A stretch of DNA of 64,000 bases, taken from assembly GCA_025363655.1 (NCBI GenBank), contig JANYDK010000040.1, positions 62,001-126,000 of the forward strand. The letters are read 5' to 3'. A program made the translations under genes and the position numbers. Positions 1-64,000 of the stretch are shown piece after piece. This DNA is from Deltaproteobacteria bacterium (GTDB lineage Bacteria; Myxococcota_A; Polyangia; Polyangiales; JADJMO01). The first letter of the stretch is position 1, and each line of letters begins with the position of its first letter. The notes under the pieces were generated by a model. The model ran no database searches. It saw nothing but the letters and a program-made list of their open reading frames with translations, and was not told where the DNA came from.

Positions 1-1
1 T

Positions 2-238
2 CATCTCGCGACGCTCCACGTCTTCGTCAACTTCGCCGATCACTGGGCGGCTTCGGTGACGGAACGACGGAGGCGCCTTCGCCTCGTCCGCGAGGAGCTG
101 GACGAGGTTACCGCCGGCTCGCACACCTGGGCCGCGCTCCGCTTGGGCGCTTCGGCGACGCAGCTCGATCCGAACAAGAAGAGCTGGGAGGACGCCGAGC
201 GCGCGCTCCATCATTTCGGCGCGGATCTGACGGGATAG
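2..238 (+). CDS. Unknown protein, C-terminal 78 residues (5' truncated by window edge)
   Basis: An open frame enters from the left edge and ends at TAG. It reads on from HLATLHVFVNFADHW, so the apparent GTG at 56 is not needed as a start. The visible part is charged and mostly helical (a run TERRRRLRLVREELDE, then a WAALRLGA segment). I do not recognise a family. It lies 5 bp upstream of the next gene on the same strand and ahead of a T6SS VgrG cassette, so a T6SS accessory role is possible but is inference from position only. Confidence 0.6.
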   Translation, partial: HLATLHVFVNFADHWAASVTERRRRLRLVREELDEVTAGSHTWAALRLGASATQLDPNKKSWEDAERALHHFGADLTG

Positions 239-243
239 CGGCG

Positions 244-921
244 ATGTCGCTTCTCGCCGGTGACCGGATCTCGATCCTCGCGCACGCGACCTGCGAATCG
301 GCGTACCAGCACCTGCGATTCGATCGGGACGAGAGCGACAGCTACCGTATCCAACTCGAAACCGGGGCCGCGTCCGGACGCGCGTTGACCCGCGCGCAGG
401 TGATGCCGGCTCTGCCAGTGGGAAGTCGTTGGACCGATGCGGTCGGCTGGGAGAGCTACGTCGTCTTCCCCTCGAACGAGCTCGAGAGCCCCGACGTCGC
501 GATCGTCGGTATCGAGTACGTCGTGCCGCATGCGACCCGCAACGCATATCCGGTGTTTGCCGGTGCGCTGGTGGCGATGGACGCGGTCCCAGGCATTCTC
601 CGCTCGATCGCCAAACGACTCGTGCCCGAGGGAGCCGAATCGCCGTCGAGCCCCGTCGAGGCGACCTACGGCGTCGTGACCTCCAAATCTCGCTCTCCCG
701 CCGAGCACCTCCCATGCGCAGCGTGGCTGTTGCAGGCAGCCGCGACGTCGTTCGAGGCCGACGATCCGCTCTTGGTCCGAACGCTGGTCTTGACCGAGGA
801 CGAGGTCCCGAAGGCGCGGCACCTCCTCTCGCGTTCACTCCTGCTCGGCACGGCCCCGCCCATTCGAAGCCGCTTCTCGGCATCTGCCCGTGCGGTGCTC
901 AGCCTCAAGGCAACGACGTAG
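244..921 (+). CDS. Conserved-looking hypothetical protein (225 aa)
   Basis: A 225-residue soluble protein with no signal peptide or membrane segment. It starts at ATG 5 bp after the preceding stop, so the two genes are probably co-transcribed. The sequence is a balanced mix of helix and strand segments (for example MPALPVGSRWTDAVGW and PDVAIVGIEYVVPHA) and reads like a real globular protein. I recognise no family. Overlapping frames on both strands (211-822 minus, 429-959 plus) have arginine-rich shadow composition. Its position just upstream of a VgrG module suggests, but does not show, a T6SS-associated role. Confidence 0.6.
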   Translation: MSLLAGDRISILAHATCESAYQHLRFDRDESDSYRIQLETGAASGRALTRAQVMPALPVGSRWTDAVGWESYVVFPSNELESPDVAIVGIEYVVPHATRNAYPVFAGALVAMDAVPGILRSIAKRLVPEGAESPSSPVEATYGVVTSKSRSPAEHLPCAAWLLQAAATSFEADDPLLVRTLVLTEDEVPKARHLLSRSLLLGTAPPIRSRFSASARAVLSLKATT

Positions 922-1275
922 CAGGGGCGATCCGCAACGCAGTCGGAAACAGGCAATGACGTAGGGTCGCCGCCCGCGGCCCGCTTTGCGCCCATCACGC
1001 GTCGTTCGGTGCGCTCCGTCGTTACCTCGGGCTCCTCGCCGCCGTAAATCACGTCGTGGTCATCGATTGGTCATCTGCGCTGGCGTAATGAATCGTCGCG
1101 CCTGACGACAGAAAAATGCTCGAAAGCGTCCACGCGACGCCCTGCTTCGATCTCGATCTCGAGTTTCGACTCATCCACCAAGACCCGTCGCGGACGTCCG
1201 CGGCGAGGTGCCCGAAAGCGAGAAGTCATCATGCGTTTCGACCGATCACGCCCTTGCCTCGAGACGAGGTGAGCG
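922..1275. other. Intergenic gap, no gene supported
   Basis: About 350 bp lie between the unknown 225-residue gene and the four-repeat protein. The open frames here are short and of shadow composition. A modestly AT-richer patch around 1060-1120 (containing catcgattggtcatc and gacagaaaaatgc) is the most promoter-like stretch, but I cannot identify convincing -35/-10 boxes. The gap probably separates two transcription units. Confidence 0.4.
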
Positions 1276-2532
1276 ATGTCCGCTCACATCAGGAACTCGA
1301 CGGTCGACGATGATTCCGCGGCCACGCTCTCGCTCCTCGACTACGCCTCGCTTTCGATGGGGTTGGAGGTCGTTCCCCACCGCGCGCTCGAGGTCTTCGC
1401 CTGCTTCGGTCTCGACGCGACGACCGGTCCGAGGGCGATGGGCGCCTGGAGCGTGTGGCTGAAGAGCGAGCCACGTGCCGCTGCCGAGTGCACGCAGATG
1501 CGAGCTCGCATGCGGGCGCACTGGGAACGTTGGGACGCCCACGCGTGGGCAATGAAGATGACGCCCAGCCCATCGGACCCTGGCGAGCCGGTCGTCGAGT
1601 CGCGTCGCGAAGAGAGGTCTCAGGTGCGGACGCGCCAGAGGGAAGGGCTCTCCGATTCGCCGAAGATTGCCGGCGCAACCTTGCCCGCTTCGGTCCATCT
1701 CGCTCCGCTCGGTTGCCGAAGCCTGTCGCTCTCGACCATTGACCTGGCTTCGCTTTCGATGGCGCTCGAGGTCTTGCCCGAGCGGGCCGTCGACGTGCTC
1801 GCGACGTTCGGTGCGCGCACCGAGTCGGCGCGAGCTGCGGCCAAAGGCGCGCTGGCCGTCTTGATCGAGTCGTCGCAGCTCGACAGGGCGCAGTGGGAGC
1901 GAATGCGCGCGTCGATGCGCGATCATTGGCGTCGTTGGGCGGCTGCCAACCCGAAGGTCACCGCGGCGCTGAAGCACAGGCCTCGCAAGAGCTACGTGCG
2001 GCCCGCTCGATTCTTGCCGCCCGTCGTCGAGACCACGGTCGCGGCTCCGCTGCCTTCGCCTCCGCCGGCCGTGCTCTCTCTCGTCGACTATGCCCGGATG
2101 AGGCGTGAGCTCGACAGGACGCCGCATCGCGCGGACGCGATTCACGGTGCGTATGGGCTCGATCGGCTCACTGCCGAGCGCGAGCTGGCCGCCTGGACGC
2201 GAAGGTTGCAAGAACATCCGGACGAGCGCGCCCAGCTTGCGCAGCTCTGGTCGGAGCTGGAGGCCGCGCAGGCGCCGCTCGCGCAGAGACCCGCTCCGAG
2301 CACGTCGACGCCGCCGATCGATCTCTTCACGTACTCGGTCCTGTGCGTCGAGCTCGATATTGATCCGAGCCGTTCCGAGCTCATCTACACTCGCGTCGGC
2401 TTGACCGATCCGGCAGCACGCGAACGGGCTCACACCCATTGGCAGGCTCGTTTCGAGGTCGATCCAGCGGCGCGCAGCGAGTGGTTCATGCAGGTCGATC
2501 GTCTGCGGCGCAATTGGCGCAAGACGAGCTGA
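1276..2532 (+). CDS. Four-repeat protein upstream of VgrG (possible T6SS adaptor)
   Basis: The 418-residue protein contains four diverged copies of one ~65-70 residue unit, at about residues 18-86, 151-220, 266-330 and 348-418. Each opens with a pattern like LSLLDYASLSMGLEV or VLSLVDYARMRRELD, followed by xPxRAxxVxxxFGLD, an alpha-helical middle and an end close to MRARMRAHWERW. Proline-rich linkers separate the units. No signal peptide is present. The start ATG has a purine-rich GAGGTGAG just upstream. VgrG begins 75 bp after its stop on the same strand. T6SS adaptors and chaperones commonly sit directly beside vgrG, so an adaptor or spike-loading role is a fair inference. I know no named family for this repeat. 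Confidence 0.7.
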   Translation: MSAHIRNSTVDDDSAATLSLLDYASLSMGLEVVPHRALEVFACFGLDATTGPRAMGAWSVWLKSEPRAAAECTQMRARMRAHWERWDAHAWAMKMTPSPSDPGEPVVESRREERSQVRTRQREGLSDSPKIAGATLPASVHLAPLGCRSLSLSTIDLASLSMALEVLPERAVDVLATFGARTESARAAAKGALAVLIESSQLDRAQWERMRASMRDHWRRWAAANPKVTAALKHRPRKSYVRPARFLPPVVETTVAAPLPSPPPAVLSLVDYARMRRELDRTPHRADAIHGAYGLDRLTAERELAAWTRRLQEHPDERAQLAQLWSELEAAQAPLAQRPAPSTSTPPIDLFTYSVLCVELDIDPSRSELIYTRVGLTDPAARERAHTHWQARFEVDPAARSEWFMQVDRLRRNWRKTS

Positions 2533-2607
2533 CCTCCAGGTCGGCGCCCAGGTCCGCGCCCACGTCGGCGATGGGCGACGATCGGGGGAGAGAGAGAGCA
2601 TTCGGCA

Positions 2608-5223
2608 ATGGCATCCACGCGACACGACAATTTCATCGTCGAGCTCACCGCCGGCCCGCATGGACCGGGCGCGCTCACCGTGACCTCCGCGCGCGGGCGC
2701 GAGCGGGTCTCCGGCGGGTACTCGTTCGAAGTGCATGCGCATACCGATCTCGATCCCAAGAAGCTCGCCTCCGTGCTCGGTGGCCCGGCTCGCCTCGTCC
2801 TCGGCCCTTCGGGAAAGGAGCGAGTGGTGAGCGGCATCATCGCCGGCATCAACTCGGTCGGCGAGACGCGCGACGACTTTCGCCGCTCGTACTCTTTCCG
2901 CCTCGTGCCGCGATGGTTTCGTCTGCGACACCGCCGCGACTCGCGCATCTTCCAACACTCGACCCTCGAGCAGATCGTCGGCGCCGTGCTCGACACCCAC
3001 GGAGTCGCGCACCGCTTTCAGCGCTCGCACGTCTCGCCGATTCGGGAGTACGTGACGCAATTCGAAGAGACGGATCAAACCTTCGTGCAGCGCCTCCTCG
3101 CCGAGGCAGGGCTCTTCTTCCATTTCGAGCAGCCAAGCGACGCGAACGGCGGAGCCGACAAGGCTTCGGCGACCGAGACGATGGTCATCGCGGACGAGCC
3201 CTCGTCGTACTTCCCCATCGGCGACGAGCGCACGCTGCGTATCCACGCCGACCGGCAGATGGTGCGCGACGACGAGACCGTGCACCGCTTCTCCGAGCGG
3301 CTCACGCTCCGGCCCGAATCGGCGATGTTTCGCGACTACGATCCGGGGAAGCCCGGGACCGACCTGCGCGCGGTGGCTTCGGTCGGGCGCCCGTCGCCAT
3401 GCGAGATCTACGAGCACGGCGGGCGGCATCTCGAGGCAGGCTGGGATCACGAGCAGGGTCGCGCGGCGCTGCGCCTCGGTCAGGCGCGCAAGCTCGCACA
3501 GGTGAGCAGCGGGACGAGCTCGTGCATGCGGCTCTCGGCTGGCGCCCACTTCGCGCTCGAGGACGAACGTGGTGGTGGCGAGTACGACGGCGAGTACGTC
3601 GTCACACACGTGAGCCACCAGGTGACGGCCACCGCGGGTCACGGGGCTTCGTACGTCAACTCGTTCCGCGTCGTTCCGCGCACGGTCGCCTTCGTGCCGA
3701 CGCCGAAGCGTCGTCGTCGCGTGAGCTCGTGCCTGACGGCGACGGTGGTCGGTCCGAAGGGTGAAGAGATCTTCGTCAACGGCCTCGGGCAGATCATGGT
3801 GCAGTTCGCTTTCGATCGGCAGGGCCGTAGCGACGAGCACAGCTCCTGCTGGCTCCGCGTGCTGCAGGCGTGGGCCGGCTCGCAATTCGGCGTGCAGTTC
3901 ACGCCGCGCGTCGGGATGGAGGTGCTCGTCGGCTTCGACGGTGGCGATCCGAACAAGCCGGTCGTGCTCGGCACCGTCGCCAACGGCACGCACGGCCAAC
4001 CGTTCGGGCTCAAGGACAAGTCGAAATCGGGAATCGTCACCAAGACGTACGGCGGCGTTGGCTCGAACGCGCTCGTCTTCGACGACGCGAAGGGCAAGGA
4101 AACGCTCGAGCTTCGCGGTCAACGGATGGTGACGGTCTCGTCGGGCGACGACTATCGTCTCTCGGTCGGCGGACGCGCGGTGACGGTCGTGAGCGGCAAC
4201 CTGTCGTCGACCGTGAAGGGGTCGCACAAGGACGAGGTCGACGGCATCCGCATGAGCGTGGTCAACGGGAGCCGCGTCGACGTGGTGAACGGGCCATTCA
4301 CCGAGACGATCGGCGGGAACGCCAACAGCGAAGTGCGCGGCGATTTCGTCGTCAAGGCGAAGCAGCGTCTCGTCCTGAGCGGCGAGACGGGGATGAGCTT
4401 GACCGTGGGCTCGCCGAAGCAGACCGGCGAAGGGGGGATGTTCGTCTATGGAAGGGCCTCGGTCGGCGCCAGCGACACCGTGCAGATCAACGCCCTCCAC
4501 GGCGTGACGATCCTCTGCGGCACGAGCGAGCTCAAGATCCTGCCGGACAAGATCGTCCTCAACGCCGACACCATCGAGCTGAAGGCGAAGAAGGGGCTCT
4601 CTGCGTCGAGTGGCGACAAGGGTCCGAGCCTGGTCATCAACGAAGAGGCCACGCTCTCGTCGAAGAAGATCACCCTGCTCGGCGAAAAGGGGACGATTCG
4701 TCTCGACGACAAGGGCGCGTCGATGAGCGGTGACGACGTCGCCATCTCGGCCGCCCCCGAAGAGCGACCGAAGCCGAAGGACGAGGAGGAAGAGAAGAAG
4801 ACGAAGAAAATGATCGTGCAGCTGACCGACGCCGACATGAAGCCGATCGCCGGCAAGAAGTACCACGTGCTGGTGAAGGGTCAGACGATCGAAGGCACTA
4901 CCGACGGCGACGGCGTCGTCGAGCAGCTCGTGCCGCGGAGCGCGGACGCAGCGACGATCGTCCTCTGGACCGACACCTATCCGACGGGTCCGCAGCGGCG
5001 CTACGACGTCGAGCTTCTCGCGGCGATGCCGCCGGTCGACTCCGTGCGCGGCGCCAAGCTGCGGATGCGGAACCTCGGGTACTACGCGGGCGCGATCGAT
5101 GACGACGACAACGCCGACTACGCCAAGGCGCTCGTCGCGCTGCAGGTCGACTTCGGCCTCGATCGCACCGGCAAGCTCGACGCGCCGACGATCGAGAAGC
5201 TCGAGTACGTGCACACGTCTTGA
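2608..5223 (+). CDS. vgrG: Type VI secretion tip protein VgrG with C-terminal peptidoglycan-binding-like domain
   Basis: VgrG forms the trimeric spike on the Hcp tube and carries effectors out of the cell. The N-terminal gp27-like part spans roughly residues 1-370. The gp5-like OB fold (about 377-465) has the typical GLGQIMVQFAFDRQG, SCWLRVLQAWAGSQFG and VLVGFDGGDPNKPVVLG blocks. A repetitive beta-helix needle follows to about 700. After a charged hinge (KPKDEEEEKKTKK, about 721) come an Ig-like strand region and a terminal segment (about 811-871) with LRMRNLGYYAG...LQVDFGLDRTGKLD, which matches the PG_binding_1 helical fold. The ATG follows a GGGGGAGAGAG Shine-Dalgarno. At 871 residues it is longer than a plain VgrG because of this extension. 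It is the best-supported gene of the cassette. Confidence 0.95.
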   Translation: MASTRHDNFIVELTAGPHGPGALTVTSARGRERVSGGYSFEVHAHTDLDPKKLASVLGGPARLVLGPSGKERVVSGIIAGINSVGETRDDFRRSYSFRLVPRWFRLRHRRDSRIFQHSTLEQIVGAVLDTHGVAHRFQRSHVSPIREYVTQFEETDQTFVQRLLAEAGLFFHFEQPSDANGGADKASATETMVIADEPSSYFPIGDERTLRIHADRQMVRDDETVHRFSERLTLRPESAMFRDYDPGKPGTDLRAVASVGRPSPCEIYEHGGRHLEAGWDHEQGRAALRLGQARKLAQVSSGTSSCMRLSAGAHFALEDERGGGEYDGEYVVTHVSHQVTATAGHGASYVNSFRVVPRTVAFVPTPKRRRRVSSCLTATVVGPKGEEIFVNGLGQIMVQFAFDRQGRSDEHSSCWLRVLQAWAGSQFGVQFTPRVGMEVLVGFDGGDPNKPVVLGTVANGTHGQPFGLKDKSKSGIVTKTYGGVGSNALVFDDAKGKETLELRGQRMVTVSSGDDYRLSVGGRAVTVVSGNLSSTVKGSHKDEVDGIRMSVVNGSRVDVVNGPFTETIGGNANSEVRGDFVVKAKQRLVLSGETGMSLTVGSPKQTGEGGMFVYGRASVGASDTVQINALHGVTILCGTSELKILPDKIVLNADTIELKAKKGLSASSGDKGPSLVINEEATLSSKKITLLGEKGTIRLDDKGASMSGDDVAISAAPEERPKPKDEEEEKKTKKMIVQLTDADMKPIAGKKYHVLVKGQTIEGTTDGDGVVEQLVPRSADAATIVLWTDTYPTGPQRRYDVELLAAMPPVDSVRGAKLRMRNLGYYAGAIDDDDNADYAKALVALQVDFGLDRTGKLDAPTIEKLEYVHTS

Positions 5224-5265
5224 GGCAGAGGCGAGCGCTTGGAAGGAGACCGAAAGGAAGCACCG

Positions 5266-5727
5266 ATGGCCAGCCCCGACGACGATCCGCCGCCCGACGA
5301 TCCCGTGCCCGCCCCCGGCGTGGGCGTCGAGGACATGGTCGAGTTCATCAACGGCAACCTGCTCGAGGAGCACATCTGCTTCGACGAAGACGACAACCCG
5401 GTCGGCGACGAGCTCGATGAGGCTTTCTGGATCGCCGGACGCGGTCACCTCGAGTCGATCGACTTTTACAACGCGAGCGCCGACGACGGTTCGAGCGACG
5501 ATGGAGCGAGCGCTGGCGGAGGCTCGGACGACGGTGCATCGGCCGGCGCGAGTGACGGCGTGGACCCGCCGCTGTTCGAATTCGGTACCAACGACGTCTG
5601 GGGACCGGCGGAGACGACCGACGACCCGACGCAGGACGCGGCCGACGTCTCGGCGGATCCCCCGAAGGCCGATCCGGACGCGGGCAACACGGGCGGTCAG
5701 AGTGGTGACCCGGGAGCAGGATCATGA
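5266..5727 (+). CDS. Acidic low-complexity protein between VgrG and cargo (153 aa)
   Basis: A very acidic protein of 153 residues. An N-terminal globular-looking part (VEDMVEFINGNLLEEHICFD, then a region with ELDEAFWIAG) is followed by a disordered Asp/Ser/Gly/Ala-rich tail. I chose ATG 5266 because AAGGAAG sits 5 bp upstream; a TTG at 5239 would add nine residues. Its TGA overlaps the ATG of the next gene (ATGA), so the two are translationally coupled. Placement between VgrG and the large downstream protein, plus the strong negative charge, suggests a small chaperone or linker for the cargo. This is inference; I recognise no family. Confidence 0.65.
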   Translation: MASPDDDPPPDDPVPAPGVGVEDMVEFINGNLLEEHICFDEDDNPVGDELDEAFWIAGRGHLESIDFYNASADDGSSDDGASAGGGSDDGASAGASDGVDPPLFEFGTNDVWGPAETTDDPTQDAADVSADPPKADPDAGNTGGQSGDPGAGS

Positions 5728-8366
5728 CGGACTGGCAAGACGGCGATCGCACGGTCGAATCGATCCTCGGCGCGTATCTGTTCCCCGAAGACGAAGAGCC
5801 GCCGAAGGCCACGTCGGCGACGACCGGAAAGGACAGCAACGACGGCACGGGACAGCCTGCAGGCGCAGCAGATCCGGCGCCGCCGCCTTCGGCCGGTGGC
5901 GGAGGAGGACAAGCGCAACCCGTGCAAGCGCACGCGCCTCCCAAGCGCGTCCCGAAGTGGGACGGCCCCGAGTATCTCGCGCGGCCTTCGCCGGAGACGA
6001 TCGAGGTGCCGTTCCCCGACAAGGTCGACAAGCCGCAAGATCGGACGCCGCAGGAGCTGACCAAGGAAGAGGCCGACGCGCTCCTCATCCCCGACACCTT
6101 CAAGGCCAACGCAGCGTTCCGCGTCGCTTTCGGCTACAAAATCCCCTGGTGCAAGCGGCTCGAGCCGACCGAAGACAAGACGAAAGATCTCGTCGCCATC
6201 ATCAAGGAGGTTCGCGATCGCATCGCCAAGGTGCCGGTCGTCGGCCTCAACGCCAGTGATCCCGCGGCGAACGCCGTCACGTCGTCGAGCATCGACGGCA
6301 ACTATGGCAAGCGCATCGAGCTCACCTTCTGGAACGGGTTCCAGCTGCAGTTCAACGTCACCTATGGCGGCGTCGCCCACGACGTGTCGAAGAAGGCGCA
6401 GTGGACCTCCGACGATCCGACGATCGCCAGCGTCGATGCCACCGGGAAGATCGCGACCAAGAAGAAGGAGGGCACGACCAACGTCAAGGCGACGTGGAAG
6501 TCGGTCTCGCAGACGGTCGAGGTCAACGTCAGCACGAAGAATGCCGCGCACGCCAGCAAGTCGACGATCGCCAACCGCGGCAACGCGGCGAAGCTCGGCG
6601 CGCTCAACTGGACGGCGTATCAACCGCCGAAGCTGGTGGGCTGGGTCTTCGATGAAGAGCAGTCGACGATGGGGCCGAGCTACTACTTCCAGTTCGACAA
6701 GTTCGTCGAGGCGATGAGCAAGAACGTCGGCGAGGCGTGGAAGGTGTGGACGATCTTGCGAAAAATCTCGCAGGAAGGAAGCTCGGCCTCGATCAACACC
6801 TACGACGGCATGGTGCTGACGCTCGGCTCCGGCAACGCCGCCGCCGGCGCCTTCAACGTCCTCGCCGAGGCGAGCGCGCGATCGAAAGAGGTGCGCAAGT
6901 TCCTCTATCTCTGCGGGCTCAAGGTGGAGTGGATGCCGGCCGCGCAGACGCCCGAGCGCATTCCCCACGCGATCTCGTTCGTCGATCTGAGCGACGAGTC
7001 GAAGCCGCGCATTCTCTACTTCGACAACGTGTTCCACTTCTATGGCTACGCCGTAGGACGCATCCCCGGCAGCAAGGTGGCCGAGCCCGTACGTCCCTTC
7101 GAGGCTCCGGCGACGGCGCCGACGATGCCCGACGGCATGAGCAAGTACGACGTCAACGAGAAGAAGTACCTCGTGACCAACGTCGGAGGCCCGCATCCGT
7201 TCACGGCCTTCCGTCACCTCACGCCGCTGACGAAGCCGCCGAGCGACGAGTACGGTCTGAAGAAGAACAACATCGAGCTCCTCCACGCCATCATCTCTCT
7301 TCGCTCGAGCTTCACGCCGGCGACGGGGAAGGTCTTTTTCGACATCGATTGGGAGAAGTCGGTCGGTCACGTCGATCACGGCATCCCTGCGTCGGCCGCG
7401 TCGGGTGGAAAGGACGTGGCGATCGGGCTCCTCTCGGTCTTCGTCTACTGCGGAATGATCGCGCACAACTGGGGCTTCGGAAGCCAGGTCGCGAACGGCA
7501 TCAAGGCGGCGAAGGACAAGACGGGACTGCCGGGCTTCGTCCAGCGCTACTTGAGTGACGACGAGCAGCGCATCGTGAAATCAGGCGCGGCAGACGATCA
7601 CAACCGCAACGCCCTCATCGCCAAGGCCTGCGCACGCGGCGTCGCCGTGCTCCTCGAGCGCTTCCGCATCGCGACCGCGATCGAGCGCTTCAAGAGGAAT
7701 CCGAAGGGTGGCCCGATTCTCTACGAACCGCTCGAGAGGATGAAAGGCGCCGGCTGGTGGGGCTATGGCCGCGTCATCAACTACTGGCGCGAGATGTACA
7801 CCGGCTTGCCGCTCAAGGGCGAGAAGGTGCGCACGCGCCTCGAGAACTGGAAGAAGTTCGCCACGGCGCCTCGCGATGCGCAGTCGCTCTTCGATCATTA
7901 CAAAGTCGACGCCAACGACTACGTCAAGCTGGTGGCGGCAGAAGGTCTCCTCAAGTTGAAGGACGCCGACGGCGTCTGGTCGGACGGCTTCAGCATCGTG
8001 CCGAAGACCGACGGCAAGTTCGACGCGACGAAGTTCTACGCCAAGGACTACACCGACGGCTCGAACACCGGGAACGCATCGGGGAGCTACGGCGGCGATG
8101 GCAGCGCCTACTTCTGCGTCGGTCCGACCGCTCGGCTCACCGACCTGCCGGCGATCGTCCGTCGGTTCGCGCGCGGCTTCCAGATCGAGGGAGTGATCAC
8201 GCCGGAGGCGAACAAGATCTTCGTGGTTTGGCGCGTCACCACGCCGACCGACGCCAACGTCGGGAAAATCGTCCTCACGAACGCGCTCGGAGAGTTCGTC
8301 GATGACAAGCGCGCGGCGCAGGCCGGGCCCGTCTTCTTCGACGCCAACCCGTGGGAGAAGAAGTAG
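5724..8366 (+). CDS. Candidate T6SS cargo/effector with BIG2-like domain (880 aa)
   Basis: The 880-residue protein starts inside the stop of the acidic gene (ATGA overlap). It has a disordered Pro/Gly/Ala-rich N-terminus (about 30-80) and a BIG2/Ig-like domain at about 199-274 with the family pattern WTSDDPTIASVDATGKI. The rest is a large globular part of unknown family. Residues around 350-370 contain SQEG (E351), SINTYDG and LTLGSG, an arrangement I find reminiscent of lysozyme-like folds, where a Glu precedes a beta hairpin. That is weak and speculative. A hydrophobic patch VAIGLLSVFVYCGMIAH lies near residue 570. No signal peptide is present, as expected for T6SS cargo. Gene order after vgrG is the main argument for an effector role. 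Confidence 0.7.
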   Translation: MTDWQDGDRTVESILGAYLFPEDEEPPKATSATTGKDSNDGTGQPAGAADPAPPPSAGGGGGQAQPVQAHAPPKRVPKWDGPEYLARPSPETIEVPFPDKVDKPQDRTPQELTKEEADALLIPDTFKANAAFRVAFGYKIPWCKRLEPTEDKTKDLVAIIKEVRDRIAKVPVVGLNASDPAANAVTSSSIDGNYGKRIELTFWNGFQLQFNVTYGGVAHDVSKKAQWTSDDPTIASVDATGKIATKKKEGTTNVKATWKSVSQTVEVNVSTKNAAHASKSTIANRGNAAKLGALNWTAYQPPKLVGWVFDEEQSTMGPSYYFQFDKFVEAMSKNVGEAWKVWTILRKISQEGSSASINTYDGMVLTLGSGNAAAGAFNVLAEASARSKEVRKFLYLCGLKVEWMPAAQTPERIPHAISFVDLSDESKPRILYFDNVFHFYGYAVGRIPGSKVAEPVRPFEAPATAPTMPDGMSKYDVNEKKYLVTNVGGPHPFTAFRHLTPLTKPPSDEYGLKKNNIELLHAIISLRSSFTPATGKVFFDIDWEKSVGHVDHGIPASAASGGKDVAIGLLSVFVYCGMIAHNWGFGSQVANGIKAAKDKTGLPGFVQRYLSDDEQRIVKSGAADDHNRNALIAKACARGVAVLLERFRIATAIERFKRNPKGGPILYEPLERMKGAGWWGYGRVINYWREMYTGLPLKGEKVRTRLENWKKFATAPRDAQSLFDHYKVDANDYVKLVAAEGLLKLKDADGVWSDGFSIVPKTDGKFDATKFYAKDYTDGSNTGNASGSYGGDGSAYFCVGPTARLTDLPAIVRRFARGFQIEGVITPEANKIFVVWRVTTPTDANVGKIVLTNALGEFVDDKRAAQAGPVFFDANPWEKK

Positions 8367-8375
8367 CGCGAGCGG

Positions 8376-8582
8376 TCAGCTGAGTCTCTGCCCGCGCAGC
8401 ATGTCGTAGAGCGTCCGTCGGCTCACACCGAGAATGCGTGCGATGCTCATGCACCGCCGTCGCGAGGTGACCACGCATTCGGCGAACATGCACATGGCAA
8501 GCAGCTCCCTCGACGCTCTCTCTCTGGCGATGTCCGTGCTGCTCCTCACGGTCGCCTGCACCCGGCCCTCGACCAAGTCCAT
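8376..8582 (-). pseudogene. Fis-type helix-turn-helix remnant (NtrC-family C-terminus)
   Basis: On the minus strand the last ~45 residues before the stop read like the C-terminal DNA-binding domain of sigma-54 enhancer-binding proteins: RASRELLAMCMFAE, then MSIARILGVSRRTLYDMLRG, with the classic ARxLGVSRRTLY recognition-helix pattern. Upstream of this segment the frame (possible ATG at 8582) does not contain the expected AAA+ domain, and a plus-strand lipoprotein gene occupies that DNA. I read it as a truncated leftover of a larger regulator. It could also be a 68-residue stand-alone HTH protein. It ends 10 bp beyond the convergent stop of the T6SS cargo gene. Confidence 0.35.
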
Positions 8583-8898
8583 CGCTGCCGACGACGCTCG
8601 CATCACCGCGTCGAGCACCAGCACGGTGCCGACATCGCCCCCGCCCATCCCATCGCCCGACGATCGCGGCACATGTGTCTGGGCCCTCTCGTCTCCCGTC
8701 GACGGAGTACGCGAAATCTGTCGCGACGACGAGAAGCGCGTCGACTGCATTGCCGATCCGGTGCACCTCTCGGCGACCTTCACGAGCGGCGCCGATTGCC
8801 GATCGACCGGCTTTCCCTGCGTGGGAACCACGTGGGGCGCCTCGAGTCGACGCAAGATGGCAGACGGCGGTTGCCCGCCAGGTTCGGAGTTGCCGTGA
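8488..8898 (+). CDS. Small cysteine-containing lipoprotein, candidate immunity partner
   Basis: An exported protein of about 136 residues. A hydrophobic stretch ending LSLAMSVLLLTVAC gives a lipobox (TVAC). A Ser/Thr/Pro linker follows, then a compact domain with six cysteines (GTCVW, EICRDD, VDCIAD, GADCRSTGFPC, GGCPPG), a pattern I associate with small secreted myxobacterial proteins. The start is uncertain: ATG 8488 or 8494 avoids the antisense HTH remnant, while ATG 8434 would add an arginine-rich n-region. It lies ~120 bp downstream of the candidate T6SS cargo on the same strand. A small periplasmic lipoprotein in that position fits an immunity protein, by context only. Confidence 0.5.
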   Translation: MHMASSSLDALSLAMSVLLLTVACTRPSTKSIAADDARITASSTSTVPTSPPPIPSPDDRGTCVWALSSPVDGVREICRDDEKRVDCIADPVHLSATFTSGADCRSTGFPCVGTTWGASSRRKMADGGCPPGSELP

Positions 8899-8954
8899 GC
8901 TACCGAAGCGTGAGGTCGATGACGTTCTGGTGCAGACGCATCTTCGATGCCTGC

Positions 8955-9911
8955 TCAGTGCAAGAGGAACCACTTCACGCCCCGCGTCACCTCGAGGTGG
9001 AAGTGGTTCTGGTGCGGCTTGTTGTAGTTCGGCGTCAGCATCACGTTGAAGAGGCGGGCGTCGTAGGCGGCGCAGAGAATCTCCCGCAGCTCCTTGCCCT
9101 TCTTCGTCGCCGGCCAGGGCCCCGAGCCCTTGCCGCAGGTCTTCGCGCCGATCGCGCCGTGGAAGTCGTCGAGCACCGAGAGCTTCGTTCCGTCGGACTT
9201 CACCAACGTTCCGAGATCGATCGCCAACGCTGCCTCGTGCTGACTGCGCGCCTTCTTCGATTTCGCGTTCTTCGGCGGCGGTCGATACATGCTCATGTGC
9301 AGGCCTTCGACGACGTCGTGCGCCGCGAGAATCTTCGACAAATCATCGAGCGCGAGGACGAGCCGGCAATCGACGATTTCGTACTGCGACTTGGCGAGCT
9401 GCGCCGGCGTGCCCGGGCTGTGGAACGAGACGCCATGCAGCGGGCCGGTGAGGCGCAGCGGCCTGTCGACGCCTGCGACGGGCGTGGTCACTTCGACGAA
9501 GGAAATCTTGCGCTGCTTCAGGCGCGCGACGCACGCGTCACCCTTGAGCTCGCCATAGGCGATCGCCGGCGCCGTGCCGCCCTCGTAGACGAGCGGCGCG
9601 TCGGGGTTGTTCGCATCGATCGAAGGATCGGGCCCAGCGCCGAGCGTCGAGGGATCGTCGACGGCCTCGGGCCCACTCGACGCGCTCGTCGACGCAGCCA
9701 CGCTCGCAGTCGCGTCGGCGAATGGCGCGAGATCGGTCGGGGTCAACGCCACCTCGGGCAAGGTCGACGATGACGTCGCGGTTGCCGGTGTGCCGTTCGG
9801 ATCGGTCACGCTGGTCGCGTGCCGAAGATGGCGAGGTCCGGCGAGGCATCCCCATCCCAGCGTCATGCCGAGAGTGAACGCGAGTTGCGCGAGTTGGCAC
9901 GGACGAGCCAT
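8955..9911 (-). CDS. Lipoprotein with extensin-like / M15-type C-terminal domain
   Basis: About 318 residues from ATG 9911, chosen because MARPCQLAQLAFTLGMTLG leads to a lipobox-like WGC. The frame remains open to 10169, but that extension is His/Arg/Pro/Thr-rich and not protein-like. After a long Ser/Thr/Ala/Pro linker (to about residue 105) comes a domain matching the extensin-like C-terminal family, related to M15 zinc peptidases. It has a QHEAALAID block, where families of this type carry HxxGxAxD, and a terminal NHFHLEVT block with the metal-binding-type HxH. A role in peptidoglycan turnover in the periplasm is inferred. It is convergent with the small lipoprotein gene ending at 8898. 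Confidence 0.75.
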   Translation of the reverse strand: MARPCQLAQLAFTLGMTLGWGCLAGPRHLRHATSVTDPNGTPATATSSSTLPEVALTPTDLAPFADATASVAASTSASSGPEAVDDPSTLGAGPDPSIDANNPDAPLVYEGGTAPAIAYGELKGDACVARLKQRKISFVEVTTPVAGVDRPLRLTGPLHGVSFHSPGTPAQLAKSQYEIVDCRLVLALDDLSKILAAHDVVEGLHMSMYRPPPKNAKSKKARSQHEAALAIDLGTLVKSDGTKLSVLDDFHGAIGAKTCGKGSGPWPATKKGKELREILCAAYDARLFNVMLTPNYNKPHQNHFHLEVTRGVKWFLLH

Positions 9912-10252
9912 CGAGGACGAGCGTACTCCCGAAGTGCGAAAGGCCCAATTTCGAGCCGTTCGCTGCATGAGTGTGCAGTGGAGGCGTATGCGGGGGAATA
10001 GGGGAAGGGAGGTGGAGCGTCGTGAGGTGGTGAGGTGGTTCGTGCGGTGGTTGGGCGTGGGCGTTGGGCGCGTGCGTGGGTGCGAGCGCGTGCGCAGGTG
10101 CGGGCGATGTTGTCCGATCGGTTCGTCGATCGTGGCGAAGCTGTCGATCCTCGCGAAGGCGAAGGTCACCGAACGACTGTTCGAGCTCGATGCGACGGGA
10201 AAGACGTCGCCGATAGCCTGCTACTGACGCGTCCGCCCGGCTCGCATCATCA
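9912..10252. other. Intergenic region with a G-rich, strand-asymmetric stretch
   Basis: This gap lies upstream of the extensin-like lipoprotein and downstream of the beta-propeller gene. From about 9988 to 10110 the plus strand is almost free of pyrimidine runs and rich in GGTG, GGGCG and GGGTG words. Four GGG runs at 10053, 10059, 10066 and 10078, with loops of 3, 4 and 9 nt, fit a G-quadruplex pattern on the strand that is template for the downstream minus-strand gene. No convincing gene is present; frames across it are low-complexity. Confidence 0.4.
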
Positions 10253-11185
10253 TCACTTGATGACGACCGGCGCGCTGGTGGTCACGCCTGCGCCCCAGAA
10301 TCCGCCGGAGGGGCTGCCCTTGATCGTCACCTTGGTCGACTTCGCCGTCTTCAGATCGATTTGGTAGAGGTCGCCGGCCGACGAGAAGCCGTACATCACG
10401 CCGCCCCAATAGCCGACGCCCCAGAAGCCGCCGACGCCGGTGTCGCCGATGTCCTTGAGGACCTTGCCTGTCTTCGGATCGATCGTGACCACGTGGTCGC
10501 TGCCGCCGAAGCCGGTGCTGACGGTCGAGTAGACGGCGTCACCGATGATGCCGACCGAGTCGCCCGACGACGAGTAGCCGCTGCCGTAGCTGCCGAGCTT
10601 GGTCACCGTGGCGCTGCTCGCGCCGGTGGCGACGTCGACGCGATACCAGCCGCCGTCGAGGGCGACGCCGACGAGCACCTCTTTCAGCGGGTCGATGGTG
10701 CCGGCGGGGACGAAGGTGAGGCCGTTGAACTCAGTGGCGAGCGAGGCCAGTCGCGTGCAATGGACGCCTGATTTGTAGTCGATCTTGTAGAGCGTGTTGA
10801 ACGACACGCCGAACATCGCGCCGTCCTTGTCGAGGGCGATGTCGGTCATGTCGGTGACGGTGCCGCCCGCGGTGTTGCCGAACGCGCCGACGTTCGAGAG
10901 CTCGAGCGTCTTCGGATCGAGCTTGTAGAGCGTGTCGGCCGAGTGCGCGTAGATCGACGTGCCGCCGCCGGGAGGAGGCGAAACGACGTCACCGGAGACG
11001 TCGCCGAAGAGTCCGCCATCGCCTGGATCGGCGTCGCTGCCACCGTCGAAGACGAAGCCGCCATCGCCGCCGCCGTCGCCAGAGTCGAGCGACACGCCAT
11101 CACCGCCCTTGTCGCCGCTGGCGCCGCAGCCGATGGCCAATGAAGCGAGGGCGAAGGAGCACGCAGAGGAGAAGCGAGCGCGCAT
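10253..11185 (-). CDS. Beta-propeller-like surface lipoprotein
   Basis: About 310 residues. I place the start at ATG 11185 (MRARFSSACSFALASLAIGC), which gives a clean lipobox AIGC. The longer frame to 11260 would run through the aconitase terminator hairpin. After the lipid Cys a Gly/Asp-rich stalk (DSGDGGGDGG, DADPGDGG) leads to repeated blades such as LYKLDPKTLELSNV, LYKIDYKSG, VVTIDPKTGKV and LYQIDLKTAKS, typical of YVTN/PQQ-like propellers. It probably sits on the outer membrane or periplasmic face. Substrate or partner is unknown. The gene is same-strand downstream of aconitase but separated from it by a terminator. Confidence 0.7.
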   Translation of the reverse strand: MRARFSSACSFALASLAIGCGASGDKGGDGVSLDSGDGGGDGGFVFDGGSDADPGDGGLFGDVSGDVVSPPPGGGTSIYAHSADTLYKLDPKTLELSNVGAFGNTAGGTVTDMTDIALDKDGAMFGVSFNTLYKIDYKSGVHCTRLASLATEFNGLTFVPAGTIDPLKEVLVGVALDGGWYRVDVATGASSATVTKLGSYGSGYSSSGDSVGIIGDAVYSTVSTGFGGSDHVVTIDPKTGKVLKDIGDTGVGGFWGVGYWGGVMYGFSSAGDLYQIDLKTAKSTKVTIKGSPSGGFWGAGVTTSAPVVIK

Positions 11186-11213
11186 GCCCGAGAGGCTAGC
11201 AAACGGCTTCCAC

Positions 11214-11249
11214 AAAAACGCCGAAGGGGCAGGAATTCCGCCCCTCCGG
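11214..11249 (-). terminator. Intrinsic terminator of the aconitase gene
   Basis: Read on the minus strand, a 10-bp stem CCGGAGGGGC / GCCCCTTCGG (one G-U pair) with loop GGAATTCCT is followed after two bases by TTTTT. It lies about 50 nt past the aconitase stop and just upstream of the beta-propeller lipoprotein start. It separates the two transcription units and supports the shorter start for the lipoprotein. Confidence 0.8.
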
Positions 11250-11299
11250 TCACGATGCATCGAGACGTTATGAGACTGCGACGCGAGTGAACCTTCGTC

Positions 11300-13228
11300 T
11301 CAATGCGACGTGAACTTGAGCAGACCACCGGCGTTGATGATCTTGGCGCCGCGCGGGGTCGTCTGGGGGACGATCTCGAACGAGACGTTGCGGGTCTTGT
11401 TGAAGACGGTGAGGTTCTTCGCGCCATCGAGCGCAGCGCGGATGTCCTTCACCTCGAGCTCGTCGCCCATCGCCACTTTTTCGTAGTCGGCGACGTCCTT
11501 GAAGACGGCGGGAACGATGCCGAAGTTGATGAGGTTGGCGAGGTGGATGCGGGCGAAGCTGCGGACCAGCACCAAGCGAATTCCGAGGTAGAGGGGAGCG
11601 AGCGCCGCGTGCTCACGCGAGCTGCCCTGTCCGTAGTTGTCGCCGCCGACGATGACGCCGCCGTTCCATTCGCGCGCGCGCTTGAAGAACTCGGCGTCGA
11701 CCCGTGAGAAGACGAACTCGCTGATTTTCGGGACGTTCGAGCGATAGCGGAGGATGGTCGCGCCGGCCGGCATGATGTGGTCGGTCGAGATGTTGTCGCC
11801 GACCTTGAGCAGCACCTTTTGCGCGAGGACGTCGGGCATCGGGGTGAAGTCGGGGAGCGGCGCGATGTTCGGCCCCCGCACGACCTCGATCTTGGCGCTC
11901 GCTTCCGGCCCGATCGGCGCGACGAGGAGCGAGTCGTTGACCAGGTATTTCGACGGAGCGACGGCCGGCTGCGCGGCGATTCCGAGATCGCGCGGGTCGG
12001 TGATTTCGCCCTTGAGTGCGGTGGCGATGCTCGTCTCGACCGACGCCAGGTAGACCTGCGCGTCCTTGGTGCCCGAGCGGCCTTCGAAGTTGCGGTTGAA
12101 CGACCGCACCGAGACCGAGCCCGACGGCGGCGACTGGCCGTTGCCGATGCACGGACCGCACGACGACTCGAGGATGCGCGCGCCCGAGGCGATGAGATCG
12201 AAGAGCGTCTCTTCGCGGGCGATCATCTCGAAGACCTGCTTGCTGCCCGGCGTGACGGTGAGCGACGTGCCCGGAGAGACCTGCTTGCCCTTGAGCATGC
12301 GCGCGGCGTTGGTGAGGTCTTCGTAGCTCGAGTTGGTGCACGAGCCGATCGAGGCCTGCGCAGCCTTCAGGCCCTTCACTTCGCGGACCTTCTTCACGTT
12401 GTCCGGCGAGTGCGGGCACGCGATCATCGGCTCGAGCGTGTCGAGATTGATCTCGACCACTTCGTCGTACGTCGCGTCGGCATCCGCGGCCATCGGCTGG
12501 TACACGTCGCCACGGCCCTGCGCCTCGAGGTAGATCTTCGTCTGCTCGTCGCTCGGGAAGATCGACGTCGTCGCGCCCAGCTCTGCGCCCATGTTGGTGA
12601 TGGTGAAGCGGTGGGTGGCGGTGAGCGAGGCGACGCCTTCACCCGTGTACTCGAAGATGCGCCCGACGCCGCCCTTGACGGTGAGACGACGGAGCAGCTC
12701 GAGGATGACGTCTTTGCCGGCGACCCACGGCTGGAGCTTGCCGGTGAGCTTGACGCCGACGACCTTGGGGCAAGGGAGCGTGAAGGGGACGCCGGCCATC
12801 GCCATCGCGACGTCGAGCCCGCCGACGCCGACCGCGATCATCGCTAGCGCGCCGCAGGTCGGCGTGTGCGAGTCGGAGCCGAGGAGGATGTCGCCCGGAA
12901 CGGCGAAGCGCTCGCGGTGCACCTGGTGACAGATGCCGTTGCCCGGACGCGAGAACCACTCGCCGATGCGCGCGGCGACCGACTGCAGATAGCGGTGGTC
13001 GTCGGCGTTCTCGAAGCCGTCCTGGAGCATGTTGTGATCGACGTAGCTGACCGAGACCTTGGTCTTGATCCGGGGAACGCCCATCGCCTCGAACTGGAGG
13101 TGCGCCATCGTCCCGGTGGCGTCTTGGGTGAGCGTCTGATCGACGCGGACGCTGATTTCCTTGCCGGGGACGAGCTCGCCGGTGACGAGGTGTGCGGCAA
13201 GAATCTTCTGCGTGAGGTTTTGGCCCAT
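11300..13228 (-). CDS. acn: Aconitate hydratase
   Basis: Aconitase converts citrate to isocitrate in the TCA cycle using a [4Fe-4S] cluster. The 642-residue length fits the shorter aconitase class of many anaerobes, archaea and deltaproteobacterial lineages rather than the ~890-residue AcnA. Cluster ligands are visible as C297 (SCTNSS) and C357/C360 (SSCGPCIGNG). Other family blocks are LLGSDSHTPTCGALAMIAVG near the N-terminal third and the swivel-domain DNISTDHIMPAG and GSSREHAAL blocks near the C-terminus. A homoaconitase-type substrate cannot be excluded, but no lysine or leucine pathway genes are adjacent. The gene appears to be transcribed alone and ends in an intrinsic terminator. Confidence 0.93.
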   Translation of the reverse strand: MGQNLTQKILAAHLVTGELVPGKEISVRVDQTLTQDATGTMAHLQFEAMGVPRIKTKVSVSYVDHNMLQDGFENADDHRYLQSVAARIGEWFSRPGNGICHQVHRERFAVPGDILLGSDSHTPTCGALAMIAVGVGGLDVAMAMAGVPFTLPCPKVVGVKLTGKLQPWVAGKDVILELLRRLTVKGGVGRIFEYTGEGVASLTATHRFTITNMGAELGATTSIFPSDEQTKIYLEAQGRGDVYQPMAADADATYDEVVEINLDTLEPMIACPHSPDNVKKVREVKGLKAAQASIGSCTNSSYEDLTNAARMLKGKQVSPGTSLTVTPGSKQVFEMIAREETLFDLIASGARILESSCGPCIGNGQSPPSGSVSVRSFNRNFEGRSGTKDAQVYLASVETSIATALKGEITDPRDLGIAAQPAVAPSKYLVNDSLLVAPIGPEASAKIEVVRGPNIAPLPDFTPMPDVLAQKVLLKVGDNISTDHIMPAGATILRYRSNVPKISEFVFSRVDAEFFKRAREWNGGVIVGGDNYGQGSSREHAALAPLYLGIRLVLVRSFARIHLANLINFGIVPAVFKDVADYEKVAMGDELEVKDIRAALDGAKNLTVFNKTRNVSFEIVPQTTPRGAKIINAGGLLKFTSH

Positions 13229-13351
13229 GATCTTTCGCGCTCCAGAGGGGAAGGGGACGGCTTGTTAGGCCAATTCATGTAGGGCCGAAAGCCCCGCAAA
13301 CGAGCCCCGAAAAAGCGGGCAAACGGGAGCTGCCGAGCGGTTCGCGCGCGG

Positions 13352-14131
13352 TCAGTACCGGCAGGCGTGCGCGAGATCGATGTCGGCCTCCAGCTTGACG
13401 AACACGAGGTGCATCCGCGCACGAAGCTCGGGCGGGATCTCGTCTTCGCTCGTCGGTCCAGCGAGGAGGCCCCTGACGCCGAAGCGCTCCATGTCCGAAG
13501 GCGACATCGTGAAGAGGCCGGGCGAGCCGAAGTGTTCGTTGCCGACGCGGGTGATGCACTCGTTCACGCCGATGCGCGCGAAGAAGGCGTCCTGTCGCCG
13601 GATCATCGCCCGGAGATAGGTCTCGCCCTGCTCGTGGAGCTTCTTCGCTTCTTCGGGAGGGAGCTTCATCGAGTCGATCGACTTCTGCAGCTGCGTCTCG
13701 AAATCGCCTTGCCTGGCGCTGCCATGCCAGGCGACGACGGCAGCGGGGAGGATGGCCTTGCGCGGTGCCCCGAGGAACAAGTAGTTGGCGCAAGACGAGT
13801 TGCAGTAGCCCTGCACGACGACGGCGAGCCCGCGCTCGTGGACGAAATCACCGAAGTCCATGCCGACGTCGACCGAACCGCCGGGCGAGCGCACGAGGAG
13901 CGTCGTCGCGAGGCCGTCGTCTTCGCGCCTCAGCGCCTCGAGCCCATCGAGGGTGAGCTCACCGTCGTAGACGAGGGTCTCGTTCAGCCGACTGACGCGC
14001 GCGTCGTGACGACGAACGGGATTGGGTGGGGCAGGGGTCGAGCAGCCGAGCCCGACGACTCCGCCGCACACGCTGCCGACGACAGCGAGCGAGAGCGAGA
14101 TCGAGAGCGCCGAAAGGAGCTCGCGGACCAT
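13352..14131 (-). CDS. Exported ClpP/crotonase-fold protease-like lipoprotein
   Basis: A 259-residue protein beginning with a hydrophobic signal that ends GGVVGLGC (lipobox). The mature part has the ClpP-class layout: VRSPGGSVDVGMDFGDFV (glycine loop), QGYCNSSCANYLFLGA with the expected nucleophile Ser (S112 or S113), and AVVAWHGS with a candidate His (H136). This resembles the periplasmic ClpP-like proteins in which CxSxC precedes LFLxG. A regulatory ATPase would not be available outside the cytoplasm, so it would act alone. It is divergent from the erpA-like gene. Substrate unknown. Confidence 0.75.
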   Translation of the reverse strand: MVRELLSALSISLSLAVVGSVCGGVVGLGCSTPAPPNPVRRHDARVSRLNETLVYDGELTLDGLEALRREDDGLATTLLVRSPGGSVDVGMDFGDFVHERGLAVVVQGYCNSSCANYLFLGAPRKAILPAAVVAWHGSARQGDFETQLQKSIDSMKLPPEEAKKLHEQGETYLRAMIRRQDAFFARIGVNECITRVGNEHFGSPGLFTMSPSDMERFGVRGLLAGPTSEDEIPPELRARMHLVFVKLEADIDLAHACRY

Positions 14132-14264
14132 CTCTTTGGGCTAGCACCCATGGTCGCTCGGGGGCAGTCATCGGGAATCGCGGTTCCGGGGGGGTGGTCG
14201 AACCCTCGCGTATGCGTTAGGCTTCGCTGTCAGGGGAGAAATCGACCCTAGGAGAGCACGCGAC

Positions 14265-14588
14265 ATGATCAGCATGACCGAGAAGGCGTCCGAAAAAGTG
14301 AAGGAAATCGCGGTTGCCGAGGGCCTCGACGGCCAGGGGCTCCGCCTGCGCGTCGTCGGCGGTGGCTGCTCCGGCTTCACCTACGACCTCTATTTCGAGG
14401 ACAAGCCGACCGACATGGACGAGGAGTTCGAGTCGAACGGCGTCAAGCTGTTCATCGATCCGCTCAGCGCCCAGTACCTCGACGAGACGGAAATCGACTA
14501 CGTCGAAGGCCTCCACGGCTCGGGTTTCAAGTTCAACAACCCGAACGTCAAAGGCACCTGCGGCTGCGGCAGCTCGTTCTCTGCGTAG
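14265..14588 (+). CDS. erpA: A-type iron-sulfur cluster carrier (ErpA/IscA/HesB family)
   Basis: A 107-residue A-type carrier that delivers Fe-S clusters to apoproteins. The three conserved cysteines are C35 (GGGCSGF) and C99/C101 (GTCGCG), exactly in family spacing. TAGGAGAG lies 8 bp before the ATG. The whole protein is the family domain with no extension. The symbol erpA is a family-level choice; IscA would be equally compatible from sequence alone. No isc or suf genes are in the window. Likely clients nearby include aconitase and the large Fe-S oxidoreductase, but this is only inference. Confidence 0.9.
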   Translation: MISMTEKASEKVKEIAVAEGLDGQGLRLRVVGGGCSGFTYDLYFEDKPTDMDEEFESNGVKLFIDPLSAQYLDETEIDYVEGLHGSGFKFNNPNVKGTCGCGSSFSA

Positions 14589-14608
14589 TCGAGAAATAGA
14601 GCCAGAAA

Positions 14609-15616
14609 CTACTCCGCCGGCGCTGTTTTTTGCAGCGCGGCGAGCAGCCAGTTGCGGGCTCGCTTGTCGGTCGGATGGGCCGCCGCTGCCGCTCGTAGAG
14701 AGTCGGCGGCGGGGCCGTATTGCCCGAGGCGATAGAGCATCGCGCCGCGTCCGAGGTCGACGTCGTAGTCGCCGAGGAGCGGGTGCGTCTTTCCGGTAGG
14801 GTCGAGGAAGACGTCGAGCTCGGCCATGCGCTCGAGGTAGACGAGGCGACGACGATCGATCGCCGCATCGTGGGCGAGCGTGACGTCTTCGGGCCGAATC
14901 ACCGGATGGGAGACGAGGAAGGCGAGCAGGTTGTGGAGCTCGGCCGTGTCGAGAGGTAGCGTGGTCTGGCCGTAGCAAGCCGACGCCACCGTGTGATCGC
15001 AGTCGTCGAGCGAGAAGACGATCGACGTCCAGTGCAGCTTGTAGCGCGCGCGGAGGATGCTCGCCGGTACGTGCGGATGGAGGGCTTCGTCGATCCATCC
15101 ATTGCGCAGGAGCACGTCGATGAGCGCGCCCGAGAGGCGGTCGAGCTCGGGGGTGCGGCGGCCGATCTTGCCTGCCGCCGCGAGCTCGTCGAGGAACGAC
15201 TCGGCGTGACGGGCGCGGAGGTCGGCGAGCATCGCGGGGAGCTTGTCGCCGAAGGTGATGCGGGCGACGCCCATCGAAGAGCGGATTTCGCGCGTGAGGG
15301 CCTCGCGCTCGAAGTAGCTGCTCGAGGGATTGGTGACGGGCGCGGCGGCGGCTGCGAGGTTCCACTCGAGGAATGCGCTGCCGATCGCGCGCACCTCGGC
15401 GGGCGGCGGCTCTGCCTCGAGGCGCTTGGAAGTGGCGTGGTCCGCCGCGGCGATGCGAAGCGACGCACGCGAATCTTGGCTGGGAAGCGGCGGATCGAGT
15501 GGCTCGACCGGGCGCGTGGCCACGATCAGCTCGGCGGTGATGCCGAGCACCACGGCGGCGAAGGCGGTTGGCAAGAGGCGCGCGAGCTCTGCACGCAGGT
15601 TCTTCGGCGCGGACAT
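14609..15616 (-). CDS. Membrane-anchored protein with C-terminal TPR-like segment
   Basis: 335 residues from ATG 15616 (MSAPKNLRAELARLLP). The frame continues to 15946 with non-protein-like sequence overlapping the divergent gene, so I trim it. One N-terminal membrane helix (FAAVVLGITAELIV, about residues 18-33) anchors a mostly helical, probably periplasmic body. The C-terminus (YRLGQYGPAADSLRAAAAAH, then RARNWLLAALQ) resembles a single TPR hairpin pair. I recognise no named family. The end lies 20 bp from the convergent erpA-like stop. It is divergent from the outer-membrane barrel gene with only ~70 bp between starts, so the two may share a regulatory region. Confidence 0.65.
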   Translation of the reverse strand: MSAPKNLRAELARLLPTAFAAVVLGITAELIVATRPVEPLDPPLPSQDSRASLRIAAADHATSKRLEAEPPPAEVRAIGSAFLEWNLAAAAAPVTNPSSSYFEREALTREIRSSMGVARITFGDKLPAMLADLRARHAESFLDELAAAGKIGRRTPELDRLSGALIDVLLRNGWIDEALHPHVPASILRARYKLHWTSIVFSLDDCDHTVASACYGQTTLPLDTAELHNLLAFLVSHPVIRPEDVTLAHDAAIDRRRLVYLERMAELDVFLDPTGKTHPLLGDYDVDLGRGAMLYRLGQYGPAADSLRAAAAAHPTDKRARNWLLAALQKTAPAE

Positions 15617-15685
15617 TCGCCCCACGCTCTCCAAATGCGATGGGCCCGTCAACCCCGCCCTGGAGGATTCCGGTATTGTTCGCGC

Positions 15686-17374
15686 GTGAACTCTTGCTTG
15701 GCAGGCCTGCTCCGGAGCTCGGTGTGCTTCCCCATCGTGCTCGGGATGGCAGGCGTGGCGCGAGCGCAGACGAGCGCGCCCGAGCCACCTCCCGATGAAG
15801 CGACGCTCGAGGCCGAGTCGGCTGCGAAGAAACCCGAGTCCGCGCCGGACGCGTCGCCGATCGAGCTCGCGCACCTCCTGCTCGACGACGGTCGGAAGAA
15901 GTTCGCCGAGCTCGATCCGGAAGATCGCTTCCACATCGAGACGCACGGTGAATTCCAGCTACGCGGCGAGAGCGATTCGTCCTTGCCGCTGCAAGCGCCC
16001 ATCTCCGATCCGACCCTCCAGACGCTCGGGGCAAAGCAGTGGGGGACGACCTGGATCCGCGCGGCGGCGCAGCTCAGCGTCGGCGACACGCTGCGTCTCT
16101 TCACCCAGGTCGATCTCGTGCCGGGTTGGACCTTCGGTGACCTCACCCGAGGGGTCTCGGCTTCCGGCGACGGCCGCGACACCAACGTGACCGGGTACGC
16201 GCGGCTGCGGCAGGCGTACGTCGACTGGAAGACGCCGATCGGCGTCTTGCGGGTCGGTCAGATCGCGACGCATTGGGGGCTCGGGCTCCTCGCCAACGAC
16301 GGTGATCATGCGCTGCGCTTCGGCGACTACCGCAACGGCAGCTTGGTCGAGCGCGTCGCCTTCGCCACTCGACCTCTCGGCGAGGCGTCACACTTCACCA
16401 TCTCGCTCGCCGGCGATGCGGTGTTGCATGACGCGACCGCCAAGTGGACCGGTGGCGATCGCGCCTACCAAGGCGTCCTCGCCGCCTACTACGAGAAGGA
16501 CGAGACGTTCGTCGGCTTCTACGGCGTTCGTCGCGTCCATCAAGTGGCGGTCGACTCGTCGCTCGACGCCGGGCACATCCGCGTCTGGGTCGCCGACGTC
16601 GCCGCGCGCGGGGCCGTATCGGTCGGTGAGTCGGGCAACGTCTTCGCCTACGGCGGCGCAGAAATCGCTGCAATTTTCGGCAAAACCGACGCGATTCGGC
16701 CTTCACCCGAGGTGGTCGAGCAAAGCATCCGCCAGCTCGGTGCGCTCGTGCAAATCGGGCTCGTTCAGCGCGCGACGGCACGCGACGGCTCCACCTTCGG
16801 ACGCATCGCCTTCCAGCTCGACGGTGGCTATGCGAGCGGCGATGCCGATCCGTACGACGGCACCCTCAAGCGCTTCGCCTTCGACTCCAACGCGCAGGTC
16901 GGGCTCGTCCTCTTCCCCTACGCGTTGCACTACATGTCCGCGCGTGCAGCGACCAACGCGCTCGATCCTTCGCTCGGCGCGCGTGGGGTCCCGGGCTCGC
17001 GCTTTCTCGACTCGCGCGGCGGCGTCTTCGGCGCGCAGTTCCTCAACCCGACACTGATCGTGCGTCCGACGGCGCGCTTCGACGTCAAGCTCGGCGTCGT
17101 CGTCGCCGTCGCCACCGCCGACTTGGTCGATCCTTACCGCCTCGCGACGATCGGCAACGCGGTCAACTATCGAGGAGGCGACTCCCGCGCGCGCGATCTC
17201 GGCGTCGAGCTCGACTATGGCTTCGAGTGGCGCGTGCGCTTCTACAGATTCAACCTCGCCCAGCTCGGCTTCCAGGGCGGCGTCCTCTTTCCCGGACACG
17301 CGTTCGACGACGCGACCGGCGCGAGCATGAAGCCGCAGACTGTCATGCAAGGGCGCTTCGGGATGCAGTTTTAG
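15686..17374 (+). CDS. Outer-membrane beta-barrel (porin-like) protein
   Basis: About 562 residues from GTG 15686, chosen because VNSCLAGLLRSS... gives a good signal peptide with predicted cleavage after ARA (before QTSAPEP). The open frame upstream is antisense shadow. The mature protein has many alternating amphipathic strands with aromatic caps (RLFTQVDLVPGWTFGD, YARLRQAYVDWKTPIGVLRV, FDVKLGVVVAVATADL). It ends in QGRFGMQF, with the C-terminal Phe typical of Bam-dependent barrels. An extended N-terminal acidic stretch precedes the barrel. Transport substrate is unknown. It is 29 bp upstream of the VolA-like lipase gene on the same strand, so it may be co-transcribed and could help present or feed that lipoprotein. 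Confidence 0.75.
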   Translation: MNSCLAGLLRSSVCFPIVLGMAGVARAQTSAPEPPPDEATLEAESAAKKPESAPDASPIELAHLLLDDGRKKFAELDPEDRFHIETHGEFQLRGESDSSLPLQAPISDPTLQTLGAKQWGTTWIRAAAQLSVGDTLRLFTQVDLVPGWTFGDLTRGVSASGDGRDTNVTGYARLRQAYVDWKTPIGVLRVGQIATHWGLGLLANDGDHALRFGDYRNGSLVERVAFATRPLGEASHFTISLAGDAVLHDATAKWTGGDRAYQGVLAAYYEKDETFVGFYGVRRVHQVAVDSSLDAGHIRVWVADVAARGAVSVGESGNVFAYGGAEIAAIFGKTDAIRPSPEVVEQSIRQLGALVQIGLVQRATARDGSTFGRIAFQLDGGYASGDADPYDGTLKRFAFDSNAQVGLVLFPYALHYMSARAATNALDPSLGARGVPGSRFLDSRGGVFGAQFLNPTLIVRPTARFDVKLGVVVAVATADLVDPYRLATIGNAVNYRGGDSRARDLGVELDYGFEWRVRFYRFNLAQLGFQGGVLFPGHAFDDATGASMKPQTVMQGRFGMQF

Positions 17375-17403
17375 GCTCGATTTCTCATGGTCGGAGGCAG
17401 TCG

Positions 17404-20400
17404 ATGAACGGCAGGCGGTTGGCGCGACTCGTGACGCTCGCGCCCTTGGCGATCCTCGCGATGACGGCGTTGGGCGTCGCCGTGCCGGGATGCACCCCCG
17501 ACGCGGCGCCAGACGGCGTGCAGCGCGCCACCAAGTACCCCGGCGGTCCGACCATCACCTTCGATCTGACGAAGAAGCCGATCCCCGATCTGCCGCTCCC
17601 CAACGACGTCGCCACCATCTCCGATCCGACCTCGCGCACCGGCCTCCGTCTCAACGTCAGCGCCGTCGCGCCGACGAGCATCGAACGTCACCTTCGCGAG
17701 AAGCTCTCGACGCTCGAGGGGTGGGGCACCTTCGCGCCGATCTCCATTCCCTTCGACAAGCCGCTCGACGTCGAGGACATCAAGAAGCGTCACCAAGACG
17801 ACGACTACGATTTCCAAGACGACACCGTCTATCTCGTCAACCTCGCCACCGGCGTTCCGGTCCCGCTCGATCTCGGCGGCAACTTCCCGGTGACGTTGAA
17901 AGAGACGGCGCGCTACTGGCCGAACGATCCGCTCGGCAGCGAGAGCAACCTCCTCTTCGAGACGCGCGAGGAAGATCGCAACGGCAACGGGCGCCTCGAT
18001 CCCGGCGAAGACACCGACTTCGACGGCGTGCTCGATCACCCCAATTTTCCAGGGCGAAAGCGGCCCGACAACGGCGTCGACGGGCTCCTCGGGTTCTTCG
18101 AGTCGGAGACCAACACGCTGCTCCTGCGGCCGATGCTGCCGCTCGACGAGATGACCGAGTACGCGGTGGTGGTGACCGATCGCCTCCACGGCACCGACCC
18201 GGCGAAGACGCCGGTGCAGTCGCCCTTCGACTACATCCATCACCCGTCGCAACGAAGCTCGACCGAGCGGCTCGTCGACGCGCTCTCGCGTCGCTATCAG
18301 CTCTACGGCTTCGGCAACGCCGCGGACGCGCTCCGCCATGTGCAATTCGTCTTCACCTTCACGACCCAGCCGACCGTGAGCGACACGTTCGCCCTCCGCG
18401 ACGGCGTCTACGGGCAGGGAAAATACGGCTGGCTGGCGACGGACTATCCGGCGAAGGTGACGATGCTGAAGGCGTCCGGCGTCGTCGACGCGGGCGATCC
18501 GGCGGGAGATCCAAAGGGCACGTTCACCTGCACGGACGACTCGGCCACGTGCAAGGCCTGCCAGGAACAAACGAGCACGAGCCGGTACGTCGGCAAGTAC
18601 GGCGCTGCGGCGAAAGAGACGTTCCAGAAAGTCGTCGAGGTGATCCTCGGCGAGAAGGGACCGGCGGGCGCGCGTCTCCTCGCGTCCCTCGACAACGTCT
18701 CCTACCTCGCGGTCGGTACGATGAAGGTGCCGTGGCTCCTCGGCGACGTGAAGGACGTCTCGCCCGAGGCATCGATCACGCTCGATCCGCAGTCGGCGGA
18801 GATCCCCCATTCGACGGACACGCTCGGCTTCTTCGTCGTCGTGCCAAAGACCACGATCACGCACAAGCCGCCTTTTCCCGTGGCGCTCTACGGTCATGGC
18901 TACGGCGGCAATGGCACCGAAGCGCTCCTCTTCGCCGGTGAGATGGCGCGCCACGGCATCGTCACCATCGGGATGAACGCGCCGGGTCACGGCCTCGAGC
19001 TCGACGAAGGCGGCGCGACTTTGGCGAAGACGCTCCTCGGCTCCGCGTGCCTGAAGCCGCTCGCTTCCGGCTTCATGTTTTCGCGCGTTCGTGATCTCGA
19101 CGGCGACGGCAAGCTCTCGCGCGAGAGCGGTGCCGACTTCTGGACGTCGTATCTCTTCCACACGCGCGACATGGTGCGCCAGGCGGTGGTCGAGCAAATC
19201 ATGATGGTCAAAGCCATGCGCGCCTTCGATGGCACGCAGCGCTACGACTGGAAGGGCGACGGCAGCTCGAGCCTCGCCGGCGATTTCGACGAAGACGGGG
19301 TCGTCGATTTCGGTGGTCCTGACGTCTCGTATTACGCGTGGGGCGAGTCGCTCGGCGGCGTGCTCTCGGCGATTCAAGGCGGCGTCGACACCAACCTCGC
19401 GGCGACTGCACCCGTCGCTGGCGGGGGCGCGCTCACCGACATCGGGGTGCGTTCTTTCCAAGGCGGCGTCGTCGAGGCGGTGCAGCTGCGCTTGATGTCG
19501 CCGCTCGTCATCTCCGTGCCCGCCGAGTCTCGCTTCGACTACCAGAAAGACGACAAGGGGAATCCCATCACCGACGAGAAGGGCAAGCCGATCGCGTTGC
19601 CACCTCCCGAGCAAACCAAGACGAGGTGCGCGCCTGGACAGCGCAGCATCCGCTATTTCGTGGTCGAGCTGAACGCCGAGCGCGAGATCGAAATCGGCTG
19701 CGCCGGGGTCGACGAGCTCGACACCGGGATGGACGTCGTCGTCGAGAACCTCGACAGCGGCGAGCAGCGCTGCGCGCAGATGACCACGCTCGGGAGCAAC
19801 AGCGGCGACGCGCAGTTCCGCATCGGCATTCCGGCGAGCCTCGGCGATCGTCTGCAGCTCGCGGTGTGGAAGCCGACGGCAGGCAAGCCTTCGGCGCTGC
19901 GCGCGTACGGCAAGGATTGTCAGGCGCTGGAAGACTCGAAGGTGACGAAGGAGCTGCGGACCTTCGACGGCATCGGCGATGGCAAGTGCCTGACGGACGC
20001 GAGCGATCCGAAAGGATGCATCGCGACCATCGGCGGCCGCACCTACCCCTACGGCGCGCGCCTCGTCTCGGTCGCCGATGGCTATGGCGTGAAGCGGCAG
20101 ACGCCCGAGCTCCGCAAGCTTCTGACGCTCGGGCAGATCATCCTCGAGCCCGCCGATCCGGTCACCTACGCGCCCTACTACTACGTCCGTCCGCGGCTCG
20201 ATCCGTTCGGCAAGAGCGCACCGCCGACGGCGATTCTCACGATCAACACCGTCGGCGACATGAACGCTCCGGTCAGCGCCGGCATCACCTCGGCGCGCGT
20301 GCACGGGGCGATTCCCTTTCTGCGGCCAGAGAACGCGGCTGCCAGTGACTACGCCGACTACGTCGCGCCGCAGAAGTTGATCGATCTCCTCGGCGGCAAG

Positions 20401-20964
20401 ACGCCGAACCGCGTGCTCCTCGACGACCACGTCATCGAAGGCATTGCGCGGCTCGGACGACACCCGGCCGGCGAGACCTGCGCGCCCAACGTCAACCTCA
20501 CGATCTCGGGCTGCACGGGGGACGCGTCGTTTCCCAGTCGAACGATTTGCGATGATGCCCTCTTCGATCCGGAGAATCTCTCCGAGAACACCATCTCGAT
20601 CGCCCCCCAGACGATGAAGACGCCGCTTCGACTCGCACGCATCGCCAAGCGCGCAGGGAGCGCCGACTTGAACGGGACGTGGGGGCCGCGTCTCGCCGCC
20701 TGGACGGCGCAAGCCTCTCCGCTCGGCGCGACCTTGCAGCCGTTCCTCCGGCCTGACGGCGCGCACGGCTTCGATCCACCTGACCCGTGCAAGAAGTGGG
20801 ACGACGGGTCGTACCTTCTCGGAACCCTCGCCCACTTCTTCGCATCGAAGGGGACGGACCTCTGGTACCTCAGCCACCCGGTGACGGAGAAGTCGACACC
20901 GACCACCGACCATCGATGCGCTGCGGTCACCGATCCAGCGTCTTCCTGCGCGTGGGGCGATTGA
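17404..20964 (+). CDS. Large VolA-like lipase lipoprotein with calcium-loop motifs
   Basis: 1186 residues. ATG 17404 gives MNGRRLARLVTLAPLA... and a lipobox ending VPGC; the longer frame is shadow. The N-terminus (FDLTKKPIPDLPLPNDV, then LVNLATGVPVPLDLGG) resembles the N-terminal domain of bacterial surface lipases of the VolA type. An alpha/beta-hydrolase core follows with HGYGGNG (oxyanion region) and AWGESLGGVLS (nucleophile S649). A candidate late His is H1121 (DGAHGFD). Dockerin/EF-hand-like loops occur at about residue 191 (DRNGNGRLDPGEDTDFDG) and inside the hydrolase part at about 565 (DLDGDGKL) and 627 (DFDEDGVVDFGG), suggesting calcium dependence. Probably outer-membrane anchored. 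Activity on lipids is inferred from the family. Confidence 0.75.
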   Translation: MNGRRLARLVTLAPLAILAMTALGVAVPGCTPDAAPDGVQRATKYPGGPTITFDLTKKPIPDLPLPNDVATISDPTSRTGLRLNVSAVAPTSIERHLREKLSTLEGWGTFAPISIPFDKPLDVEDIKKRHQDDDYDFQDDTVYLVNLATGVPVPLDLGGNFPVTLKETARYWPNDPLGSESNLLFETREEDRNGNGRLDPGEDTDFDGVLDHPNFPGRKRPDNGVDGLLGFFESETNTLLLRPMLPLDEMTEYAVVVTDRLHGTDPAKTPVQSPFDYIHHPSQRSSTERLVDALSRRYQLYGFGNAADALRHVQFVFTFTTQPTVSDTFALRDGVYGQGKYGWLATDYPAKVTMLKASGVVDAGDPAGDPKGTFTCTDDSATCKACQEQTSTSRYVGKYGAAAKETFQKVVEVILGEKGPAGARLLASLDNVSYLAVGTMKVPWLLGDVKDVSPEASITLDPQSAEIPHSTDTLGFFVVVPKTTITHKPPFPVALYGHGYGGNGTEALLFAGEMARHGIVTIGMNAPGHGLELDEGGATLAKTLLGSACLKPLASGFMFSRVRDLDGDGKLSRESGADFWTSYLFHTRDMVRQAVVEQIMMVKAMRAFDGTQRYDWKGDGSSSLAGDFDEDGVVDFGGPDVSYYAWGESLGGVLSAIQGGVDTNLAATAPVAGGGALTDIGVRSFQGGVVEAVQLRLMSPLVISVPAESRFDYQKDDKGNPITDEKGKPIALPPPEQTKTRCAPGQRSIRYFVVELNAEREIEIGCAGVDELDTGMDVVVENLDSGEQRCAQMTTLGSNSGDAQFRIGIPASLGDRLQLAVWKPTAGKPSALRAYGKDCQALEDSKVTKELRTFDGIGDGKCLTDASDPKGCIATIGGRTYPYGARLVSVADGYGVKRQTPELRKLLTLGQIILEPADPVTYAPYYYVRPRLDPFGKSAPPTAILTINTVGDMNAPVSAGITSARVHGAIPFLRPENAAASDYADYVAPQKLIDLLGGKTPNRVLLDDHVIEGIARLGRHPAGETCAPNVNLTISGCTGDASFPSRTICDDALFDPENLSENTISIAPQTMKTPLRLARIAKRAGSADLNGTWGPRLAAWTAQASPLGATLQPFLRPDGAHGFDPPDPCKKWDDGSYLLGTLAHFFASKGTDLWYLSHPVTEKSTPTTDHRCAAVTDPASSCAWGD

Positions 20965-21003
20965 GCCTGGCGCGAGTTCCCGAACTTCTCCCATGAAGGA
21001 CAC

Positions 21004-24000
21004 ATGCGCGCGACGGTCGTTCGAGGAGCACGCACCCACAACCTGAAGGGCGTCGATCTCGAGCTGCGGCCGGGCGAATTGGTCGCGCTCACTGGGCCCT
21101 CGGGTGCCGGAAAATCGAGCCTCGCCGTCGACACGATCTACGCCGAAGGTCAGCGGCGCTTCGTCGAGTCGTTCTCGCCGTACGCGCGTCAGTTCCTCGA
21201 GCGGCTCGATCGTCCGCCCGCCGATTCGATCGAGCCGGTCGCTGCCGCCGTGGCGGTCGATCGTCGCGCGCCCATCAAATCGAGCCGTTCCACGGTGGCG
21301 ACGATGGCCGAGCTGGAACCGTTCCTCGCCGCGCTCTTCGCCCGCGAAGCCGTGCCGACCTGCCCCGATTGCGAGCTCCCCGCGATCGTCGCCGATGCTT
21401 CGAAGGCCGCGCACACAGCCATCGCCGAGCTTGGAGCCGAGCTCGAAGGCGACGCGCGGGCCCTCGTCACCTATCCCACGCGGGTCGGTTCGGCAGACGA
21501 ATATCTCGTGCTCCGCGAGTCGCTGGCGCGCAACGGTGTCCGACGTCTGCGCGTCGCCGGCGCCGTTCGCAGCATCGACGACGTACGCCCGAGCGAGGCA
21601 GCGTCGCTCCCCGTCGAAGTGGTGGTCGATCGCATCCATCGTGGCGCGGGTGACGAGACTCGTCTGCGCGAAGCCGTCGAGCGTGCGTGGGCCGCCTCCG
21701 AAGGTCGCGCGCGCCTCGTCATCGAGCCGAGCGATCGCGTCGTCACCCTCACGCGTGGGCTCGCTTGCCCTCGTTGCGCGCGCACGTTCGAGCCGCCGCG
21801 TCCCGGCCTCTTCTCGTACAACAACGCCGCCGGCGCTTGTCCGACCTGTCGCGGTTTCGGTCGCACCATCGGCATCGACTGGGCGAAGGTGGTCCCCGAT
21901 CCTGGGAAATCGCTCGCGCAAGGCGCCATTCGTGCGTGGGCCGGCGCCTCGGCGGAGTGGGAGCGCGGCGAGCTCGCCAAACTTTGTCGTCGTCACGCGA
22001 TTCCGATGTCGACGCCGTGGCGCGCGCTCACCGACCCACAACGCGCTCTCGTCCTCGACGGCGAACCAGGTGGCTACGAAGCAGGTCGTTATCCGGGTGT
22101 GCGTGGTTGGTTCAAGTGGCTCGAATCACGCACCTACAAGATGCACGTCCGCGTGCTCCTCGCCCGCTATCGCGCCTACGATCCGTGCACCGACTGCGGC
22201 GGGGGGCGCCTCAACGCCGAGTCGCGGCGATATCGCGTCGACGGTCTCGATTTGCCGGCATGGCATCGGCTCTCCGCCGCCGCTGCACGGGAACGTCTAG
22301 CGCACCTCGTCTGCCGAGATGGTGGCGCCGCGCGCGCCGCCGAGGTCCTGCGCTCGCGGCTCGACTACCTCGCTGCCGTCGGCCTCGGTCACCTCGTCCT
22401 CGATCGCTCGGCACGCACGCTCTCCGGCGGTGAAGCGCAACGCGTCGGTCTCACGGCAGCGCTCGGCACTTCACTGGTCGGCGCGATGTTCGTCATCGAC
22501 GAGCCGACGGTCGGCCTCCACGTCTCCGACGTTCCGCCGCTCCTCGAAGCGCTCCGCTCCCTCGCCCGTGCAGGCAACGCCGTCATCGTCATCGAGCACG
22601 ATTTGCAGGTGGTGCGCGCCTGCGATCGCGTCGTCGAGCTCGGGCCTGGAGCCGGCCCCGACGGCGGTCGCATCCTCTTCGACGGCTCGCCAGCCGAGCT
22701 CGCCGCGCGCCCCGATCTCGCCACCGGTGAAGCACTCTCGCGTCGGCGCTCGCTCGAGGAACGAACGCCGCGAAAGTCGCGAGGTGCCCTGCGCATCCGC
22801 AACGCGCGCGCCCACAACCTCCATGGCCTCGACGTCTCCATCCCCCTCGGCGTCCTCGTCGTCGTCAGCGGCGCCTCTGGAAGCGGCAAATCGACGCTCG
22901 TCGGCTCCATTCTCGCTCCAGCCGCGGCACGCGCGGCGGGTGACTCGTCCTTCGACCCGCCGCTCGCACACGATGGCATCGACGGTCTCGCGGCGATCAC
23001 CCACGTCGTGCACGTCGACCAGTCACCGCTCGGGCGCACCTCGCGCGGGAACCCGGCGACGTATACCAAGGCTTGGGACTCGGTGCGCGAGCTCTTCGCG
23101 AAGGACGGCGAGCTCCTCGGCGAAGGCGAGCTCCCGCCGGCCGCGCACTTCTCCTTCAACGCCGACGGTGGTCGATGCGAGGTCTGCAGCGGCGAAGGCT
23201 TCGAAACCGTCGAGATGCAGTTCCTCGCCGACGTCGCCATCCGCTGTCCCGTCTGCCGCGGTCGACGCTTCCGAGACTCGATCCTCGCGGTCCAACTGCG
23301 CGGCAAGAACGTCGCCGACCTCCTCGAGACCACCGTCGACGAAGCCCTCCGCTGGGCGCGCGAATCGCCTCGAAATGAATCGCCTCGAAATAGGGGGAAA
23401 GAGACTCGTCCTTCGACGCCGTGGAAGAAGCTCGTCGCCGCCCTCCAGCCCATCTCCGAGGTCGGGCTCGGGTATCTCCCGCTCGGCCAACCGCTGCCCA
23501 CGCTCTCGGGCGGTGAGGCCCAACGGCTCAAGCTCGCGCGTGCGCTCGTCGCCGCGGGTGACGGTGGCGACGACGATCGACGCGACGCCGAAGGAACGCT
23601 CGTCATCGTCGACGAACCGAGCGCAGGCCTCCACGCGCGCGACATCGCCAAGGTCCTCGCGGCGCTCTCCAAGTTGGTCGACCGCGGCGTCAGCGTCGTC
23701 GTCGTCGAGCACGACCTCGACTTCATCGTCGCAGCCGACCACGTGATCGATCTCGGCCCCGGTGGCGGCGGCGAGGGCGGACGCATCGTCGGCGAGGGGA
23801 GCCCGGCGGACATCATCGCCAGCGGCTCCCGCACGGGCCTCGCGCTGCGAGACTTCTTGACCCCTGCGAAATCGACGCCAGTACGGAAAAATAAGCGTGA
23901 ATGTGCGCCCGCGATGCTCGAGCACATCCACGTGCACCACGCGCGCGAGCACAACCTGAAAGACGTCTCCACGCAGTTGCCGCGCGACGCGCTCATCGTC

Positions 24001-26529
24001 GTCACGGGCCCCTCGGGGAGCGGCAAGTCGACGTTGGCCTTCGACGTCGTCTTCGCCGAAGGGCAACGGCGCTTCCTCGAGACGCTCTCGCCCTACGCCC
24101 GTCAGTTCCTCCCGACGCTGCCGCGGCCCGACGTCGAGTCGGTCCTTGGCGTGCCTCCGTCGATCGCCCTCGAGCAGCGGACGACGCGCGGCGGGCGCAC
24201 CTCGACGGTCGCCACCGTGACCGAGGCGGCGCACTACCTCCGCCTGCTCTACGCCAAGGTAGGCACGCCGCACTGCCCGAAGTGCGAGGAACCGATCGTC
24301 AGCAGTGACCCCGGAACCATCGTGCGACGGCTTCGCGCGCTCGAGGGCGAGGTCGAGGTCTACGCCGCCGCCGTTCGTGCGCGCAAGGGCACGCACCTCG
24401 ACGTCTTCACCCACGCCGCCCGCGCCGGCTATCTAGAGGCGCGCGTCGATGGCGCGCTCGTCTCCGTCGACCCGCCGCCCAAGCTCGCCCGCAACCAAGA
24501 GCACACCGTCGAGCTCCTCGCCTTCCGCGGTGCGCCCCGCGATCTCGACGAAGCCCGCATCGCCGACGCCATCGCGCGGGGCGCCGGCGAGCTCCACGTC
24601 GTGCATCGACTCGCGAACGAGACCGCGAAGACCGCGAAGGCCGCGAAGGCCGCGAAGGCCGCGAAGACTGCCAAGCCTCGGGCGACCGAGCTCACCTTCT
24701 CGACGCGCCGCGCGTGCCCGAAGTGTGGCACCGGCGTCCCCGAGCTCGACCCACGCTGGTTCTCCTTCAACACCAAACAAGGCCAATGCGAGACCTGCGA
24801 GGGGACGGGCGTCAGCGGGCCCATCGAAGAAGACGAGAGCGCCGATCCGACCCAGGACCCGTGTAAGGCCTGCGGAGGCTCGCGGCTCGGACCGGTGCCT
24901 CGGCGAGTCCGCCTCGACGGAGAGACGTATGCGTCGCTCACCCATCGCGCCATCGACGACGCCATCGTTCGTGTCGACGCGCTCGAAAAGGTGCTCCTCG
25001 CCGACCAAGCGCTGCAGCCACTCGCCGCCGCGCCGCTCGCCGAGCTCCGTCGTCGCCTCGCCTTTCTCGGCCGCGTCGGCCTCGGTTACCTCGCGCTCGA
25101 TCGACCGGCCTCGACGCTTTCGGGAGGCGAAATGCAGCGCCTTCGCCTCGCGGCGCAGCTCGGCTCCGGGCTCACCGGCGCGCTCTACGTGCTCGACGAG
25201 CCGACCATTGGCCTCCACCCGCGCGACACGGGGCGTCTCCTCGAGAACCTGCGCGCGCTCGTGGACACCGGCTCCACCGTCCTCGTCGTCGAGCACGACG
25301 AAGAGACCATCCGCGCTGCCGATCACCTCGTCGATCTCGGTCCCACCGGCGGCCTCGGCGGAGGTCACATCGTCGCCGAAGGACGCGCCGAAGACGTGCT
25401 CGCCGATCCTCGCTCTCCCACCGCCGAAGCTCTCCGCGCGCCGCTCCCGCCGCTCGCCCATCGCCCTTGCGACGGCCCTGCGATCACCCTCGTCGGCGCG
25501 CGCGGACACAACCTCGCTGGCGTCGACTTCACGGTGCCCATCGGCAAGATGACGGTGGTCGTCGGCGTCTCCGGCAGCGGGAAATCGACGCTCGTCCGTC
25601 GCGTCTTCTACCCCGCCGTCCGCAACGCGCTGGGGCTCGCCGCCGAGACTCCACTGCCCTTCAAGAAGCTCCGCGGGGCCGAAAAACTAGGCCGCGCGCT
25701 CGCCGTCGATCAGTCGCCCATCGGTCGCACGCCACGCTCGGTGCCGGCGACATTCCTCGGCATCTTCGATCACATACGAAAGTTGTATTCCCTCACCACC
25801 GACGCGCAGGTCCGCGGCTTCTCCGCGGGTCGCTTCTCTTTCAATGGCACCGGTGGCGGCCGCTGCGCCGCGTGCGCTGGCGCCGGCGTCGTCGTCAGCG
25901 AGATGTCGTTCCTCCCCGACGTCGTCTCTCCCTGCGAAGCCTGCGACGGGCTCCGTTACGAGCCGGGCACGCTCGGCGTTCGCTACCTCGGTCAGTCGAT
26001 CGGCGAGGTGCTGAAGATGACGGCGCACGACGCCGCCGAGCTCTTCGCGGCGCACCCCGCCATCCATCGTCCGCTGCGCGTGCTCGACGATCTCGGCGTC
26101 GGCTATCTCGCGCTCGGACAAGGCTCCAACACTCTCAGCGGCGGGGAAGCACAGCGCCTCAAGCTCGCCGCCGAGCTCTCGGAGACGAGCCGTCACCTCC
26201 CGACCCTCTACGTCCTCGACGAGCCGACCACCGGCCTCCACCTCGGAGACGTCCGGCGCCTCATCGACGTCCTTCGTCGCCTCGTCGATCGCGGCGACAC
26301 GCTCGTGATCGTCGAGCACCACCCGGAGGTCATCGCCCTCGCCGATCACGTCGTCGAGCTCGGTCCCGAGGGAGGCAGCTCGGGCGGTCGCATCGTCGCC
26401 GTCGGCACGCCACGCGAGGTCTCCCGCATCGACAGCGCCACGGGTCGCGTCCTTCGCGCGCGCACCAAAAAGAAAACGGGCGAGGGTCTCTCCTCGCCCG
26501 CCTTCAGCAATCGAACGCCGAGGTCTTAG
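21004..26529 (+). CDS. uvrA: Double-length UvrA: two complete UvrA units in one polypeptide
   Basis: UvrA is the damage-sensing ABC ATPase of nucleotide excision repair, usually ~940 residues working as a dimer. Here one 1841-residue chain holds two full units. Unit 1 (1 to ~955) has Walker A at 31 (GPSGAGKS) and 623 (GASGSGKS), LSGGE signatures near 471 and 833, and both zinc modules (CPRC...CPTC; CEVC...CPVC). Unit 2 begins at an internal Met, M971, with MLEHIHVHHAREHNLKD, which is what a normal UvrA start looks like. It has Walker A at 1002 and 1521, signatures incl. one near 1710, and zinc modules CPKC...CETC and CAAC...CEAC. All four ATP sites look intact. Units are clearly diverged. Stop codon overlaps the convergent lipoprotein stop. 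Confidence 0.93.
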   Translation: MRATVVRGARTHNLKGVDLELRPGELVALTGPSGAGKSSLAVDTIYAEGQRRFVESFSPYARQFLERLDRPPADSIEPVAAAVAVDRRAPIKSSRSTVATMAELEPFLAALFAREAVPTCPDCELPAIVADASKAAHTAIAELGAELEGDARALVTYPTRVGSADEYLVLRESLARNGVRRLRVAGAVRSIDDVRPSEAASLPVEVVVDRIHRGAGDETRLREAVERAWAASEGRARLVIEPSDRVVTLTRGLACPRCARTFEPPRPGLFSYNNAAGACPTCRGFGRTIGIDWAKVVPDPGKSLAQGAIRAWAGASAEWERGELAKLCRRHAIPMSTPWRALTDPQRALVLDGEPGGYEAGRYPGVRGWFKWLESRTYKMHVRVLLARYRAYDPCTDCGGGRLNAESRRYRVDGLDLPAWHRLSAAAARERLAHLVCRDGGAARAAEVLRSRLDYLAAVGLGHLVLDRSARTLSGGEAQRVGLTAALGTSLVGAMFVIDEPTVGLHVSDVPPLLEALRSLARAGNAVIVIEHDLQVVRACDRVVELGPGAGPDGGRILFDGSPAELAARPDLATGEALSRRRSLEERTPRKSRGALRIRNARAHNLHGLDVSIPLGVLVVVSGASGSGKSTLVGSILAPAAARAAGDSSFDPPLAHDGIDGLAAITHVVHVDQSPLGRTSRGNPATYTKAWDSVRELFAKDGELLGEGELPPAAHFSFNADGGRCEVCSGEGFETVEMQFLADVAIRCPVCRGRRFRDSILAVQLRGKNVADLLETTVDEALRWARESPRNESPRNRGKETRPSTPWKKLVAALQPISEVGLGYLPLGQPLPTLSGGEAQRLKLARALVAAGDGGDDDRRDAEGTLVIVDEPSAGLHARDIAKVLAALSKLVDRGVSVVVVEHDLDFIVAADHVIDLGPGGGGEGGRIVGEGSPADIIASGSRTGLALRDFLTPAKSTPVRKNKRECAPAMLEHIHVHHAREHNLKDVSTQLPRDALIVVTGPSGSGKSTLAFDVVFAEGQRRFLETLSPYARQFLPTLPRPDVESVLGVPPSIALEQRTTRGGRTSTVATVTEAAHYLRLLYAKVGTPHCPKCEEPIVSSDPGTIVRRLRALEGEVEVYAAAVRARKGTHLDVFTHAARAGYLEARVDGALVSVDPPPKLARNQEHTVELLAFRGAPRDLDEARIADAIARGAGELHVVHRLANETAKTAKAAKAAKAAKTAKPRATELTFSTRRACPKCGTGVPELDPRWFSFNTKQGQCETCEGTGVSGPIEEDESADPTQDPCKACGGSRLGPVPRRVRLDGETYASLTHRAIDDAIVRVDALEKVLLADQALQPLAAAPLAELRRRLAFLGRVGLGYLALDRPASTLSGGEMQRLRLAAQLGSGLTGALYVLDEPTIGLHPRDTGRLLENLRALVDTGSTVLVVEHDEETIRAADHLVDLGPTGGLGGGHIVAEGRAEDVLADPRSPTAEALRAPLPPLAHRPCDGPAITLVGARGHNLAGVDFTVPIGKMTVVVGVSGSGKSTLVRRVFYPAVRNALGLAAETPLPFKKLRGAEKLGRALAVDQSPIGRTPRSVPATFLGIFDHIRKLYSLTTDAQVRGFSAGRFSFNGTGGGRCAACAGAGVVVSEMSFLPDVVSPCEACDGLRYEPGTLGVRYLGQSIGEVLKMTAHDAAELFAAHPAIHRPLRVLDDLGVGYLALGQGSNTLSGGEAQRLKLAAELSETSRHLPTLYVLDEPTTGLHLGDVRRLIDVLRRLVDRGDTLVIVEHHPEVIALADHVVELGPEGGSSGGRIVAVGTPREVSRIDSATGRVLRARTKKKTGEGLSSPAFSNRTPRS
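23362..23391 (+). repeat. 15-bp direct duplication inside uvrA unit 1
   Basis: GAATCGCCTCGAAAT occurs twice back to back and encodes ESPRNESPRN just before RGKETRPSTPWKK. It is in frame and probably lies in a surface loop between the second zinc module and the second ATPase signature. It looks like a recent tandem duplication. Confidence 0.8.
24622..24675 (+). repeat. Six 9-bp units encoding TAK/AAK in uvrA unit 2
   Basis: Consecutive 9-mers (ACCGCGAAG twice, GCCGCGAAG three times, then ACTGCCAAG) encode TAKTAKAAKAAKAAKTAK at residues 1207-1224, right before the first zinc module of the second UvrA unit. The unit is in frame, so copy-number change would alter length without a frameshift. Confidence 0.85.
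26467..26500 (-). terminator. Intrinsic terminator of the Cys-rich lipoprotein gene, inside uvrA coding DNA
   Basis: On the minus strand CGGGCGAGG-(6 nt)-CCTCGCCCG is followed directly by TTTTCTTTTT. It lies 26-60 nt past the lipoprotein stop, within the last codons of uvrA, where the plus-strand reading gives a Lys-rich tail (TKKKTGEG). Confidence 0.85.
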
Positions 26530-26942
26530 AGACCGCAGGCCGCCTTGCAGTTGTCGATGGCGCAGGTGAGGAAGTCGTTGAGCTTGTTGTTGCCTGCGGT
26601 GCCGTCCGGGTTCTTCGAGTCCGAGACGCACTTGTTGATGCAATCCGAAGTCGTGCAGAGACCGATGCAATCGAGGCCCGCCTTGCACGAAGCCTCGCCG
26701 ACACACTTAGTCGACTCGGCGGAGCACTTGGCGCTGAGGCACGGACTGCAGGGGTCGCTGGTGTCGGCGCCGGCATCGCCACCGGTGCCGGTGTCGGTCT
26801 TGACGCCGGTGTCGACCGGGGTCGTGCCCGTGTCGACGACGGCGCCGTCGGTGCCGCCATCGGAGGTGGAGCTGCTCGTCGAGGAGCAAGCGGCCAATGC
26901 CATTCCAAAGCCCGCAATCACAAGTTTATTCAGAAGCTTCAT
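26526..26942 (-). CDS. Cysteine-rich lipoprotein (138 aa)
   Basis: ATG 26942 has AAGGAG 7 bp upstream and opens a good lipoprotein signal, MKLLNKLVIAGFGMALAAC (lipobox LAAC). A disordered Ser/Thr/Asp/Gly stalk (about 20-60) follows. The C-terminal domain is packed with cysteines (DPCSPCLSAKC, GEASCKAGLDCIGLC, DCINKCV, FLTCAIDNCKAACG), probably all disulfide-bonded after export. This layout is familiar from Myxococcota lipoproteins of unknown function. Its stop codon overlaps the uvrA stop by 4 bp in convergent orientation, and it has its own terminator inside uvrA. Confidence 0.85.
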   Translation of the reverse strand: MKLLNKLVIAGFGMALAACSSTSSSTSDGGTDGAVVDTGTTPVDTGVKTDTGTGGDAGADTSDPCSPCLSAKCSAESTKCVGEASCKAGLDCIGLCTTSDCINKCVSDSKNPDGTAGNNKLNDFLTCAIDNCKAACGL

Positions 26943-27183
26943 GTTCGGTCTCCTTCGAAGTTTCGTCCCGCGCTCGGCGGATACATCCAGCGGCACGGGG
27001 CCGCCCGAAGAGTCACTGCAATTCTCGTGTCGCCTGCAGCTGCAAGCAGCCCGACCACACCCCACGACGCACCGAGCCCCTTCGAGGAGCCCGAGCTCGC
27101 GGTTCTAGAACCCCCTGGCTATCCGCCGGGACGACTTTCGTCAACATTTCCGGCCTCGAGAACCCCGGGCCGGGCGACAAAAA

Positions 27184-27284
27184 GCGAGAAGGCCCCACCA
27201 CACCCGCTCTCCGCTGCCGTTGCTGCCTTCCGGCCCTGGCGGGGTTCACGGCGCGCTGTCGGTGGAGCCACGAAGACTCGCTAC
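27184..27284 (-). ncRNA. ffs: Signal recognition particle RNA (small bacterial type)
   Basis: The minus strand contains CCAGGGCCGGAAGGCAGCA followed by ACGGCAGC, the near-universal SRP RNA distal hairpin with its GGAA loop (at 27221-27240). The flanks pair as expected for the long rod: GGCUCCACC (27269-27261) with GGUGGGGCC (27199-27191), and outside them GCGAG with CUCGC, followed by a UUUUU tract at 27183-27179 that acts as terminator. About 100 nt, the size of small bacterial SRP RNA without an Alu domain. It binds Ffh and directs membrane and exported proteins, including the many lipoproteins seen here. Confidence 0.9.
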
Positions 27285-27291
27285 ACGGACG

Positions 27292-27320
27292 GCTATAGGC
27301 CCGTCCGCGGCCGCTTGCAA
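27292..27320 (-). promoter_or_regulatory. Sigma-70-like promoter of the SRP RNA
   Basis: On the minus strand TTGCAA (27320-27315) and TATAGC (27297-27292) are separated by exactly 17 bp. Transcription would start about 7 bp on, near 27285, just outside the terminal stem of the SRP RNA. Confidence 0.7.
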
Positions 27321-27515
27321 CAGACTTTCTCCATCGCATGCCCGAGTGAGACGTGCGCCAGGCCAAGGGATTCAGGATCGGGGCAAAAGGGGTAGGACAT
27401 TCGCACGAACTTCGTCGTGTCGGACCCCGCTGGCTCCCGGCCTTCGCGACTAAAATGCTCCCCACCCACACGATGCCGTTGACAGACCATGCCCCTCCAA
27501 GCCACAACGCGCGGC

Positions 27516-27603
<88 letters not shown>

Positions 27604-27604
27604 C

Positions 27605-27644
27605 GCCCGCCCGCCTTCGCTGAACACGCGAGGGCGGGGCGGGC
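27605..27644. other. Strong GC hairpin between the two tRNA-Ser genes
   Basis: GCCCGCCCGCCTTCGC and GCGAGGGCGGGGCGGGC form an almost complete inverted repeat around the loop TGAACAC, two bases past the first tRNA. There is no T tract on either strand, so it may be a processing or attenuation structure rather than an intrinsic terminator. Confidence 0.55.
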
Positions 27645-27698
27645 CGATGTTCGCGCCCGAACGGCTCATTCGCCCGCACGGCGCGTTCTCGGTGGACT

Positions 27699-27783
27699 GG
27701 AGAGGTGACCGAGTGGTCGAAGGTGCACGATTGGAAATCGTGTGTACCGAAAGGTACCGAGGGTTCGAATCCCTTCCTCTCCG
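27699..27783 (+). tRNA. tRNA-Ser, anticodon GGA
   Basis: A class II tRNA of 85 nt. Acceptor GGAGAGG pairs with CCTCTCC. The anticodon stem CACGA/TCGTG encloses TTGGAAA, so the anticodon is GGA (27733-27735), reading UCC/UCU. CCA is not encoded. It lies 97 bp after tRNA-Ser(CGA) on the same strand. Confidence 0.95.
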
Positions 27784-27949
27784 CTAGCACGAACTTGCGC
27801 ATGTGACGTGAGGTCACAGCGCCCCGCGGGGTACGCAGGGCGATGATTTCATGATCACGGGCCACTGCGACTCGCAGCGCTCGCGGCGTGACATGGGGGT
27901 CAGGCGCAGGCGCGAGCGCAGGCCCGCGCCGGGTGCGTGCCGAGGGAGT

Positions 27950-30900
27950 TCAGACCCTCGGGATTCCGCCCTTGGTCAGGAGCCGGTCGAGCCAGAGGTT
28001 GGTCAGCTTCTCTTGGGCACTGCTCGCGCGGAGGCGGGCGGCGAGGAAGGGGAAGTCGACCTTGTCCATGTCCTGATCTTGATTGAAGCAGGTGAAGACG
28101 ATGGAGACCTTGCCGGTCACCGGATCGACCTGGCGCTGCAGGCACTGCGCGCAGATCTCTTTCATCATGCACTGCATCGGCGAGTTGATGCTGGCGATGC
28201 CGATGTGATCGGGCTTGAGGTAGGGGGCGAGCGCGTTGCGACGGGCGGCCTTCACGGCGGCCATCATGCGGTCGGAGCCGATGGCGATGATTCGATCCAT
28301 CGTCTGCAGCTCGAACGGCTTCTCGCCGAGCTTGCCGGTGGCGTAGGCGACCATCGCTTCGACGATGTTGCCGACGAACGTCGCGTCCTGCGGACGGCGG
28401 GATTTCGGGGCCGGTTCGCGATCGCACGACCACACGACCTTGTCGGCGGCCATCTCGATGTCGTCCTCGTGATAGACGTCGTCGGGGTTGCGATAGCCGG
28501 CGAAGTACACGACCTTGCAGCCGCGATCGCGGAGCGCTTTGCCGATCGAGAAGAGCACCGCGTTGCCGAGACCGCCGCCGGCGAGGACGACGTGCTCGTT
28601 CTCCGGAATCTCGGTCGGCGCGCCGGTCGGGCCCATCAAGACGACGCGTTGGCCCTTTTTCAGGGTCGCGCAGAGGCGTGAGCTGCCTCCGAGCTCGAGG
28701 ATGATCGTCGAGAGGAGGCCCTTCTCGCGATCGACCCATGCGCCGGTGAGCGCCATGCCCTCGGTGACGAGCGGCGTGTCGTCGACCGTCGCGGCGTCGA
28801 CCTCGAAGTTCTGCAAACGGTAGAACTGGCCCGGCTGGAAGCCGCGGGCGGCGCGAGGGGCGCGGACGATGACCTCGACGATGGTCGGGGTGAGGCGGAT
28901 GACGTCGTGGACCGTGGCGCTCAGCTCGTCGTCGATGAGGCGAGTGAACGAGCGCCAGGCGTCGTCACGCTGAGGCTGCCGCGCAGGATCGAGCTTGGCG
29001 ATTTGGTGCGCGAAGATCTCGGTGACGTAGGGGTGCCCGTCCTTGGCGCTGGCCATCGCCTTGACGACGCTGCCGGCGTAGCGCGGGAGGTTGTCGCCGT
29101 AGAACGACACCGCGTGCTCGCCGTCGCAGTAGCTCGTGAAAAACCCTTGCGAATCGGCCTTGGTCGTCAATTTTCCGTGCTCGTCGACGGCGACGACGTG
29201 CGGCGAGAACGCCTTCGTCTTCGGGTCCATCACGAACGTGCCCGGGTATTCGCGCTCATAGGTCACGTTCGGTGACGTGCCGGCGGCGATGCAGATGGTG
29301 CGCGCGGGGAGCGAGACCGTCTCGCCGGTGGGGACGAGCTTGCCGTCCCTCACCTCGCTGCGATCGAAGAGCATGCCGCTGGCGGCGCCGCGCTCGTCGA
29401 CCAGCACCTCCTTCGGCGAAAGACGCTCGGCGAAGCGCACGCCCTCTTCCAGGGCCTTGATGATCTCTTCGTGATTGAGGCGATAGGCCGGCGATTCGTT
29501 CATCGTGCGGCGATAGGCGACGGTGACGCCGCCCCAGCTGTCGACGAGCGGCGCGAACTTCGGCGCGCGCTTCTCGACGAGGGCCTTGGCGCGCTCTTCG
29601 CGAATCGCCTTGCCGTGGAGGCACATCTCTTCGAGGGCTTCGCGCTCCTCGTCGTCGAACGCGCGCCAGACGACCTCCTTGCCGCGTTCGGCCTCGAGGG
29701 TCTCCATGCGCGCGAGCGTGCGCTCGACCTGCACCACGTAGTACGCGGCTAGCTCGGTGCCGGTGTCGATGGCGGTGAGCCCGCCGCCGATGACGAGCGC
29801 GGGGAGGCGCACCTGGAGGTTGGCGAGAGACTGCTTTTTGTAGGCTCCGGTGAGCTGCAGCGCCATGAGGAAGTCGGACGCCTGACGCACGCCACGGGCG
29901 AGCGCGTTGGGCACGTCGATCAGCGTCGGCTTGCCCGCGCCGGCGGCGATGGCGATGTGATGGAAGCCGAGCTTCCACGCCTCTTCGACGGTGATGGTGC
30001 CGCCGAAGCGGACGCCGCCGAAGATGCGGAAGGTGCTCCGCCGAACCAGCGCGAGCGCGATCAGGTCGAGGAAGTTCTTGTCCCAACGAATGGTGATGCC
30101 GTACTCGGCGACGCCGCCGAAGCCGATGGTGCGGCGCGCGTCGAGCTCCTGCGCGAGCGACGAGTAAGCGTGGACCGGCTCGGGATAGACGGCGGTGTCG
30201 CCGTCCCAACGTCCGACCAGCTGCGGTGAAATCGGCTCGATTTTCAGGCCATCGATGCCGACGACGCCGAAGCCCTCGTTGATGAGGTGGTGCGAGAGCG
30301 TGTAGCCCGCGGGGCCGAGGCCGATCACGAGCACGTTCTTGCCGTTGTACGGCTGCGGGTACGGACGACGGACGTTGAGCGGATTCCAGCGCGTGAGGAG
30401 CGTGTAGATCTCGACGCCCCACGGCAGCGCGAGGACGTCGGTGAGCGCGCCCGTTTCTGCTTGCGGGATGTTGACCGGATCTTGCTTCTGGTAAATGCAC
30501 CCCTTCATGCAGTCGTTGCAGATGCGGTGACCGGTGCCGGGGCACATCGGGTTGTCGATGGTGACGAGGGCGAGCGAGCCGATGACTCGACCGGCGCGGC
30601 GGAGCTCGTGCATCTCGCCGATGCGCTCCTCGAGCGGGCAGCCGGCGAGCGAGACGCCGAGCGGGTTCTTCTTCAGCTTCGGCTCGGCGATGGGGCTGAC
30701 GATCGGCGCCGCTTCTCCGGGCTTCGCCTTCGGCGTCGGCTCGACGAGGCCACGACGGCAGCTGTCCTTCTCGCGATCGTGGCAGAGGATGCAGTAGTCG
30801 ACCTCGTTGGCGACATCGAGGCGCTCCATGCGGCGGTCGGTGAGCCCGAAGCCGTCGCGCGCGCGGCGTGAGTCTTCGGGGCCGACGGAGATCTCGGGGA

Positions 30901-31840
30901 TCTTCTCGTCGGGGCGACGAAGGTGCACGAGATGGTGGTGATCGACGTTCGTCGGCGTGCGGAACATCACCCAGCCCGGCCGATGCGCGAGCCCTTCGTC
31001 CGGGCGCAACGGGCCTTCCTTTGCCCAGGTGAGCGCGTGCTTCCCAGCTTCTTCGGCGATGGCGGCGGCGCCGCGGACGATCACCTCGAGCATGCCGGTG
31101 AGCAGCTCTTTGGCGGCCTTGACGTGCACCGTCTCGTCGCCGTCGGGGTGGTGGAGGAGCGACGCGAGGACGCCTCCGGTAGCGACGTCGGCGGCGAGCG
31201 CGTGGCGCCACTTCGAGACCTTCTCGAGCTCTTCGGCGGTGACGGTGGCGCCGCCTTTGGCGAGGACCTTGGCGCAGCGCTCTTCGAGATCGAGCAGCGG
31301 GCCGACGACGGTGGCGACGGTGCCTTCGTCTTCGCCGAGCGTCTGCGGCACGTGGTCGACGATGGCGAGGAGCACGCGCATCGCGGTGCGCGCGTTGGCC
31401 CGCGCAGCGTCGGTGCCGAGCGTGCCGACGAGCTTCACGCCACGCTTGCGCCAGAGATCTTTCTTCATCCGCATGACGGCGCGCTCGACGTCGGCGGCGG
31501 CGTGGAGCGCGCCCAGCTCGGCGTCGATGCCGAAGAGCCAGGCGACGAAGCGGTCGAGGTGATCGCCGGCCTCGATGAGCAACGTCGACTCGGCCGGCCC
31601 ACGCACGCTCGCGCCGCCGCTGTCGCGATAGCCGTCGAAGCGCTTGCCGAGCTCCGGGTCGCTCTCGCGAAGACGAGCGCGGAAGGCCTCGTCGAGGCGG
31701 CGGAGCGCGACCGGATCGTAGAGATCGTGATACGTGAAGCCGCCACGCAACGAGAGCGTGGGGGTGGGCGTTTGGGCAGCGGCGCGATCACGACCTAGGG
31801 CAGCGGCGGCGGCGACGTCGACGGGAGCGTGGGTACTCAT
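27950..31840 (-). CDS. Large fused flavin/iron-sulfur NAD(P)H oxidoreductase (NfnB-NfnA-like)
   Basis: 1296 residues in four parts. About 1-340 is an all-alpha region I do not recognise. About 345-450 is cysteine-rich (YCILCHDREKDSC; then CPGTGHRICNDCMKGC), matching the Fe-S N-terminus of GltD/NfnB-type proteins. About 490-950 is a GltD-like flavoprotein with FAD motif VIGLGPAGYTLSHH near 500 and a second nucleotide site VIGGGLTAIDTGTE near 680. About 960-1296 is a PyrK/NfnA-like FAD/NAD module (FQPGQFYRLQNF; LAGGGLGNAV) ending in a [2Fe-2S]-type set CMMKEICAQC plus a later Cys. The order matches NfnB and NfnA joined in one chain. Electron bifurcation between NADH, NADPH and ferredoxin is a family-based hypothesis only. 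Confidence 0.8.
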   Translation of the reverse strand: MSTHAPVDVAAAAALGRDRAAAQTPTPTLSLRGGFTYHDLYDPVALRRLDEAFRARLRESDPELGKRFDGYRDSGGASVRGPAESTLLIEAGDHLDRFVAWLFGIDAELGALHAAADVERAVMRMKKDLWRKRGVKLVGTLGTDAARANARTAMRVLLAIVDHVPQTLGEDEGTVATVVGPLLDLEERCAKVLAKGGATVTAEELEKVSKWRHALAADVATGGVLASLLHHPDGDETVHVKAAKELLTGMLEVIVRGAAAIAEEAGKHALTWAKEGPLRPDEGLAHRPGWVMFRTPTNVDHHHLVHLRRPDEKIPEISVGPEDSRRARDGFGLTDRRMERLDVANEVDYCILCHDREKDSCRRGLVEPTPKAKPGEAAPIVSPIAEPKLKKNPLGVSLAGCPLEERIGEMHELRRAGRVIGSLALVTIDNPMCPGTGHRICNDCMKGCIYQKQDPVNIPQAETGALTDVLALPWGVEIYTLLTRWNPLNVRRPYPQPYNGKNVLVIGLGPAGYTLSHHLINEGFGVVGIDGLKIEPISPQLVGRWDGDTAVYPEPVHAYSSLAQELDARRTIGFGGVAEYGITIRWDKNFLDLIALALVRRSTFRIFGGVRFGGTITVEEAWKLGFHHIAIAAGAGKPTLIDVPNALARGVRQASDFLMALQLTGAYKKQSLANLQVRLPALVIGGGLTAIDTGTELAAYYVVQVERTLARMETLEAERGKEVVWRAFDDEEREALEEMCLHGKAIREERAKALVEKRAPKFAPLVDSWGGVTVAYRRTMNESPAYRLNHEEIIKALEEGVRFAERLSPKEVLVDERGAASGMLFDRSEVRDGKLVPTGETVSLPARTICIAAGTSPNVTYEREYPGTFVMDPKTKAFSPHVVAVDEHGKLTTKADSQGFFTSYCDGEHAVSFYGDNLPRYAGSVVKAMASAKDGHPYVTEIFAHQIAKLDPARQPQRDDAWRSFTRLIDDELSATVHDVIRLTPTIVEVIVRAPRAARGFQPGQFYRLQNFEVDAATVDDTPLVTEGMALTGAWVDREKGLLSTIILELGGSSRLCATLKKGQRVVLMGPTGAPTEIPENEHVVLAGGGLGNAVLFSIGKALRDRGCKVVYFAGYRNPDDVYHEDDIEMAADKVVWSCDREPAPKSRRPQDATFVGNIVEAMVAYATGKLGEKPFELQTMDRIIAIGSDRMMAAVKAARRNALAPYLKPDHIGIASINSPMQCMMKEICAQCLQRQVDPVTGKVSIVFTCFNQDQDMDKVDFPFLAARLRASSAQEKLTNLWLDRLLTKGGIPRV

Positions 31841-31891
31841 GGCCCCCGCTCTTTCGCACGCACGCGCGCGCTCTTCTAGTGGGTCCGCATG

Positions 31892-31910
31892 TGCATATGC
31901 TTGTTATGCA
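31892..31910. promoter_or_regulatory. Candidate operator: inverted repeat TGCATA-N7-TATGCA
   Basis: In the ~100 bp between the oxidoreductase start (31840) and the next same-strand gene lies an AT-rich island with TGCATA (31892-31897) and TATGCA (31905-31910). A further partial copy, TGCATAT, overlaps the right arm at 31907-31913. The island stands out in very GC-rich surroundings and sits 50-70 bp upstream of the oxidoreductase ATG, a plausible regulator-binding place. No regulator is identified. Confidence 0.4.
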
Positions 31911-31943
31911 TATTGCATCGAAAGAACGCCCGGCTCGGTTGGC

Positions 31944-32864
31944 TCAGTTGAGAGTGATGCGGCCCAGCGTGTGGGTCGCGCGGTCGACCTCGGGGGCGAG
32001 GCCGGCCTGGGAAGCAGGCCTCGATCGCTTCACTTTGGCGAGAAATGCCGAGAGGTAGATCTGCGCCGAGCGTCGATCGCCGCGGGCGAAGGCGAGCTCG
32101 CCGAGGACGAAGCGCCCGTAGCCCTCGCTGGCGCGGTCGGTCTTGAGCGCGTGGAAGGACGCGTCGAGGTCGGAGTCGTCGCCGCGGGCGTGCCGGGCGA
32201 GGGCAATTTGTCCATGGAGGAGCGCGACGACGGCGTCTTCGCACCCGAGCGCCCGCTCGAGCACCTCTTCGGCCTCGGCAGCGCGGCCACGGAGGTAGAG
32301 CACCGCGCCGAGCGTCGAGAGGTGGAAGCCGAGCCGTGCCGGCGGAGAGGCGTCGGCCGCAGCGCGCAGATGCTCGATGGCCGCGTCGAGGGCGCCAAGG
32401 GCCTGGCAAGCACGGGCGGCGTCGTGGCGGGCGACGTCGGGCATCACGCCGAGTTCGACGAGCTGCTCGGCGACCTGCCGGGCGCGCACGAAGTGTCCGC
32501 CTTCGAGCTCGCCGAGATAGAGCTGGCGGAGGAGCAATCCCTGCGTGTCGATGTCGCAGATGCCGACGAGACCCGCGCGCGCGTGCTTGACGCGAAGGGC
32601 CGGCGTCTTCGCCTTGAGCGCGCTCTCGAGACAAGCCGTCGCCGTCCTCGGCCTCGACGCTTTGCGCGCGGCGGCCGCTTCCGCGGGCGGCAGAGTGCGA
32701 GTGGAACGCGCGGAGGTCACGACCTCTTGCTCTTGCGTCGGCGCAGGGGCGACCGAGGTCGAAGAAGCCGCGCGCGGCGTGACTCGGAAGCGACCGGACG
32801 CGGCGGGCGCGTCAGGCTCGGGGGGCCGCGAGGGTTTTTCGCCAGCGTCCTTCGACTTAGGCAT
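31944..32864 (-). CDS. TPR-like repeat protein
   Basis: 306 residues. An N-terminal disordered, Pro/Ala/Ser-rich stretch of about 85 residues is followed by helical hairpins with TPR character: LRQLYLGELEGGHFVRARQVAEQL, ACQALGALDAAIEHLRAAA, LGAVLYLRGRAAEAEEVLER, and LGELAFARGDRRSAQIYLSAF. There is no signal peptide or membrane segment, so a cytoplasmic scaffold role is likely. It lies between the large oxidoreductase and a ferredoxin-NADP reductase-like gene on the same strand. Whether it belongs functionally with them is unknown. Confidence 0.7.
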   Translation of the reverse strand: MPKSKDAGEKPSRPPEPDAPAASGRFRVTPRAASSTSVAPAPTQEQEVVTSARSTRTLPPAEAAAARKASRPRTATACLESALKAKTPALRVKHARAGLVGICDIDTQGLLLRQLYLGELEGGHFVRARQVAEQLVELGVMPDVARHDAARACQALGALDAAIEHLRAAADASPPARLGFHLSTLGAVLYLRGRAAEAEEVLERALGCEDAVVALLHGQIALARHARGDDSDLDASFHALKTDRASEGYGRFVLGELAFARGDRRSAQIYLSAFLAKVKRSRPASQAGLAPEVDRATHTLGRITLN

Positions 32865-32950
32865 CTCTCCCTACGCTAGCACCAACTGGGCGAGAGTCGA
32901 GATTGTCCACAGCCTACCCCTCCGGAATCGTTGGAGAAGCGGGATTTGCT

Positions 32951-33667
32951 TTAGTAGTTGAGGAGGACGTCTTCGCGGGCGATGCCGAGCTTCGGGGCGA
33001 CCTCACGGAGACCTTCGATCATCGGCTTGCTGCCGGCGGCGAAGAACATCGCGCCTTCGAGCGGCCAGTGCTGCTGGGCGGCGACGTGCTGTACGTATCC
33101 CGAGAAGACGCCGGGGACGTCGAGCTGCTGACGCGAGAGCGCATAGACGACGGTGACGCCGAGGCGCCGCAGCTCTTCGAGCTCGGGTCTCAGCGCGATC
33201 GATTGCTCGTCACGGACGCCGTAGAGAACGAACGTGCGCGCGGCGTCGCCGCTCGTCGACCTGGCTTGCGCCGTCGAGAGCAAGGCAGCGATGCCGCTCC
33301 CGTTGGCCGCGAGGACGAGCGGACGTTTCGCAGCGCGATCGAGCGGAAAACCAGGCCCATTCGCTTCCGAGACGAGGAACTTCGCACCAGGCCGTTGGGT
33401 GCCGAAGCGATCGGCCATCGCGCCGCCATCTTTGACGATGAGCTGCCACTCGGCGGAGCCGGGCGGGCTCGTGAGGACGAACGTGCCCTTGAGCGCGCCG
33501 GGGATGGTCGCGTCCTCGTCACCGCGGTGACCGCCGTCGTGGCGCACCTCGATGTACTGGCCGTGGTGTAGGTGCGTGCGCGCCGCTTCGGGGGCGATGG
33601 CGAGCCGGATACGATGAAGGCTGCCCCCGACGTGTTTACGCTCCAAGAGGGAGGCGATCGTCGGCAT
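32951..33667 (-). CDS. Ferredoxin-NADP(+) reductase-like flavoprotein
   Basis: 238 residues with the FNR two-domain layout. The beta-barrel FAD part has HHGQYIEVRH and the later FVLTSPPGS. The NAD(P) part has KRPLVLAANGSGIAALLS, RTFVLYGVRD and a C-terminal FFAAGSKPMIEGLREV, matching the conserved CG/AGxxxM region. There are no cysteine clusters, so it lacks an own Fe-S domain. It would pass electrons between NAD(P)H and an unidentified carrier. It is same-strand with the TPR protein and the large oxidoreductase downstream, so this may be a small redox neighbourhood. Confidence 0.75.
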   Translation of the reverse strand: MPTIASLLERKHVGGSLHRIRLAIAPEAARTHLHHGQYIEVRHDGGHRGDEDATIPGALKGTFVLTSPPGSAEWQLIVKDGGAMADRFGTQRPGAKFLVSEANGPGFPLDRAAKRPLVLAANGSGIAALLSTAQARSTSGDAARTFVLYGVRDEQSIALRPELEELRRLGVTVVYALSRQQLDVPGVFSGYVQHVAAQQHWPLEGAMFFAAGSKPMIEGLREVAPKLGIAREDVLLNY

Positions 33668-33744
33668 TCGTCAGGAGTAGCGTGCGTGACGGCTTCTGTA
33701 CAGAGTCACTACGACGTCTGATTTCGCCGCCAGCGCATCGCTTC

Positions 33745-35199
33745 TCAGACGGGCAGCGGAACCTCGAGCCCCTTGGGGACACGGCGCGGGCCCATCACCC
33801 AGGGAAGCGACAGCCGATGGTAGTTGTGGATGCCTTCGAGGCCGGCGAGGACGCTGGCCAGACCCCACTGCAAGCGGTTGACGAAGGTGTGCTCGACCGG
33901 CATGTGGATCGGCTTCGGGAGGTTGGGGAGCACTTCGCCCTTCTTCCAGATGATTTTTCGCTGGTTGCGCACGAGCAGGCCGACGTTCTCACGGGCGACC
34001 TCGCGGGTGTGCTGGAAGGGCTCGTCGACGGTGAGCGGCGTCATCACGTGCTCGGTGTAGCGCTTGTAAATCGGCCAGCCCTCGGGATCGGTCGGGTCGA
34101 AGCCGTAGACCTCGACGAGCGCGCGATCGAAGTCGGCGTCGGTGCCTTGCATCTTCGCCATCAGCACGCGCTTCATGCCGGCGACCATCTGATCGCTCAT
34201 CACGCGCACGCAGCCGAAGTCGAGGAAGGCGACCTTGACGTCGTCCTTCTTGTTGGGGTCGACGATGAACTTGTAGTTGCCGGGGTGCGGATCGGCGTAG
34301 AGGACGCCGTACTCGTAGAGCGCGCGGAACATGAACGTCCAGATCGACACCGAGGCGACGTTGCGCTGCGACCACGGATTTTCTCGACAGAACGTCTCGT
34401 AGTCGATGCCGTCGATGAACTGGGTGGTGATGACCCGCTTGGTGGTGGTGCCGTGGTAGACGCGCGGGATGACGATCATCGGATCGCCCTCGAACATCGC
34501 GCGAAACGCCTCGGTGGCGTTGGCCTCCTGCGTGTAGTCGATCTCCGCCAAGAAGACGCGCTTGATCTCGGCGAGACCTTCCTTGGTCTGGTAGCGACGA
34601 CCGATGGGGGCGATCATCTGCTCCATCAGCGCGACCGTCTTGAGGTCGTTCTCGATGGCGGTGTCGATGCCCGGGTATTGCACCTTGACGGCGACGCGCT
34701 CGCCGCTTCGTAGCGTCGCGCGGTGCACCTGGCCGATGGAGGCGGCGGCGAACGGCTCGCGTTCGAACTCGGCGAAGATTTCGCTCGACGGTCCGCCCAG
34801 CTCTGCGCGAATCACCTTCTCCGCGGCTTCGGCCGAGAGCGGCGGCGCCTTCGCCTGCAGCTTCTTCAGCACTTCTTGGAATTTGTCTTCGTAGCCAGGA
34901 GGCGCGAGGCCGTCGATGTAGCTGGCCATCTGCCCGAGCTTGAGCGGGAGGCCCTTCATCTCGCCAAGCGTCTTCAGCATCTGCTCGGCGGTCTTGCGCG
35001 CTTCTTTCAGCACGCGCTCGCGGCCTTCGCGCTCTTGTTCTTCCGTCTGATCGGGGCCTTGCAAGCGGCGACGCACGCCTTCGTAGGCGAGGTTGGCGGC
35101 GCGCGGCGCGAGAGCTCCGAGGCGCGCGAGTCGACCGAGGCGCCCAGTGGGCGGCTTGGAGGGGCGTTTGACGTTGCCGTCGTCGCGGTCGTTGCTCAT
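33745..35199 (-). CDS. ABC1/UbiB (AarF) family atypical kinase
   Basis: 484 residues with all signature blocks of the family: PLKLGQMASYIDG (KxGQ), FAAASIGQVHRA (Ala-rich loop replacing the kinase glycine loop), VAVKVQYPG (catalytic Lys), YADPHPGNYKF and VAFLDFGCVR (metal-binding). Members support ubiquinone or other isoprenoid-lipid metabolism and hydrolyse ATP. No Ubi biosynthetic genes are adjacent, so I leave the symbol empty. It is divergent from the TerB-like gene, with about 100 bp between starts. Confidence 0.9.
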   Translation of the reverse strand: MSNDRDDGNVKRPSKPPTGRLGRLARLGALAPRAANLAYEGVRRRLQGPDQTEEQEREGRERVLKEARKTAEQMLKTLGEMKGLPLKLGQMASYIDGLAPPGYEDKFQEVLKKLQAKAPPLSAEAAEKVIRAELGGPSSEIFAEFEREPFAAASIGQVHRATLRSGERVAVKVQYPGIDTAIENDLKTVALMEQMIAPIGRRYQTKEGLAEIKRVFLAEIDYTQEANATEAFRAMFEGDPMIVIPRVYHGTTTKRVITTQFIDGIDYETFCRENPWSQRNVASVSIWTFMFRALYEYGVLYADPHPGNYKFIVDPNKKDDVKVAFLDFGCVRVMSDQMVAGMKRVLMAKMQGTDADFDRALVEVYGFDPTDPEGWPIYKRYTEHVMTPLTVDEPFQHTREVARENVGLLVRNQRKIIWKKGEVLPNLPKPIHMPVEHTFVNRLQWGLASVLAGLEGIHNYHRLSLPWVMGPRRVPKGLEVPLPV

Positions 35200-35300
35200 C
35201 GAGTGCGGACTTTCACCATAGCTCAGACCGGGGGGCGTGGCTTCGGCCCCGCGGGCCTCTTGCCCTTCTACCCTCAGGCGGCTCGCGCTATGTACGAAAG

Positions 35301-35738
35301 ATGACCGACCTCGCGGCTGCGAAACAGGCTCTGCTCGAAGAAGTCGCCACCCCCAAGGTCGAGGCGTTGATCGAGGCGATGTTCCTCGCGGCCACTTCCG
35401 ATGGGGATTTCGCGGCCAGCGAGGCGGGGAAATTTGCCGCCACCCTCGAGGCGATCACCGAGAAGCGACTCGATGCCGCATCGATCGATCGCCGCGTCGC
35501 CTCGCTCGCCCAGCTCCTGCGTAAAGAGGGTCGGCCTGCCCGGCTCGGCGCAGTCGCCGCCCGCCTCACGACCCCGACCGCGCGCGAAACGGCGCTCATC
35601 CTCGCTGCCGTCATCACCAAGGCCGACGGCTTCTTCCACGCCGGCGAAAACGATCTGCTCGCCGATCTCGCGGAGGCCCTCGGGGTCGAGCAAGGACGCG
35701 CCGTCGACCTCGTCGAGCGCATCCACAAAGGGACGTAG
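35301..35738 (+). CDS. TerB-like protein
   Basis: 145 residues, all-helical, with the two TerB-type helical repeats: VEALIEAMFLAATSDGDFAASEAGKF and ALILAAVITKADGFFHAGENDLL. In each an acidic DG loop precedes an E-rich helix, as in TerB metal-binding loops. The wider family is linked to tellurite-resistance and membrane stress systems, but single TerB-like proteins are widespread and mostly uncharacterised. No other ter genes are in the window. Its end lies 7 bp from the convergent FBPase stop. Confidence 0.75.
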   Translation: MTDLAAAKQALLEEVATPKVEALIEAMFLAATSDGDFAASEAGKFAATLEAITEKRLDAASIDRRVASLAQLLRKEGRPARLGAVAARLTTPTARETALILAAVITKADGFFHAGENDLLADLAEALGVEQGRAVDLVERIHKGT

Positions 35739-35745
35739 CGCGAGG

Positions 35746-37686
35746 TCAGGTCCGCGGCGGCTCGATTTCCCGATCGCGATAGGCGCGAACGAGGCGCTCG
35801 AGGCCAGCGATTTCGGCACGAAGCTCCGCGCCGCGCACGGTGTCGCCGACCCGGCGCGCGTTCGGGTGCGTGCGCAACTCCTCGATCTCCGGGACGATGT
35901 CGGCGAACGGCGTCGCGGCGCCGGCGAGCGGCGAGTCGATGTGGTGGTGCTTCGCGAGGTAGGTGCGATCGGCGTCGATGACGAGCGTGTAGCCGTGATC
36001 GCCGTAGGCCTCGGAGAAAGCGCCGTCGATGGTGACCGCGAGGCCGCTCTTCTTCAGCGGCGACTCGCCCTCCTCGAGCTTCACCGGCACATGACCGTTG
36101 ACGATGAGGACCGCGTCGGGGTCGACGCCGAACTCGCGCGCGACAGAGCCGCAGAACTTTTTTTGATGAATCAGCGAAAAATAAGCGCCTTTCGTCTCCT
36201 TGTGGGTCGCCTTGTCGGCGACGAAGTAGGTCTCGAAGGTCGCCATCTTGTCCTTGCCGAAGAGCGGCGAGCGAGGCCCAGCCCAGAGGTAGTAGAGGAG
36301 ATCGACGTCGCTCTCCTTTCGGGTGCGGAAGCCGCGGCGGACGACGTGATCGATGGCGTCGAAGAGGGCCTTGCCCTTGCGGGCGACGCCGTCGACTTCG
36401 AATTCGACGAAGTCGCCGTTCTCGTCGCAGGGGACGCAGGCATGGAAGACGAGGTGCTCGTCGCGCGCGGCGAACATCCCGCCTCGCTCGGCGACGTACG
36501 ACATGTCACGCCAGAGGCCAGAGCTACCGAGGAAGGCGCGCTTCATCTGCTCGATGCACTTCGCCTCCGCGGCAGAGAGCGCGTACGGATCGGCGAAGTC
36601 GACGGTGGGGAACGACTTGTCGAGGAGCGGATGCGCCTTCCCGTCGATGGTCACGGTCCCTGCCGCGAGATCGATTCTGTGCAGCAAATTGCGGTGTTCG
36701 AGCGCGAAGTGCGGATTGCGTCGGGAGGTCTGTCCCTCGAGCTTGAGCTGGAGGATTGCCGCCGCCTTCTGCATGCGCGCGAGCAGCAGCGGGTCGCGGA
36801 GGTCTTCACCTTTGCTGCGGAAGCGCTCGGCCGGATCGCCGTCGTAGGCCTCGCGCGCGAGCTGCTCGAGCGGCTCGACGGGGATGCCGTAGCCTTCCTC
36901 GAGCTGTGCGATGCGCCCGTAGCGCAGAGATATGCGGAGCACGGTGGCGATGAGCGCTTCTTGGCCGAGGCACGCGCCCATCCACTCGGCGTCGTGGTTG
37001 CCCCAGGTGATGGCGACGTTGTGTTGCCGCCGCAAGGTCTCGATCACTCGATCGATGCGCGGTCCGCGATCGCCGAGATCGCCGGCCACGATGAGCTCGT
37101 ACACGGCGAAGGCGCGGAGCGTGTGGGCAGTGGCGCGAAGGAGGGGCAAGCCGTCGTCGTCGTCGTCGAGGAAAGGCGCGAGGATGGCCTCGACGTAGCT
37201 GGCGTCGCGCGAGAGGAGCGGCGAAAAAAGCAGCTCTCGGAAGACCGCCTCGTACGGCGTCGGGAGCAGCCGCTCGGCGTGGCGCAACGAGTAGCGTCCG
37301 GCCAGCGCACGCAGGAGCTCGAGCGCCTCGAGGATGGTCTTGCCGACGAACGCACGCCGCGCGGGCGCTCCGTCGAGCGTGCCGGCGATGCGCCCCCAAG
37401 TTTCACGCGGGTAGTAGACGAGATCGAGGAGCGTGCCTTGGGCAGCTGCATCGAGACGACCGGCGAAGATCTTCTCGACGAGAGGACGAAGGCTCCCCGA
37501 ACCATTGCGGAGGATGTGCTCGAGCTTGGGGAACTCGCCGTGGACGTCGCTGACGACGTGGACCGTGCCGCGGGGCAGCGTCAGCACCGCGCGGAGGTGG
37601 GCGATCTCCGCGAGGACGGTGTCGACGTTGGGAAAGCGATAGCTGAGAGCACGTAACCAGGCGGCTTCAATCGACGTATTCGACAT
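35746..37686 (-). CDS. fbp: Fructose-1,6-bisphosphatase, class III
   Basis: 646 residues, close to the ~640-670 of the class III enzymes best known from Firmicutes. Calcineurin-like metal motifs are present: VVSDVHGEFPKLEHIL, GDLGDRGPRIDRVIETL and ITWGNHDAEWMGA, with NGHVPVKLEEGESPLKKSG near the C-terminus. It hydrolyses fructose-1,6-bisphosphate in gluconeogenesis. A class III enzyme in a proteobacteria-like context is less usual than class I, which could point to ancient transfer; this is inference. It starts 64 bp downstream of the coiled-coil gene on the same strand. Confidence 0.92.
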   Translation of the reverse strand: MSNTSIEAAWLRALSYRFPNVDTVLAEIAHLRAVLTLPRGTVHVVSDVHGEFPKLEHILRNGSGSLRPLVEKIFAGRLDAAAQGTLLDLVYYPRETWGRIAGTLDGAPARRAFVGKTILEALELLRALAGRYSLRHAERLLPTPYEAVFRELLFSPLLSRDASYVEAILAPFLDDDDDGLPLLRATAHTLRAFAVYELIVAGDLGDRGPRIDRVIETLRRQHNVAITWGNHDAEWMGACLGQEALIATVLRISLRYGRIAQLEEGYGIPVEPLEQLAREAYDGDPAERFRSKGEDLRDPLLLARMQKAAAILQLKLEGQTSRRNPHFALEHRNLLHRIDLAAGTVTIDGKAHPLLDKSFPTVDFADPYALSAAEAKCIEQMKRAFLGSSGLWRDMSYVAERGGMFAARDEHLVFHACVPCDENGDFVEFEVDGVARKGKALFDAIDHVVRRGFRTRKESDVDLLYYLWAGPRSPLFGKDKMATFETYFVADKATHKETKGAYFSLIHQKKFCGSVAREFGVDPDAVLIVNGHVPVKLEEGESPLKKSGLAVTIDGAFSEAYGDHGYTLVIDADRTYLAKHHHIDSPLAGAATPFADIVPEIEELRTHPNARRVGDTVRGAELRAEIAGLERLVRAYRDREIEPPRT

Positions 37687-37750
37687 GATCCGCGAGGAGA
37701 GCTGCTGCGGCCCAGCGAAGCAAGGCGCTCTCCCTCTCCCTTCGTGTCGG

Positions 37751-38632
37751 TCACTTCTTCGCGCACATCGGCACGCCGGCGACCTCGATCGCGCAGCCGC
37801 CGTCCTTCGTCGTCTTCGCGATCGGGACTTTGGGCTTGAAGGCTGGCTTTGGGTCGGTGCTCGAGGCCGTTTCCGGTTTCGGCTGCTTGAGGGCGGCGAG
37901 CTTGTCTTGCACCTCCTTGCTCAGCGCTGCGGTCGTATCGACGTCGTGTTGGTGTGCGGCTTCTTTCGCCGCTTCGAGGCGACGAAGCTCGGCTTTCTCG
38001 TCGTCGATCTTCGCTTGCAGTGTGGTGATTTCGGGGTTCGAGGGCTCGTCGGCGCGGGCAACGGCGAGCTCGCTCTCGGCGCGGGCGAGCGACGACGCGT
38101 CGTTCTTCTCGACCAGCACGCGGGCACGTTCGATCGACTCGCGGGCGTGCTGCTTCGGTGCTTGCAGAGCGAAGAAGGCCATCGCACCGGCGGCGATCAC
38201 CGCGACGAGGGAGCCGGTTGCCCAAATCCACGGCCGACCGCGCGTCTTTTCCTGCGTCGCGGCGTAGAGACGCGCCATCTCGAGGGCGTGCGCGGCCTCT
38301 CGATCGAGGCGCTCGAGTTGGAGTCGATGCGCGGTCTCCAGCTTGCTGCGCTCGATCTCGGTGAGGCGCGCGCCGTCGAGCTGAGCCTCGAGCATACGTG
38401 CGCGCGCGTCGGCCTGGCGCTTCTGCTCCAGCGCCCGCACCGCGGCGTCCTCGGCTTCGCGCGCGAGCCGAGCTTCGTCCTCGGCAGCAGCGCGCTCCTT
38501 TGCGAGCACGGCCTCCGCTTCTTCGGCGACGCGGGCGCGCTCGAGCCGCACCAGCTCCGCGAGGCTGAACACCACAGACGACTCTTCCTTGGCGGGCTTT
38601 CCCGGAGACCTTCCACGCGGACTTTCGCTCAT
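37751..38632 (-). CDS. Coiled-coil membrane protein
   Basis: 293 residues. The N-terminal half (about 25-130) is a highly charged Ala/Glu/Arg coiled coil (ERARVAEEAEAVLAKERAAA, LEQKRQADARARMLEAQL). One membrane helix, WIWATGSLVAVIAAGAMAFFA at about 138-158, is followed by a second coiled coil (IDDEKAELRRLEAAKEAA) and a short tail with two cysteines (GGCAIEVAGVPMC), likely disulfide-bonded outside. I recognise no named family. The topology suggests a cytoplasmic coil linked across the inner membrane to a periplasmic coil. It is divergent from the thioesterase gene. Confidence 0.7.
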   Translation of the reverse strand: MSESPRGRSPGKPAKEESSVVFSLAELVRLERARVAEEAEAVLAKERAAAEDEARLAREAEDAAVRALEQKRQADARARMLEAQLDGARLTEIERSKLETAHRLQLERLDREAAHALEMARLYAATQEKTRGRPWIWATGSLVAVIAAGAMAFFALQAPKQHARESIERARVLVEKNDASSLARAESELAVARADEPSNPEITTLQAKIDDEKAELRRLEAAKEAAHQHDVDTTAALSKEVQDKLAALKQPKPETASSTDPKPAFKPKVPIAKTTKDGGCAIEVAGVPMCAKK

Positions 38633-38704
38633 TTGACCTCGCTCTCGAACTGCTCGTTGAGAGAGACCGAGCGCGCGCGAGTTCCTTGGTGACGAGATGT
38701 TTTT

Positions 38705-38719
38705 CGTTACGGTGTAACG
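38705..38719. promoter_or_regulatory. Candidate operator: perfect inverted repeat CGTTAC-GGT-GTAACG
   Basis: A perfect 6-bp inverted repeat around GGT lies in the 110-bp divergent gap, 24 bp upstream of the thioesterase ATG. It follows a TTTTTC run. The position would allow a repressor to cover the promoter of the thioesterase gene. A weak -10-like TACACT follows at 38729. Confidence 0.4.
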
Positions 38720-38742
38720 GCGCCCGCCTACACTGACCGCGC

Positions 38743-39231
38743 ATGAGCACCACCGACGCCGATGATTTCTCGACTGCGCTCAACGGAGTGGTCGATGGCT
38801 GGAACCGCGCGATGGGCCTCCAGTTCACGCGCGCGAACGAGAAGGAGGTCGTCGCCACCTTCACCGTCGGGCCGCAGCATCGGCAGCCGTACGGCATCGT
38901 CCACGGCGGGGTGCACTGCGGCGTCATCGAGACGGTGTGCTCGACCGGCGCGGCGCTCTTCGCGATGAAGAACGGTCAGTCGGTGGTCGGCCTCGAGAAC
39001 CACACCTCGTTCCTCCATGCCGCGCGCGAGGGGACGATGACGGCGACGGCGAAGCCGCTGACGCGCGGTCGTCGTTCCCAGGTCTGGGAGGCGACCGTGA
39101 CCGACGAAGCAGGGAAAATCGCGGCCACAGGGCGGGTTCGGCTCATCTGCCTCGACGCCGGCGCCGAGGTGGGCGGTCGGACGGTCGCCATCGAGTCGGG
39201 TCATTCGACCGAAGGTGCCGAGCCGAAGTGA
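38743..39231 (+). CDS. PaaI-type hotdog thioesterase
   Basis: 162 residues. The hotdog core shows QPYGIVHGGVHCGVIETVCS (the family HGG active-site helix start) and VVGLENHTSFLHAAREG, then TATAKPLTRGRRSQVWEATV and a final GRVRLICLD strand. Members of this group hydrolyse acyl-CoA or aromatic acyl-CoA thioesters. The terminal ~20 residues are extra and probably disordered. The exact substrate is unknown. It may be controlled by the inverted repeat just upstream. Confidence 0.88.
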   Translation: MSTTDADDFSTALNGVVDGWNRAMGLQFTRANEKEVVATFTVGPQHRQPYGIVHGGVHCGVIETVCSTGAALFAMKNGQSVVGLENHTSFLHAAREGTMTATAKPLTRGRRSQVWEATVTDEAGKIAATGRVRLICLDAGAEVGGRTVAIESGHSTEGAEPK

Positions 39232-39262
39232 GATTCGTCGCCGTTGCTGCTACATTTTCGCG

Positions 39263-40624
39263 GTGATTACCCTCCACCGACTTCGCTTCGCCTTCGCCCC
39301 CGTCCTCGCGCTCTCGGGCCTCGCGCTCTCGGGTCTCTCCAGCGCGTGTAGCAGCAGCAGTTCGTCGAATCCGGCGAGCGACGCGGGCACCACCACCGAC
39401 GTCGGCACGAATCCGTGCGGCGTGGCGGCGACGCGGGTCGTCTTCCTTCCTGCGGGAAGCAGCGAAGCCGACGTGCAGAAGGCCTTCGTCGGCGCGAAGA
39501 CCGGCGACAGCATCGTCTTCGACAAAGGCACCTTCGCCTTCTCCAACACGCTCACCTTGGCGACCGACGGCGTCGCCGTCTGCGGACAAGGCATGGACGC
39601 CTCGGTGCTCGATTTCACTGCACAAAAGACGGGCAGCGAGGGCATCTACGGCGACAAGGTGAAGAACTTCTCCATCTCCAAGCTGGGCGTGAAGAACACC
39701 GCGGGCAATGCCATCAAAGTCCTCGGCGGCATGCAGCTCGCCTTCCGCGCGCTGAAGGTGGAGTGGACCAATCCGAACCCGGCGACGCACGGCGCCTACG
39801 GCATCTACCCGGTGCAGTCGCAGCAGGTGCTCATCGAAGACTCGGTGGTCATCGGCGCCAGCGACTCCGGCGTCTACGTCGGCCAGTCCGACACGGTGGT
39901 GCTCCGGAGAAACCGCGCCGAGCAGAACGTCGCCGGCATCGAAATCGAAAACACCTACAACGCCGACGTCTACGAGAACACCGCCACGGGCAACACCGCC
40001 GGCATCCTCGTCTTCGACTTGCCCGACCTGCAGCAGCTCGGCGGGCACGGCATCCGCGTCTTCAACAACACGAGCAAAGAGAACAACACCAAGAACTTCG
40101 CGCCGGTAGGCAACATCGTCGGCAAGGTCCCGGCGGGCACCGGGTTCTTCGTCATGGCGAACAAGGACGTCGAGGTCTTCGGCAACACCTTCGACGGCAA
40201 CCAGACGGCGAACAGCGCGGTGGTGAGCTTCTACGTGACGTCGATCGACATCAAAGACACGAAATATTACCCGTTCCCGACGCGCGTCACCTTCCACGAC
40301 AACACGTACCTCAACGGCGGGAAGAAGCCGGACATCAGCCACGACATCGGTCTCCTCGCCAACATCAACATGGCGCTCTTCGATGGCGGACACGTGCCTG
40401 ACATCGTCTATGACGGCATCCTCGATCCGGCGAAGCCCGCGGGCACGAACCCGATGGAGGTCTGTTTCAAGAACAACAAGGACGCGACCTTCGGCAACTT
40501 CCACCTCGACAAGCTCCCCAAAGACGGCACCGACCTGACCGGCATCCTCACCAAGGACGCAGCGAACTACGACTGCGCGCAGACGCCGCTCCCGAAGGTC
40601 GTCGTGCCGGGCCTCGCCGAATGA
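39263..40624 (+). CDS. Parallel beta-helix lipoprotein (TIGR03805-like), coupled partner of the haem-motif gene
   Basis: About 453 residues from GTG 39263; an ATG at 39215 would overlap the thioesterase gene and spoil the signal peptide. The signal ends GLSSAC (lipobox). After a Ser/Asp stalk come stacked right-handed beta-helix rungs, e.g. VAVCGQGMDASVLDF, VLIEDSVVIGASDSGVYVG, DTVVLRRNRAEQNVAGIEIE and NADVYENTATGNTAGILVFD. The next gene starts inside its stop (ATGA). This arrangement and the sequence of the partner match the recurring two-gene pair I know as TIGR03805/TIGR03806 (HNE_0200/SO2930 type), whose function is not established. Probably periplasmic or surface-exposed. Confidence 0.8.
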   Translation: MITLHRLRFAFAPVLALSGLALSGLSSACSSSSSSNPASDAGTTTDVGTNPCGVAATRVVFLPAGSSEADVQKAFVGAKTGDSIVFDKGTFAFSNTLTLATDGVAVCGQGMDASVLDFTAQKTGSEGIYGDKVKNFSISKLGVKNTAGNAIKVLGGMQLAFRALKVEWTNPNPATHGAYGIYPVQSQQVLIEDSVVIGASDSGVYVGQSDTVVLRRNRAEQNVAGIEIENTYNADVYENTATGNTAGILVFDLPDLQQLGGHGIRVFNNTSKENNTKNFAPVGNIVGKVPAGTGFFVMANKDVEVFGNTFDGNQTANSAVVSFYVTSIDIKDTKYYPFPTRVTFHDNTYLNGGKKPDISHDIGLLANINMALFDGGHVPDIVYDGILDPAKPAGTNPMEVCFKNNKDATFGNFHLDKLPKDGTDLTGILTKDAANYDCAQTPLPKVVVPGLAE

Positions 40625-41793
40625 GGCGTTCTGCGAGTGCCATTTCTCGGCTGGCTACGTGCGCTGCGTGCGTCGTGTTTGGAGGCTCTCTCGCCTCGTG
40701 CTCGTCGAAGTCGAGCGATGCACAGCCGGGCACCGATGCCGCGGCGACGTGCGTGCCCGGCGGAGGAACTGCCGCATTCGCGACGCCGCCCGACGACTTG
40801 TCGTGCTTCGGCGTCGTCGAGCTGAAGAACGGTGTGATCTCGCCGCTCAACGGTGGCGTCGTCTACGAGCTCAACACGCCGCTCTTCTCCGACTACGCGA
40901 CCAAACTGCGCACCGTATGGCTCCCGACGGGCACGTCGGCGAAGTGGGCCGACGACGGGAAAGTGCTCGAATTCCCGATTGGAACGGTGATCACGAAATC
41001 GTTCGGCTTCCCCGACGACGCGCGCAAGCCGGCGCCGAAGGTGAAATGGGTCGAGACGCGCGTGCTCGTCCGCGCCGACACCGGCTGGGTGGCGTATCCG
41101 TACGTTTGGAACGACGCGCAGACCAAGGCGACGCTGCAAATCGTCGGCGGGCTCTTCCCCATCGACTACGTGCACACCACCGGCGAGACGCTGCACCTCT
41201 CGTATCTGGTGCCCAACGCGTTGCAGTGTCGCAAGTGCCACGAGACCGCGGGCGGGATGGGCCTCATCGGACCGAAGACGCGCAACCTCAATCGCACGCA
41301 TCACTACGACGACGGCGACGACAACCAGCTCGCGCGCTGGACCAAGCTCGGCATCCTCACCGGCGCGCCGTCGGCGAGCGCGTGGCCGAAGCTCCCCGCG
41401 TGGGACGACGCCACCACTGGCACCGTGCCCGAACGGGCGCGCGCGTTCCTCGACGTCAACTGCGCGCACTGTCACAGCGAAGACGGCGGGGCGCGCACCA
41501 CTGGACTCGTCCTCCGCTACGACGAGACCGATCCGCACAAGACCGGGAGCTGCAAGAACCCCGTCGCTGCGGGCAAGGCCACCGGAGGGCTCCTCTTCGA
41601 CGTCGTCCCCGGCAAACCCGACGAATCGATCATGATTTACCGCCTTTCATCGACCGAGGCGGGCGTGATGATGCCGGAGCTCGGTCGCAGCGTGGTGCAC
41701 AAGGAGAGCTTGGATCTGATTCGTCAGTGGGTGACGGGGCTCCCCGGGACGTGTGATTCGCCTCCTCCTTCGAGCGACGCTGGGCCGGGCTGA
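40621..41793 (+). CDS. Di-haem-motif lipoprotein of the HNE_0200/SO2930 type (TIGR03806-like)
   Basis: 390 residues with lipobox LASC after MRRSASAISRLATCAACVVFGG. Two CxxCH motifs are present, C203/C206/H207 (CRKCH) and C281/C284/H285 (CAHCH), so covalent haem binding is likely. Family blocks include ELNTPLFSDYATKLR near the N-terminus, LVLRYDETDPHKTGSCKNP and MMPELGRSVVHKESLDLI near the C-terminus. Its ATG overlaps the stop of the beta-helix gene, so the pair is translationally coupled. Both are exported lipoproteins; a shared complex and an electron-transfer step are inferred, with the overall role unknown. Confidence 0.82.
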   Translation: MRRSASAISRLATCAACVVFGGSLASCSSKSSDAQPGTDAAATCVPGGGTAAFATPPDDLSCFGVVELKNGVISPLNGGVVYELNTPLFSDYATKLRTVWLPTGTSAKWADDGKVLEFPIGTVITKSFGFPDDARKPAPKVKWVETRVLVRADTGWVAYPYVWNDAQTKATLQIVGGLFPIDYVHTTGETLHLSYLVPNALQCRKCHETAGGMGLIGPKTRNLNRTHHYDDGDDNQLARWTKLGILTGAPSASAWPKLPAWDDATTGTVPERARAFLDVNCAHCHSEDGGARTTGLVLRYDETDPHKTGSCKNPVAAGKATGGLLFDVVPGKPDESIMIYRLSSTEAGVMMPELGRSVVHKESLDLIRQWVTGLPGTCDSPPPSSDAGPG

Positions 41794-41825
41794 CGCCTCC
41801 GCTCGTGCGTGATAAGGCGCCCACC

Positions 41826-42365
41826 ATGTCGCGATCTCTCGTCTCGATGTTGGCGCTCGTCGCCTCGCTCCTGGGTGCTACCTCGCTCTCGGGTTGCGGT
41901 CGTGCGATCACGCCGGCGGAGCTCGACAAGAACGGAACGCACGTCTTCCACGGCCATCAGAAGCCCGAGACGGTGCACGCCTCGGCGATCGCGCTGAAGA
42001 CGCTCGGCTACGAGGTCGTCGTCGAAGACGTGGCGAACGGTCGCGTGAAGACATCGCCGAAGCTGGTCACCGTACACGCCGTCGGCGGCAACGGTTCGGC
42101 CACCGCCATCGCCGACAGCATCCAGTGGAGCCTCGAGATCGTCGGCACCTCGAGCGACTCGGTGGTGAAGGCGCATCCGCACGCGTTTCGCAACGGGCTC
42201 GCCATGGACGACAGCCAGCTGCAAGCGGGCGCGGTGAACAAAGCGTTCCTCGACCTCTTCAAGGAGATCGACGAGAACCTCGGCAGCGGCCCGATCGCGA
42301 CGCCGACGCCTGCGACTGCGCCGAAGAGCAAGGCACAGGCGAAGAAGCCGGCGAAGGTCTTCTAG
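41826..42365 (+). CDS. Small lipoprotein of unknown function
   Basis: 179 residues from ATG 41826, chosen over GTG 41805 because MSRSLVSMLALVASLLGATSLSGC gives an ideal lipobox (LSGC). The mature part has mixed strands and helices (ALKTLGYEVVVEDVANGRVKTSP, SIQWSLEIVGTSSDSVVKAH) and ends in a Pro/Ala/Lys-rich tail. It reads like a small periplasmic domain in which a helix precedes a sheet. I recognise no family. It is downstream of the di-haem gene by 32 bp and may be in the same operon. Its stop overlaps that of the convergent zinc-ribbon gene. Confidence 0.7.
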   Translation: MSRSLVSMLALVASLLGATSLSGCGRAITPAELDKNGTHVFHGHQKPETVHASAIALKTLGYEVVVEDVANGRVKTSPKLVTVHAVGGNGSATAIADSIQWSLEIVGTSSDSVVKAHPHAFRNGLAMDDSQLQAGAVNKAFLDLFKEIDENLGSGPIATPTPATAPKSKAQAKKPAKVF

Positions 42366-43000
42366 TCTCCGCCCGAGCCCTTGAACTTGTCCTCTTCGTC
42401 GACGAAGAGGACGTTGAACGTGGTCAGGCTGCCGTAGGCGCCGGTGATGTAGCCCTGGAGCTTGAGCTTCTGATCGTCCGGGAGCTCGCTCGAGTTCAGC
42501 TGCTGTTCGAGCACCCGCAGGCGGTTGCGAATCATCACGATTTTGTTGAAGAGCGTCTCCAGCGGGACGACCTTGTCCTGGAGACCCGGCTTTCCGGGGC
42601 GGAGGACCATTTGCCCGCCTCGCCACTTGTCGGCCAGCGCGGTCGGCGTGAGGCCGAGCTCTTCGCGAATCACCTTGCGGAGCAGCATTTCGAGGTCCAT
42701 CTCGTCTCCTTCGAAGCCGAAGTGTTCGTCGATTTCTACCGGCGGGTGCGTACGCTCGGCCGGCGTGACGATGGCGACCTCGCCGCTCGCATCGGCCGAG
42801 GCCATCACCCGCACCCCGCCTGGCTGACGTTCGCCGCGCTCGCCGGGGTGGCGGTTGTGACGATAGTTGTGCTGGCTCTGGCAGAAGCCGCAGATGACGC
42901 GGAGGATTCGGCCTGCCTCGTCGACGGCGATCACGCGGTGATCGCGCGGCTCTTTGCAGACGCGGCAGTGATCCTCGACCGTTTGTCCGGCGCGAAACAC
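42362..43000 (-). CDS. Zinc-ribbon-like conserved hypothetical protein
   Basis: 212 residues. The N-terminus carries two CxxC pairs (HCRVCKEPRDHRVIA; VICGFCQSQHNYR) that would form a zinc ribbon. A linker follows, then an acidic segment (EHFGFEGDEMDLEMLLRKVI) and a C-terminal region with an interrupted coiled coil (ETLFNKIVMIRNRLRVLEQQL) and TTFNVLFVDEEDKFKG. I do not recognise a named family, but the composition is that of a conserved cytoplasmic protein. It shares a 4-bp stop overlap with the convergent lipoprotein gene. Confidence 0.7.
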   Translation of the reverse strand: MFRAGQTVEDHCRVCKEPRDHRVIAVDEAGRILRVICGFCQSQHNYRHNRHPGERGERQPGGVRVMASADASGEVAIVTPAERTHPPVEIDEHFGFEGDEMDLEMLLRKVIREELGLTPTALADKWRGGQMVLRPGKPGLQDKVVPLETLFNKIVMIRNRLRVLEQQLNSSELPDDQKLKLQGYITGAYGSLTTFNVLFVDEEDKFKGSGGD

Positions 43001-43040
43001 GCCCGGAACTTAGCACGCGCGTTTCGCGAGGTCCGCCCTC

Positions 43041-43571
43041 TTACTGGTCGATCACCCGCTTGGCGCACCCAGCGAATTTTTCCGCGTCCTCGCGTCCGCC
43101 CTTCTCGGCCTGCTTCATGATGTCCTTGGCGGTCTTCGGCTCGAGGGCTTCGAGGGCGGCGAACTCGAGGTTGCCTTCGCGCACTTCTTGGCGCTGCTTG
43201 CGACCGTTCACGAGGTGCTCGGAGGTCTTGGTGACCTCCAGCTGGAGGCCGTTCTGCGACTTCTCGAAGCGGACCGTGAGTGTCTCGTCGCCACCAGTCT
43301 TTTTGGTGTTCGAGGTCTCGACGCTGTCGTCGCTCTCGGGCGGGTCACGCGGGAGGTCGAAGCCATCGTCGCGCGCGGCCTTGCGAAGGGCGCCGTAGAT
43401 CTCGTCGCGCGAGCTCTCGTAATAGACGTGATCGCGCACCAGCTCGTCGCGTCGCAGTTGGGTGGCGATTTTTCGCGCTGCCGTCTTGCAAGCGCCGGCA
43501 CCGGCGATGAAGAGGAGGGAGACGGCGAGGAAGAGGACGATCCGACGGAGCGAACGAGCGGACATGGGCAC
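43041..43571 (-). CDS. Small lipoprotein of unknown function
   Basis: 176 residues (ATG 43571; ATG 43565 is an alternative). The signal RRIVLFLAVSLLFIAGAGAC ends in a lipobox GAC. The mature part begins with a basic stretch (KTAARKIATQLRRDELVRDH), then an acidic Ser-rich insert and a strand-helix pattern with VRFEKSQNGLQLEVTKTSEH. A final GCAKRVIDQ supplies a second Cys. I recognise no family. It is the same-strand neighbour upstream of the zinc-ribbon gene's start by about 40 bp, so the order of transcription is this gene then the ribbon gene. Confidence 0.65.
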   Translation of the reverse strand: MPMSARSLRRIVLFLAVSLLFIAGAGACKTAARKIATQLRRDELVRDHVYYESSRDEIYGALRKAARDDGFDLPRDPPESDDSVETSNTKKTGGDETLTVRFEKSQNGLQLEVTKTSEHLVNGRKQRQEVREGNLEFAALEALEPKTAKDIMKQAEKGGREDAEKFAGCAKRVIDQ

Positions 43572-43637
43572 CTCGAGCGGTCGTTAGACTGGCCTCGCCG
43601 AAAAATACTCAAACTCGGTCGACGAGAATGATCAGGC

Positions 43638-44576
43638 TTATTTTTTCGAGGTTCGGAGCGGCGTCGCCCACGCGAAGAACCGCGAATCACGGCCATGCTG
43701 GGCGGCGTCGAGGAGGGCGCGGAGCCGCGTGGTCACCGGCCTCGCCGGATCGCGCAAGGACGAGCCGTTGATCGTCGAGATGGGCGCGATCGGATGTGAC
43801 GAGGCCGTGAGAAACGCTTCATCGGCGGCCGCGAGGGTGGTGAGCTCGAGACGCTCTTCGCGCACCACGATGCCCTCGACGCGCGCCAGCTCGAGCACCG
43901 ACGCGCGGGTGATGCCGGCGAGGATTCGTCCGAGCGGCGGCGTATGCAGCGCACCACCGATGACCGCGAAGACGTTGGCCGTCGGCGCCTCGGCGACGTC
44001 GCCTTCGCGATCGAGGAGCACCACCTCGTCGTGCCCGGCGGCGAGCGCACGGCGGCGTGCGAGCATCGGACCGAGGTACGACGCGGCGACCTTCGCTTCG
44101 CAAGGAAAGACCTCGGGCCCGGCCTTGCGCACGTCGGCGAAGACGGCGACGCGATAGGCCTCGGGCTTCACCTTCGGCGGCGTTCCCGGGCGCGTCGTGT
44201 CACCCGGTGCGTAGGCGGCGATGGCGACAGCGGCGCGTGGCGAGGCAGGGACGACGTCGCCCTCCATCGATGGGAAGAGCGCTGACCAACGGAGATATCC
44301 GGCGTCGAGCCCGCTCGCGACGATGGCTTCATGGGTAGCGGTCTCCAGCGCGTCGAGGGACCAAGGCACCTCGAGGCCGATCGTCGCGGCGCTCGCGAGG
44401 AAGCGTTCGAGATGCTCGCGGAGCCTGAAAATGAGGGTTCCAGCCGATCCGCGATGAAACGTTCCGAAGTCGAAGACCAGGCTCCCACGCTGGAGCGAGT
44501 GCGCCATCACCGACACCTGCGCCGCGGCGAATGGGACGATGGCGCCGTTCATCCACAGCGGCCGTTGCGACGTCAT
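43638..44576 (-). CDS. Class IV (branched-chain-like) PLP aminotransferase
   Basis: 312 residues with the fold-type IV layout: MNGAIVPFAAAQVSVMAHSL near the N-terminus, FRLREHLERFLASAATIGL, catalytic-type Lys K162 in EAKVAASYLGPML, the VVLLDREGDVAEAPTANVF phosphate-binding segment and GRILAGITRASVLELA. The sequence suits branched-chain aminotransferase or D-amino acid transaminase; distinguishing them needs alignment. No branched-chain biosynthetic genes are nearby. It is divergent from the DNA methyltransferase gene. Confidence 0.88.
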   Translation of the reverse strand: MTSQRPLWMNGAIVPFAAAQVSVMAHSLQRGSLVFDFGTFHRGSAGTLIFRLREHLERFLASAATIGLEVPWSLDALETATHEAIVASGLDAGYLRWSALFPSMEGDVVPASPRAAVAIAAYAPGDTTRPGTPPKVKPEAYRVAVFADVRKAGPEVFPCEAKVAASYLGPMLARRRALAAGHDEVVLLDREGDVAEAPTANVFAVIGGALHTPPLGRILAGITRASVLELARVEGIVVREERLELTTLAAADEAFLTASSHPIAPISTINGSSLRDPARPVTTRLRALLDAAQHGRDSRFFAWATPLRTSKK

Positions 44577-44676
44577 CGACGATCTCTCGCCCGCGGCGCC
44601 AGCGACGTCAAACCACTACTGGCGCAGCATCTTGCGGTATCAAGGAGCTGGTGGTCTCTCTCGACGAGATGGGCGC

Positions 44677-46125
44677 TTGAATCCGCGCCCCGAGAACGCG
44701 CGACGACGCGCCATTCGCGGTGATTTCCAGACGCCGCCGGCGCTCGCACGCGCGGTGATCGAGACCCTCCTCGCGCGCGGTGAGATTCCTCGGTCTCCCG
44801 CGGTGGTGCTGGAGCCGACGTGCGGCGTGGGCGCGTTCCTCGTCGCGGCGCAGAAGTTCCTCCCGAGCGCAAGGTTGTGCGGCTTCGACGTCGACCAGGC
44901 ACATGTCGAGCACGCGCGCGTCGCGCTCGGCGCTGCGACGGCCGGCCTCGAGCAGGTGAAGGTCGGCGATTTTTTTCAGATCGATTGGGGAGCAGTGATC
45001 GCCGCGCTGCCCGAGCCGATCGTGGTGCTCGGCAATCCGCCGTGGGTCACCAGCGCCACGCTCGGCGCACTCGGCGGCGACAATAGGCCAGAAAAGCGCA
45101 ACGACATCGGCCTTCGCGGTCTCGCGGCTCGCACGGGGCGGAGCAACTTCGACATCGCCGAGTGGATGATCGTCCGTCTCTTGCGTGCGCTCGAAGGTCG
45201 TCGTGCGGTGCTCGCGATGCTCTGCAAGACGAGCGTCGCGAGGCGCGTGATCGACACCCTCGAACGCGAGCGACTCCCTTGGGGACCGGGCGGCCTCCGC
45301 GCGATCGACGCGCATGCTCATTTCGGTGCCGAGGCCGACGCGGCGCTCCTCGTGATCGCGGCCAGGCCCGTTCACGAGCGGGCGCAGTGGCCCGTCTTCC
45401 CCGACCTCCCGGCCGAGACGCCGACGTCGCACGTGGCGCACGTCGAGGGCACGCTCGTCGCCGATCTCGAACGATTCGAGCGCACGCGTTCTCTCATCGG
45501 CGTCTCGCGACCGGAGTGGCGCTCGGGCATCAAGCACGACGCCGCGTCGGTGATGGAGCTGCGTCTCGAGGAGGGCATCCTCCGCGACGCTGCCGGCACC
45601 CTGCTCGACCTCGAGCCGGAGGTAGTCTTCCCGCTGCTCAAGGCCGGCGACCTGGTGAACGGGCTCGCCGAAGCTCCGCGCCGCGCGCTCCTCGTCCCGC
45701 AGCGAAGCCTCAAAGACGATCCTTCACACCTGAAGCATCGCGCGCCTCGCGCCTTCGCGTACCTGGAGGCCAACGCCGAGCGCCTCGCCGCGCGCAAGAG
45801 CAGCATCTATCGCGCCCGCCCGCGCTTCTCGATCTTCGGCGTCGGCTCCTATGCTTTCGCGCCGTACAAGGTCGCCATCTCCGGCCTCCACAAGCACTTG
45901 CGACCGGTGGTCGTCCCGCCCTTCGAAGGACGGCCGGTGGTCTTCGACGACACCTGCTACTTCCTTCCCTTCGACGATCACGCTTCGGCCTTGCGCGCGC
46001 ACGCTGCGCTCGACTCTCCACAGGCTCGCGACTTCCTCCTCGCGCGCATCTTCTGGGACGCGAAGCGGCCGGTGCAGAAGGGCGTCCTGCAGTCGCTCGA
46101 TCTCGAGAAGATCACGACGCCCTGA
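44677..46125 (+). CDS. Orphan N6-adenine DNA methyltransferase
   Basis: About 482 residues. The frame opens at 44539, but that overlaps the divergent aminotransferase start, so I prefer TTG 44677, 30 bp before the motif-X-like DFQTPPALARAVI; the start is uncertain. SAM-binding motif I is VLEPTCGVGAFLVAA and the catalytic motif IV is GNPPWVTSATL, i.e. NPPW of N6-adenine gamma-type enzymes. The C-terminal half (FSIFGVGSYAFAPYKVAISG, then DDTCYFLPF) looks like a target-recognition domain. No restriction endonuclease or specificity gene is adjacent, so it is either an orphan regulator-type methylase or a fused or remote system. Confidence 0.82.
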   Translation: MNPRPENARRRAIRGDFQTPPALARAVIETLLARGEIPRSPAVVLEPTCGVGAFLVAAQKFLPSARLCGFDVDQAHVEHARVALGAATAGLEQVKVGDFFQIDWGAVIAALPEPIVVLGNPPWVTSATLGALGGDNRPEKRNDIGLRGLAARTGRSNFDIAEWMIVRLLRALEGRRAVLAMLCKTSVARRVIDTLERERLPWGPGGLRAIDAHAHFGAEADAALLVIAARPVHERAQWPVFPDLPAETPTSHVAHVEGTLVADLERFERTRSLIGVSRPEWRSGIKHDAASVMELRLEEGILRDAAGTLLDLEPEVVFPLLKAGDLVNGLAEAPRRALLVPQRSLKDDPSHLKHRAPRAFAYLEANAERLAARKSSIYRARPRFSIFGVGSYAFAPYKVAISGLHKHLRPVVVPPFEGRPVVFDDTCYFLPFDDHASALRAHAALDSPQARDFLLARIFWDAKRPVQKGVLQSLDLEKITTP

Positions 46126-46139
46126 TCGGTCGAAGTGCT

Positions 46140-47483
46140 TCAGCGAACTTTCAACGCCCAGAGACCGGCCGCCCAGTTGGCCGCGTAGACGATGTGGTTG
46201 GTCGCGTCGTAGGTCATCTCGAAGGGACCGCCAGCGATCGCGGGACCGCCCGGAAAGTCGCTCCATTTGGTGTCGTCGCTCTCCTTGGCGGTGACGAACT
46301 TCGGGCCACCCACCGGCGCGCTGTAGAGGTTCTCACCATCGCCGAGGATGGTGTTGAAGCCGGCGTAAGGTCCGATCGGCGTCCAGCTCACGCCGTCGTC
46401 GCTGCTGCGCATCAGATGGGGAACGCCTCCCGCGTAGAGCTTTCCTAGAGGCGACGCATAGATGCCACCGCCGCCGTGTTGCATCTTCACGTCCGAGGTG
46501 GCGAGGCTCCAGTGAGCGCCAGCGTCGCCGGTGCGGAAGTATCCGGCGTCCTGCGTGCCGAGGAGCCACGTGCCCGGCGCGTGAAGGAACCAGATGCCAT
46601 TGCCGTGGCTCCATCCGGGCTCCGGATCGTGGACGATCCACGTCTTGCCGCCGTCCCTGCTCTCGAGGACGCCGGAGTCTTCGTTGCGAGATGGATATTT
46701 GCCGAATCCATTCCACGGCGAGTGCGACGTGACGAGGACGTGGTCGAAATCGCTGGGATCGGCCGCAACGTCGTAGACGTCGATTTGGTAGAGCTTGTTC
46801 GCCTCACCGACGGCAGCGAACCCGTCGGGCATCGTCCACGTCTCGCCGCCATCGCGGGAGACCCAGAATCCCTGGGTGCCACCGCGCACGCCGTCGGCGG
46901 CATAGAGCCGATTGCGATCCTTCGGATTCACGCGCACGTGAATCGGCTCGTCGAGCTTGCCGGTCTTTTTCCAGGTCGTTCCGGCGTCGGTGCTCTTGTA
47001 GAGGCCGACGTTGCCGTCGTCGGGTTTGAAGCCGCAGACGCCGAGGTAGAGCGTGCCGACGTCGCAGGGATCGAGTGTCACGCCTTGCGTGAAGACGTCG
47101 TCGCCTCCACCGACGTGGAACGCCACGCCCGCTGGCGAGATGTTCTTCCAGACGCCGACGGTGAGCGCAGGCGCGGTCGCCGGAAGCGTCGTGCGAGGCG
47201 AGCTGCACACGGCAGGCGGAAGCGGCGGAACGGAGCTGTCGATCGGTGCGTCGAGCCCCCCGTCACCGGGGGAGGGTGCCCCATCCTTGCCCGCGTCGCT
47301 CCTCCCGATCGCGGCGTCACCCGCGGCATCACCCGCGCCAACGGTGTTCGTGTCGCTCGTCGGATCACCCGCATCGCCTGGACTTTCAGACGATCCATCA
47401 CCGCCAGATCCGCTGCAGGAGGTGGTGCCGAAGGCGAGGACGACGGCGCCGAGGAAGGCGAACGAACGATCACGAGAGCTCAT
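46140..47483 (-). CDS. BNR/sialidase-type beta-propeller lipoprotein
   Basis: 447 residues. The signal RSFAFLGAVVLAFGTTSC ends in a lipobox (TTSC). A long Gly/Asp/Ser/Ala-rich stalk (to about residue 95) is followed by repeated Asp-box motifs of the SxDxGxTW type: STDAGTTWKKTG, SRDGGETWTMPD, SRDGGKTWIVHD and SSDDGVSWTPIG. These mark a multi-bladed propeller like sialidase/sortilin or photosynthesis-assembly BNR proteins. It is likely surface-exposed; ligand unknown. It is convergent with the methyltransferase gene (14-bp gap) and divergent from the lipoprotein gene starting at 47576. Confidence 0.8.
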   Translation of the reverse strand: MSSRDRSFAFLGAVVLAFGTTSCSGSGGDGSSESPGDAGDPTSDTNTVGAGDAAGDAAIGRSDAGKDGAPSPGDGGLDAPIDSSVPPLPPAVCSSPRTTLPATAPALTVGVWKNISPAGVAFHVGGGDDVFTQGVTLDPCDVGTLYLGVCGFKPDDGNVGLYKSTDAGTTWKKTGKLDEPIHVRVNPKDRNRLYAADGVRGGTQGFWVSRDGGETWTMPDGFAAVGEANKLYQIDVYDVAADPSDFDHVLVTSHSPWNGFGKYPSRNEDSGVLESRDGGKTWIVHDPEPGWSHGNGIWFLHAPGTWLLGTQDAGYFRTGDAGAHWSLATSDVKMQHGGGGIYASPLGKLYAGGVPHLMRSSDDGVSWTPIGPYAGFNTILGDGENLYSAPVGGPKFVTAKESDDTKWSDFPGGPAIAGGPFEMTYDATNHIVYAANWAAGLWALKVR

Positions 47484-47575
47484 GGCGACACTGCCCTAGC
47501 AACGCCCCTGCCAGCGCCTTGCGTGGGACATTCGACCGCAGCGCGCCTCGTCGAGGTCGATGGTATGCGCAGACG

Positions 47576-48601
47576 ATGATCGTTTCGAAGTCGCTCTCGC
47601 GCGCGTTGCTCGCAGCGTCGCTCTGTGTCTCCGTCGCCAGCGTCGTCGGTTGCCCGAAGAAAGATCCCGACAAGGCGACCAAGGACGACGACGAGAAGTC
47701 GGGCAAGGCCAAGAGCAGCGACGGCTACGTGCGCGGCGAGGTCTTGAAGCACGTCCCCTCCAAGTGCGGGGTCGCACGTCTCTACATGGATTTGGCGGCG
47801 ATTCGAAAGCTCGACGGCGTCGGAAGCAATCTCGACTCGCTGCAAGAGAACCTCATCGATGGCGCCACTTCGAACGACGGCAAGAAGATGAAGAAGGCGC
47901 TGAAGGCGCTCGACAAGGCCGGCATCGATCCGAAAAAAGCTCTCCAAGAGCTGGCGATCTGCGTCCACGACGACAAGAACGTCACTGTCGCCATCGGCGG
48001 CTCGGTGAAGGGCAAGGACGCGCTCGACGCAGTCGGGAAAGGCGCAGAAGCCCTCGGCGCGGACAAGATCGAGAAGAAGAAGAAGAAGGGGCTGAGCTAC
48101 CTCCGCATCGAAGAGACGGCGATGGGCATGGTCTCCGACACCGTGCTGGTGGTGACGATGGACGACGACGCGCTCGCCGACCTCGTCGACGAGAACGACG
48201 TCTCCGCCGATTGGGACGTCGATGGCAAGCTCGTCTCCGGCTTCTTCGCGCGCAAGAAGGGCGGCGAGAAAGACCTCGACGTCTCCGGCTCGATCGAGTC
48301 GTCAGGCGACGAGCTCGTCCTCTCGATGACCGGCAAGGCGAAGGGCGCAGAGGCGAAGAAGAAGCTCGAAGACGACGCGCCGAAGGTGAAGAAAGAGCTG
48401 AAATCGATGCTCGAATACTTCGCTGCGGCGGTGGAGAAGGTGCCGGCAAAGGGCCTCGCCGAAGACATCGGCGACACCAAGGTCACCGTCGAAGACGGCG
48501 TCATCACCGGCAAGATGACCGTCAAGTCGAAGAACCTGGCGAAGGCGCTCGACAAGGTCGCGAAGATGGACGAGTCGCAGCTGCAGGCGCTCTTCAAGTA
48601 G
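47576..48601 (+). CDS. Lysine/aspartate-rich lipoprotein of unknown function
   Basis: 341 residues from ATG 47576; the longer open frame upstream is shadow. MIVSKSLSRALLAASLCVSVASVVGC gives a clear lipobox (VVGC). The mature protein is very rich in Lys and Asp. It shows a duplicated-looking pattern of helix plus strand with KALDKAGIDPKKALQELAICV, LVVTMDDDALADLVDEN and VTVEDGVITGKMTVKSK. The overall look recalls large two-lobed periplasmic proteins in which a GIDPxxxL helix precedes a sheet. I do not recognise a family. Its last 8 bp overlap the convergent DUF1697 gene. Confidence 0.72.
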   Translation: MIVSKSLSRALLAASLCVSVASVVGCPKKDPDKATKDDDEKSGKAKSSDGYVRGEVLKHVPSKCGVARLYMDLAAIRKLDGVGSNLDSLQENLIDGATSNDGKKMKKALKALDKAGIDPKKALQELAICVHDDKNVTVAIGGSVKGKDALDAVGKGAEALGADKIEKKKKKGLSYLRIEETAMGMVSDTVLVVTMDDDALADLVDENDVSADWDVDGKLVSGFFARKKGGEKDLDVSGSIESSGDELVLSMTGKAKGAEAKKKLEDDAPKVKKELKSMLEYFAAAVEKVPAKGLAEDIGDTKVTVEDGVITGKMTVKSKNLAKALDKVAKMDESQLQALFK

Positions 48602-49115
48602 CCGCGAGCGCGCCTGCCATCTCGACCAACTTGCGCACCGTGTTGAAATTGCGCGCGGTGCCGCCGGCCGCGAAGGGGACCTTCAACTTCGAGTCGCCCA
48701 TCCCGTTCACGTAGTGGACGAAGAGCTCGCGACCGAAGAGTCGAAGCTCTTCGCCGCCCGGCGCGACCACCTTTTCGAGCGCGTCCTTGGGCGGCGGCGC
48801 CTCGAGGAAGTGCACGTAGACGCGATTGCCCGGCGCCTCCTTCCACGGGAGCTTCTGCGCGATCTCCGCGAGCTCGGGGCCGGTGCGCAAGAGGACGGCG
48901 TGGGCCTTGCCCATCTTCACTTCCAGCGCTTTTTCGAGCTTCTTCTTCACCGCCGCCTCGCCGAGCTTGCTCGCGAAGACGACGTTGCCGCTCTGAATGT
49001 ACGTGGCCACCCCGTTGAATCCGAGGTGGCCACAGAGCTCTCGCAGCTCGCTCATCGCCAGCTTGCCAGTGCCACCGACGTTGATGGCGCGAAGCAGCGC
49101 GACGTAGATCGTCAC
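48594..49115 (-). CDS. DUF1697 family protein
   Basis: 173 residues from GTG 49115 (VTIYVALLRAINVGGTGKLA). The longer frame is Ser/Arg-rich shadow over the neighbouring gene. Family blocks are YVALLRAINVGG, MSELRELCGHLGF, ATYIQSGNVVF, VYVHFLEAPP and VPFAAGGTARNFNTVRKL. DUF1697 proteins are small cytoplasmic proteins of unknown function. It is same-strand and immediately downstream of the secreted protein gene ending at 49132, so the two are probably co-transcribed. Confidence 0.9.
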   Translation of the reverse strand: MTIYVALLRAINVGGTGKLAMSELRELCGHLGFNGVATYIQSGNVVFASKLGEAAVKKKLEKALEVKMGKAHAVLLRTGPELAEIAQKLPWKEAPGNRVYVHFLEAPPPKDALEKVVAPGGEELRLFGRELFVHYVNGMGDSKLKVPFAAGGTARNFNTVRKLVEMAGALAAT

Positions 49116-49131
49116 GTTCGAGCTCGTGAGC

Positions 49132-49620
49132 TCACTTCTTCTTCGGCTTGATGCTCTTGAAGACGCCCTTGACCTCGGCCTCGTGCTTGTCGAGCTTCGC
49201 GTCTTCGCCGATGGCGAGGACGATGAGGTCCTTGTCGGTCGCCGGGGTGTCGAGGACGAGGACGAGAATGTCGACGTCCTTGCCGTCGATCTGTCCGTCA
49301 CCTTCGATGCTGACCCCTTCGAGGCCGTTGATGGTGACGTCCTTCTCTTTCTCCCACTTCAGCTTCTTGACCGTCTTCTTCAGCTGCTTGTCGAGCGCTT
49401 CGGTCGCTTTGTCGACCGCGCCGGCGTCGACGATGATGAAGGCGATCGCTACGTCTTCCTGCTTGTCCATGATGGTGATCGCGTCACCATCCTTCTTCTG
49501 CTTCCAGTTGTCGGGCGCGTCGAATTGGATCTTCGCGGCGGAGCTGGTGATCGTCTCGGCCGACGACGGCGCGGCGATCAAGGCAAAAGCGAGGACGAAC
49601 GGGGCCAAAAGCTTGCGCAT
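49132..49620 (-). CDS. Secreted PsbP/DcrB-like small protein
   Basis: 162 residues. GGGAGG lies a few bases before the ATG. A type I signal peptide MRKLLAPFVLAFALIAAPSSA is followed by a domain starting AAKIQFDAPDNWKQKKDGDA. This opening (strand, APxxW, loop, strand with DKQEDVAIAFIIVD) resembles the PsbP/DUF1795-type fold of periplasmic proteins such as DcrB. The tail is Lys-rich. The function is unknown. Confidence 0.75.
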   Translation of the reverse strand: MRKLLAPFVLAFALIAAPSSAETITSSAAKIQFDAPDNWKQKKDGDAITIMDKQEDVAIAFIIVDAGAVDKATEALDKQLKKTVKKLKWEKEKDVTINGLEGVSIEGDGQIDGKDVDILVLVLDTPATDKDLIVLAIGEDAKLDKHEAEVKGVFKSIKPKKK

Positions 49621-49771
49621 GGAAACCTCCCTCGAGAAGACGTAGAGACGAGCTGACAGGTACTTCTGTTCACCCGCGCGACGAGGCTATCCGATCTTCT
49701 CGCGCCGTCCACCGGGCTCGGTCGCCTAAGCGGTTGACGCTTGGTCGTGCGCGGGGCACTTCGTGGGTGGC

Positions 49772-51472
49772 ATGCCTACCTTGCGCGCGACGAACGTCCG
49801 GCGGCTCTCCGCCGAGATCTTCGACGTGCTGATCATCGGCGGCGGCATCAACGGCGCCGTCTCCGCGGCTTGCCTCGCTGCCCGCGGTGTTCGCGTCGCG
49901 CTGGTGGACAAGGGCGATTTCGCGTCGTTCACCAGCCAGCAGTCGTCGAACCTGGCGTGGGGCGGCATCAAGTACATGGAGAGCTTCGAGTTCGGGCTCG
50001 TGCGTAAGCTCTGCAAGTCGCGCAACCACCTGATTCGCAGCTACCCCTCGACGGTTCAGGAGATTCGCTTCTTCGTCGTGCACGAGCAGCGCTTTCGACA
50101 CGGGCTCCTCAAGCTCTTCCTCGGCGCCATCCTCTATTGGATCATCGGCAACCTCTTCACGCGCGGACCGCGGCGACTCTCACGCGCCGCGATCGAGGAC
50201 GAAGAGCCGATCGTCTCGCTCGACGGCGTCGACGGAGGCTTCGAGTACAGCGACGCGTACCTCCACGACAACGACGCGCGTTTCGTCTGGAATTTCGTGC
50301 GTGGCGCGCTCGATCACGGCTGCGCGGCGGCGAACTACGTCGAGGTCCTCGGCTCGAAAAGAGGCGAAGGTACGGGCGAAGGCGAGTTGTGGGAGACGCG
50401 GGTGCGCGACGTCGTCGGCGGCGGCGAGCACGTCGTCCGCTCGCGCGTGCTCATCAACGCCGCCGGTCCCTTCGTCGATCGACTGAACCACGGGACCCCG
50501 CAGGCGACGCGCCACCGCCACGTCTTCTCCAAGGGCATCCATCTCATCGTCGATCGCCTTTCTCCGCACAAGCGCGTGCTCACCTTCTTCGCCGATGACG
50601 GGCGCCTCTTCTTCGTCATCCCGATGGGTCCTCGCACCTGCATCGGCACCACCGATACCCGCGTCGACGCGCCCGAGACCGTCGTCACCGACGAGGATCG
50701 TCGCTTCGTCCTCGAGAACATCAACAAGCGTCTACGTCTGCCAAAGCCACTCACGCCTTCGGACATCATCGCCGAGCGCTGCGGCGTCCGACCTCTCGCC
50801 GTCGACACGAGGGCCAAGGGCAAAGGCTCGAAGGATTGGATGCAGCTCTCGCGCAAACACGCCGTCGACGTCGACGAAGCGGCAAGGCACCTCAGCATCT
50901 TCGGCGGCAAGCTCACCGACTGCATCAACGTCGGCGAAGAGATCGCCGACCTGGTCGCCCGCATGGGCATCGCGCAGCCCTATCCGCGCGCTCGTTGGTA
51001 CGGCGAGCCCGGCGACGACGTTCGCGACGAGTTCTTCCAGCAGGCGCGGCTCCTCGATCTCGACGCCCGCACCTCGCCACGTTCGTCCGAGAAGCTCAGC
51101 TCACGCCTTTGGCGACGCTATGGCGCCGAGGCGCTCGGGCTCCTCGACGACATCCGCAGCGATCCCTCGATGGGTGAGCTGCTCATCGAAGGGGCCGAGT
51201 ATTTGCGCTGCGAAATCGCGCAGGCGGGGCGGCGCGAGATGATCGTCAAGCTCGACGACTTCCTGCGTCGGCGCTCGAAGATCGCGCTCGTCATTCGCAA
51301 AGAAGAAGTTCGTCACGCGCCTGGGTTGCGCGAGGCCTGTCGCATCCTCTTCGGCGACGATGCCGACGCGCGTCACGCCGAGTACTTCGATCCGGGCTCG
51401 CCCTTCGCCGAGACCACGTCGCGACCGCCGCCGCCTCCGCAGATGCCGCCCACGTCTGCGGCCCGAGCCTAG
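49772..51472 (+). CDS. glpD: FAD-dependent glycerol-3-phosphate dehydrogenase
   Basis: 566 residues from ATG 49772 (a GTG nine bases upstream is an alternative). The Rossmann FAD site is VLIIGGGINGAVSAACLAAR, then LVDKGDFASFTSQQSSNLAWGG typical of GlpD. Later blocks LINAAGPFVDRL, FFVIPMGPRTCIGTTDTR, SDIIAERCGVRPLAV and HLSIFGGKLT complete the family pattern. It oxidises glycerol-3-phosphate to dihydroxyacetone phosphate at the membrane, passing electrons to quinone. No glpF or glpK is in the window. It ends in a Pro-rich tail. Confidence 0.92.
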   Translation: MPTLRATNVRRLSAEIFDVLIIGGGINGAVSAACLAARGVRVALVDKGDFASFTSQQSSNLAWGGIKYMESFEFGLVRKLCKSRNHLIRSYPSTVQEIRFFVVHEQRFRHGLLKLFLGAILYWIIGNLFTRGPRRLSRAAIEDEEPIVSLDGVDGGFEYSDAYLHDNDARFVWNFVRGALDHGCAAANYVEVLGSKRGEGTGEGELWETRVRDVVGGGEHVVRSRVLINAAGPFVDRLNHGTPQATRHRHVFSKGIHLIVDRLSPHKRVLTFFADDGRLFFVIPMGPRTCIGTTDTRVDAPETVVTDEDRRFVLENINKRLRLPKPLTPSDIIAERCGVRPLAVDTRAKGKGSKDWMQLSRKHAVDVDEAARHLSIFGGKLTDCINVGEEIADLVARMGIAQPYPRARWYGEPGDDVRDEFFQQARLLDLDARTSPRSSEKLSSRLWRRYGAEALGLLDDIRSDPSMGELLIEGAEYLRCEIAQAGRREMIVKLDDFLRRRSKIALVIRKEEVRHAPGLREACRILFGDDADARHAEYFDPGSPFAETTSRPPPPPQMPPTSAARA

Positions 51473-51524
51473 CGCGGCGCCGCTTCGTTTCCAGCATGTG
51501 CACGGCTGGCGTGCGCGCCGTACG

Positions 51525-52280
51525 ATGAGCGCGATGCTTCCTCTTCGCTCTTTCTCGTCCCTCGTCGCCGCTGCGCTCGGACTCGCCGCAATCGTCGTCG
51601 CCTCGTCGTCGGCGGCACAAGCGCAACCAGGGCCGGTCTATCAACCGCAACCAGGACCGGTCTACGGACAGCCGTATCCACCGCCGCAGCCCTATCCACC
51701 GCAGCCCTATCCTCCGCAGCCGTATCCCGCACAGCCCTATCCGCCGGCGTATGGAACGGCCCCACCGCCCGGATATGCGTACCCGCCGCCGCAACCTCCG
51801 CCGCCGCCGGCCGATCCTCCGCCTTCGAAGTTCTACGGTTGGGAGATCCTCCCCGGCGCTGGCCTCGTCACCGGCCTCTTTTTCCTCGGCAAAGGCACCG
51901 AAGGCACCGATGGCAAGGTCGTCGTCTACACCGCTGCGACGGTCACCGCGCTCATCTGGGGACCGCTCGTCCATCGCTTCAACGGCGAGTCGTCGAAGTC
52001 GAAGCTGAGCAGCGAGCTCGTCGTCGCAGGTGCGCTCGTCGGGGCGATGTTCGGCGCGGTGGCCGCCTCGCAACAGAAAGAAGAGAACCGCGAGTATGGG
52101 CACGCGACGCTGCTCGGGCTCGAGGTCGGCATCGTCTCGGCGATGGTCATCGACGGGCTCGTCTTCGGCTGGACGGGCGACGACAAGAAGGACGCCTCGG
52201 GCGCTCGCCCCCCGCGCATGCACGCCATCGCGGCCCCCATCACCGGCGGCGCGAGCCTCGGATTGGGCGGGACGTTTTAG
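51525..52280 (+). CDS. Exported proline-rich protein with membrane segments
   Basis: 251 residues from ATG 51525. A signal-like segment (FSSLVAAALGLAAIVVASSS, AAQA) is followed by a PYPPQ-type repeat region (about residues 35-105; 15-nt period). The C-terminal part has several hydrophobic helices (VVVYTAATVTALIWG, ELVVAGALVGAMFGAVAAS, EVGIVSAMVIDGLVFGW) suggesting membrane insertion, or an outer-membrane-associated glycine-zipper-like fold. The end GGASLGLGGTF is also compatible with a barrel. I recognise no family. Pro-rich surface tracts of this kind occur in many myxobacterial envelope proteins. Confidence 0.7.
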   Translation: MSAMLPLRSFSSLVAAALGLAAIVVASSSAAQAQPGPVYQPQPGPVYGQPYPPPQPYPPQPYPPQPYPAQPYPPAYGTAPPPGYAYPPPQPPPPPADPPPSKFYGWEILPGAGLVTGLFFLGKGTEGTDGKVVVYTAATVTALIWGPLVHRFNGESSKSKLSSELVVAGALVGAMFGAVAASQQKEENREYGHATLLGLEVGIVSAMVIDGLVFGWTGDDKKDASGARPPRMHAIAAPITGGASLGLGGTF

Positions 52281-52373
52281 TCGATTTATCCATTCCATAA
52301 AAACGGAACGGTAAATAAACCTCCAAAATTTGCCCATTGCGCATGGTGTGTGCAGGTGTCATACATCGGGCCC

Positions 52374-54020
52374 ATGCAATTCGCCCGAAGCCTCTCGCTG
52401 GTCGCCCTTCTTGCTGGCTGCGCTCTCGTCAACGCCTGCGCCGTCGCGAGCAAGGAAGCGGGAGACGGCGAAGAGACGACGAACGGGGTCGAGGAGAAGT
52501 TCGCGAGCGACGCGGCGACGCTCCTCGCCTTCGAGTTCGACGGCGAGCTGACGACGTCGATGGCGACCAACCTGACGTCGCAGATTCGCACGCAGATGTT
52601 CTTCACCGTCGGCCAGATCAACGGCGAGCGCGGCGTCGCGCGCCTCGACAAGCTGACGCTCACCAACGTCACCACCGCAGCTGCGGGCGGCGGGCTCACG
52701 CGCGTGCGCTACCACGCCAAGTTGCCCATCGCCTGGGCCAGCAAGACCAACCTCCCCACCAGCTACACGCTCGTGCTCCCGCGACGCATCGACGCCACCG
52801 GGCAGACCGCGTTCCTCGGCCGATACCAGCCGACGTGCGACGACGGTGAGGGCGCCGACGTCTCGGTCTCGAACTACTGGTACCACTACCGTCCGCTGGC
52901 TTCTGGCTGCACGCTCGCCGACACCGACGTCGTGCGCAGCCCCGCGGTGGTGACGCTCCACCCGAACAACACCTACGCCAAGTATCCCGAGTACCAGAAG
53001 GTGTGGGAAGACCACGCGCTCGACGTGCTCGCGGTCTTCGGCAAGTACGCAGTCGGCGATACCACCGACGACGACGCGGGGATCGCCGGCTACGACGCTT
53101 TTCTCGCGCGCGCACGCGCAGCTTTCCCGAGCGCGGTGATCACGCCGGCCGGCCTCGGGGCTTCGCCGGGAGTCTCGGCGCCCGACGTCAGCCTCCGCGC
53201 CGTGATGGCCGATGGACGCGTCGTCACCATCACCGCGCTCCTCGTCGACAGCGTTCCCACGGCCGGAGCTGCCTTCGACAAGCGCTACAACGAGCTCGCG
53301 CCGTCGGCCGATCTCATCATCTACAACGGCCACGCCGGGCTCGGCGCCAACATCCGTGCGCTCTCGGCGAAGGGCCGCTTCTTCCCCGGGAAGTATCAAA
53401 TCTTCTTCATGGATGGCTGCGACACGTTCGCCTACAGCGACAACGCGCTGGCGACGGTGCGCGCCAAGCTCAACCCCGACGATCCGACCGGCACCAAGTA
53501 CATGGAGATCGTCACCAACGCGATGCCCGCGTACTTCGTCAACATGCCGGGTGCGTCGATGGCGCTCATCGGCGCGCTCAACGCGCCTGCCGCGCCGAAG
53601 ACCTACAACACGATCTTCCGTGAGGTCGATCCGAGCCAGGTGGTGGTCGTCGAGGGTGAGCAGGACAACGTCTATCTGCCGACCAACCCGGTGCCGACGA
53701 AGTGGGCGGGCCTCGCGTCGAGCGGCGTCCTCGGCAAGAGCCAGTCGACCGCGCTCACGACCGATGTGCTCCCGGCGGGAACCTACGTCTTCTCGACCCT
53801 CGCCGACGCGCAGCACCCGGGTGGCGACGTCGACCTTCGCGTTCGCGTCGGTGGCGCGCCGAGCCCTGCGCCTTCGACCGTCAACAAGTGCCAGTCGTAC
53901 CTCTACAACTCCAACGAGCGCTGCCAGATCACGCTGACGACGGCGTCGCGGGTCTACCTCTCGGTGACCGGCGACGCCGTGGCCCAGTCGAGCTACTTCC
54001 TTCGCGCCTACCAGCTGTGA
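52374..54020 (+). CDS. Caspase/gingipain-like (clan CD type) lipoprotein with C-terminal PPC-like domain
   Basis: 548 residues from ATG 52374. The signal MQFARSLSLVALLAGC gives a lipobox (LAGC); a second Cys in LVNAC is close by. After an N-terminal beta-rich region the sequence contains ADLIIYNGHAGLGANIR with H320 and QIFFMDGCDTFAYSD with C349. This is the order and spacing of the His-Gly/Cys dyad of clan CD peptidases (caspase, gingipain). The C-terminus (LPAGTYVFSTLADAQHPGGD) resembles a bacterial pre-peptidase C-terminal (PPC) domain. Activity is inferred from the motifs only. The ~90-bp upstream gap is AT-rich. Confidence 0.65.
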   Translation: MQFARSLSLVALLAGCALVNACAVASKEAGDGEETTNGVEEKFASDAATLLAFEFDGELTTSMATNLTSQIRTQMFFTVGQINGERGVARLDKLTLTNVTTAAAGGGLTRVRYHAKLPIAWASKTNLPTSYTLVLPRRIDATGQTAFLGRYQPTCDDGEGADVSVSNYWYHYRPLASGCTLADTDVVRSPAVVTLHPNNTYAKYPEYQKVWEDHALDVLAVFGKYAVGDTTDDDAGIAGYDAFLARARAAFPSAVITPAGLGASPGVSAPDVSLRAVMADGRVVTITALLVDSVPTAGAAFDKRYNELAPSADLIIYNGHAGLGANIRALSAKGRFFPGKYQIFFMDGCDTFAYSDNALATVRAKLNPDDPTGTKYMEIVTNAMPAYFVNMPGASMALIGALNAPAAPKTYNTIFREVDPSQVVVVEGEQDNVYLPTNPVPTKWAGLASSGVLGKSQSTALTTDVLPAGTYVFSTLADAQHPGGDVDLRVRVGGAPSPAPSTVNKCQSYLYNSNERCQITLTTASRVYLSVTGDAVAQSSYFLRAYQL

Positions 54021-54046
54021 GCTAAAGGCCTCCGCGAAGTCTTCGG

Positions 54047-54826
54047 TTACTTCTTCTCGCCCATGAAGAAGGCGAAGACCGCGCCGGTCGGATCGGCGAG
54101 CACCGAGAAGCGACCGATGCTCGGGATGTCCATCGGCTCACTATAGACTTTGGCGCCGATTTCACGGGCGTTGCGCGTCGAGGAGTCGACGTCGGCGACG
54201 TGGAGGTAGTGGAGCCAGTGCGGGCGCGCGCCGCCCTTCTTCGCCATCTCCGGCATCTGCATGATGCCGCACGTCATGTGCTCGCCGCGGCTGAGTACGC
54301 GATAGATGCCCATCGGGCCCATGTCGTTCTCTTTGACGCTGTAGCCGAAGACCTTGGTGTAGAAGGCCGCCGAGCCGGCAGGATCTTCGCTCATCACCTC
54401 GTGCCAGCAGAAGTCTCCGAACGGCGGCGGGCCATCGCTTTCTGCCTTGGCGCTCGCCGGGTTGCCCTTGAAGGGCGAGAAGACCGCGCCCTCTTTGTCG
54501 GCGACGACGGCGAAGCGGCCGACGTCGGGGATGTCCATCGCCGGCATCAGCGTCTTGCCACCCGCGCCGAGGATGGTCTCACACGCGGCGTCGACGTTCT
54601 CGACGGCCATGTACGCGACCCAATGCGATGGCGCGCCGTGCTTCTGATCGAGGTGCATGAAGCCGCCGATGTCGCGCTCACCGTTGATGATGAGCGTGTA
54701 TTTGCCCATCGCGCCCATGTCGACTTCCTTGGTCTTCCAACCGAGGAGCTGCGAGTAGAACTTCACCGACGCGGGGACGTCGGTGCTCATCATGTCGAAC
54801 CATACGAAGCGGCCGGATTGAGACAT
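54047..54826 (-). CDS. Double VOC-superfamily protein (glyoxalase/dioxygenase fold)
   Basis: 259 residues made of two homologous VOC domains (about 1-125 and 130-259). Each opens similarly (FVWFDMMSTDVPASVKFYSQ; FCWHEVMSEDPAGSAAFYTK), has a MGAMG/MGPMG centre, and ends with a related strand (DIPDVGRFAVVADKEGAVFS; DIPSIGRFSVLADPTGAVFA). Family members bind divalent metals or small hydrophobic compounds; this CFP-30/27 kDa antigen-like type is common in high-GC bacteria. The substrate is unknown. It is convergent with the caspase-like gene. Confidence 0.88.
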   Translation of the reverse strand: MSQSGRFVWFDMMSTDVPASVKFYSQLLGWKTKEVDMGAMGKYTLIINGERDIGGFMHLDQKHGAPSHWVAYMAVENVDAACETILGAGGKTLMPAMDIPDVGRFAVVADKEGAVFSPFKGNPASAKAESDGPPPFGDFCWHEVMSEDPAGSAAFYTKVFGYSVKENDMGPMGIYRVLSRGEHMTCGIMQMPEMAKKGGARPHWLHYLHVADVDSSTRNAREIGAKVYSEPMDIPSIGRFSVLADPTGAVFAFFMGEKK

Positions 54827-54932
54827 GAAACCCCCAATTGCTGTGATGGAAGAACCGTGATCCGCGCGGGCGCGGGCCGAGGCAGTTACGCCGGTGGGCG
54901 TGGGGGGGCTAGCTCCACCGGGAAGCGGGAAT

Positions 54933-55910
54933 CTACGGCACGAGGACGAGCTTGCCGGTCGTTCCGCGGCCTTCGAGCTCGGCGTGCACGGAGGCGGCCT
55001 CTTCGAGCTTGGCTTCGCGTCCGATGATCACGCTGATGCGTTTCTCGGCGACGTCGGCGGCGAGGCGGGCGAGGGGCGGGGCGCAGAGCTCACGACGCGC
55101 GAGGAGGGCCGTCAGGTAGTAGCCGACGACGGTGTGGTTCTTCCCCATCAAGCCGATCGGTTCGATCGCGCCGCGCGTCTCGCCCGATGCCGCGCCGTAG
55201 ACGACGAGGCGACCGAGCGGCGCGAGGCAGGCGAGGTTGCGCTTGTAGGCTTCGACGCCGCCGATCATCTCGAGGATGACGTCGACGCCGCGTCCCTCGG
55301 TCGCTTCCTTCACGCGCTGCACCCAATCGGGCTTGCGGTAGTCGACGGTGACGTCGGCGCCGAGCTTCTTCGCGAGCGCACGCTTGTCGTCACTCCCCGC
55401 GGTGGCGATCACGCAGCGGGCGCCAGCTTGTCTCGCGAGCTGCACCGCGAGGCTGCCGACACCGCCCGCGGCCGCGTGGACGAGCACCGATTCGCCGGCG
55501 GCCAGTCGACCATGGAGATGAAGGACGTGATGCGCGGTCAGTCCTTGCACGGGGAGCGCCGCGGCTTCGGTGAACGAGAGCGCCTCGGGCATCGGGTAGC
55601 AGAGGCTCGGTCGCACCAGCATCTGCTCGGCGTAGGCGTTGCTGCCGAGCGCCATCACCCGTTCGCCGAGCGCCAATCCTTCGGTGCCTGGTCCGACCGC
55701 GACGACCTCGCCCGCCGCTTCCATGCCGACGATCTGCGGGAAGACCGGCTTGAGGAAGTACTCGCCGCGACGAAAGCGCGTGTCGGCGTAGTTCACACCG
55801 ATGGCGCGGACGCGAAGCAACGCTTCGCCGGGGCCAGGGACCGGCGCCTCGACGTCGTCGACTTGGAGGACCTCGGCAGAACCCGTGCGATGGAACCGGA
55901 CGGCACGCAT
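54933..55910 (-). CDS. Quinone oxidoreductase-like (zeta-crystallin type) MDR protein
   Basis: 325 residues from ATG 55910 (MRAVRFHRTGSAEVLQV); an ATG six codons earlier is less family-like. The MDR pattern is GVNYADTRFRRGEYF, GMEAAGEVVAVGPG, the Rossmann VHAAAGGVGSLAVQLAR, and DVILEMIGG. No zinc ligands are visible, as expected for zeta-crystallin/quinone reductases that use NADPH and no zinc. It likely reduces quinones or small enals. It is divergent from the WGR gene. Confidence 0.9.
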   Translation of the reverse strand: MRAVRFHRTGSAEVLQVDDVEAPVPGPGEALLRVRAIGVNYADTRFRRGEYFLKPVFPQIVGMEAAGEVVAVGPGTEGLALGERVMALGSNAYAEQMLVRPSLCYPMPEALSFTEAAALPVQGLTAHHVLHLHGRLAAGESVLVHAAAGGVGSLAVQLARQAGARCVIATAGSDDKRALAKKLGADVTVDYRKPDWVQRVKEATEGRGVDVILEMIGGVEAYKRNLACLAPLGRLVVYGAASGETRGAIEPIGLMGKNHTVVGYYLTALLARRELCAPPLARLAADVAEKRISVIIGREAKLEEAASVHAELEGRGTTGKLVLVP

Positions 55911-55978
55911 CGCGAGGCAGTGTCGCACGCCAGACCGACATGTGGCACGGCGTTGGCTACCTCCCTCATCGCCCCCTC

Positions 55979-56230
55979 ATGTCGAGCGACCCCCCGAGCA
56001 GCCGACCCCGCACCAAGATGCGCCGTTTCGAGCTGGAAGATGCTTCCCCGAAGGCGTTTTGGGAGATCTGGACAGAGGGTCCGTGGGTGAAGATCCGCTC
56101 GGGCCGCGTGGGGGCTTCTGCCCGCACGATGGTGAGTGACGAGGGCACCCCCGAGGACGCAGTGCGTCTCGAGGCCGAGCTCGTCGCCGACAAGCGCCTC
56201 CGCGGCTACGTCGAGCGCTGTACCACCTGA
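55979..56230 (+). CDS. WGR-domain protein
   Basis: 83 residues from ATG 55979 (an earlier ATG at 55940 adds non-family residues). Almost the whole protein is a WGR-like domain: RRFELEDASPKAFWEIW, VKIRSGRVGASARTM (SGR in place of WGR), then EDAVRLEAELVADKRLRGYVE. WGR domains are found in PARP-like and MolR-type proteins and are thought to bind nucleic acid. Stand-alone versions are common in myxobacteria; function unknown. Its stop abuts the stop of the convergent lipoprotein with no gap. Confidence 0.85.
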   Translation: MSSDPPSSRPRTKMRRFELEDASPKAFWEIWTEGPWVKIRSGRVGASARTMVSDEGTPEDAVRLEAELVADKRLRGYVERCTT

Positions 56231-57646
56231 CTACCTGACCGGCGGATCCTTCGGCGGATCGCCGTCCTTCTGGATGCACGAGGCGAGGTCGAAGAAGAAG
56301 AAGGCGAACGCCTCTTCGCCGGCCTTGATCGGCGTCTTGCACCCCGCGGGGAAGGACGCGTCGATGGTGTCGGTGCCGTTGATGTGCGCGTCGAGGTGCA
56401 CGGCCTTACCGCACTGATCTTCGACCGGCTTGCCGACCGGCGTGTTGATGGTGATGAAGCGCGGGTTGTTGCTGGTGCCCGCGCCTCCCGAGACGCCGAT
56501 GGAGCTGCCCCAGATTTGTGCCTTTTTCGGATCGGCTGGGGAGAAGTTGTTGAAGACGTAGTCGCAGGTGACCTTGCCGTAGGTGACCGTCTTGTCGACA
56601 TACGAGAGCCAATCGGCGAGCGCCTTGCCCTTGGGGAAGGTCGTGTCGAGCGAGACCGGGTTGGTGCCGCCCGGTGCGCCGCCGGGGATCGGAGCGACCG
56701 CGCGCATGTTCGGGTCGGGGCTCGACTTGTACCAAAGGTACTGGAAATCCGTGGTGAAGATGCGTCCGCCGGCGTTGAGGTAGTCGTTGACCGCGGCGAA
56801 CGACGTCGCGTCTTTCGTGGTCGGCATCTCCGAGCATTCGCAGGAGAAGATCGCGATGTCGTACTCCTTGAGCTTCGCGGCGTTCGACCAGAGCGTGCGT
56901 GCGTCCTTCATGCCGGCAGGACCGCCGGTGAGGAAGCCACCGCTCGGCGCGTAGAAGTGAACGGACGCGGCGCTGCCGTCGACGCCGAACTCGCTGGCGT
57001 CGAGGCCGATCTTCGGGAGCATGCACGAGAGCTTGTCGCAGCCGCCGACGGTGACCGCGATCTTGGGGATGTCGCCTTCCTTCTGGTTCTTCGGAAGGCG
57101 CGTCAGGTTGACGTCGGTGATCTTGGTCTCGGTGCACTCGGCGACGCTCGGCACGACCACCTGCCGGCGCCACTTCCCGAGCTGGATGACGAGCGGGATG
57201 CTGCTCCCGATCGGCACGTTTTTGAGGGTGAATTTGCCATGCGCGTCGGTCAGCGCGGTGGTGATCGGATCGCCGCTGGCGACGGCGCCGCACTTGTCGC
57301 AGGTCGCGCCTTTGGTCAGGGCGAGCGGCTTGAGGTTGGGGACGTAGACGATGACGTTGTAGAGCGGCAGCGTGCCGTTCGGCGCGTAGACGGTGCCGGT
57401 GAGCGTCGTGTCGCCGCCGCCGGGACACGGCTTCTGCTGACATCGCAGGCCGGTGCACCCTGGCGCAGGTCCGTCGAGCGAGACATCGAAGCCAGGGTCG
57501 GCGCCGGTGTCGAGCTTGAAGCCGCCGCTGTCGTCGTCGGTGCCGCCCTCGAGGTCGGGTTCGCCGCTGTCGCTCCTTCCTGCCGAGCAGGCGTAGACGA
57601 AGAACGCGAGGAGCGCGGCGGCAGCGACAGAGGAAGGGCGGCGCAT
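56231..57646 (-). CDS. Lipoprotein with carboxypeptidase-regulatory-like domain
   Basis: 471 residues from ATG 57646. The signal ends FFVYAC (lipobox). A Ser/Asp/Gly stalk is followed by a cysteine-containing segment (GCTGLRCQQKPC) and a carboxypeptidase regulatory-like/transthyretin-type domain (LTGTVYAPNG, then TTALTDAHGKFTLKNV) at about 75-150. A downstream region with IAIFSCECSEMPTT and DYLNAGGRIFTTDFQY resembles the ThuA/glutamine-amidotransferase-like fold, where a strand-helix pair precedes a turn. The function is unknown; surface location is inferred. Confidence 0.75.
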   Translation of the reverse strand: MRRPSSVAAAALLAFFVYACSAGRSDSGEPDLEGGTDDDSGGFKLDTGADPGFDVSLDGPAPGCTGLRCQQKPCPGGGDTTLTGTVYAPNGTLPLYNVIVYVPNLKPLALTKGATCDKCGAVASGDPITTALTDAHGKFTLKNVPIGSSIPLVIQLGKWRRQVVVPSVAECTETKITDVNLTRLPKNQKEGDIPKIAVTVGGCDKLSCMLPKIGLDASEFGVDGSAASVHFYAPSGGFLTGGPAGMKDARTLWSNAAKLKEYDIAIFSCECSEMPTTKDATSFAAVNDYLNAGGRIFTTDFQYLWYKSSPDPNMRAVAPIPGGAPGGTNPVSLDTTFPKGKALADWLSYVDKTVTYGKVTCDYVFNNFSPADPKKAQIWGSSIGVSGGAGTSNNPRFITINTPVGKPVEDQCGKAVHLDAHINGTDTIDASFPAGCKTPIKAGEEAFAFFFFDLASCIQKDGDPPKDPPVR

Positions 57647-57807
57647 GTTGTTGCCCAGGAGCAAGCACCACGCCGCCGCTCTTGTCGAGTTCTGGCCGAA
57701 AGCCGGCCGACGACGGCCGAACTTTCGCGTGTGCTTGGCCGAAATCACGACGGTAGGGGGCGGGCCCCCTCTGTGGATTCCAGCAATCGAGGGAAAATCC
57801 CCCCAGA

Positions 57808-58959
57808 CTACTTCTTGGGTTCGGCGAGGTTGGCCATGAAGAGCTCTTTCGACTCGCGCGGCGTCGCCGTCGGCCTTCCGAGATCGGCGCGTGCGCCTTG
57901 GCGAATGCGCACTTCGAGGAGCGTCGGGCCTTCGGCGGCGACGAAACCCGGCAGAGTGGCCAGCAGCTCTGCGCGCGTCGTCGCCCGACGGACCGAGCGA
58001 TAGAGGCTCGCGGTGGCGATGGCGCCGAAGTCGATGTCGAAGCCGACGGTCGGCTGTCCTCCGACGCTGTCGTGCGCGGCGTTGTTGAGGATGACGTGGT
58101 GGTAGTTCTTCGGCGCGAGATCGCCGATCGTCGAGAGGCCACCGAGGTGCATCAGCGCGGCACCGTCGCCGTCGAGACAGAAGACGGGACGCTCCGGCTT
58201 CTGCAAGGCGACGCCGAGCGCGATTTGCGACGCGTGCCCCATCGAACCGACGGTGAGGAAGTCGCTCCCCCGCGCTTGGCCATTCTTCACGCGATGCTCG
58301 AAGAGCTCACGCGAGGGCATGCCGGTGGTGCAGACGAAGAGCGCGCCGGGGGCGACCTTCGCGACCTCGTCGGCAAGGAGACCGATCGCGGCTTCGCGTG
58401 ACAGATCGTAGCTGGCGGGCGTCTCGCGTTGCGACTTCAGCTTGTGCTTGTCGAAGGTGCCGGCGCGGACGAGGAGCGCGTACGGCGACTTCTTCTCGCT
58501 CATGTGCGCGATGGCGCGGGCGACGGCAGCGGTGGCTCCGTCGGCGTCGTCGGGAAGCACTTCGTGCTTGATTTCGAGGGCATCGAGGAGCGCGACCTGC
58601 ACGCGACCCATCTTCACGTGCTGCGGCTCGTCCTTCTTCCCTGGCTCGCCGCGCCAACCGATGACGAGGAGCATGGGGATGGCATAGACCTCGGAGTCGA
58701 CGAGCGACGTCAGCGGATTGACCGTGTTGCCGAACCCCGAGTTCTGCATGTACACGCACCCGAAGCGTCCGCTCGCGAGGTGGTAGCCGGCGGCGAGGGC
58801 CATCGCGCCGCCTTCGTTGGCGGTGATGACGTGGCGGTCGCGCGAGGTGGTGTCGGTGACGAACGCGCAGAAGTCCTTGAGGAGCGAGTCGGGGACGCCG
58901 GCGAAGAAGTCGATGCCGTTCTCGGCAAGAATGTGGTGGAAGCGTTTCGGCTCGAGCAC
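57808..58959 (-). CDS. aepY: Phosphonopyruvate decarboxylase
   Basis: 383 residues, ThDP-dependent, a family that splits phosphonopyruvate to phosphonoacetaldehyde and CO2. The N-terminal half (FFAGVPDSLLKDFCAF, ANEGGAMALAAGYHLA, QNSGFGNTVNPLTSL) has the PYR-domain pattern of this family. The C-terminal half carries the ThDP motif CLDGDGAALMHLGGL with a following NN (VILNNAAHD). Sulfopyruvate decarboxylase is a related alternative. Phosphonopyruvate mutase (aepX) is not in the window. It lies 193 bp from the divergent thioesterase gene. Confidence 0.88.
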   Translation of the reverse strand: MLEPKRFHHILAENGIDFFAGVPDSLLKDFCAFVTDTTSRDRHVITANEGGAMALAAGYHLASGRFGCVYMQNSGFGNTVNPLTSLVDSEVYAIPMLLVIGWRGEPGKKDEPQHVKMGRVQVALLDALEIKHEVLPDDADGATAAVARAIAHMSEKKSPYALLVRAGTFDKHKLKSQRETPASYDLSREAAIGLLADEVAKVAPGALFVCTTGMPSRELFEHRVKNGQARGSDFLTVGSMGHASQIALGVALQKPERPVFCLDGDGAALMHLGGLSTIGDLAPKNYHHVILNNAAHDSVGGQPTVGFDIDFGAIATASLYRSVRRATTRAELLATLPGFVAAEGPTLLEVRIRQGARADLGRPTATPRESKELFMANLAEPKK

Positions 58960-59152
58960 GGACGACCTCGGTGGGCTGTGGGTTGCGGGCGCAACCTAGA
59001 CGAATGCTCGGAAGAACGCACGAACGTCGCATTTTGCCAAAGATCGCTTCGCGACTGTGGCCGTCCGATCGATCTCGCTTCGCCCGGTCGCCGGACCGAC
59101 CCGGCGATTGACTCTCCCGCCTCCCTCGGATTCGCTCGATTCTCGTAGAGGC

Positions 59153-59587
59153 ATGGCCCGCGAAGATTTTACCTTCATCCATTCATTGCGCGTCCGGTGG
59201 GCCGAGGTCGATCGGCAGGACGTCGTCTTCAACGGCCACTATTTCTTCTACTTCGACGTCGCCATCGGCGAGTACTGGCGGGCGATCGGGCTCCGCTATC
59301 CGAAAGACTTCCTCGAGGGCGGCACCGACGTCTACGCGATCAAGGCGAGCTCCGAGTTCCTCGGCTCGGCGTCGTATGACGACATGCTCGACATCGGCTG
59401 TCGTGCGGCGCGCATCGGGCGAACGTCGATTCGTTTTCTCTTCGAAATTTTCCGCGCGGGCGAGCTCATCACCCACGGCGAGGTCGTCTACGTCAACGCC
59501 GACATCGCAACCCGCAAATCAGCGCCCCTCTCCGAGCTCGTGAAGGACGCGATTCGCGCCTTCGAGCGTGTGCCGCCCGAGACCTGA
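59153..59587 (+). CDS. Acyl-CoA thioesterase, 4HBT/YbgC-like
   Basis: 144 residues from ATG 59153. The hotdog core begins LRVRWAEVDRQDVVFNGHYF with the conserved catalytic-type Asp and GHxxxxxYFD, followed by YAIKASSEFLGSASYDDMLD and FEIFRAGELITHGEVVYV. Members hydrolyse short or branched acyl-CoA thioesters. The earlier frame start at 59057 is a Ser/Pro-rich extension and not used. It precedes the lipoprotein gene by 10 bp on the same strand, probably one operon. Confidence 0.88.
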   Translation: MAREDFTFIHSLRVRWAEVDRQDVVFNGHYFFYFDVAIGEYWRAIGLRYPKDFLEGGTDVYAIKASSEFLGSASYDDMLDIGCRAARIGRTSIRFLFEIFRAGELITHGEVVYVNADIATRKSAPLSELVKDAIRAFERVPPET

Positions 59588-59597
59588 GAGAGTCGCG

Positions 59598-60131
59598 ATG
59601 ATCGACACCGGCTGCCTCCACGCGACCTTCGCCGCCTTCCTCGTGACCTCGGTCGCGACGTCGCTCTTGGCGTGCGCCACCAGCAAAGACAAGCCGAGCG
59701 CGGCGCCGAGCGTGACTCCGCCGATCACCGAGGGCGACGTCGCCAAGGTCCTCGACGACTGGCACGACGCTGCCGCGCGCTCCGACGAAGAGCGCTATTT
59801 CAGGCACTTCGCCGACGGTGGCGTCTTCCTCGGCACCGACGCGACCGAGCACTGGGACGTCGCCGCCTTCCGCGCCTACGCGCACCCGAGGTTCGCCGAG
59901 GGCAAGGGTTGGGCGATGCACGCCATCTCACGTCACGTCACGGTCTCGCGTGATGGCGTGACCGCGTGGTTCGACGAAGCGCTCGAGACCAAGAACCTCG
60001 GGCCTGCGCGCGGCAGCGGGGTGCTCGTACGAGACGCTGCGGGGACGTTGCGCATCGCTCAATACGTGCTCTCCGTCACGGTGCCGAACGAGCGCTTCGG
60101 GAAGGTCAAGGCGGTGCTGGAAGCGCCGTGA
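59598..60131 (+). CDS. SnoaL/NTF2-like lipoprotein
   Basis: 177 residues from ATG 59598. The signal ends SLLAC (lipobox). After a Pro/Ser linker the domain shows the NTF2/SnoaL pattern: VAKVLDDWHDAAARSDEERYF, FADGGVFLGTDATEHW and WFDEALETKNLGPARGSGV. Members include ketosteroid-isomerase-like and calcium/calmodulin-like scaffolds with varied small-molecule roles. The substrate is unknown. It is co-oriented and tightly packed with the upstream thioesterase. Confidence 0.8.
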   Translation: MIDTGCLHATFAAFLVTSVATSLLACATSKDKPSAAPSVTPPITEGDVAKVLDDWHDAAARSDEERYFRHFADGGVFLGTDATEHWDVAAFRAYAHPRFAEGKGWAMHAISRHVTVSRDGVTAWFDEALETKNLGPARGSGVLVRDAAGTLRIAQYVLSVTVPNERFGKVKAVLEAP

Positions 60132-60147
60132 GGCGAAATGAAGAGCC

Positions 60148-60894
60148 TCAGCGCCCCCGCACCGATTTCGGCGGCGGTGGGAGGCTCGATCGCCTCGGCC
60201 GCTCGAGGGGAAGACCGAGCGCGGGGAGCGAAAAATCGAGCGGTGGAAGGCCCAGCTCGGTGAGCGACGCCTGCACGCGTGAGAACGGCTTGCTCCCGAA
60301 AAAGCCGCGATAGGCCGAGAGCGGCGAAGGGTGCACGCCTTCGAGGACGCGGTGCTTCGCGGCGTCGAGCAGCTTCGCCTTCTTCTTCGCCTCGTTGCCG
60401 AAGAGGAGGAACACCGCCGGCTGCTCGCGCGCGGAGATCACGCGGAGGATCGCATCGGTGAAGGTCTCCCAACCGTGTCCTTGATGCGACGCCGACTCGC
60501 CCTCGCGGACGGTGAGCACGCTGTTGAGGAGGAGGACGCCTCGTCGCGCCCACGGAGTGAGATCTCCGTTGTCGGGGAAGGGCAGGCCGAGATCGGTCTC
60601 CCTCTCGCGGAGCAAATTGGCCAGCGATGGCGGATGCGCGATGCCCGGCGGCACGCTGAGGCAGAGGCCGTGCGCTTGGCCAGGAGCGATGTACGGATCC
60701 TGTCCGAGGAGCACGAGCCGTACTTCCTCGAGCGGCGTCTCGAGAAGCGCGGAGAAGACCAGATCTTCGGGCGGGAAGACGGTGGCGAGCCGACGCTCTT
60801 CGTCGACGAACGCCGAGAGCTCGGAAAAATAGGGCGCTGCGAGCTCTCCGGCGAGGGCGTCGTTCCATGAGCGAGGCAGTCGCGGCAGCCGCAC
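60148..60894 (-). CDS. ung: Uracil-DNA glycosylase, family 1
   Basis: 248 residues. The water-activating loop is LGQDPYIAPGQAHGL with catalytic D66 (Ile replaces the common His after DPY), and the leucine-intercalation loop has H188 in GVHPSPLSAYRGFFG. The AYFSEL N-terminal block and LLLNSVLTVREGE match the family. The C-terminal tail (~30 residues, Pro-rich) extends past the usual end. It removes uracil from DNA in base excision repair. It is convergent with the SnoaL lipoprotein gene. Confidence 0.92.
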   Translation of the reverse strand: MRLPRLPRSWNDALAGELAAPYFSELSAFVDEERRLATVFPPEDLVFSALLETPLEEVRLVLLGQDPYIAPGQAHGLCLSVPPGIAHPPSLANLLRERETDLGLPFPDNGDLTPWARRGVLLLNSVLTVREGESASHQGHGWETFTDAILRVISAREQPAVFLLFGNEAKKKAKLLDAAKHRVLEGVHPSPLSAYRGFFGSKPFSRVQASLTELGLPPLDFSLPALGLPLERPRRSSLPPPPKSVRGR

Positions 60895-60911
60895 CGTCGC
60901 TCGCTAGCACG

Positions 60912-61970
60912 TCACTTCGAGCGCACGTACACGATCTCGTTCTCCCACAGCTCGCGCATGTCCTTGATGCCGTCGCTGTCGGCGTCGACGGCTTCGGCAT
61001 CGTAGGGAGCGAAGCCATTGACGATGACCCGACCGGAGTGGGTGACCGCAATGCCACCCGATCCGCTGGCGCTGTCGAGGCGCGCCGCGAAGAAGCCGGC
61101 ACCCGTGAGGGTGAGCGCGTCACCATTGTCGGAGAGATCGGTGATGCCCGTCATGGGAGAGGGGAGGGTCTCTTTGAGCGAGAAGAGATCGACCGTCGCC
61201 ACGTCCTTGTAGACGTTGCGCCACGAGCCATACGTCGCCGTCGTCACGCCGAGCGCGGGGGCGAGGCTGGCGGTGGTGCCGCTGCCGTTGTTCAGATCCC
61301 AATACGCGAAGACGAGGCGACCGGTGACGGCCCAGGTTGCGACGCGAGTGGCGACGGTGGTCGGGAGATAGTTGTATCCCGAGTCGACGACGATCAAGTC
61401 GTAGCCGCTGGCATCGAACGCGCTGTCGAAGGCGGTCTCGTCTTCTCCGCCGTATTTCACGGCGCCGCCGAGCGCAGTGACCGCCGAGGTCGCGACCGTG
61501 CTTCCGGTGTCGACGAAGACGATCGCGCTGAACGTCACGCCGGTGTCTGGAGGCGGCGCCGTGTCCGGGGGTGGCGTGGTGTCGGGAGGTGGCGTGGTGT
61601 CGGGAGGTGGCGTGGCATCCGTGGGAGGCGTCGTGTCGGTGGGCGGTTTGGTGTCGACGAGCGCAGTGTCGAGCGTGGCGGTGTCCGCGGGCGAGCCGTC
61701 GACGCCGACCGAGGTGTCGCTCGCGACCGTCGAGTCGCTGCTCGCGGGCGTCGTGTCGGGTGCCCCAGCGTCGTGGTTGATGGTGTGCGTGTCGGGCCTT
61801 CCGGTGTCTTCGGCGAAGATCGAGCTGTCCAAGCCGCCATGTCCGGAATCGAAGTTGGTGCCTGGCTCGACATCACCGGTGCCAGTCGCGCACGCGGCGA
61901 GGGCCACGAGAGCGGGCAGGATCGAAGAGGCGAGGAGCGCGCGCCTCCGAGACTCGTCGAACATGCGCAT
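60912..61970 (-). CDS. Lipoprotein with repetitive Pro/Thr stalk
   Basis: About 352 residues from ATG 61970. [16 protein letters not shown]... ends in lipobox LAAC. A long Asp/Ser/Thr stalk contains PPPDTT-type hexapeptide repeats encoded by an 18-bp tandem repeat. The C-terminal domain ([44 protein letters not shown]) has a Rossmann-like strand-helix pattern, and ends [17 protein letters not shown]. Function unknown; surface display is likely. It is 17 bp downstream of ung on the same strand and divergent from pntA. Confidence 0.75.
61543..61650. repeat. 18-bp tandem repeat encoding the Pro/Asp/Thr stalk
   Basis: Six units of 18 bp (plus-strand consensus gtgtcgggaggtggcgtg), two of them identical, encode [12 protein letters not shown] on the minus strand. 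Copy number may vary between strains and would change stalk length in frame. Confidence 0.9.
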
Positions 61971-62190
61971 GCGTCCATTGGGGCATTCACGATGGACATG
62001 GGCAACCTCGAGCACGCTAACGAACGTACCCATTGGAAAGCATCCGTCTCCGGCGGCGCCGAGTGACGCGCCGACGCGGGAATTTGCGCGTGGTGATTCG
62101 ATTCATGCGCAAGCCCGTGCCCGGTTGCTCCCGTTGCTCCACTTCAAAATGCGCGTTGTCCAGCCCTTCCCGGCGTATCCTCCGGCCTCG

Positions 62191-63828
62191 ATGCGCATCG
62201 GGATCCCGAAGGAGACCCTGGCGGGCGAGCGCCGGGTCGCGGCCACGCCGGAGTCGACGAAGAAGCTTCGTGACCTCGGGTTCGAAGTCGCGATCGAGCG
62301 CGGTGCAGGGGAAGCCTCGGGCTATCTCGACGACGCGTACGTCGCAGCGGGTGCCGAGCTCGTGACAGGCGAAGGCGAAGACGCCGCGTTCGCCGCCGAC
62401 GTCGTGCTCAAGGTTCGGCCGCCGACACCGATCGAGATCGCGCGCCTGCACGAACGGTCGATCGTCGTCTCGCTCATGCAACCCGAGCGCGATCCCGAGC
62501 TCGAGGGTCACCTCGTCGCGCGCAAGGTCACGGCGATCGCGCTCGAGCGCATCCCGCGGGTCACGCGCGCACAAAAAATGGACGTGCTGAGCTCGATGGC
62601 GAACCTCGCCGGTTATCGCGCGGTCATCGAGGCCGCGGCACACTTGCCTGGTTTTTTCGGTCCGCAGGTGACCGCAGCGGGTTCATCGCCGCCGGCCAAG
62701 GTGCTGATCATCGGCGCGGGTGTCGCCGGTCTCGCGTCCATCGCCGCCGCGCGCGCGCTCGGCGCCGACGTCCGTGCATTCGACACGCGTGCGGCTGCCC
62801 GCGAGCAAGTCGAGAGCCTCGGCGCCAAGTTCCTCGAAGTCGAAATGACCGAGAGCGGCGAGGGCGGCGGCGGCTACGCGAAGCTGATGAGCCCCGAGTT
62901 CATCGCCGCCGAAATGGCCCTTTTCCGTGCGCAGGCGGCGGAGGTCGACGTCATCATCACGACCGCGCTGGTCCCCGGCGCGAAGGCCCCGACGCTCGTG
63001 CCGCGTGACGTCGTCGAGGCCCTTCGTCGCGGCTCGGTGGTGGTCGATCTCGCGGCCGAGCAAGGCGGCAACTGCGAGCTCACCGTGCCGGGCGAGGTCG
63101 TCGATCATCGCGGCGTGAAAATTCTCGGCTTCACCGATTTGACGAGCCGAATGGCCAACGTCGCCAGCCGCCTCTTCGCGACCAACCTCGTGCACCTCAT
63201 CACCGACATGACGGGCAAGGCGGGCGCGGCGGCGTTCAAGGTCGATCTCGACGACGAGGTGGTGCGTCCCGCCGTCCTCGTCTTCGAAGGCGAAAAGCTC
63301 CCGCCGCCTCCGCGCAAAGAGCCGACACCGCCGAAGAAGCCGCCGGTCAAGAGCATCAAGCCACCGCCGCCCGAAGCGAAGGCGACGCAACAGAAAATCA
63401 TGTCTCCGGCGCGTCGCGCGTGGGGCACGACCGGCGTCGGGCTCGTCGTCATCGCCGGCGTCTTCGTCATGGGTCGCTTCGCGCCGCAGGAGTTCACGCA
63501 GCACTTCACCGTCTTCGTCCTCGCGTGCTTCGTCGGTTGGCAGGTCATCTGGAGCGTCAGTCCGTCGTTGCACACGCCGCTGATGAGCGTCACCAACGCG
63601 ATCAGCGGCATCATCGTCGTCGGCGGCATGTTGCAAATCGGCGCCGATGCGGGCGTCGCGTCGCTCCTCGGCGCGTTCGCGGTGCTCCTCGCCACCATCA
63701 ACATCTCGGGCGGCTTTCTCGTCACCCAACGCATGCTGCGGATGTTTCGACGTGACCCCGACGCAGCTCCCAAGAGCAGCGGTCACGTGAGTCACGCGAA
63801 GGGTCACGCGAAGGGTGGCGCGCGATGA
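62191..63828 (+). CDS. pntA: NAD(P) transhydrogenase subunit alpha
   Basis: 545 residues from ATG 62191 ([20 protein letters not shown]). The longer frame is antisense to the neighbouring lipoprotein. It contains the full alanine-dehydrogenase/PNT N domain, the NAD site [20 protein letters not shown], a Pro/Lys-rich linker (about 370-400), and a C-terminal membrane part with three or four helices ([64 protein letters not shown]). The single-chain alpha corresponds to E. coli-type PntA, not the split version. It couples proton flow to NADPH formation. pntB begins within its stop codon. Confidence 0.93.
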
Positions 63829-64000
63829 ACCCGGGTGTCATCTCCGTCGCTTATCTGATCGCGGGCGTGCTCTTCATCCGCAGCCTCGGCGGCCTCTCCA
63901 AGCAAGAGACGGCGAAGGACGGCAACCTCTACGGCATGGTCGGGATGGCGCTCGCCGTCGTCGTCACCGCCATCATGTGGTCGTCGGGTGCGGGCGCGGG
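63825..64000 (+). CDS. pntB: NAD(P) transhydrogenase subunit beta, N-terminal part
   Basis: The ATG overlaps the pntA TGA (ATGA), so the two are translationally coupled. The 58 visible residues ([20 protein letters not shown], then [18 protein letters not shown]) match the membrane N-terminus of PntB. The gene is cut by the window end. Confidence 0.9.

Follow-up and report, generated by a model that had tools for sequence, protein, structure and literature searches.

A family of single-chain Nfn-like oxidoreductases, widespread mostly in bacterial lineages regarded as aerobic

We describe a family of Nfn-like proteins in which a helical N-terminal domain, an NfnB/NfnL-like part and an NfnA/PyrK-like part form one polypeptide, and which is widespread, mostly in lineages regarded as aerobic. 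To our knowledge, enzymes of the Nfn type, which exchange electrons between NAD(P)H and ferredoxin, a very strong reductant, have otherwise been described almost only in oxygen-avoiding microbes. The member from which we started is encoded in a window of 64,000 nucleotides (the whole stretch of DNA that was analysed) from a Deltaproteobacteria bacterium. Leaving aside the coupling of its two electron-transfer branches, we consider it probable that this protein is a cytoplasmic, single-chain, Nfn-like NAD(P)H:ferredoxin oxidoreductase. Judged from its sequence it is Nfn-like rather than a strict Nfn, because the high-potential branch has a four-cysteine [2Fe-2S] site and an EGxALT motif.

The fusion itself is not new; the surprise lies in how broadly an Nfn-like family is distributed over lineages thought to be aerobic. 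The general view, as far as we know, is that flavin-based bifurcation hardly occurs outside anaerobes. In a survey from 2018 only one aerobe had Nfn, and bifurcating enzymes were described as almost completely missing from aerobic cells (PMC6085437). A family as large as this one (more than 580 members), in which the low-potential branch is intact, would either break this rule or show how the Nfn scaffold was altered for life in air. The family is also a candidate source of low-potential electrons for lineages without ferredoxin-linked 2-oxoacid oxidation.

Domain architecture and relation to known systems

The gene is an open reading frame with 0 internal stops (Table 1). Profile matches (5jca_L, 5vj7_A, 5jca_S, 4ylf_A) place the NfnB-like module first and the NfnA/PyrK-like module second. 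The AlphaFold model of a full-length homologue of 1200 aa (L028; pLDDT 88, pTM 0.89) superimposes on NfnL (5jfc_L; VIA Z 26.1, 2.4 Å, 434/463 residues) and on NfnS (4yry_C; VIA Z 14.0, 2.7 Å, 261/265 residues). Domain order and fold class are thereby established, and the proposal of a first-pass annotation that an NfnB-NfnA-like oxidoreductase is fused in one chain is borne out. Its view that a single polypeptide would be unexpected did not survive the literature: fused homologues of Nfn, in patterns named B and C, had already been reported in 2019 (PMC6405883), and the pattern-B protein AadN has been studied genetically (PMC9973337).

Table 1. Features of the fusion gene, in window coordinates
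Feature	Coordinates	Strand	Description	Basis
Whole gene	27950..31840	(-)	1296 aa; helical N-terminal domain + NfnB/NfnL-like + NfnA/PyrK-like	ORF, profile matches
N-terminal all-helical domain	30971..31759	(-)	residues ~28-290, ~10 helices, no conserved Cys	AF2
Two predicted [4Fe-4S] sites	30455..30793	(-)	distal C350 C353 C361 C448; proximal C401 C441 C444 E462	conservation, register with PfNfnL
NfnB-like FAD and NADP(H) Rossmann domains	29006..30343	(-)	residues ~500-945	PF07992; VIA 5jfc_L Z 26.1
R585	30086..30088	(-)	counterpart of PfNfnL R201 (Arg at N5 of the bifurcating FAD)	alignment to 5jca_L YGIPEFRLPK
Y776-R777-R778	29507..29515	(-)	NADP(H) phosphate motif YRR	alignment
NfnA/PyrK-like FNR module with predicted [2Fe-2S] site	27953..28948	(-)	residues ~965-1296	phmmer and HMM to 5jca_S, 4ylf_A; VIA 4yry_C Z 14.0
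E1027-T1032	28745..28762	(-)	EGMALT at the Nfn a-FAD motif position	alignment
Predicted [2Fe-2S] ligands	28088..28171	(-)	C1224 C1230 C1233 C1251	four Cys, each 77/77

The fusion protein has in common with NfnAB/NfnSL (P. furiosus NfnI, 5jca and 5jfc; T. maritima, 4ylf and 4yry) the two modules, the complete set of [4Fe-4S] ligands with the glutamate among them, the arginine at N5 of the bifurcating FAD (b-FAD) and the NADP motif. It differs in being one chain with reversed order (NfnB first), in its extra helical domain, in an insert of 21-39 residues, in the four cysteines of its [2Fe-2S] site and in having EGxALT in place of ERxPxT, and identity is about 20-30%. In pattern C, too, a single chain ends in the NfnA-like part (PMC6405883); its proteins are reported to exceed pattern B by about 200 residues, whereas the window protein is about 540 longer than the 757-aa pattern-B protein. 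Pattern C is probably the NCBIfam model PRK12779, against which the window protein scores 120 bits for a cut-off of 1519. AadN, from Rhodopseudomonas palustris, is likewise a single-chain Nfn homologue and has been proposed to reduce ferredoxin, but it has by its class the opposite module order, no helical domain has been reported for it, and it serves anaerobic aromatic degradation (PMC9973337). DsrL, which is found also in sulfur oxidisers, is another GltD/NfnB-type NAD(P)H oxidoreductase, with a C-terminal ferredoxin domain where the fusion protein has an FNR module (PMC7596348).

The best curated model for the window protein is NF005128 (PRK06567), which has the same domain order and matches residues 328-1113 with 603 bits; the first 207 positions of the profile find no match in the helical domain. 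Among open-licence papers we found none on PRK06567 or on Nfn in myxobacteria. The name of the model, glutamate synthase beta / 2-polyprenylphenol hydroxylase, is also given to a Neorickettsia protein in one genome paper; automatic annotation would suggest a GltD-like subunit or another electron donor of the glutamate-synthase type. We regard this as highly improbable: the score lies below the model's cut-off of 1072, the window protein carries a fused PyrK-like module, no conserved gltB-like neighbour occurs among the loci, and the genome has a separate GltD-like protein with lysine at the N5 position where the fusion protein has arginine. The close match to a glutamate-synthase-like enzyme that would have told against the first-pass reading was thus not found.

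The same annotation had placed about 340 residues of all-helical sequence without known relatives ahead of these modules. Their helical nature is supported by the AF2 model of window residues 28-302 (pLDDT 90, pTM 0.83), but the domain is shorter, ending near residue 290, because the NfnL match begins at residue 226 of the homologue, equivalent to about window residue 295. The lack of known relatives also stood: a Pfam search with the window's N-terminal region gave no match, and neither Foldseek (best E 0.85) nor VIA (best Z 5.1) found a fold relative in the PDB, which does not prove that the fold is new. A survey of the architecture showed a region of 230-340 residues ahead of the first cluster cysteine in 77/77 aligned full-length relatives, and the domain, new in the sense that neither Pfam nor the PDB offers a match, is not specific to the window's genome. 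Since it has no conserved cysteine and evolves faster than the core, we infer a protein-protein or regulatory module. It might instead recognise a specific organic or protein substrate that the enzyme reduces, a reading to which the absence of a known fold relative and the NfnB-like half present in the pyrimidine-reducing DPD lend something. This is improbable, as the model has no apparent second catalytic domain (TIM barrel or similar) and the helical domain is poorly conserved, with two invariant positions.

Cofactor sites

Conservation was counted over the 77 aligned full-length relatives. The Fe-S cysteines noticed in the GltD-like part are indeed a family trait, as seven [4Fe-4S] cysteines and the glutamate are kept in at least 76/77 sequences. 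Ligands were assigned with the numbering of TmNfnB (PMC7596348). E462 aligns to PfNfnL E126 in the HMM alignment (register via GCP..., RVC... and E126), while C350, C353 and C361, whose spacing is unlike Cx2Cx4C, were assigned by order and without residue-level alignment. The insert mentioned above lies between C361 and C401, in the ferredoxin-like domain. The NfnB-like part has GxGPAG at 507 and GGGLTAID at 685, and the position of R585 is arginine in 77/77. The YRR motif, with a role in NADP(H) binding (PMC7596348), is YRR or YRK in the relatives, many of which have YRK, and would indicate NADP(H) as the substrate of this part.

The high-potential branch is different. Nfn has the a-FAD motif ERxPxT and the [2Fe-2S] motif DGTGMCGxCRx10CV, that is, Asp and three Cys (PMC6405883). 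ERxPxT is not present in the family, where EGxALT is found instead (E 77/77, G 76/77, A 77/77, T 77/77), and the window protein has CMMKEICAQC...C in place of the Asp and three Cys signature. The first-pass annotation had made bifurcation depend on the cluster ligands; they are intact in the low-potential branch, together with the N5 arginine, and altered in the high-potential one. With both the site-differentiating aspartate of the [2Fe-2S] cluster and ERxPxT changed, this branch may deliver its electrons to a different acceptor, or may be unable to sustain bifurcation.

In the mechanism that we propose, the FAD held by R585 would receive two electrons from NADPH. One of them would pass through the low-potential branch, from the proximal Cys3-Glu [4Fe-4S] cluster to the distal Cys4 [4Fe-4S] cluster and on to a 2[4Fe-4S] ferredoxin; the other would reach NAD+ or a different acceptor by way of the four-cysteine [2Fe-2S] cluster and then the FAD in the C-terminal FNR module. 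That the branches are coupled, so that the enzyme bifurcates electrons, is quite possible on these sequence features, although we incline slightly against it. The enzyme could also be a non-bifurcating NADPH-ferredoxin oxidoreductase whose C-terminal module is a mere extra entry site for NAD(P)H or flavin. The replacement of Asp by Cys at the [2Fe-2S] site and the loss of ERxPxT fit this, as do the lack of NAD+-dependent activity in P. furiosus NfnII (PMC6405883) and the uncoupling of the branches by one altered cluster ligand in NfnSL (PMC9503767). We nevertheless think it somewhat unlikely: the NfnA-like module and its four cysteines are invariant in 77 sequences from many phyla, which argues that they do something essential, and the N5 arginine and the proximal glutamate are retained.

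Relation to 2-oxoacid:ferredoxin oxidoreductase

The window's lineage had been called probably aerobic, which agrees with its having, like aerobes, a transhydrogenase and an NAD-linked 2-oxoglutarate dehydrogenase: among 56 genomes of the window's order, 2-oxoglutarate dehydrogenase occurs in 53/56 and PntB in 49/56. In this order a high-scoring 2-oxoacid:ferredoxin oxidoreductase was found in 0/25 carriers of the enzyme vs 27/31 other genomes (Fisher 4e-12; family-stratified permutation 7e-5), the two oxidoreductase types being split by profile score alone (about 1e-187 and better vs weaker). The controls, PntB and 2-oxoglutarate dehydrogenase E1, showed no clear association with the enzyme. 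This mutual exclusion between the enzyme and one type of 2-oxoacid:ferredoxin oxidoreductase suggests that in this order the enzyme is an alternative ferredoxin reductase, working presumably in the direction of ferredoxin reduction in the window's lineage.

The exclusion was not seen in Acidobacteriota, where the high-scoring type is present in 8/22 carriers vs 28/127 other genomes (not significant), and across phyla it is incomplete, with the same type in 7/50 carriers; we have dropped it as a general rule. A ferredoxin-reducing 2-oxoacid oxidoreductase of some type is found in 21/22 Acidobacteriota carriers, which speaks for the reverse reaction, confurcation, in which reduced ferredoxin and NADH are oxidised to make NADPH, the physiological direction reported for clostridial Nfn (PMC6405883). 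Confurcation is nonetheless unlikely, given that 18/25 carriers in the window's order, the window's genome included, are without any such oxidoreductase that could supply reduced ferredoxin and that the PntAB transhydrogenase is already a source of NADPH in most of them. Returning to ferredoxin reduction, we advance tentatively, and with more doubt than confidence, the fuller reading that these are true single-chain bifurcating ferredoxin reductases, widespread in aerobic bacteria, whose high-potential branch has been rebuilt and which carry a new helical domain; in part of Myxococcota they would take the place of 2-oxoacid:ferredoxin oxidoreductase in supplying reduced ferredoxin.

Distribution and genomic setting

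A search of genome contigs returned at least 584 homologous stretches, and the family was found in Myxococcota, Acidobacteriota, methanotrophic Methylococcales, Planctomycetota and Ignavibacteria. Diverse relatives have 46-61% identity over essentially the whole length, and the family is old, since its tree follows phylum. Cultivable carriers, to which the fuller reading would extend, include Myxococcus, Corallococcus and Methylococcus capsulatus.

Partner genes, another point raised in the first-pass annotation, gave a divided result: the window's genome encodes small 2[4Fe-4S] ferredoxins (L094, L100), but the family has no conserved neighbourhood, no gene being widely common around it among the loci compared. 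Synteny is only lineage-local, for example in Myxococcus, where we take the neighbours to be tsf-rpsB-pyrH-frr. A gene for an A-type Fe-S carrier lies within a few kb in five loci, and so does a DUF72-like gene in five loci; both are presumed identities from reading the sequences. A motif search detected no small ferredoxin near the gene in 100 loci, with a motif that was too narrow and missed the plasmid FdxA. On plasmid pTcM1 of Acidithiobacillus caldus, fdxA is followed 148 bp downstream by the homologue, both genes being on one strand.

Domain architecture

The protein under study is encoded by 1296 uninterrupted codons on the minus strand; the coordinates proposed for it (27950-31840) were exact and the frame is open throughout. 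A Pfam search of the protein returned only a weak Pyr_redox_2 domain. The nearest NCBIfam model was NF005128/PRK06567, matched over residues 328-1113 and below its cut-off (603 versus 1072 bits), while the fused models PRK12778, PRK12779 and PRK12775 scored 112-145 bits. Among solved structures, the top sequence matches were both P. furiosus Nfn subunits, its paralogue Xfn, and T. maritima NfnAB.

We modelled a full-length homologue of 1200 residues (L028) with 48 aligned sequences (pLDDT 88, pTM 0.89). In model comparisons, its residues 226-849 matched NfnL (Z 26.1, 2.4 Å, 434/463 residues) and residues 869-1191 matched NfnS/PyrK (Z 14.0, 2.7 Å, 261/265 residues). Residues 28-302 of the window protein, modelled separately, are helical throughout (pLDDT 90, pTM 0.83), as the first-pass annotation had anticipated for the N-terminal region. 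This domain has two invariant positions and no conserved Cys. It had no match in Foldseek (best E 0.85) or in a Pfam search with the window's helical region, and in a second structure comparison Z did not exceed 5.1. The 77 full-length proteins carry 230-340 residues ahead of the first cluster Cys, which makes the N-terminal region a feature of the family.

Cofactor sites

The ligands in T. maritima NfnB are Cys39, 42, 47 and 100 for the distal cluster and Cys51, 90, 96 and Glu117 for the proximal one (PMC7596348). The candidate distal (C350, C353, C361, C448) and proximal (C401, C441, C444, E462) ligands are each kept in no fewer than 76 of the 77 sequences, C350-C361 being assigned by order and not by alignment register. 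The register of the alignment to 5jca_L holds from C401 on, with E462 opposite E126. The ligands are unusually spaced, with Cx2Cx7C followed by 21-39 residues ahead of CP. R585 is invariant in the family alignment and lies opposite R201 of PfNfnL, presumably the Arg that sits at N5 of the bifurcating flavin; a GltD-like protein elsewhere in the window's genome instead has Lys at this position (YGIPDFKLEKK). The family's YRR/YRK motif is predicted to mark NADP(H).

The high-potential branch departs from Nfn. The [2Fe-2S] site has four invariant Cys (C1224, C1230, C1233, C1251) where Nfn has Asp and three Cys, and the a-FAD motif is EGxALT rather than ERxPxT. In Nfn, the [2Fe-2S] potential of +80 mV is credited to the Asp ligand (PMC6405883), and the branches become uncoupled when the proximal Glu is replaced by Cys (PMC9503767). 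Because the [4Fe-4S] ligands and R585 are kept while the [2Fe-2S] and a-FAD motifs are changed, the low-potential branch seems complete and its high-potential counterpart modified.

The proposal of an Nfn-like fused oxidoreductase stands as an observation and holds in part as an interpretation: the low-potential branch agrees with it and two Nfn signatures do not. As these two signatures fail, we set the protein apart as a variant of Nfn, not a member. Its most likely function is Nfn-like, that of a single-chain NAD(P)H:ferredoxin oxidoreductase. Nfn fusion was already known; what is new is the extra domain, the apparently altered make-up of the high-potential branch, and how widely the family occurs in lineages regarded as aerobic.

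Distribution and age of the family

One scan of GTDB genomes counted at least 584 homologous stretches. The best 80 of these loci fall in Myxococcota, Acidobacteriota, Methylococcales and other Gammaproteobacteria, Planctomycetota, Ignavibacteria and others, and most named hosts are known aerobes. The core tree tracks phylum, with Myxococcota forming one branch (97% support) that includes the window protein; it therefore suggests an old family, mostly vertically inherited, with many losses. Presence is patchy (20/38 near relatives, 16/188 phylum-sample genomes, 22/149 Acidobacteriota). One family member, on a contig titled Klebsiella pneumoniae (L062), is nearly identical to gammaproteobacterial MAG sequences; this title probably reflects misbinning or misnaming.

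Relation to 2-oxoacid:ferredoxin oxidoreductase

We compared 56 genomes of the window's order, selected for having or lacking the enzyme. TIGR03710 (a 2-oxoacid:ferredoxin oxidoreductase) of the high-scoring type is present in 27 of the 31 genomes that lack the enzyme and in 0 of the 25 that carry it (Fisher 4e-12; 7e-5 when permuted within families; relatedness inflates these p-values). The contrast persists inside families f1 and f12. It is not an assembly artefact, since nearly every one of these genomes has 2-oxoglutarate dehydrogenase and PntB. Read most simply, the pattern suggests that ferredoxin can be kept reduced by either enzyme. The exclusion failed in Acidobacteriota (8/22 vs 28/127, p 0.18), and among 50 carriers drawn from several phyla 7 possess both enzymes, so it offers lineage-specific support only.

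Partner genes and neighbourhood

The window's genome encodes small 2[4Fe-4S] ferredoxins, 2-oxoglutarate dehydrogenase E1 and PntB; neither a canonical NfnAB, apart from GltD and the focal protein, nor a 2-oxoacid:ferredoxin oxidoreductase alpha subunit was found in it. On Acidithiobacillus caldus plasmid pTcM1 (L120), the homologue lies 148 bp downstream of fdxA. Elsewhere the gene stands alone; the gene order upstream of the focal gene is kept in part, only in the close relatives G001 and G003.

Features near the focal gene and on pTcM1
Feature	Coordinates	Strand	Remarks
A-type Fe-S carrier	14265-14588	+	ErpA/IscA-like by sequence; ~13 kb from focal gene
1841-aa ORF	21004-26529	+	several Walker A and LSGGEAQR motifs
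Small SRP RNA	27179-27275	-	directly downstream of focal gene, beside two tRNA-Ser genes
tRNA-Ser (CGA, GGA)	27516-27604, 27699-27784	+	directly downstream of focal gene
TPR protein, FNR-like protein (PF00175, 238 aa), ABC1/UbiB-like kinase	31944-35199	-	just upstream of focal gene
PntB	63843-64000 and beyond (G000:C123:125843-127225, window's own genome)		starts at window's end
pTcM1 apparent operon (L120)	833-5970		homologue, fdxA, HEAT-repeat protein, 4Fe-4S dicluster protein, fumarate-reductase-type flavoprotein

An A-type Fe-S carrier also lies ~2-7 kb from the family gene in five relatives (L013, L043, L107, L110, L111). The 1841-aa ORF reads like a tandem fusion of two UvrA-type ABC ATPases, and has a close, syntenic match in G003 (L102).
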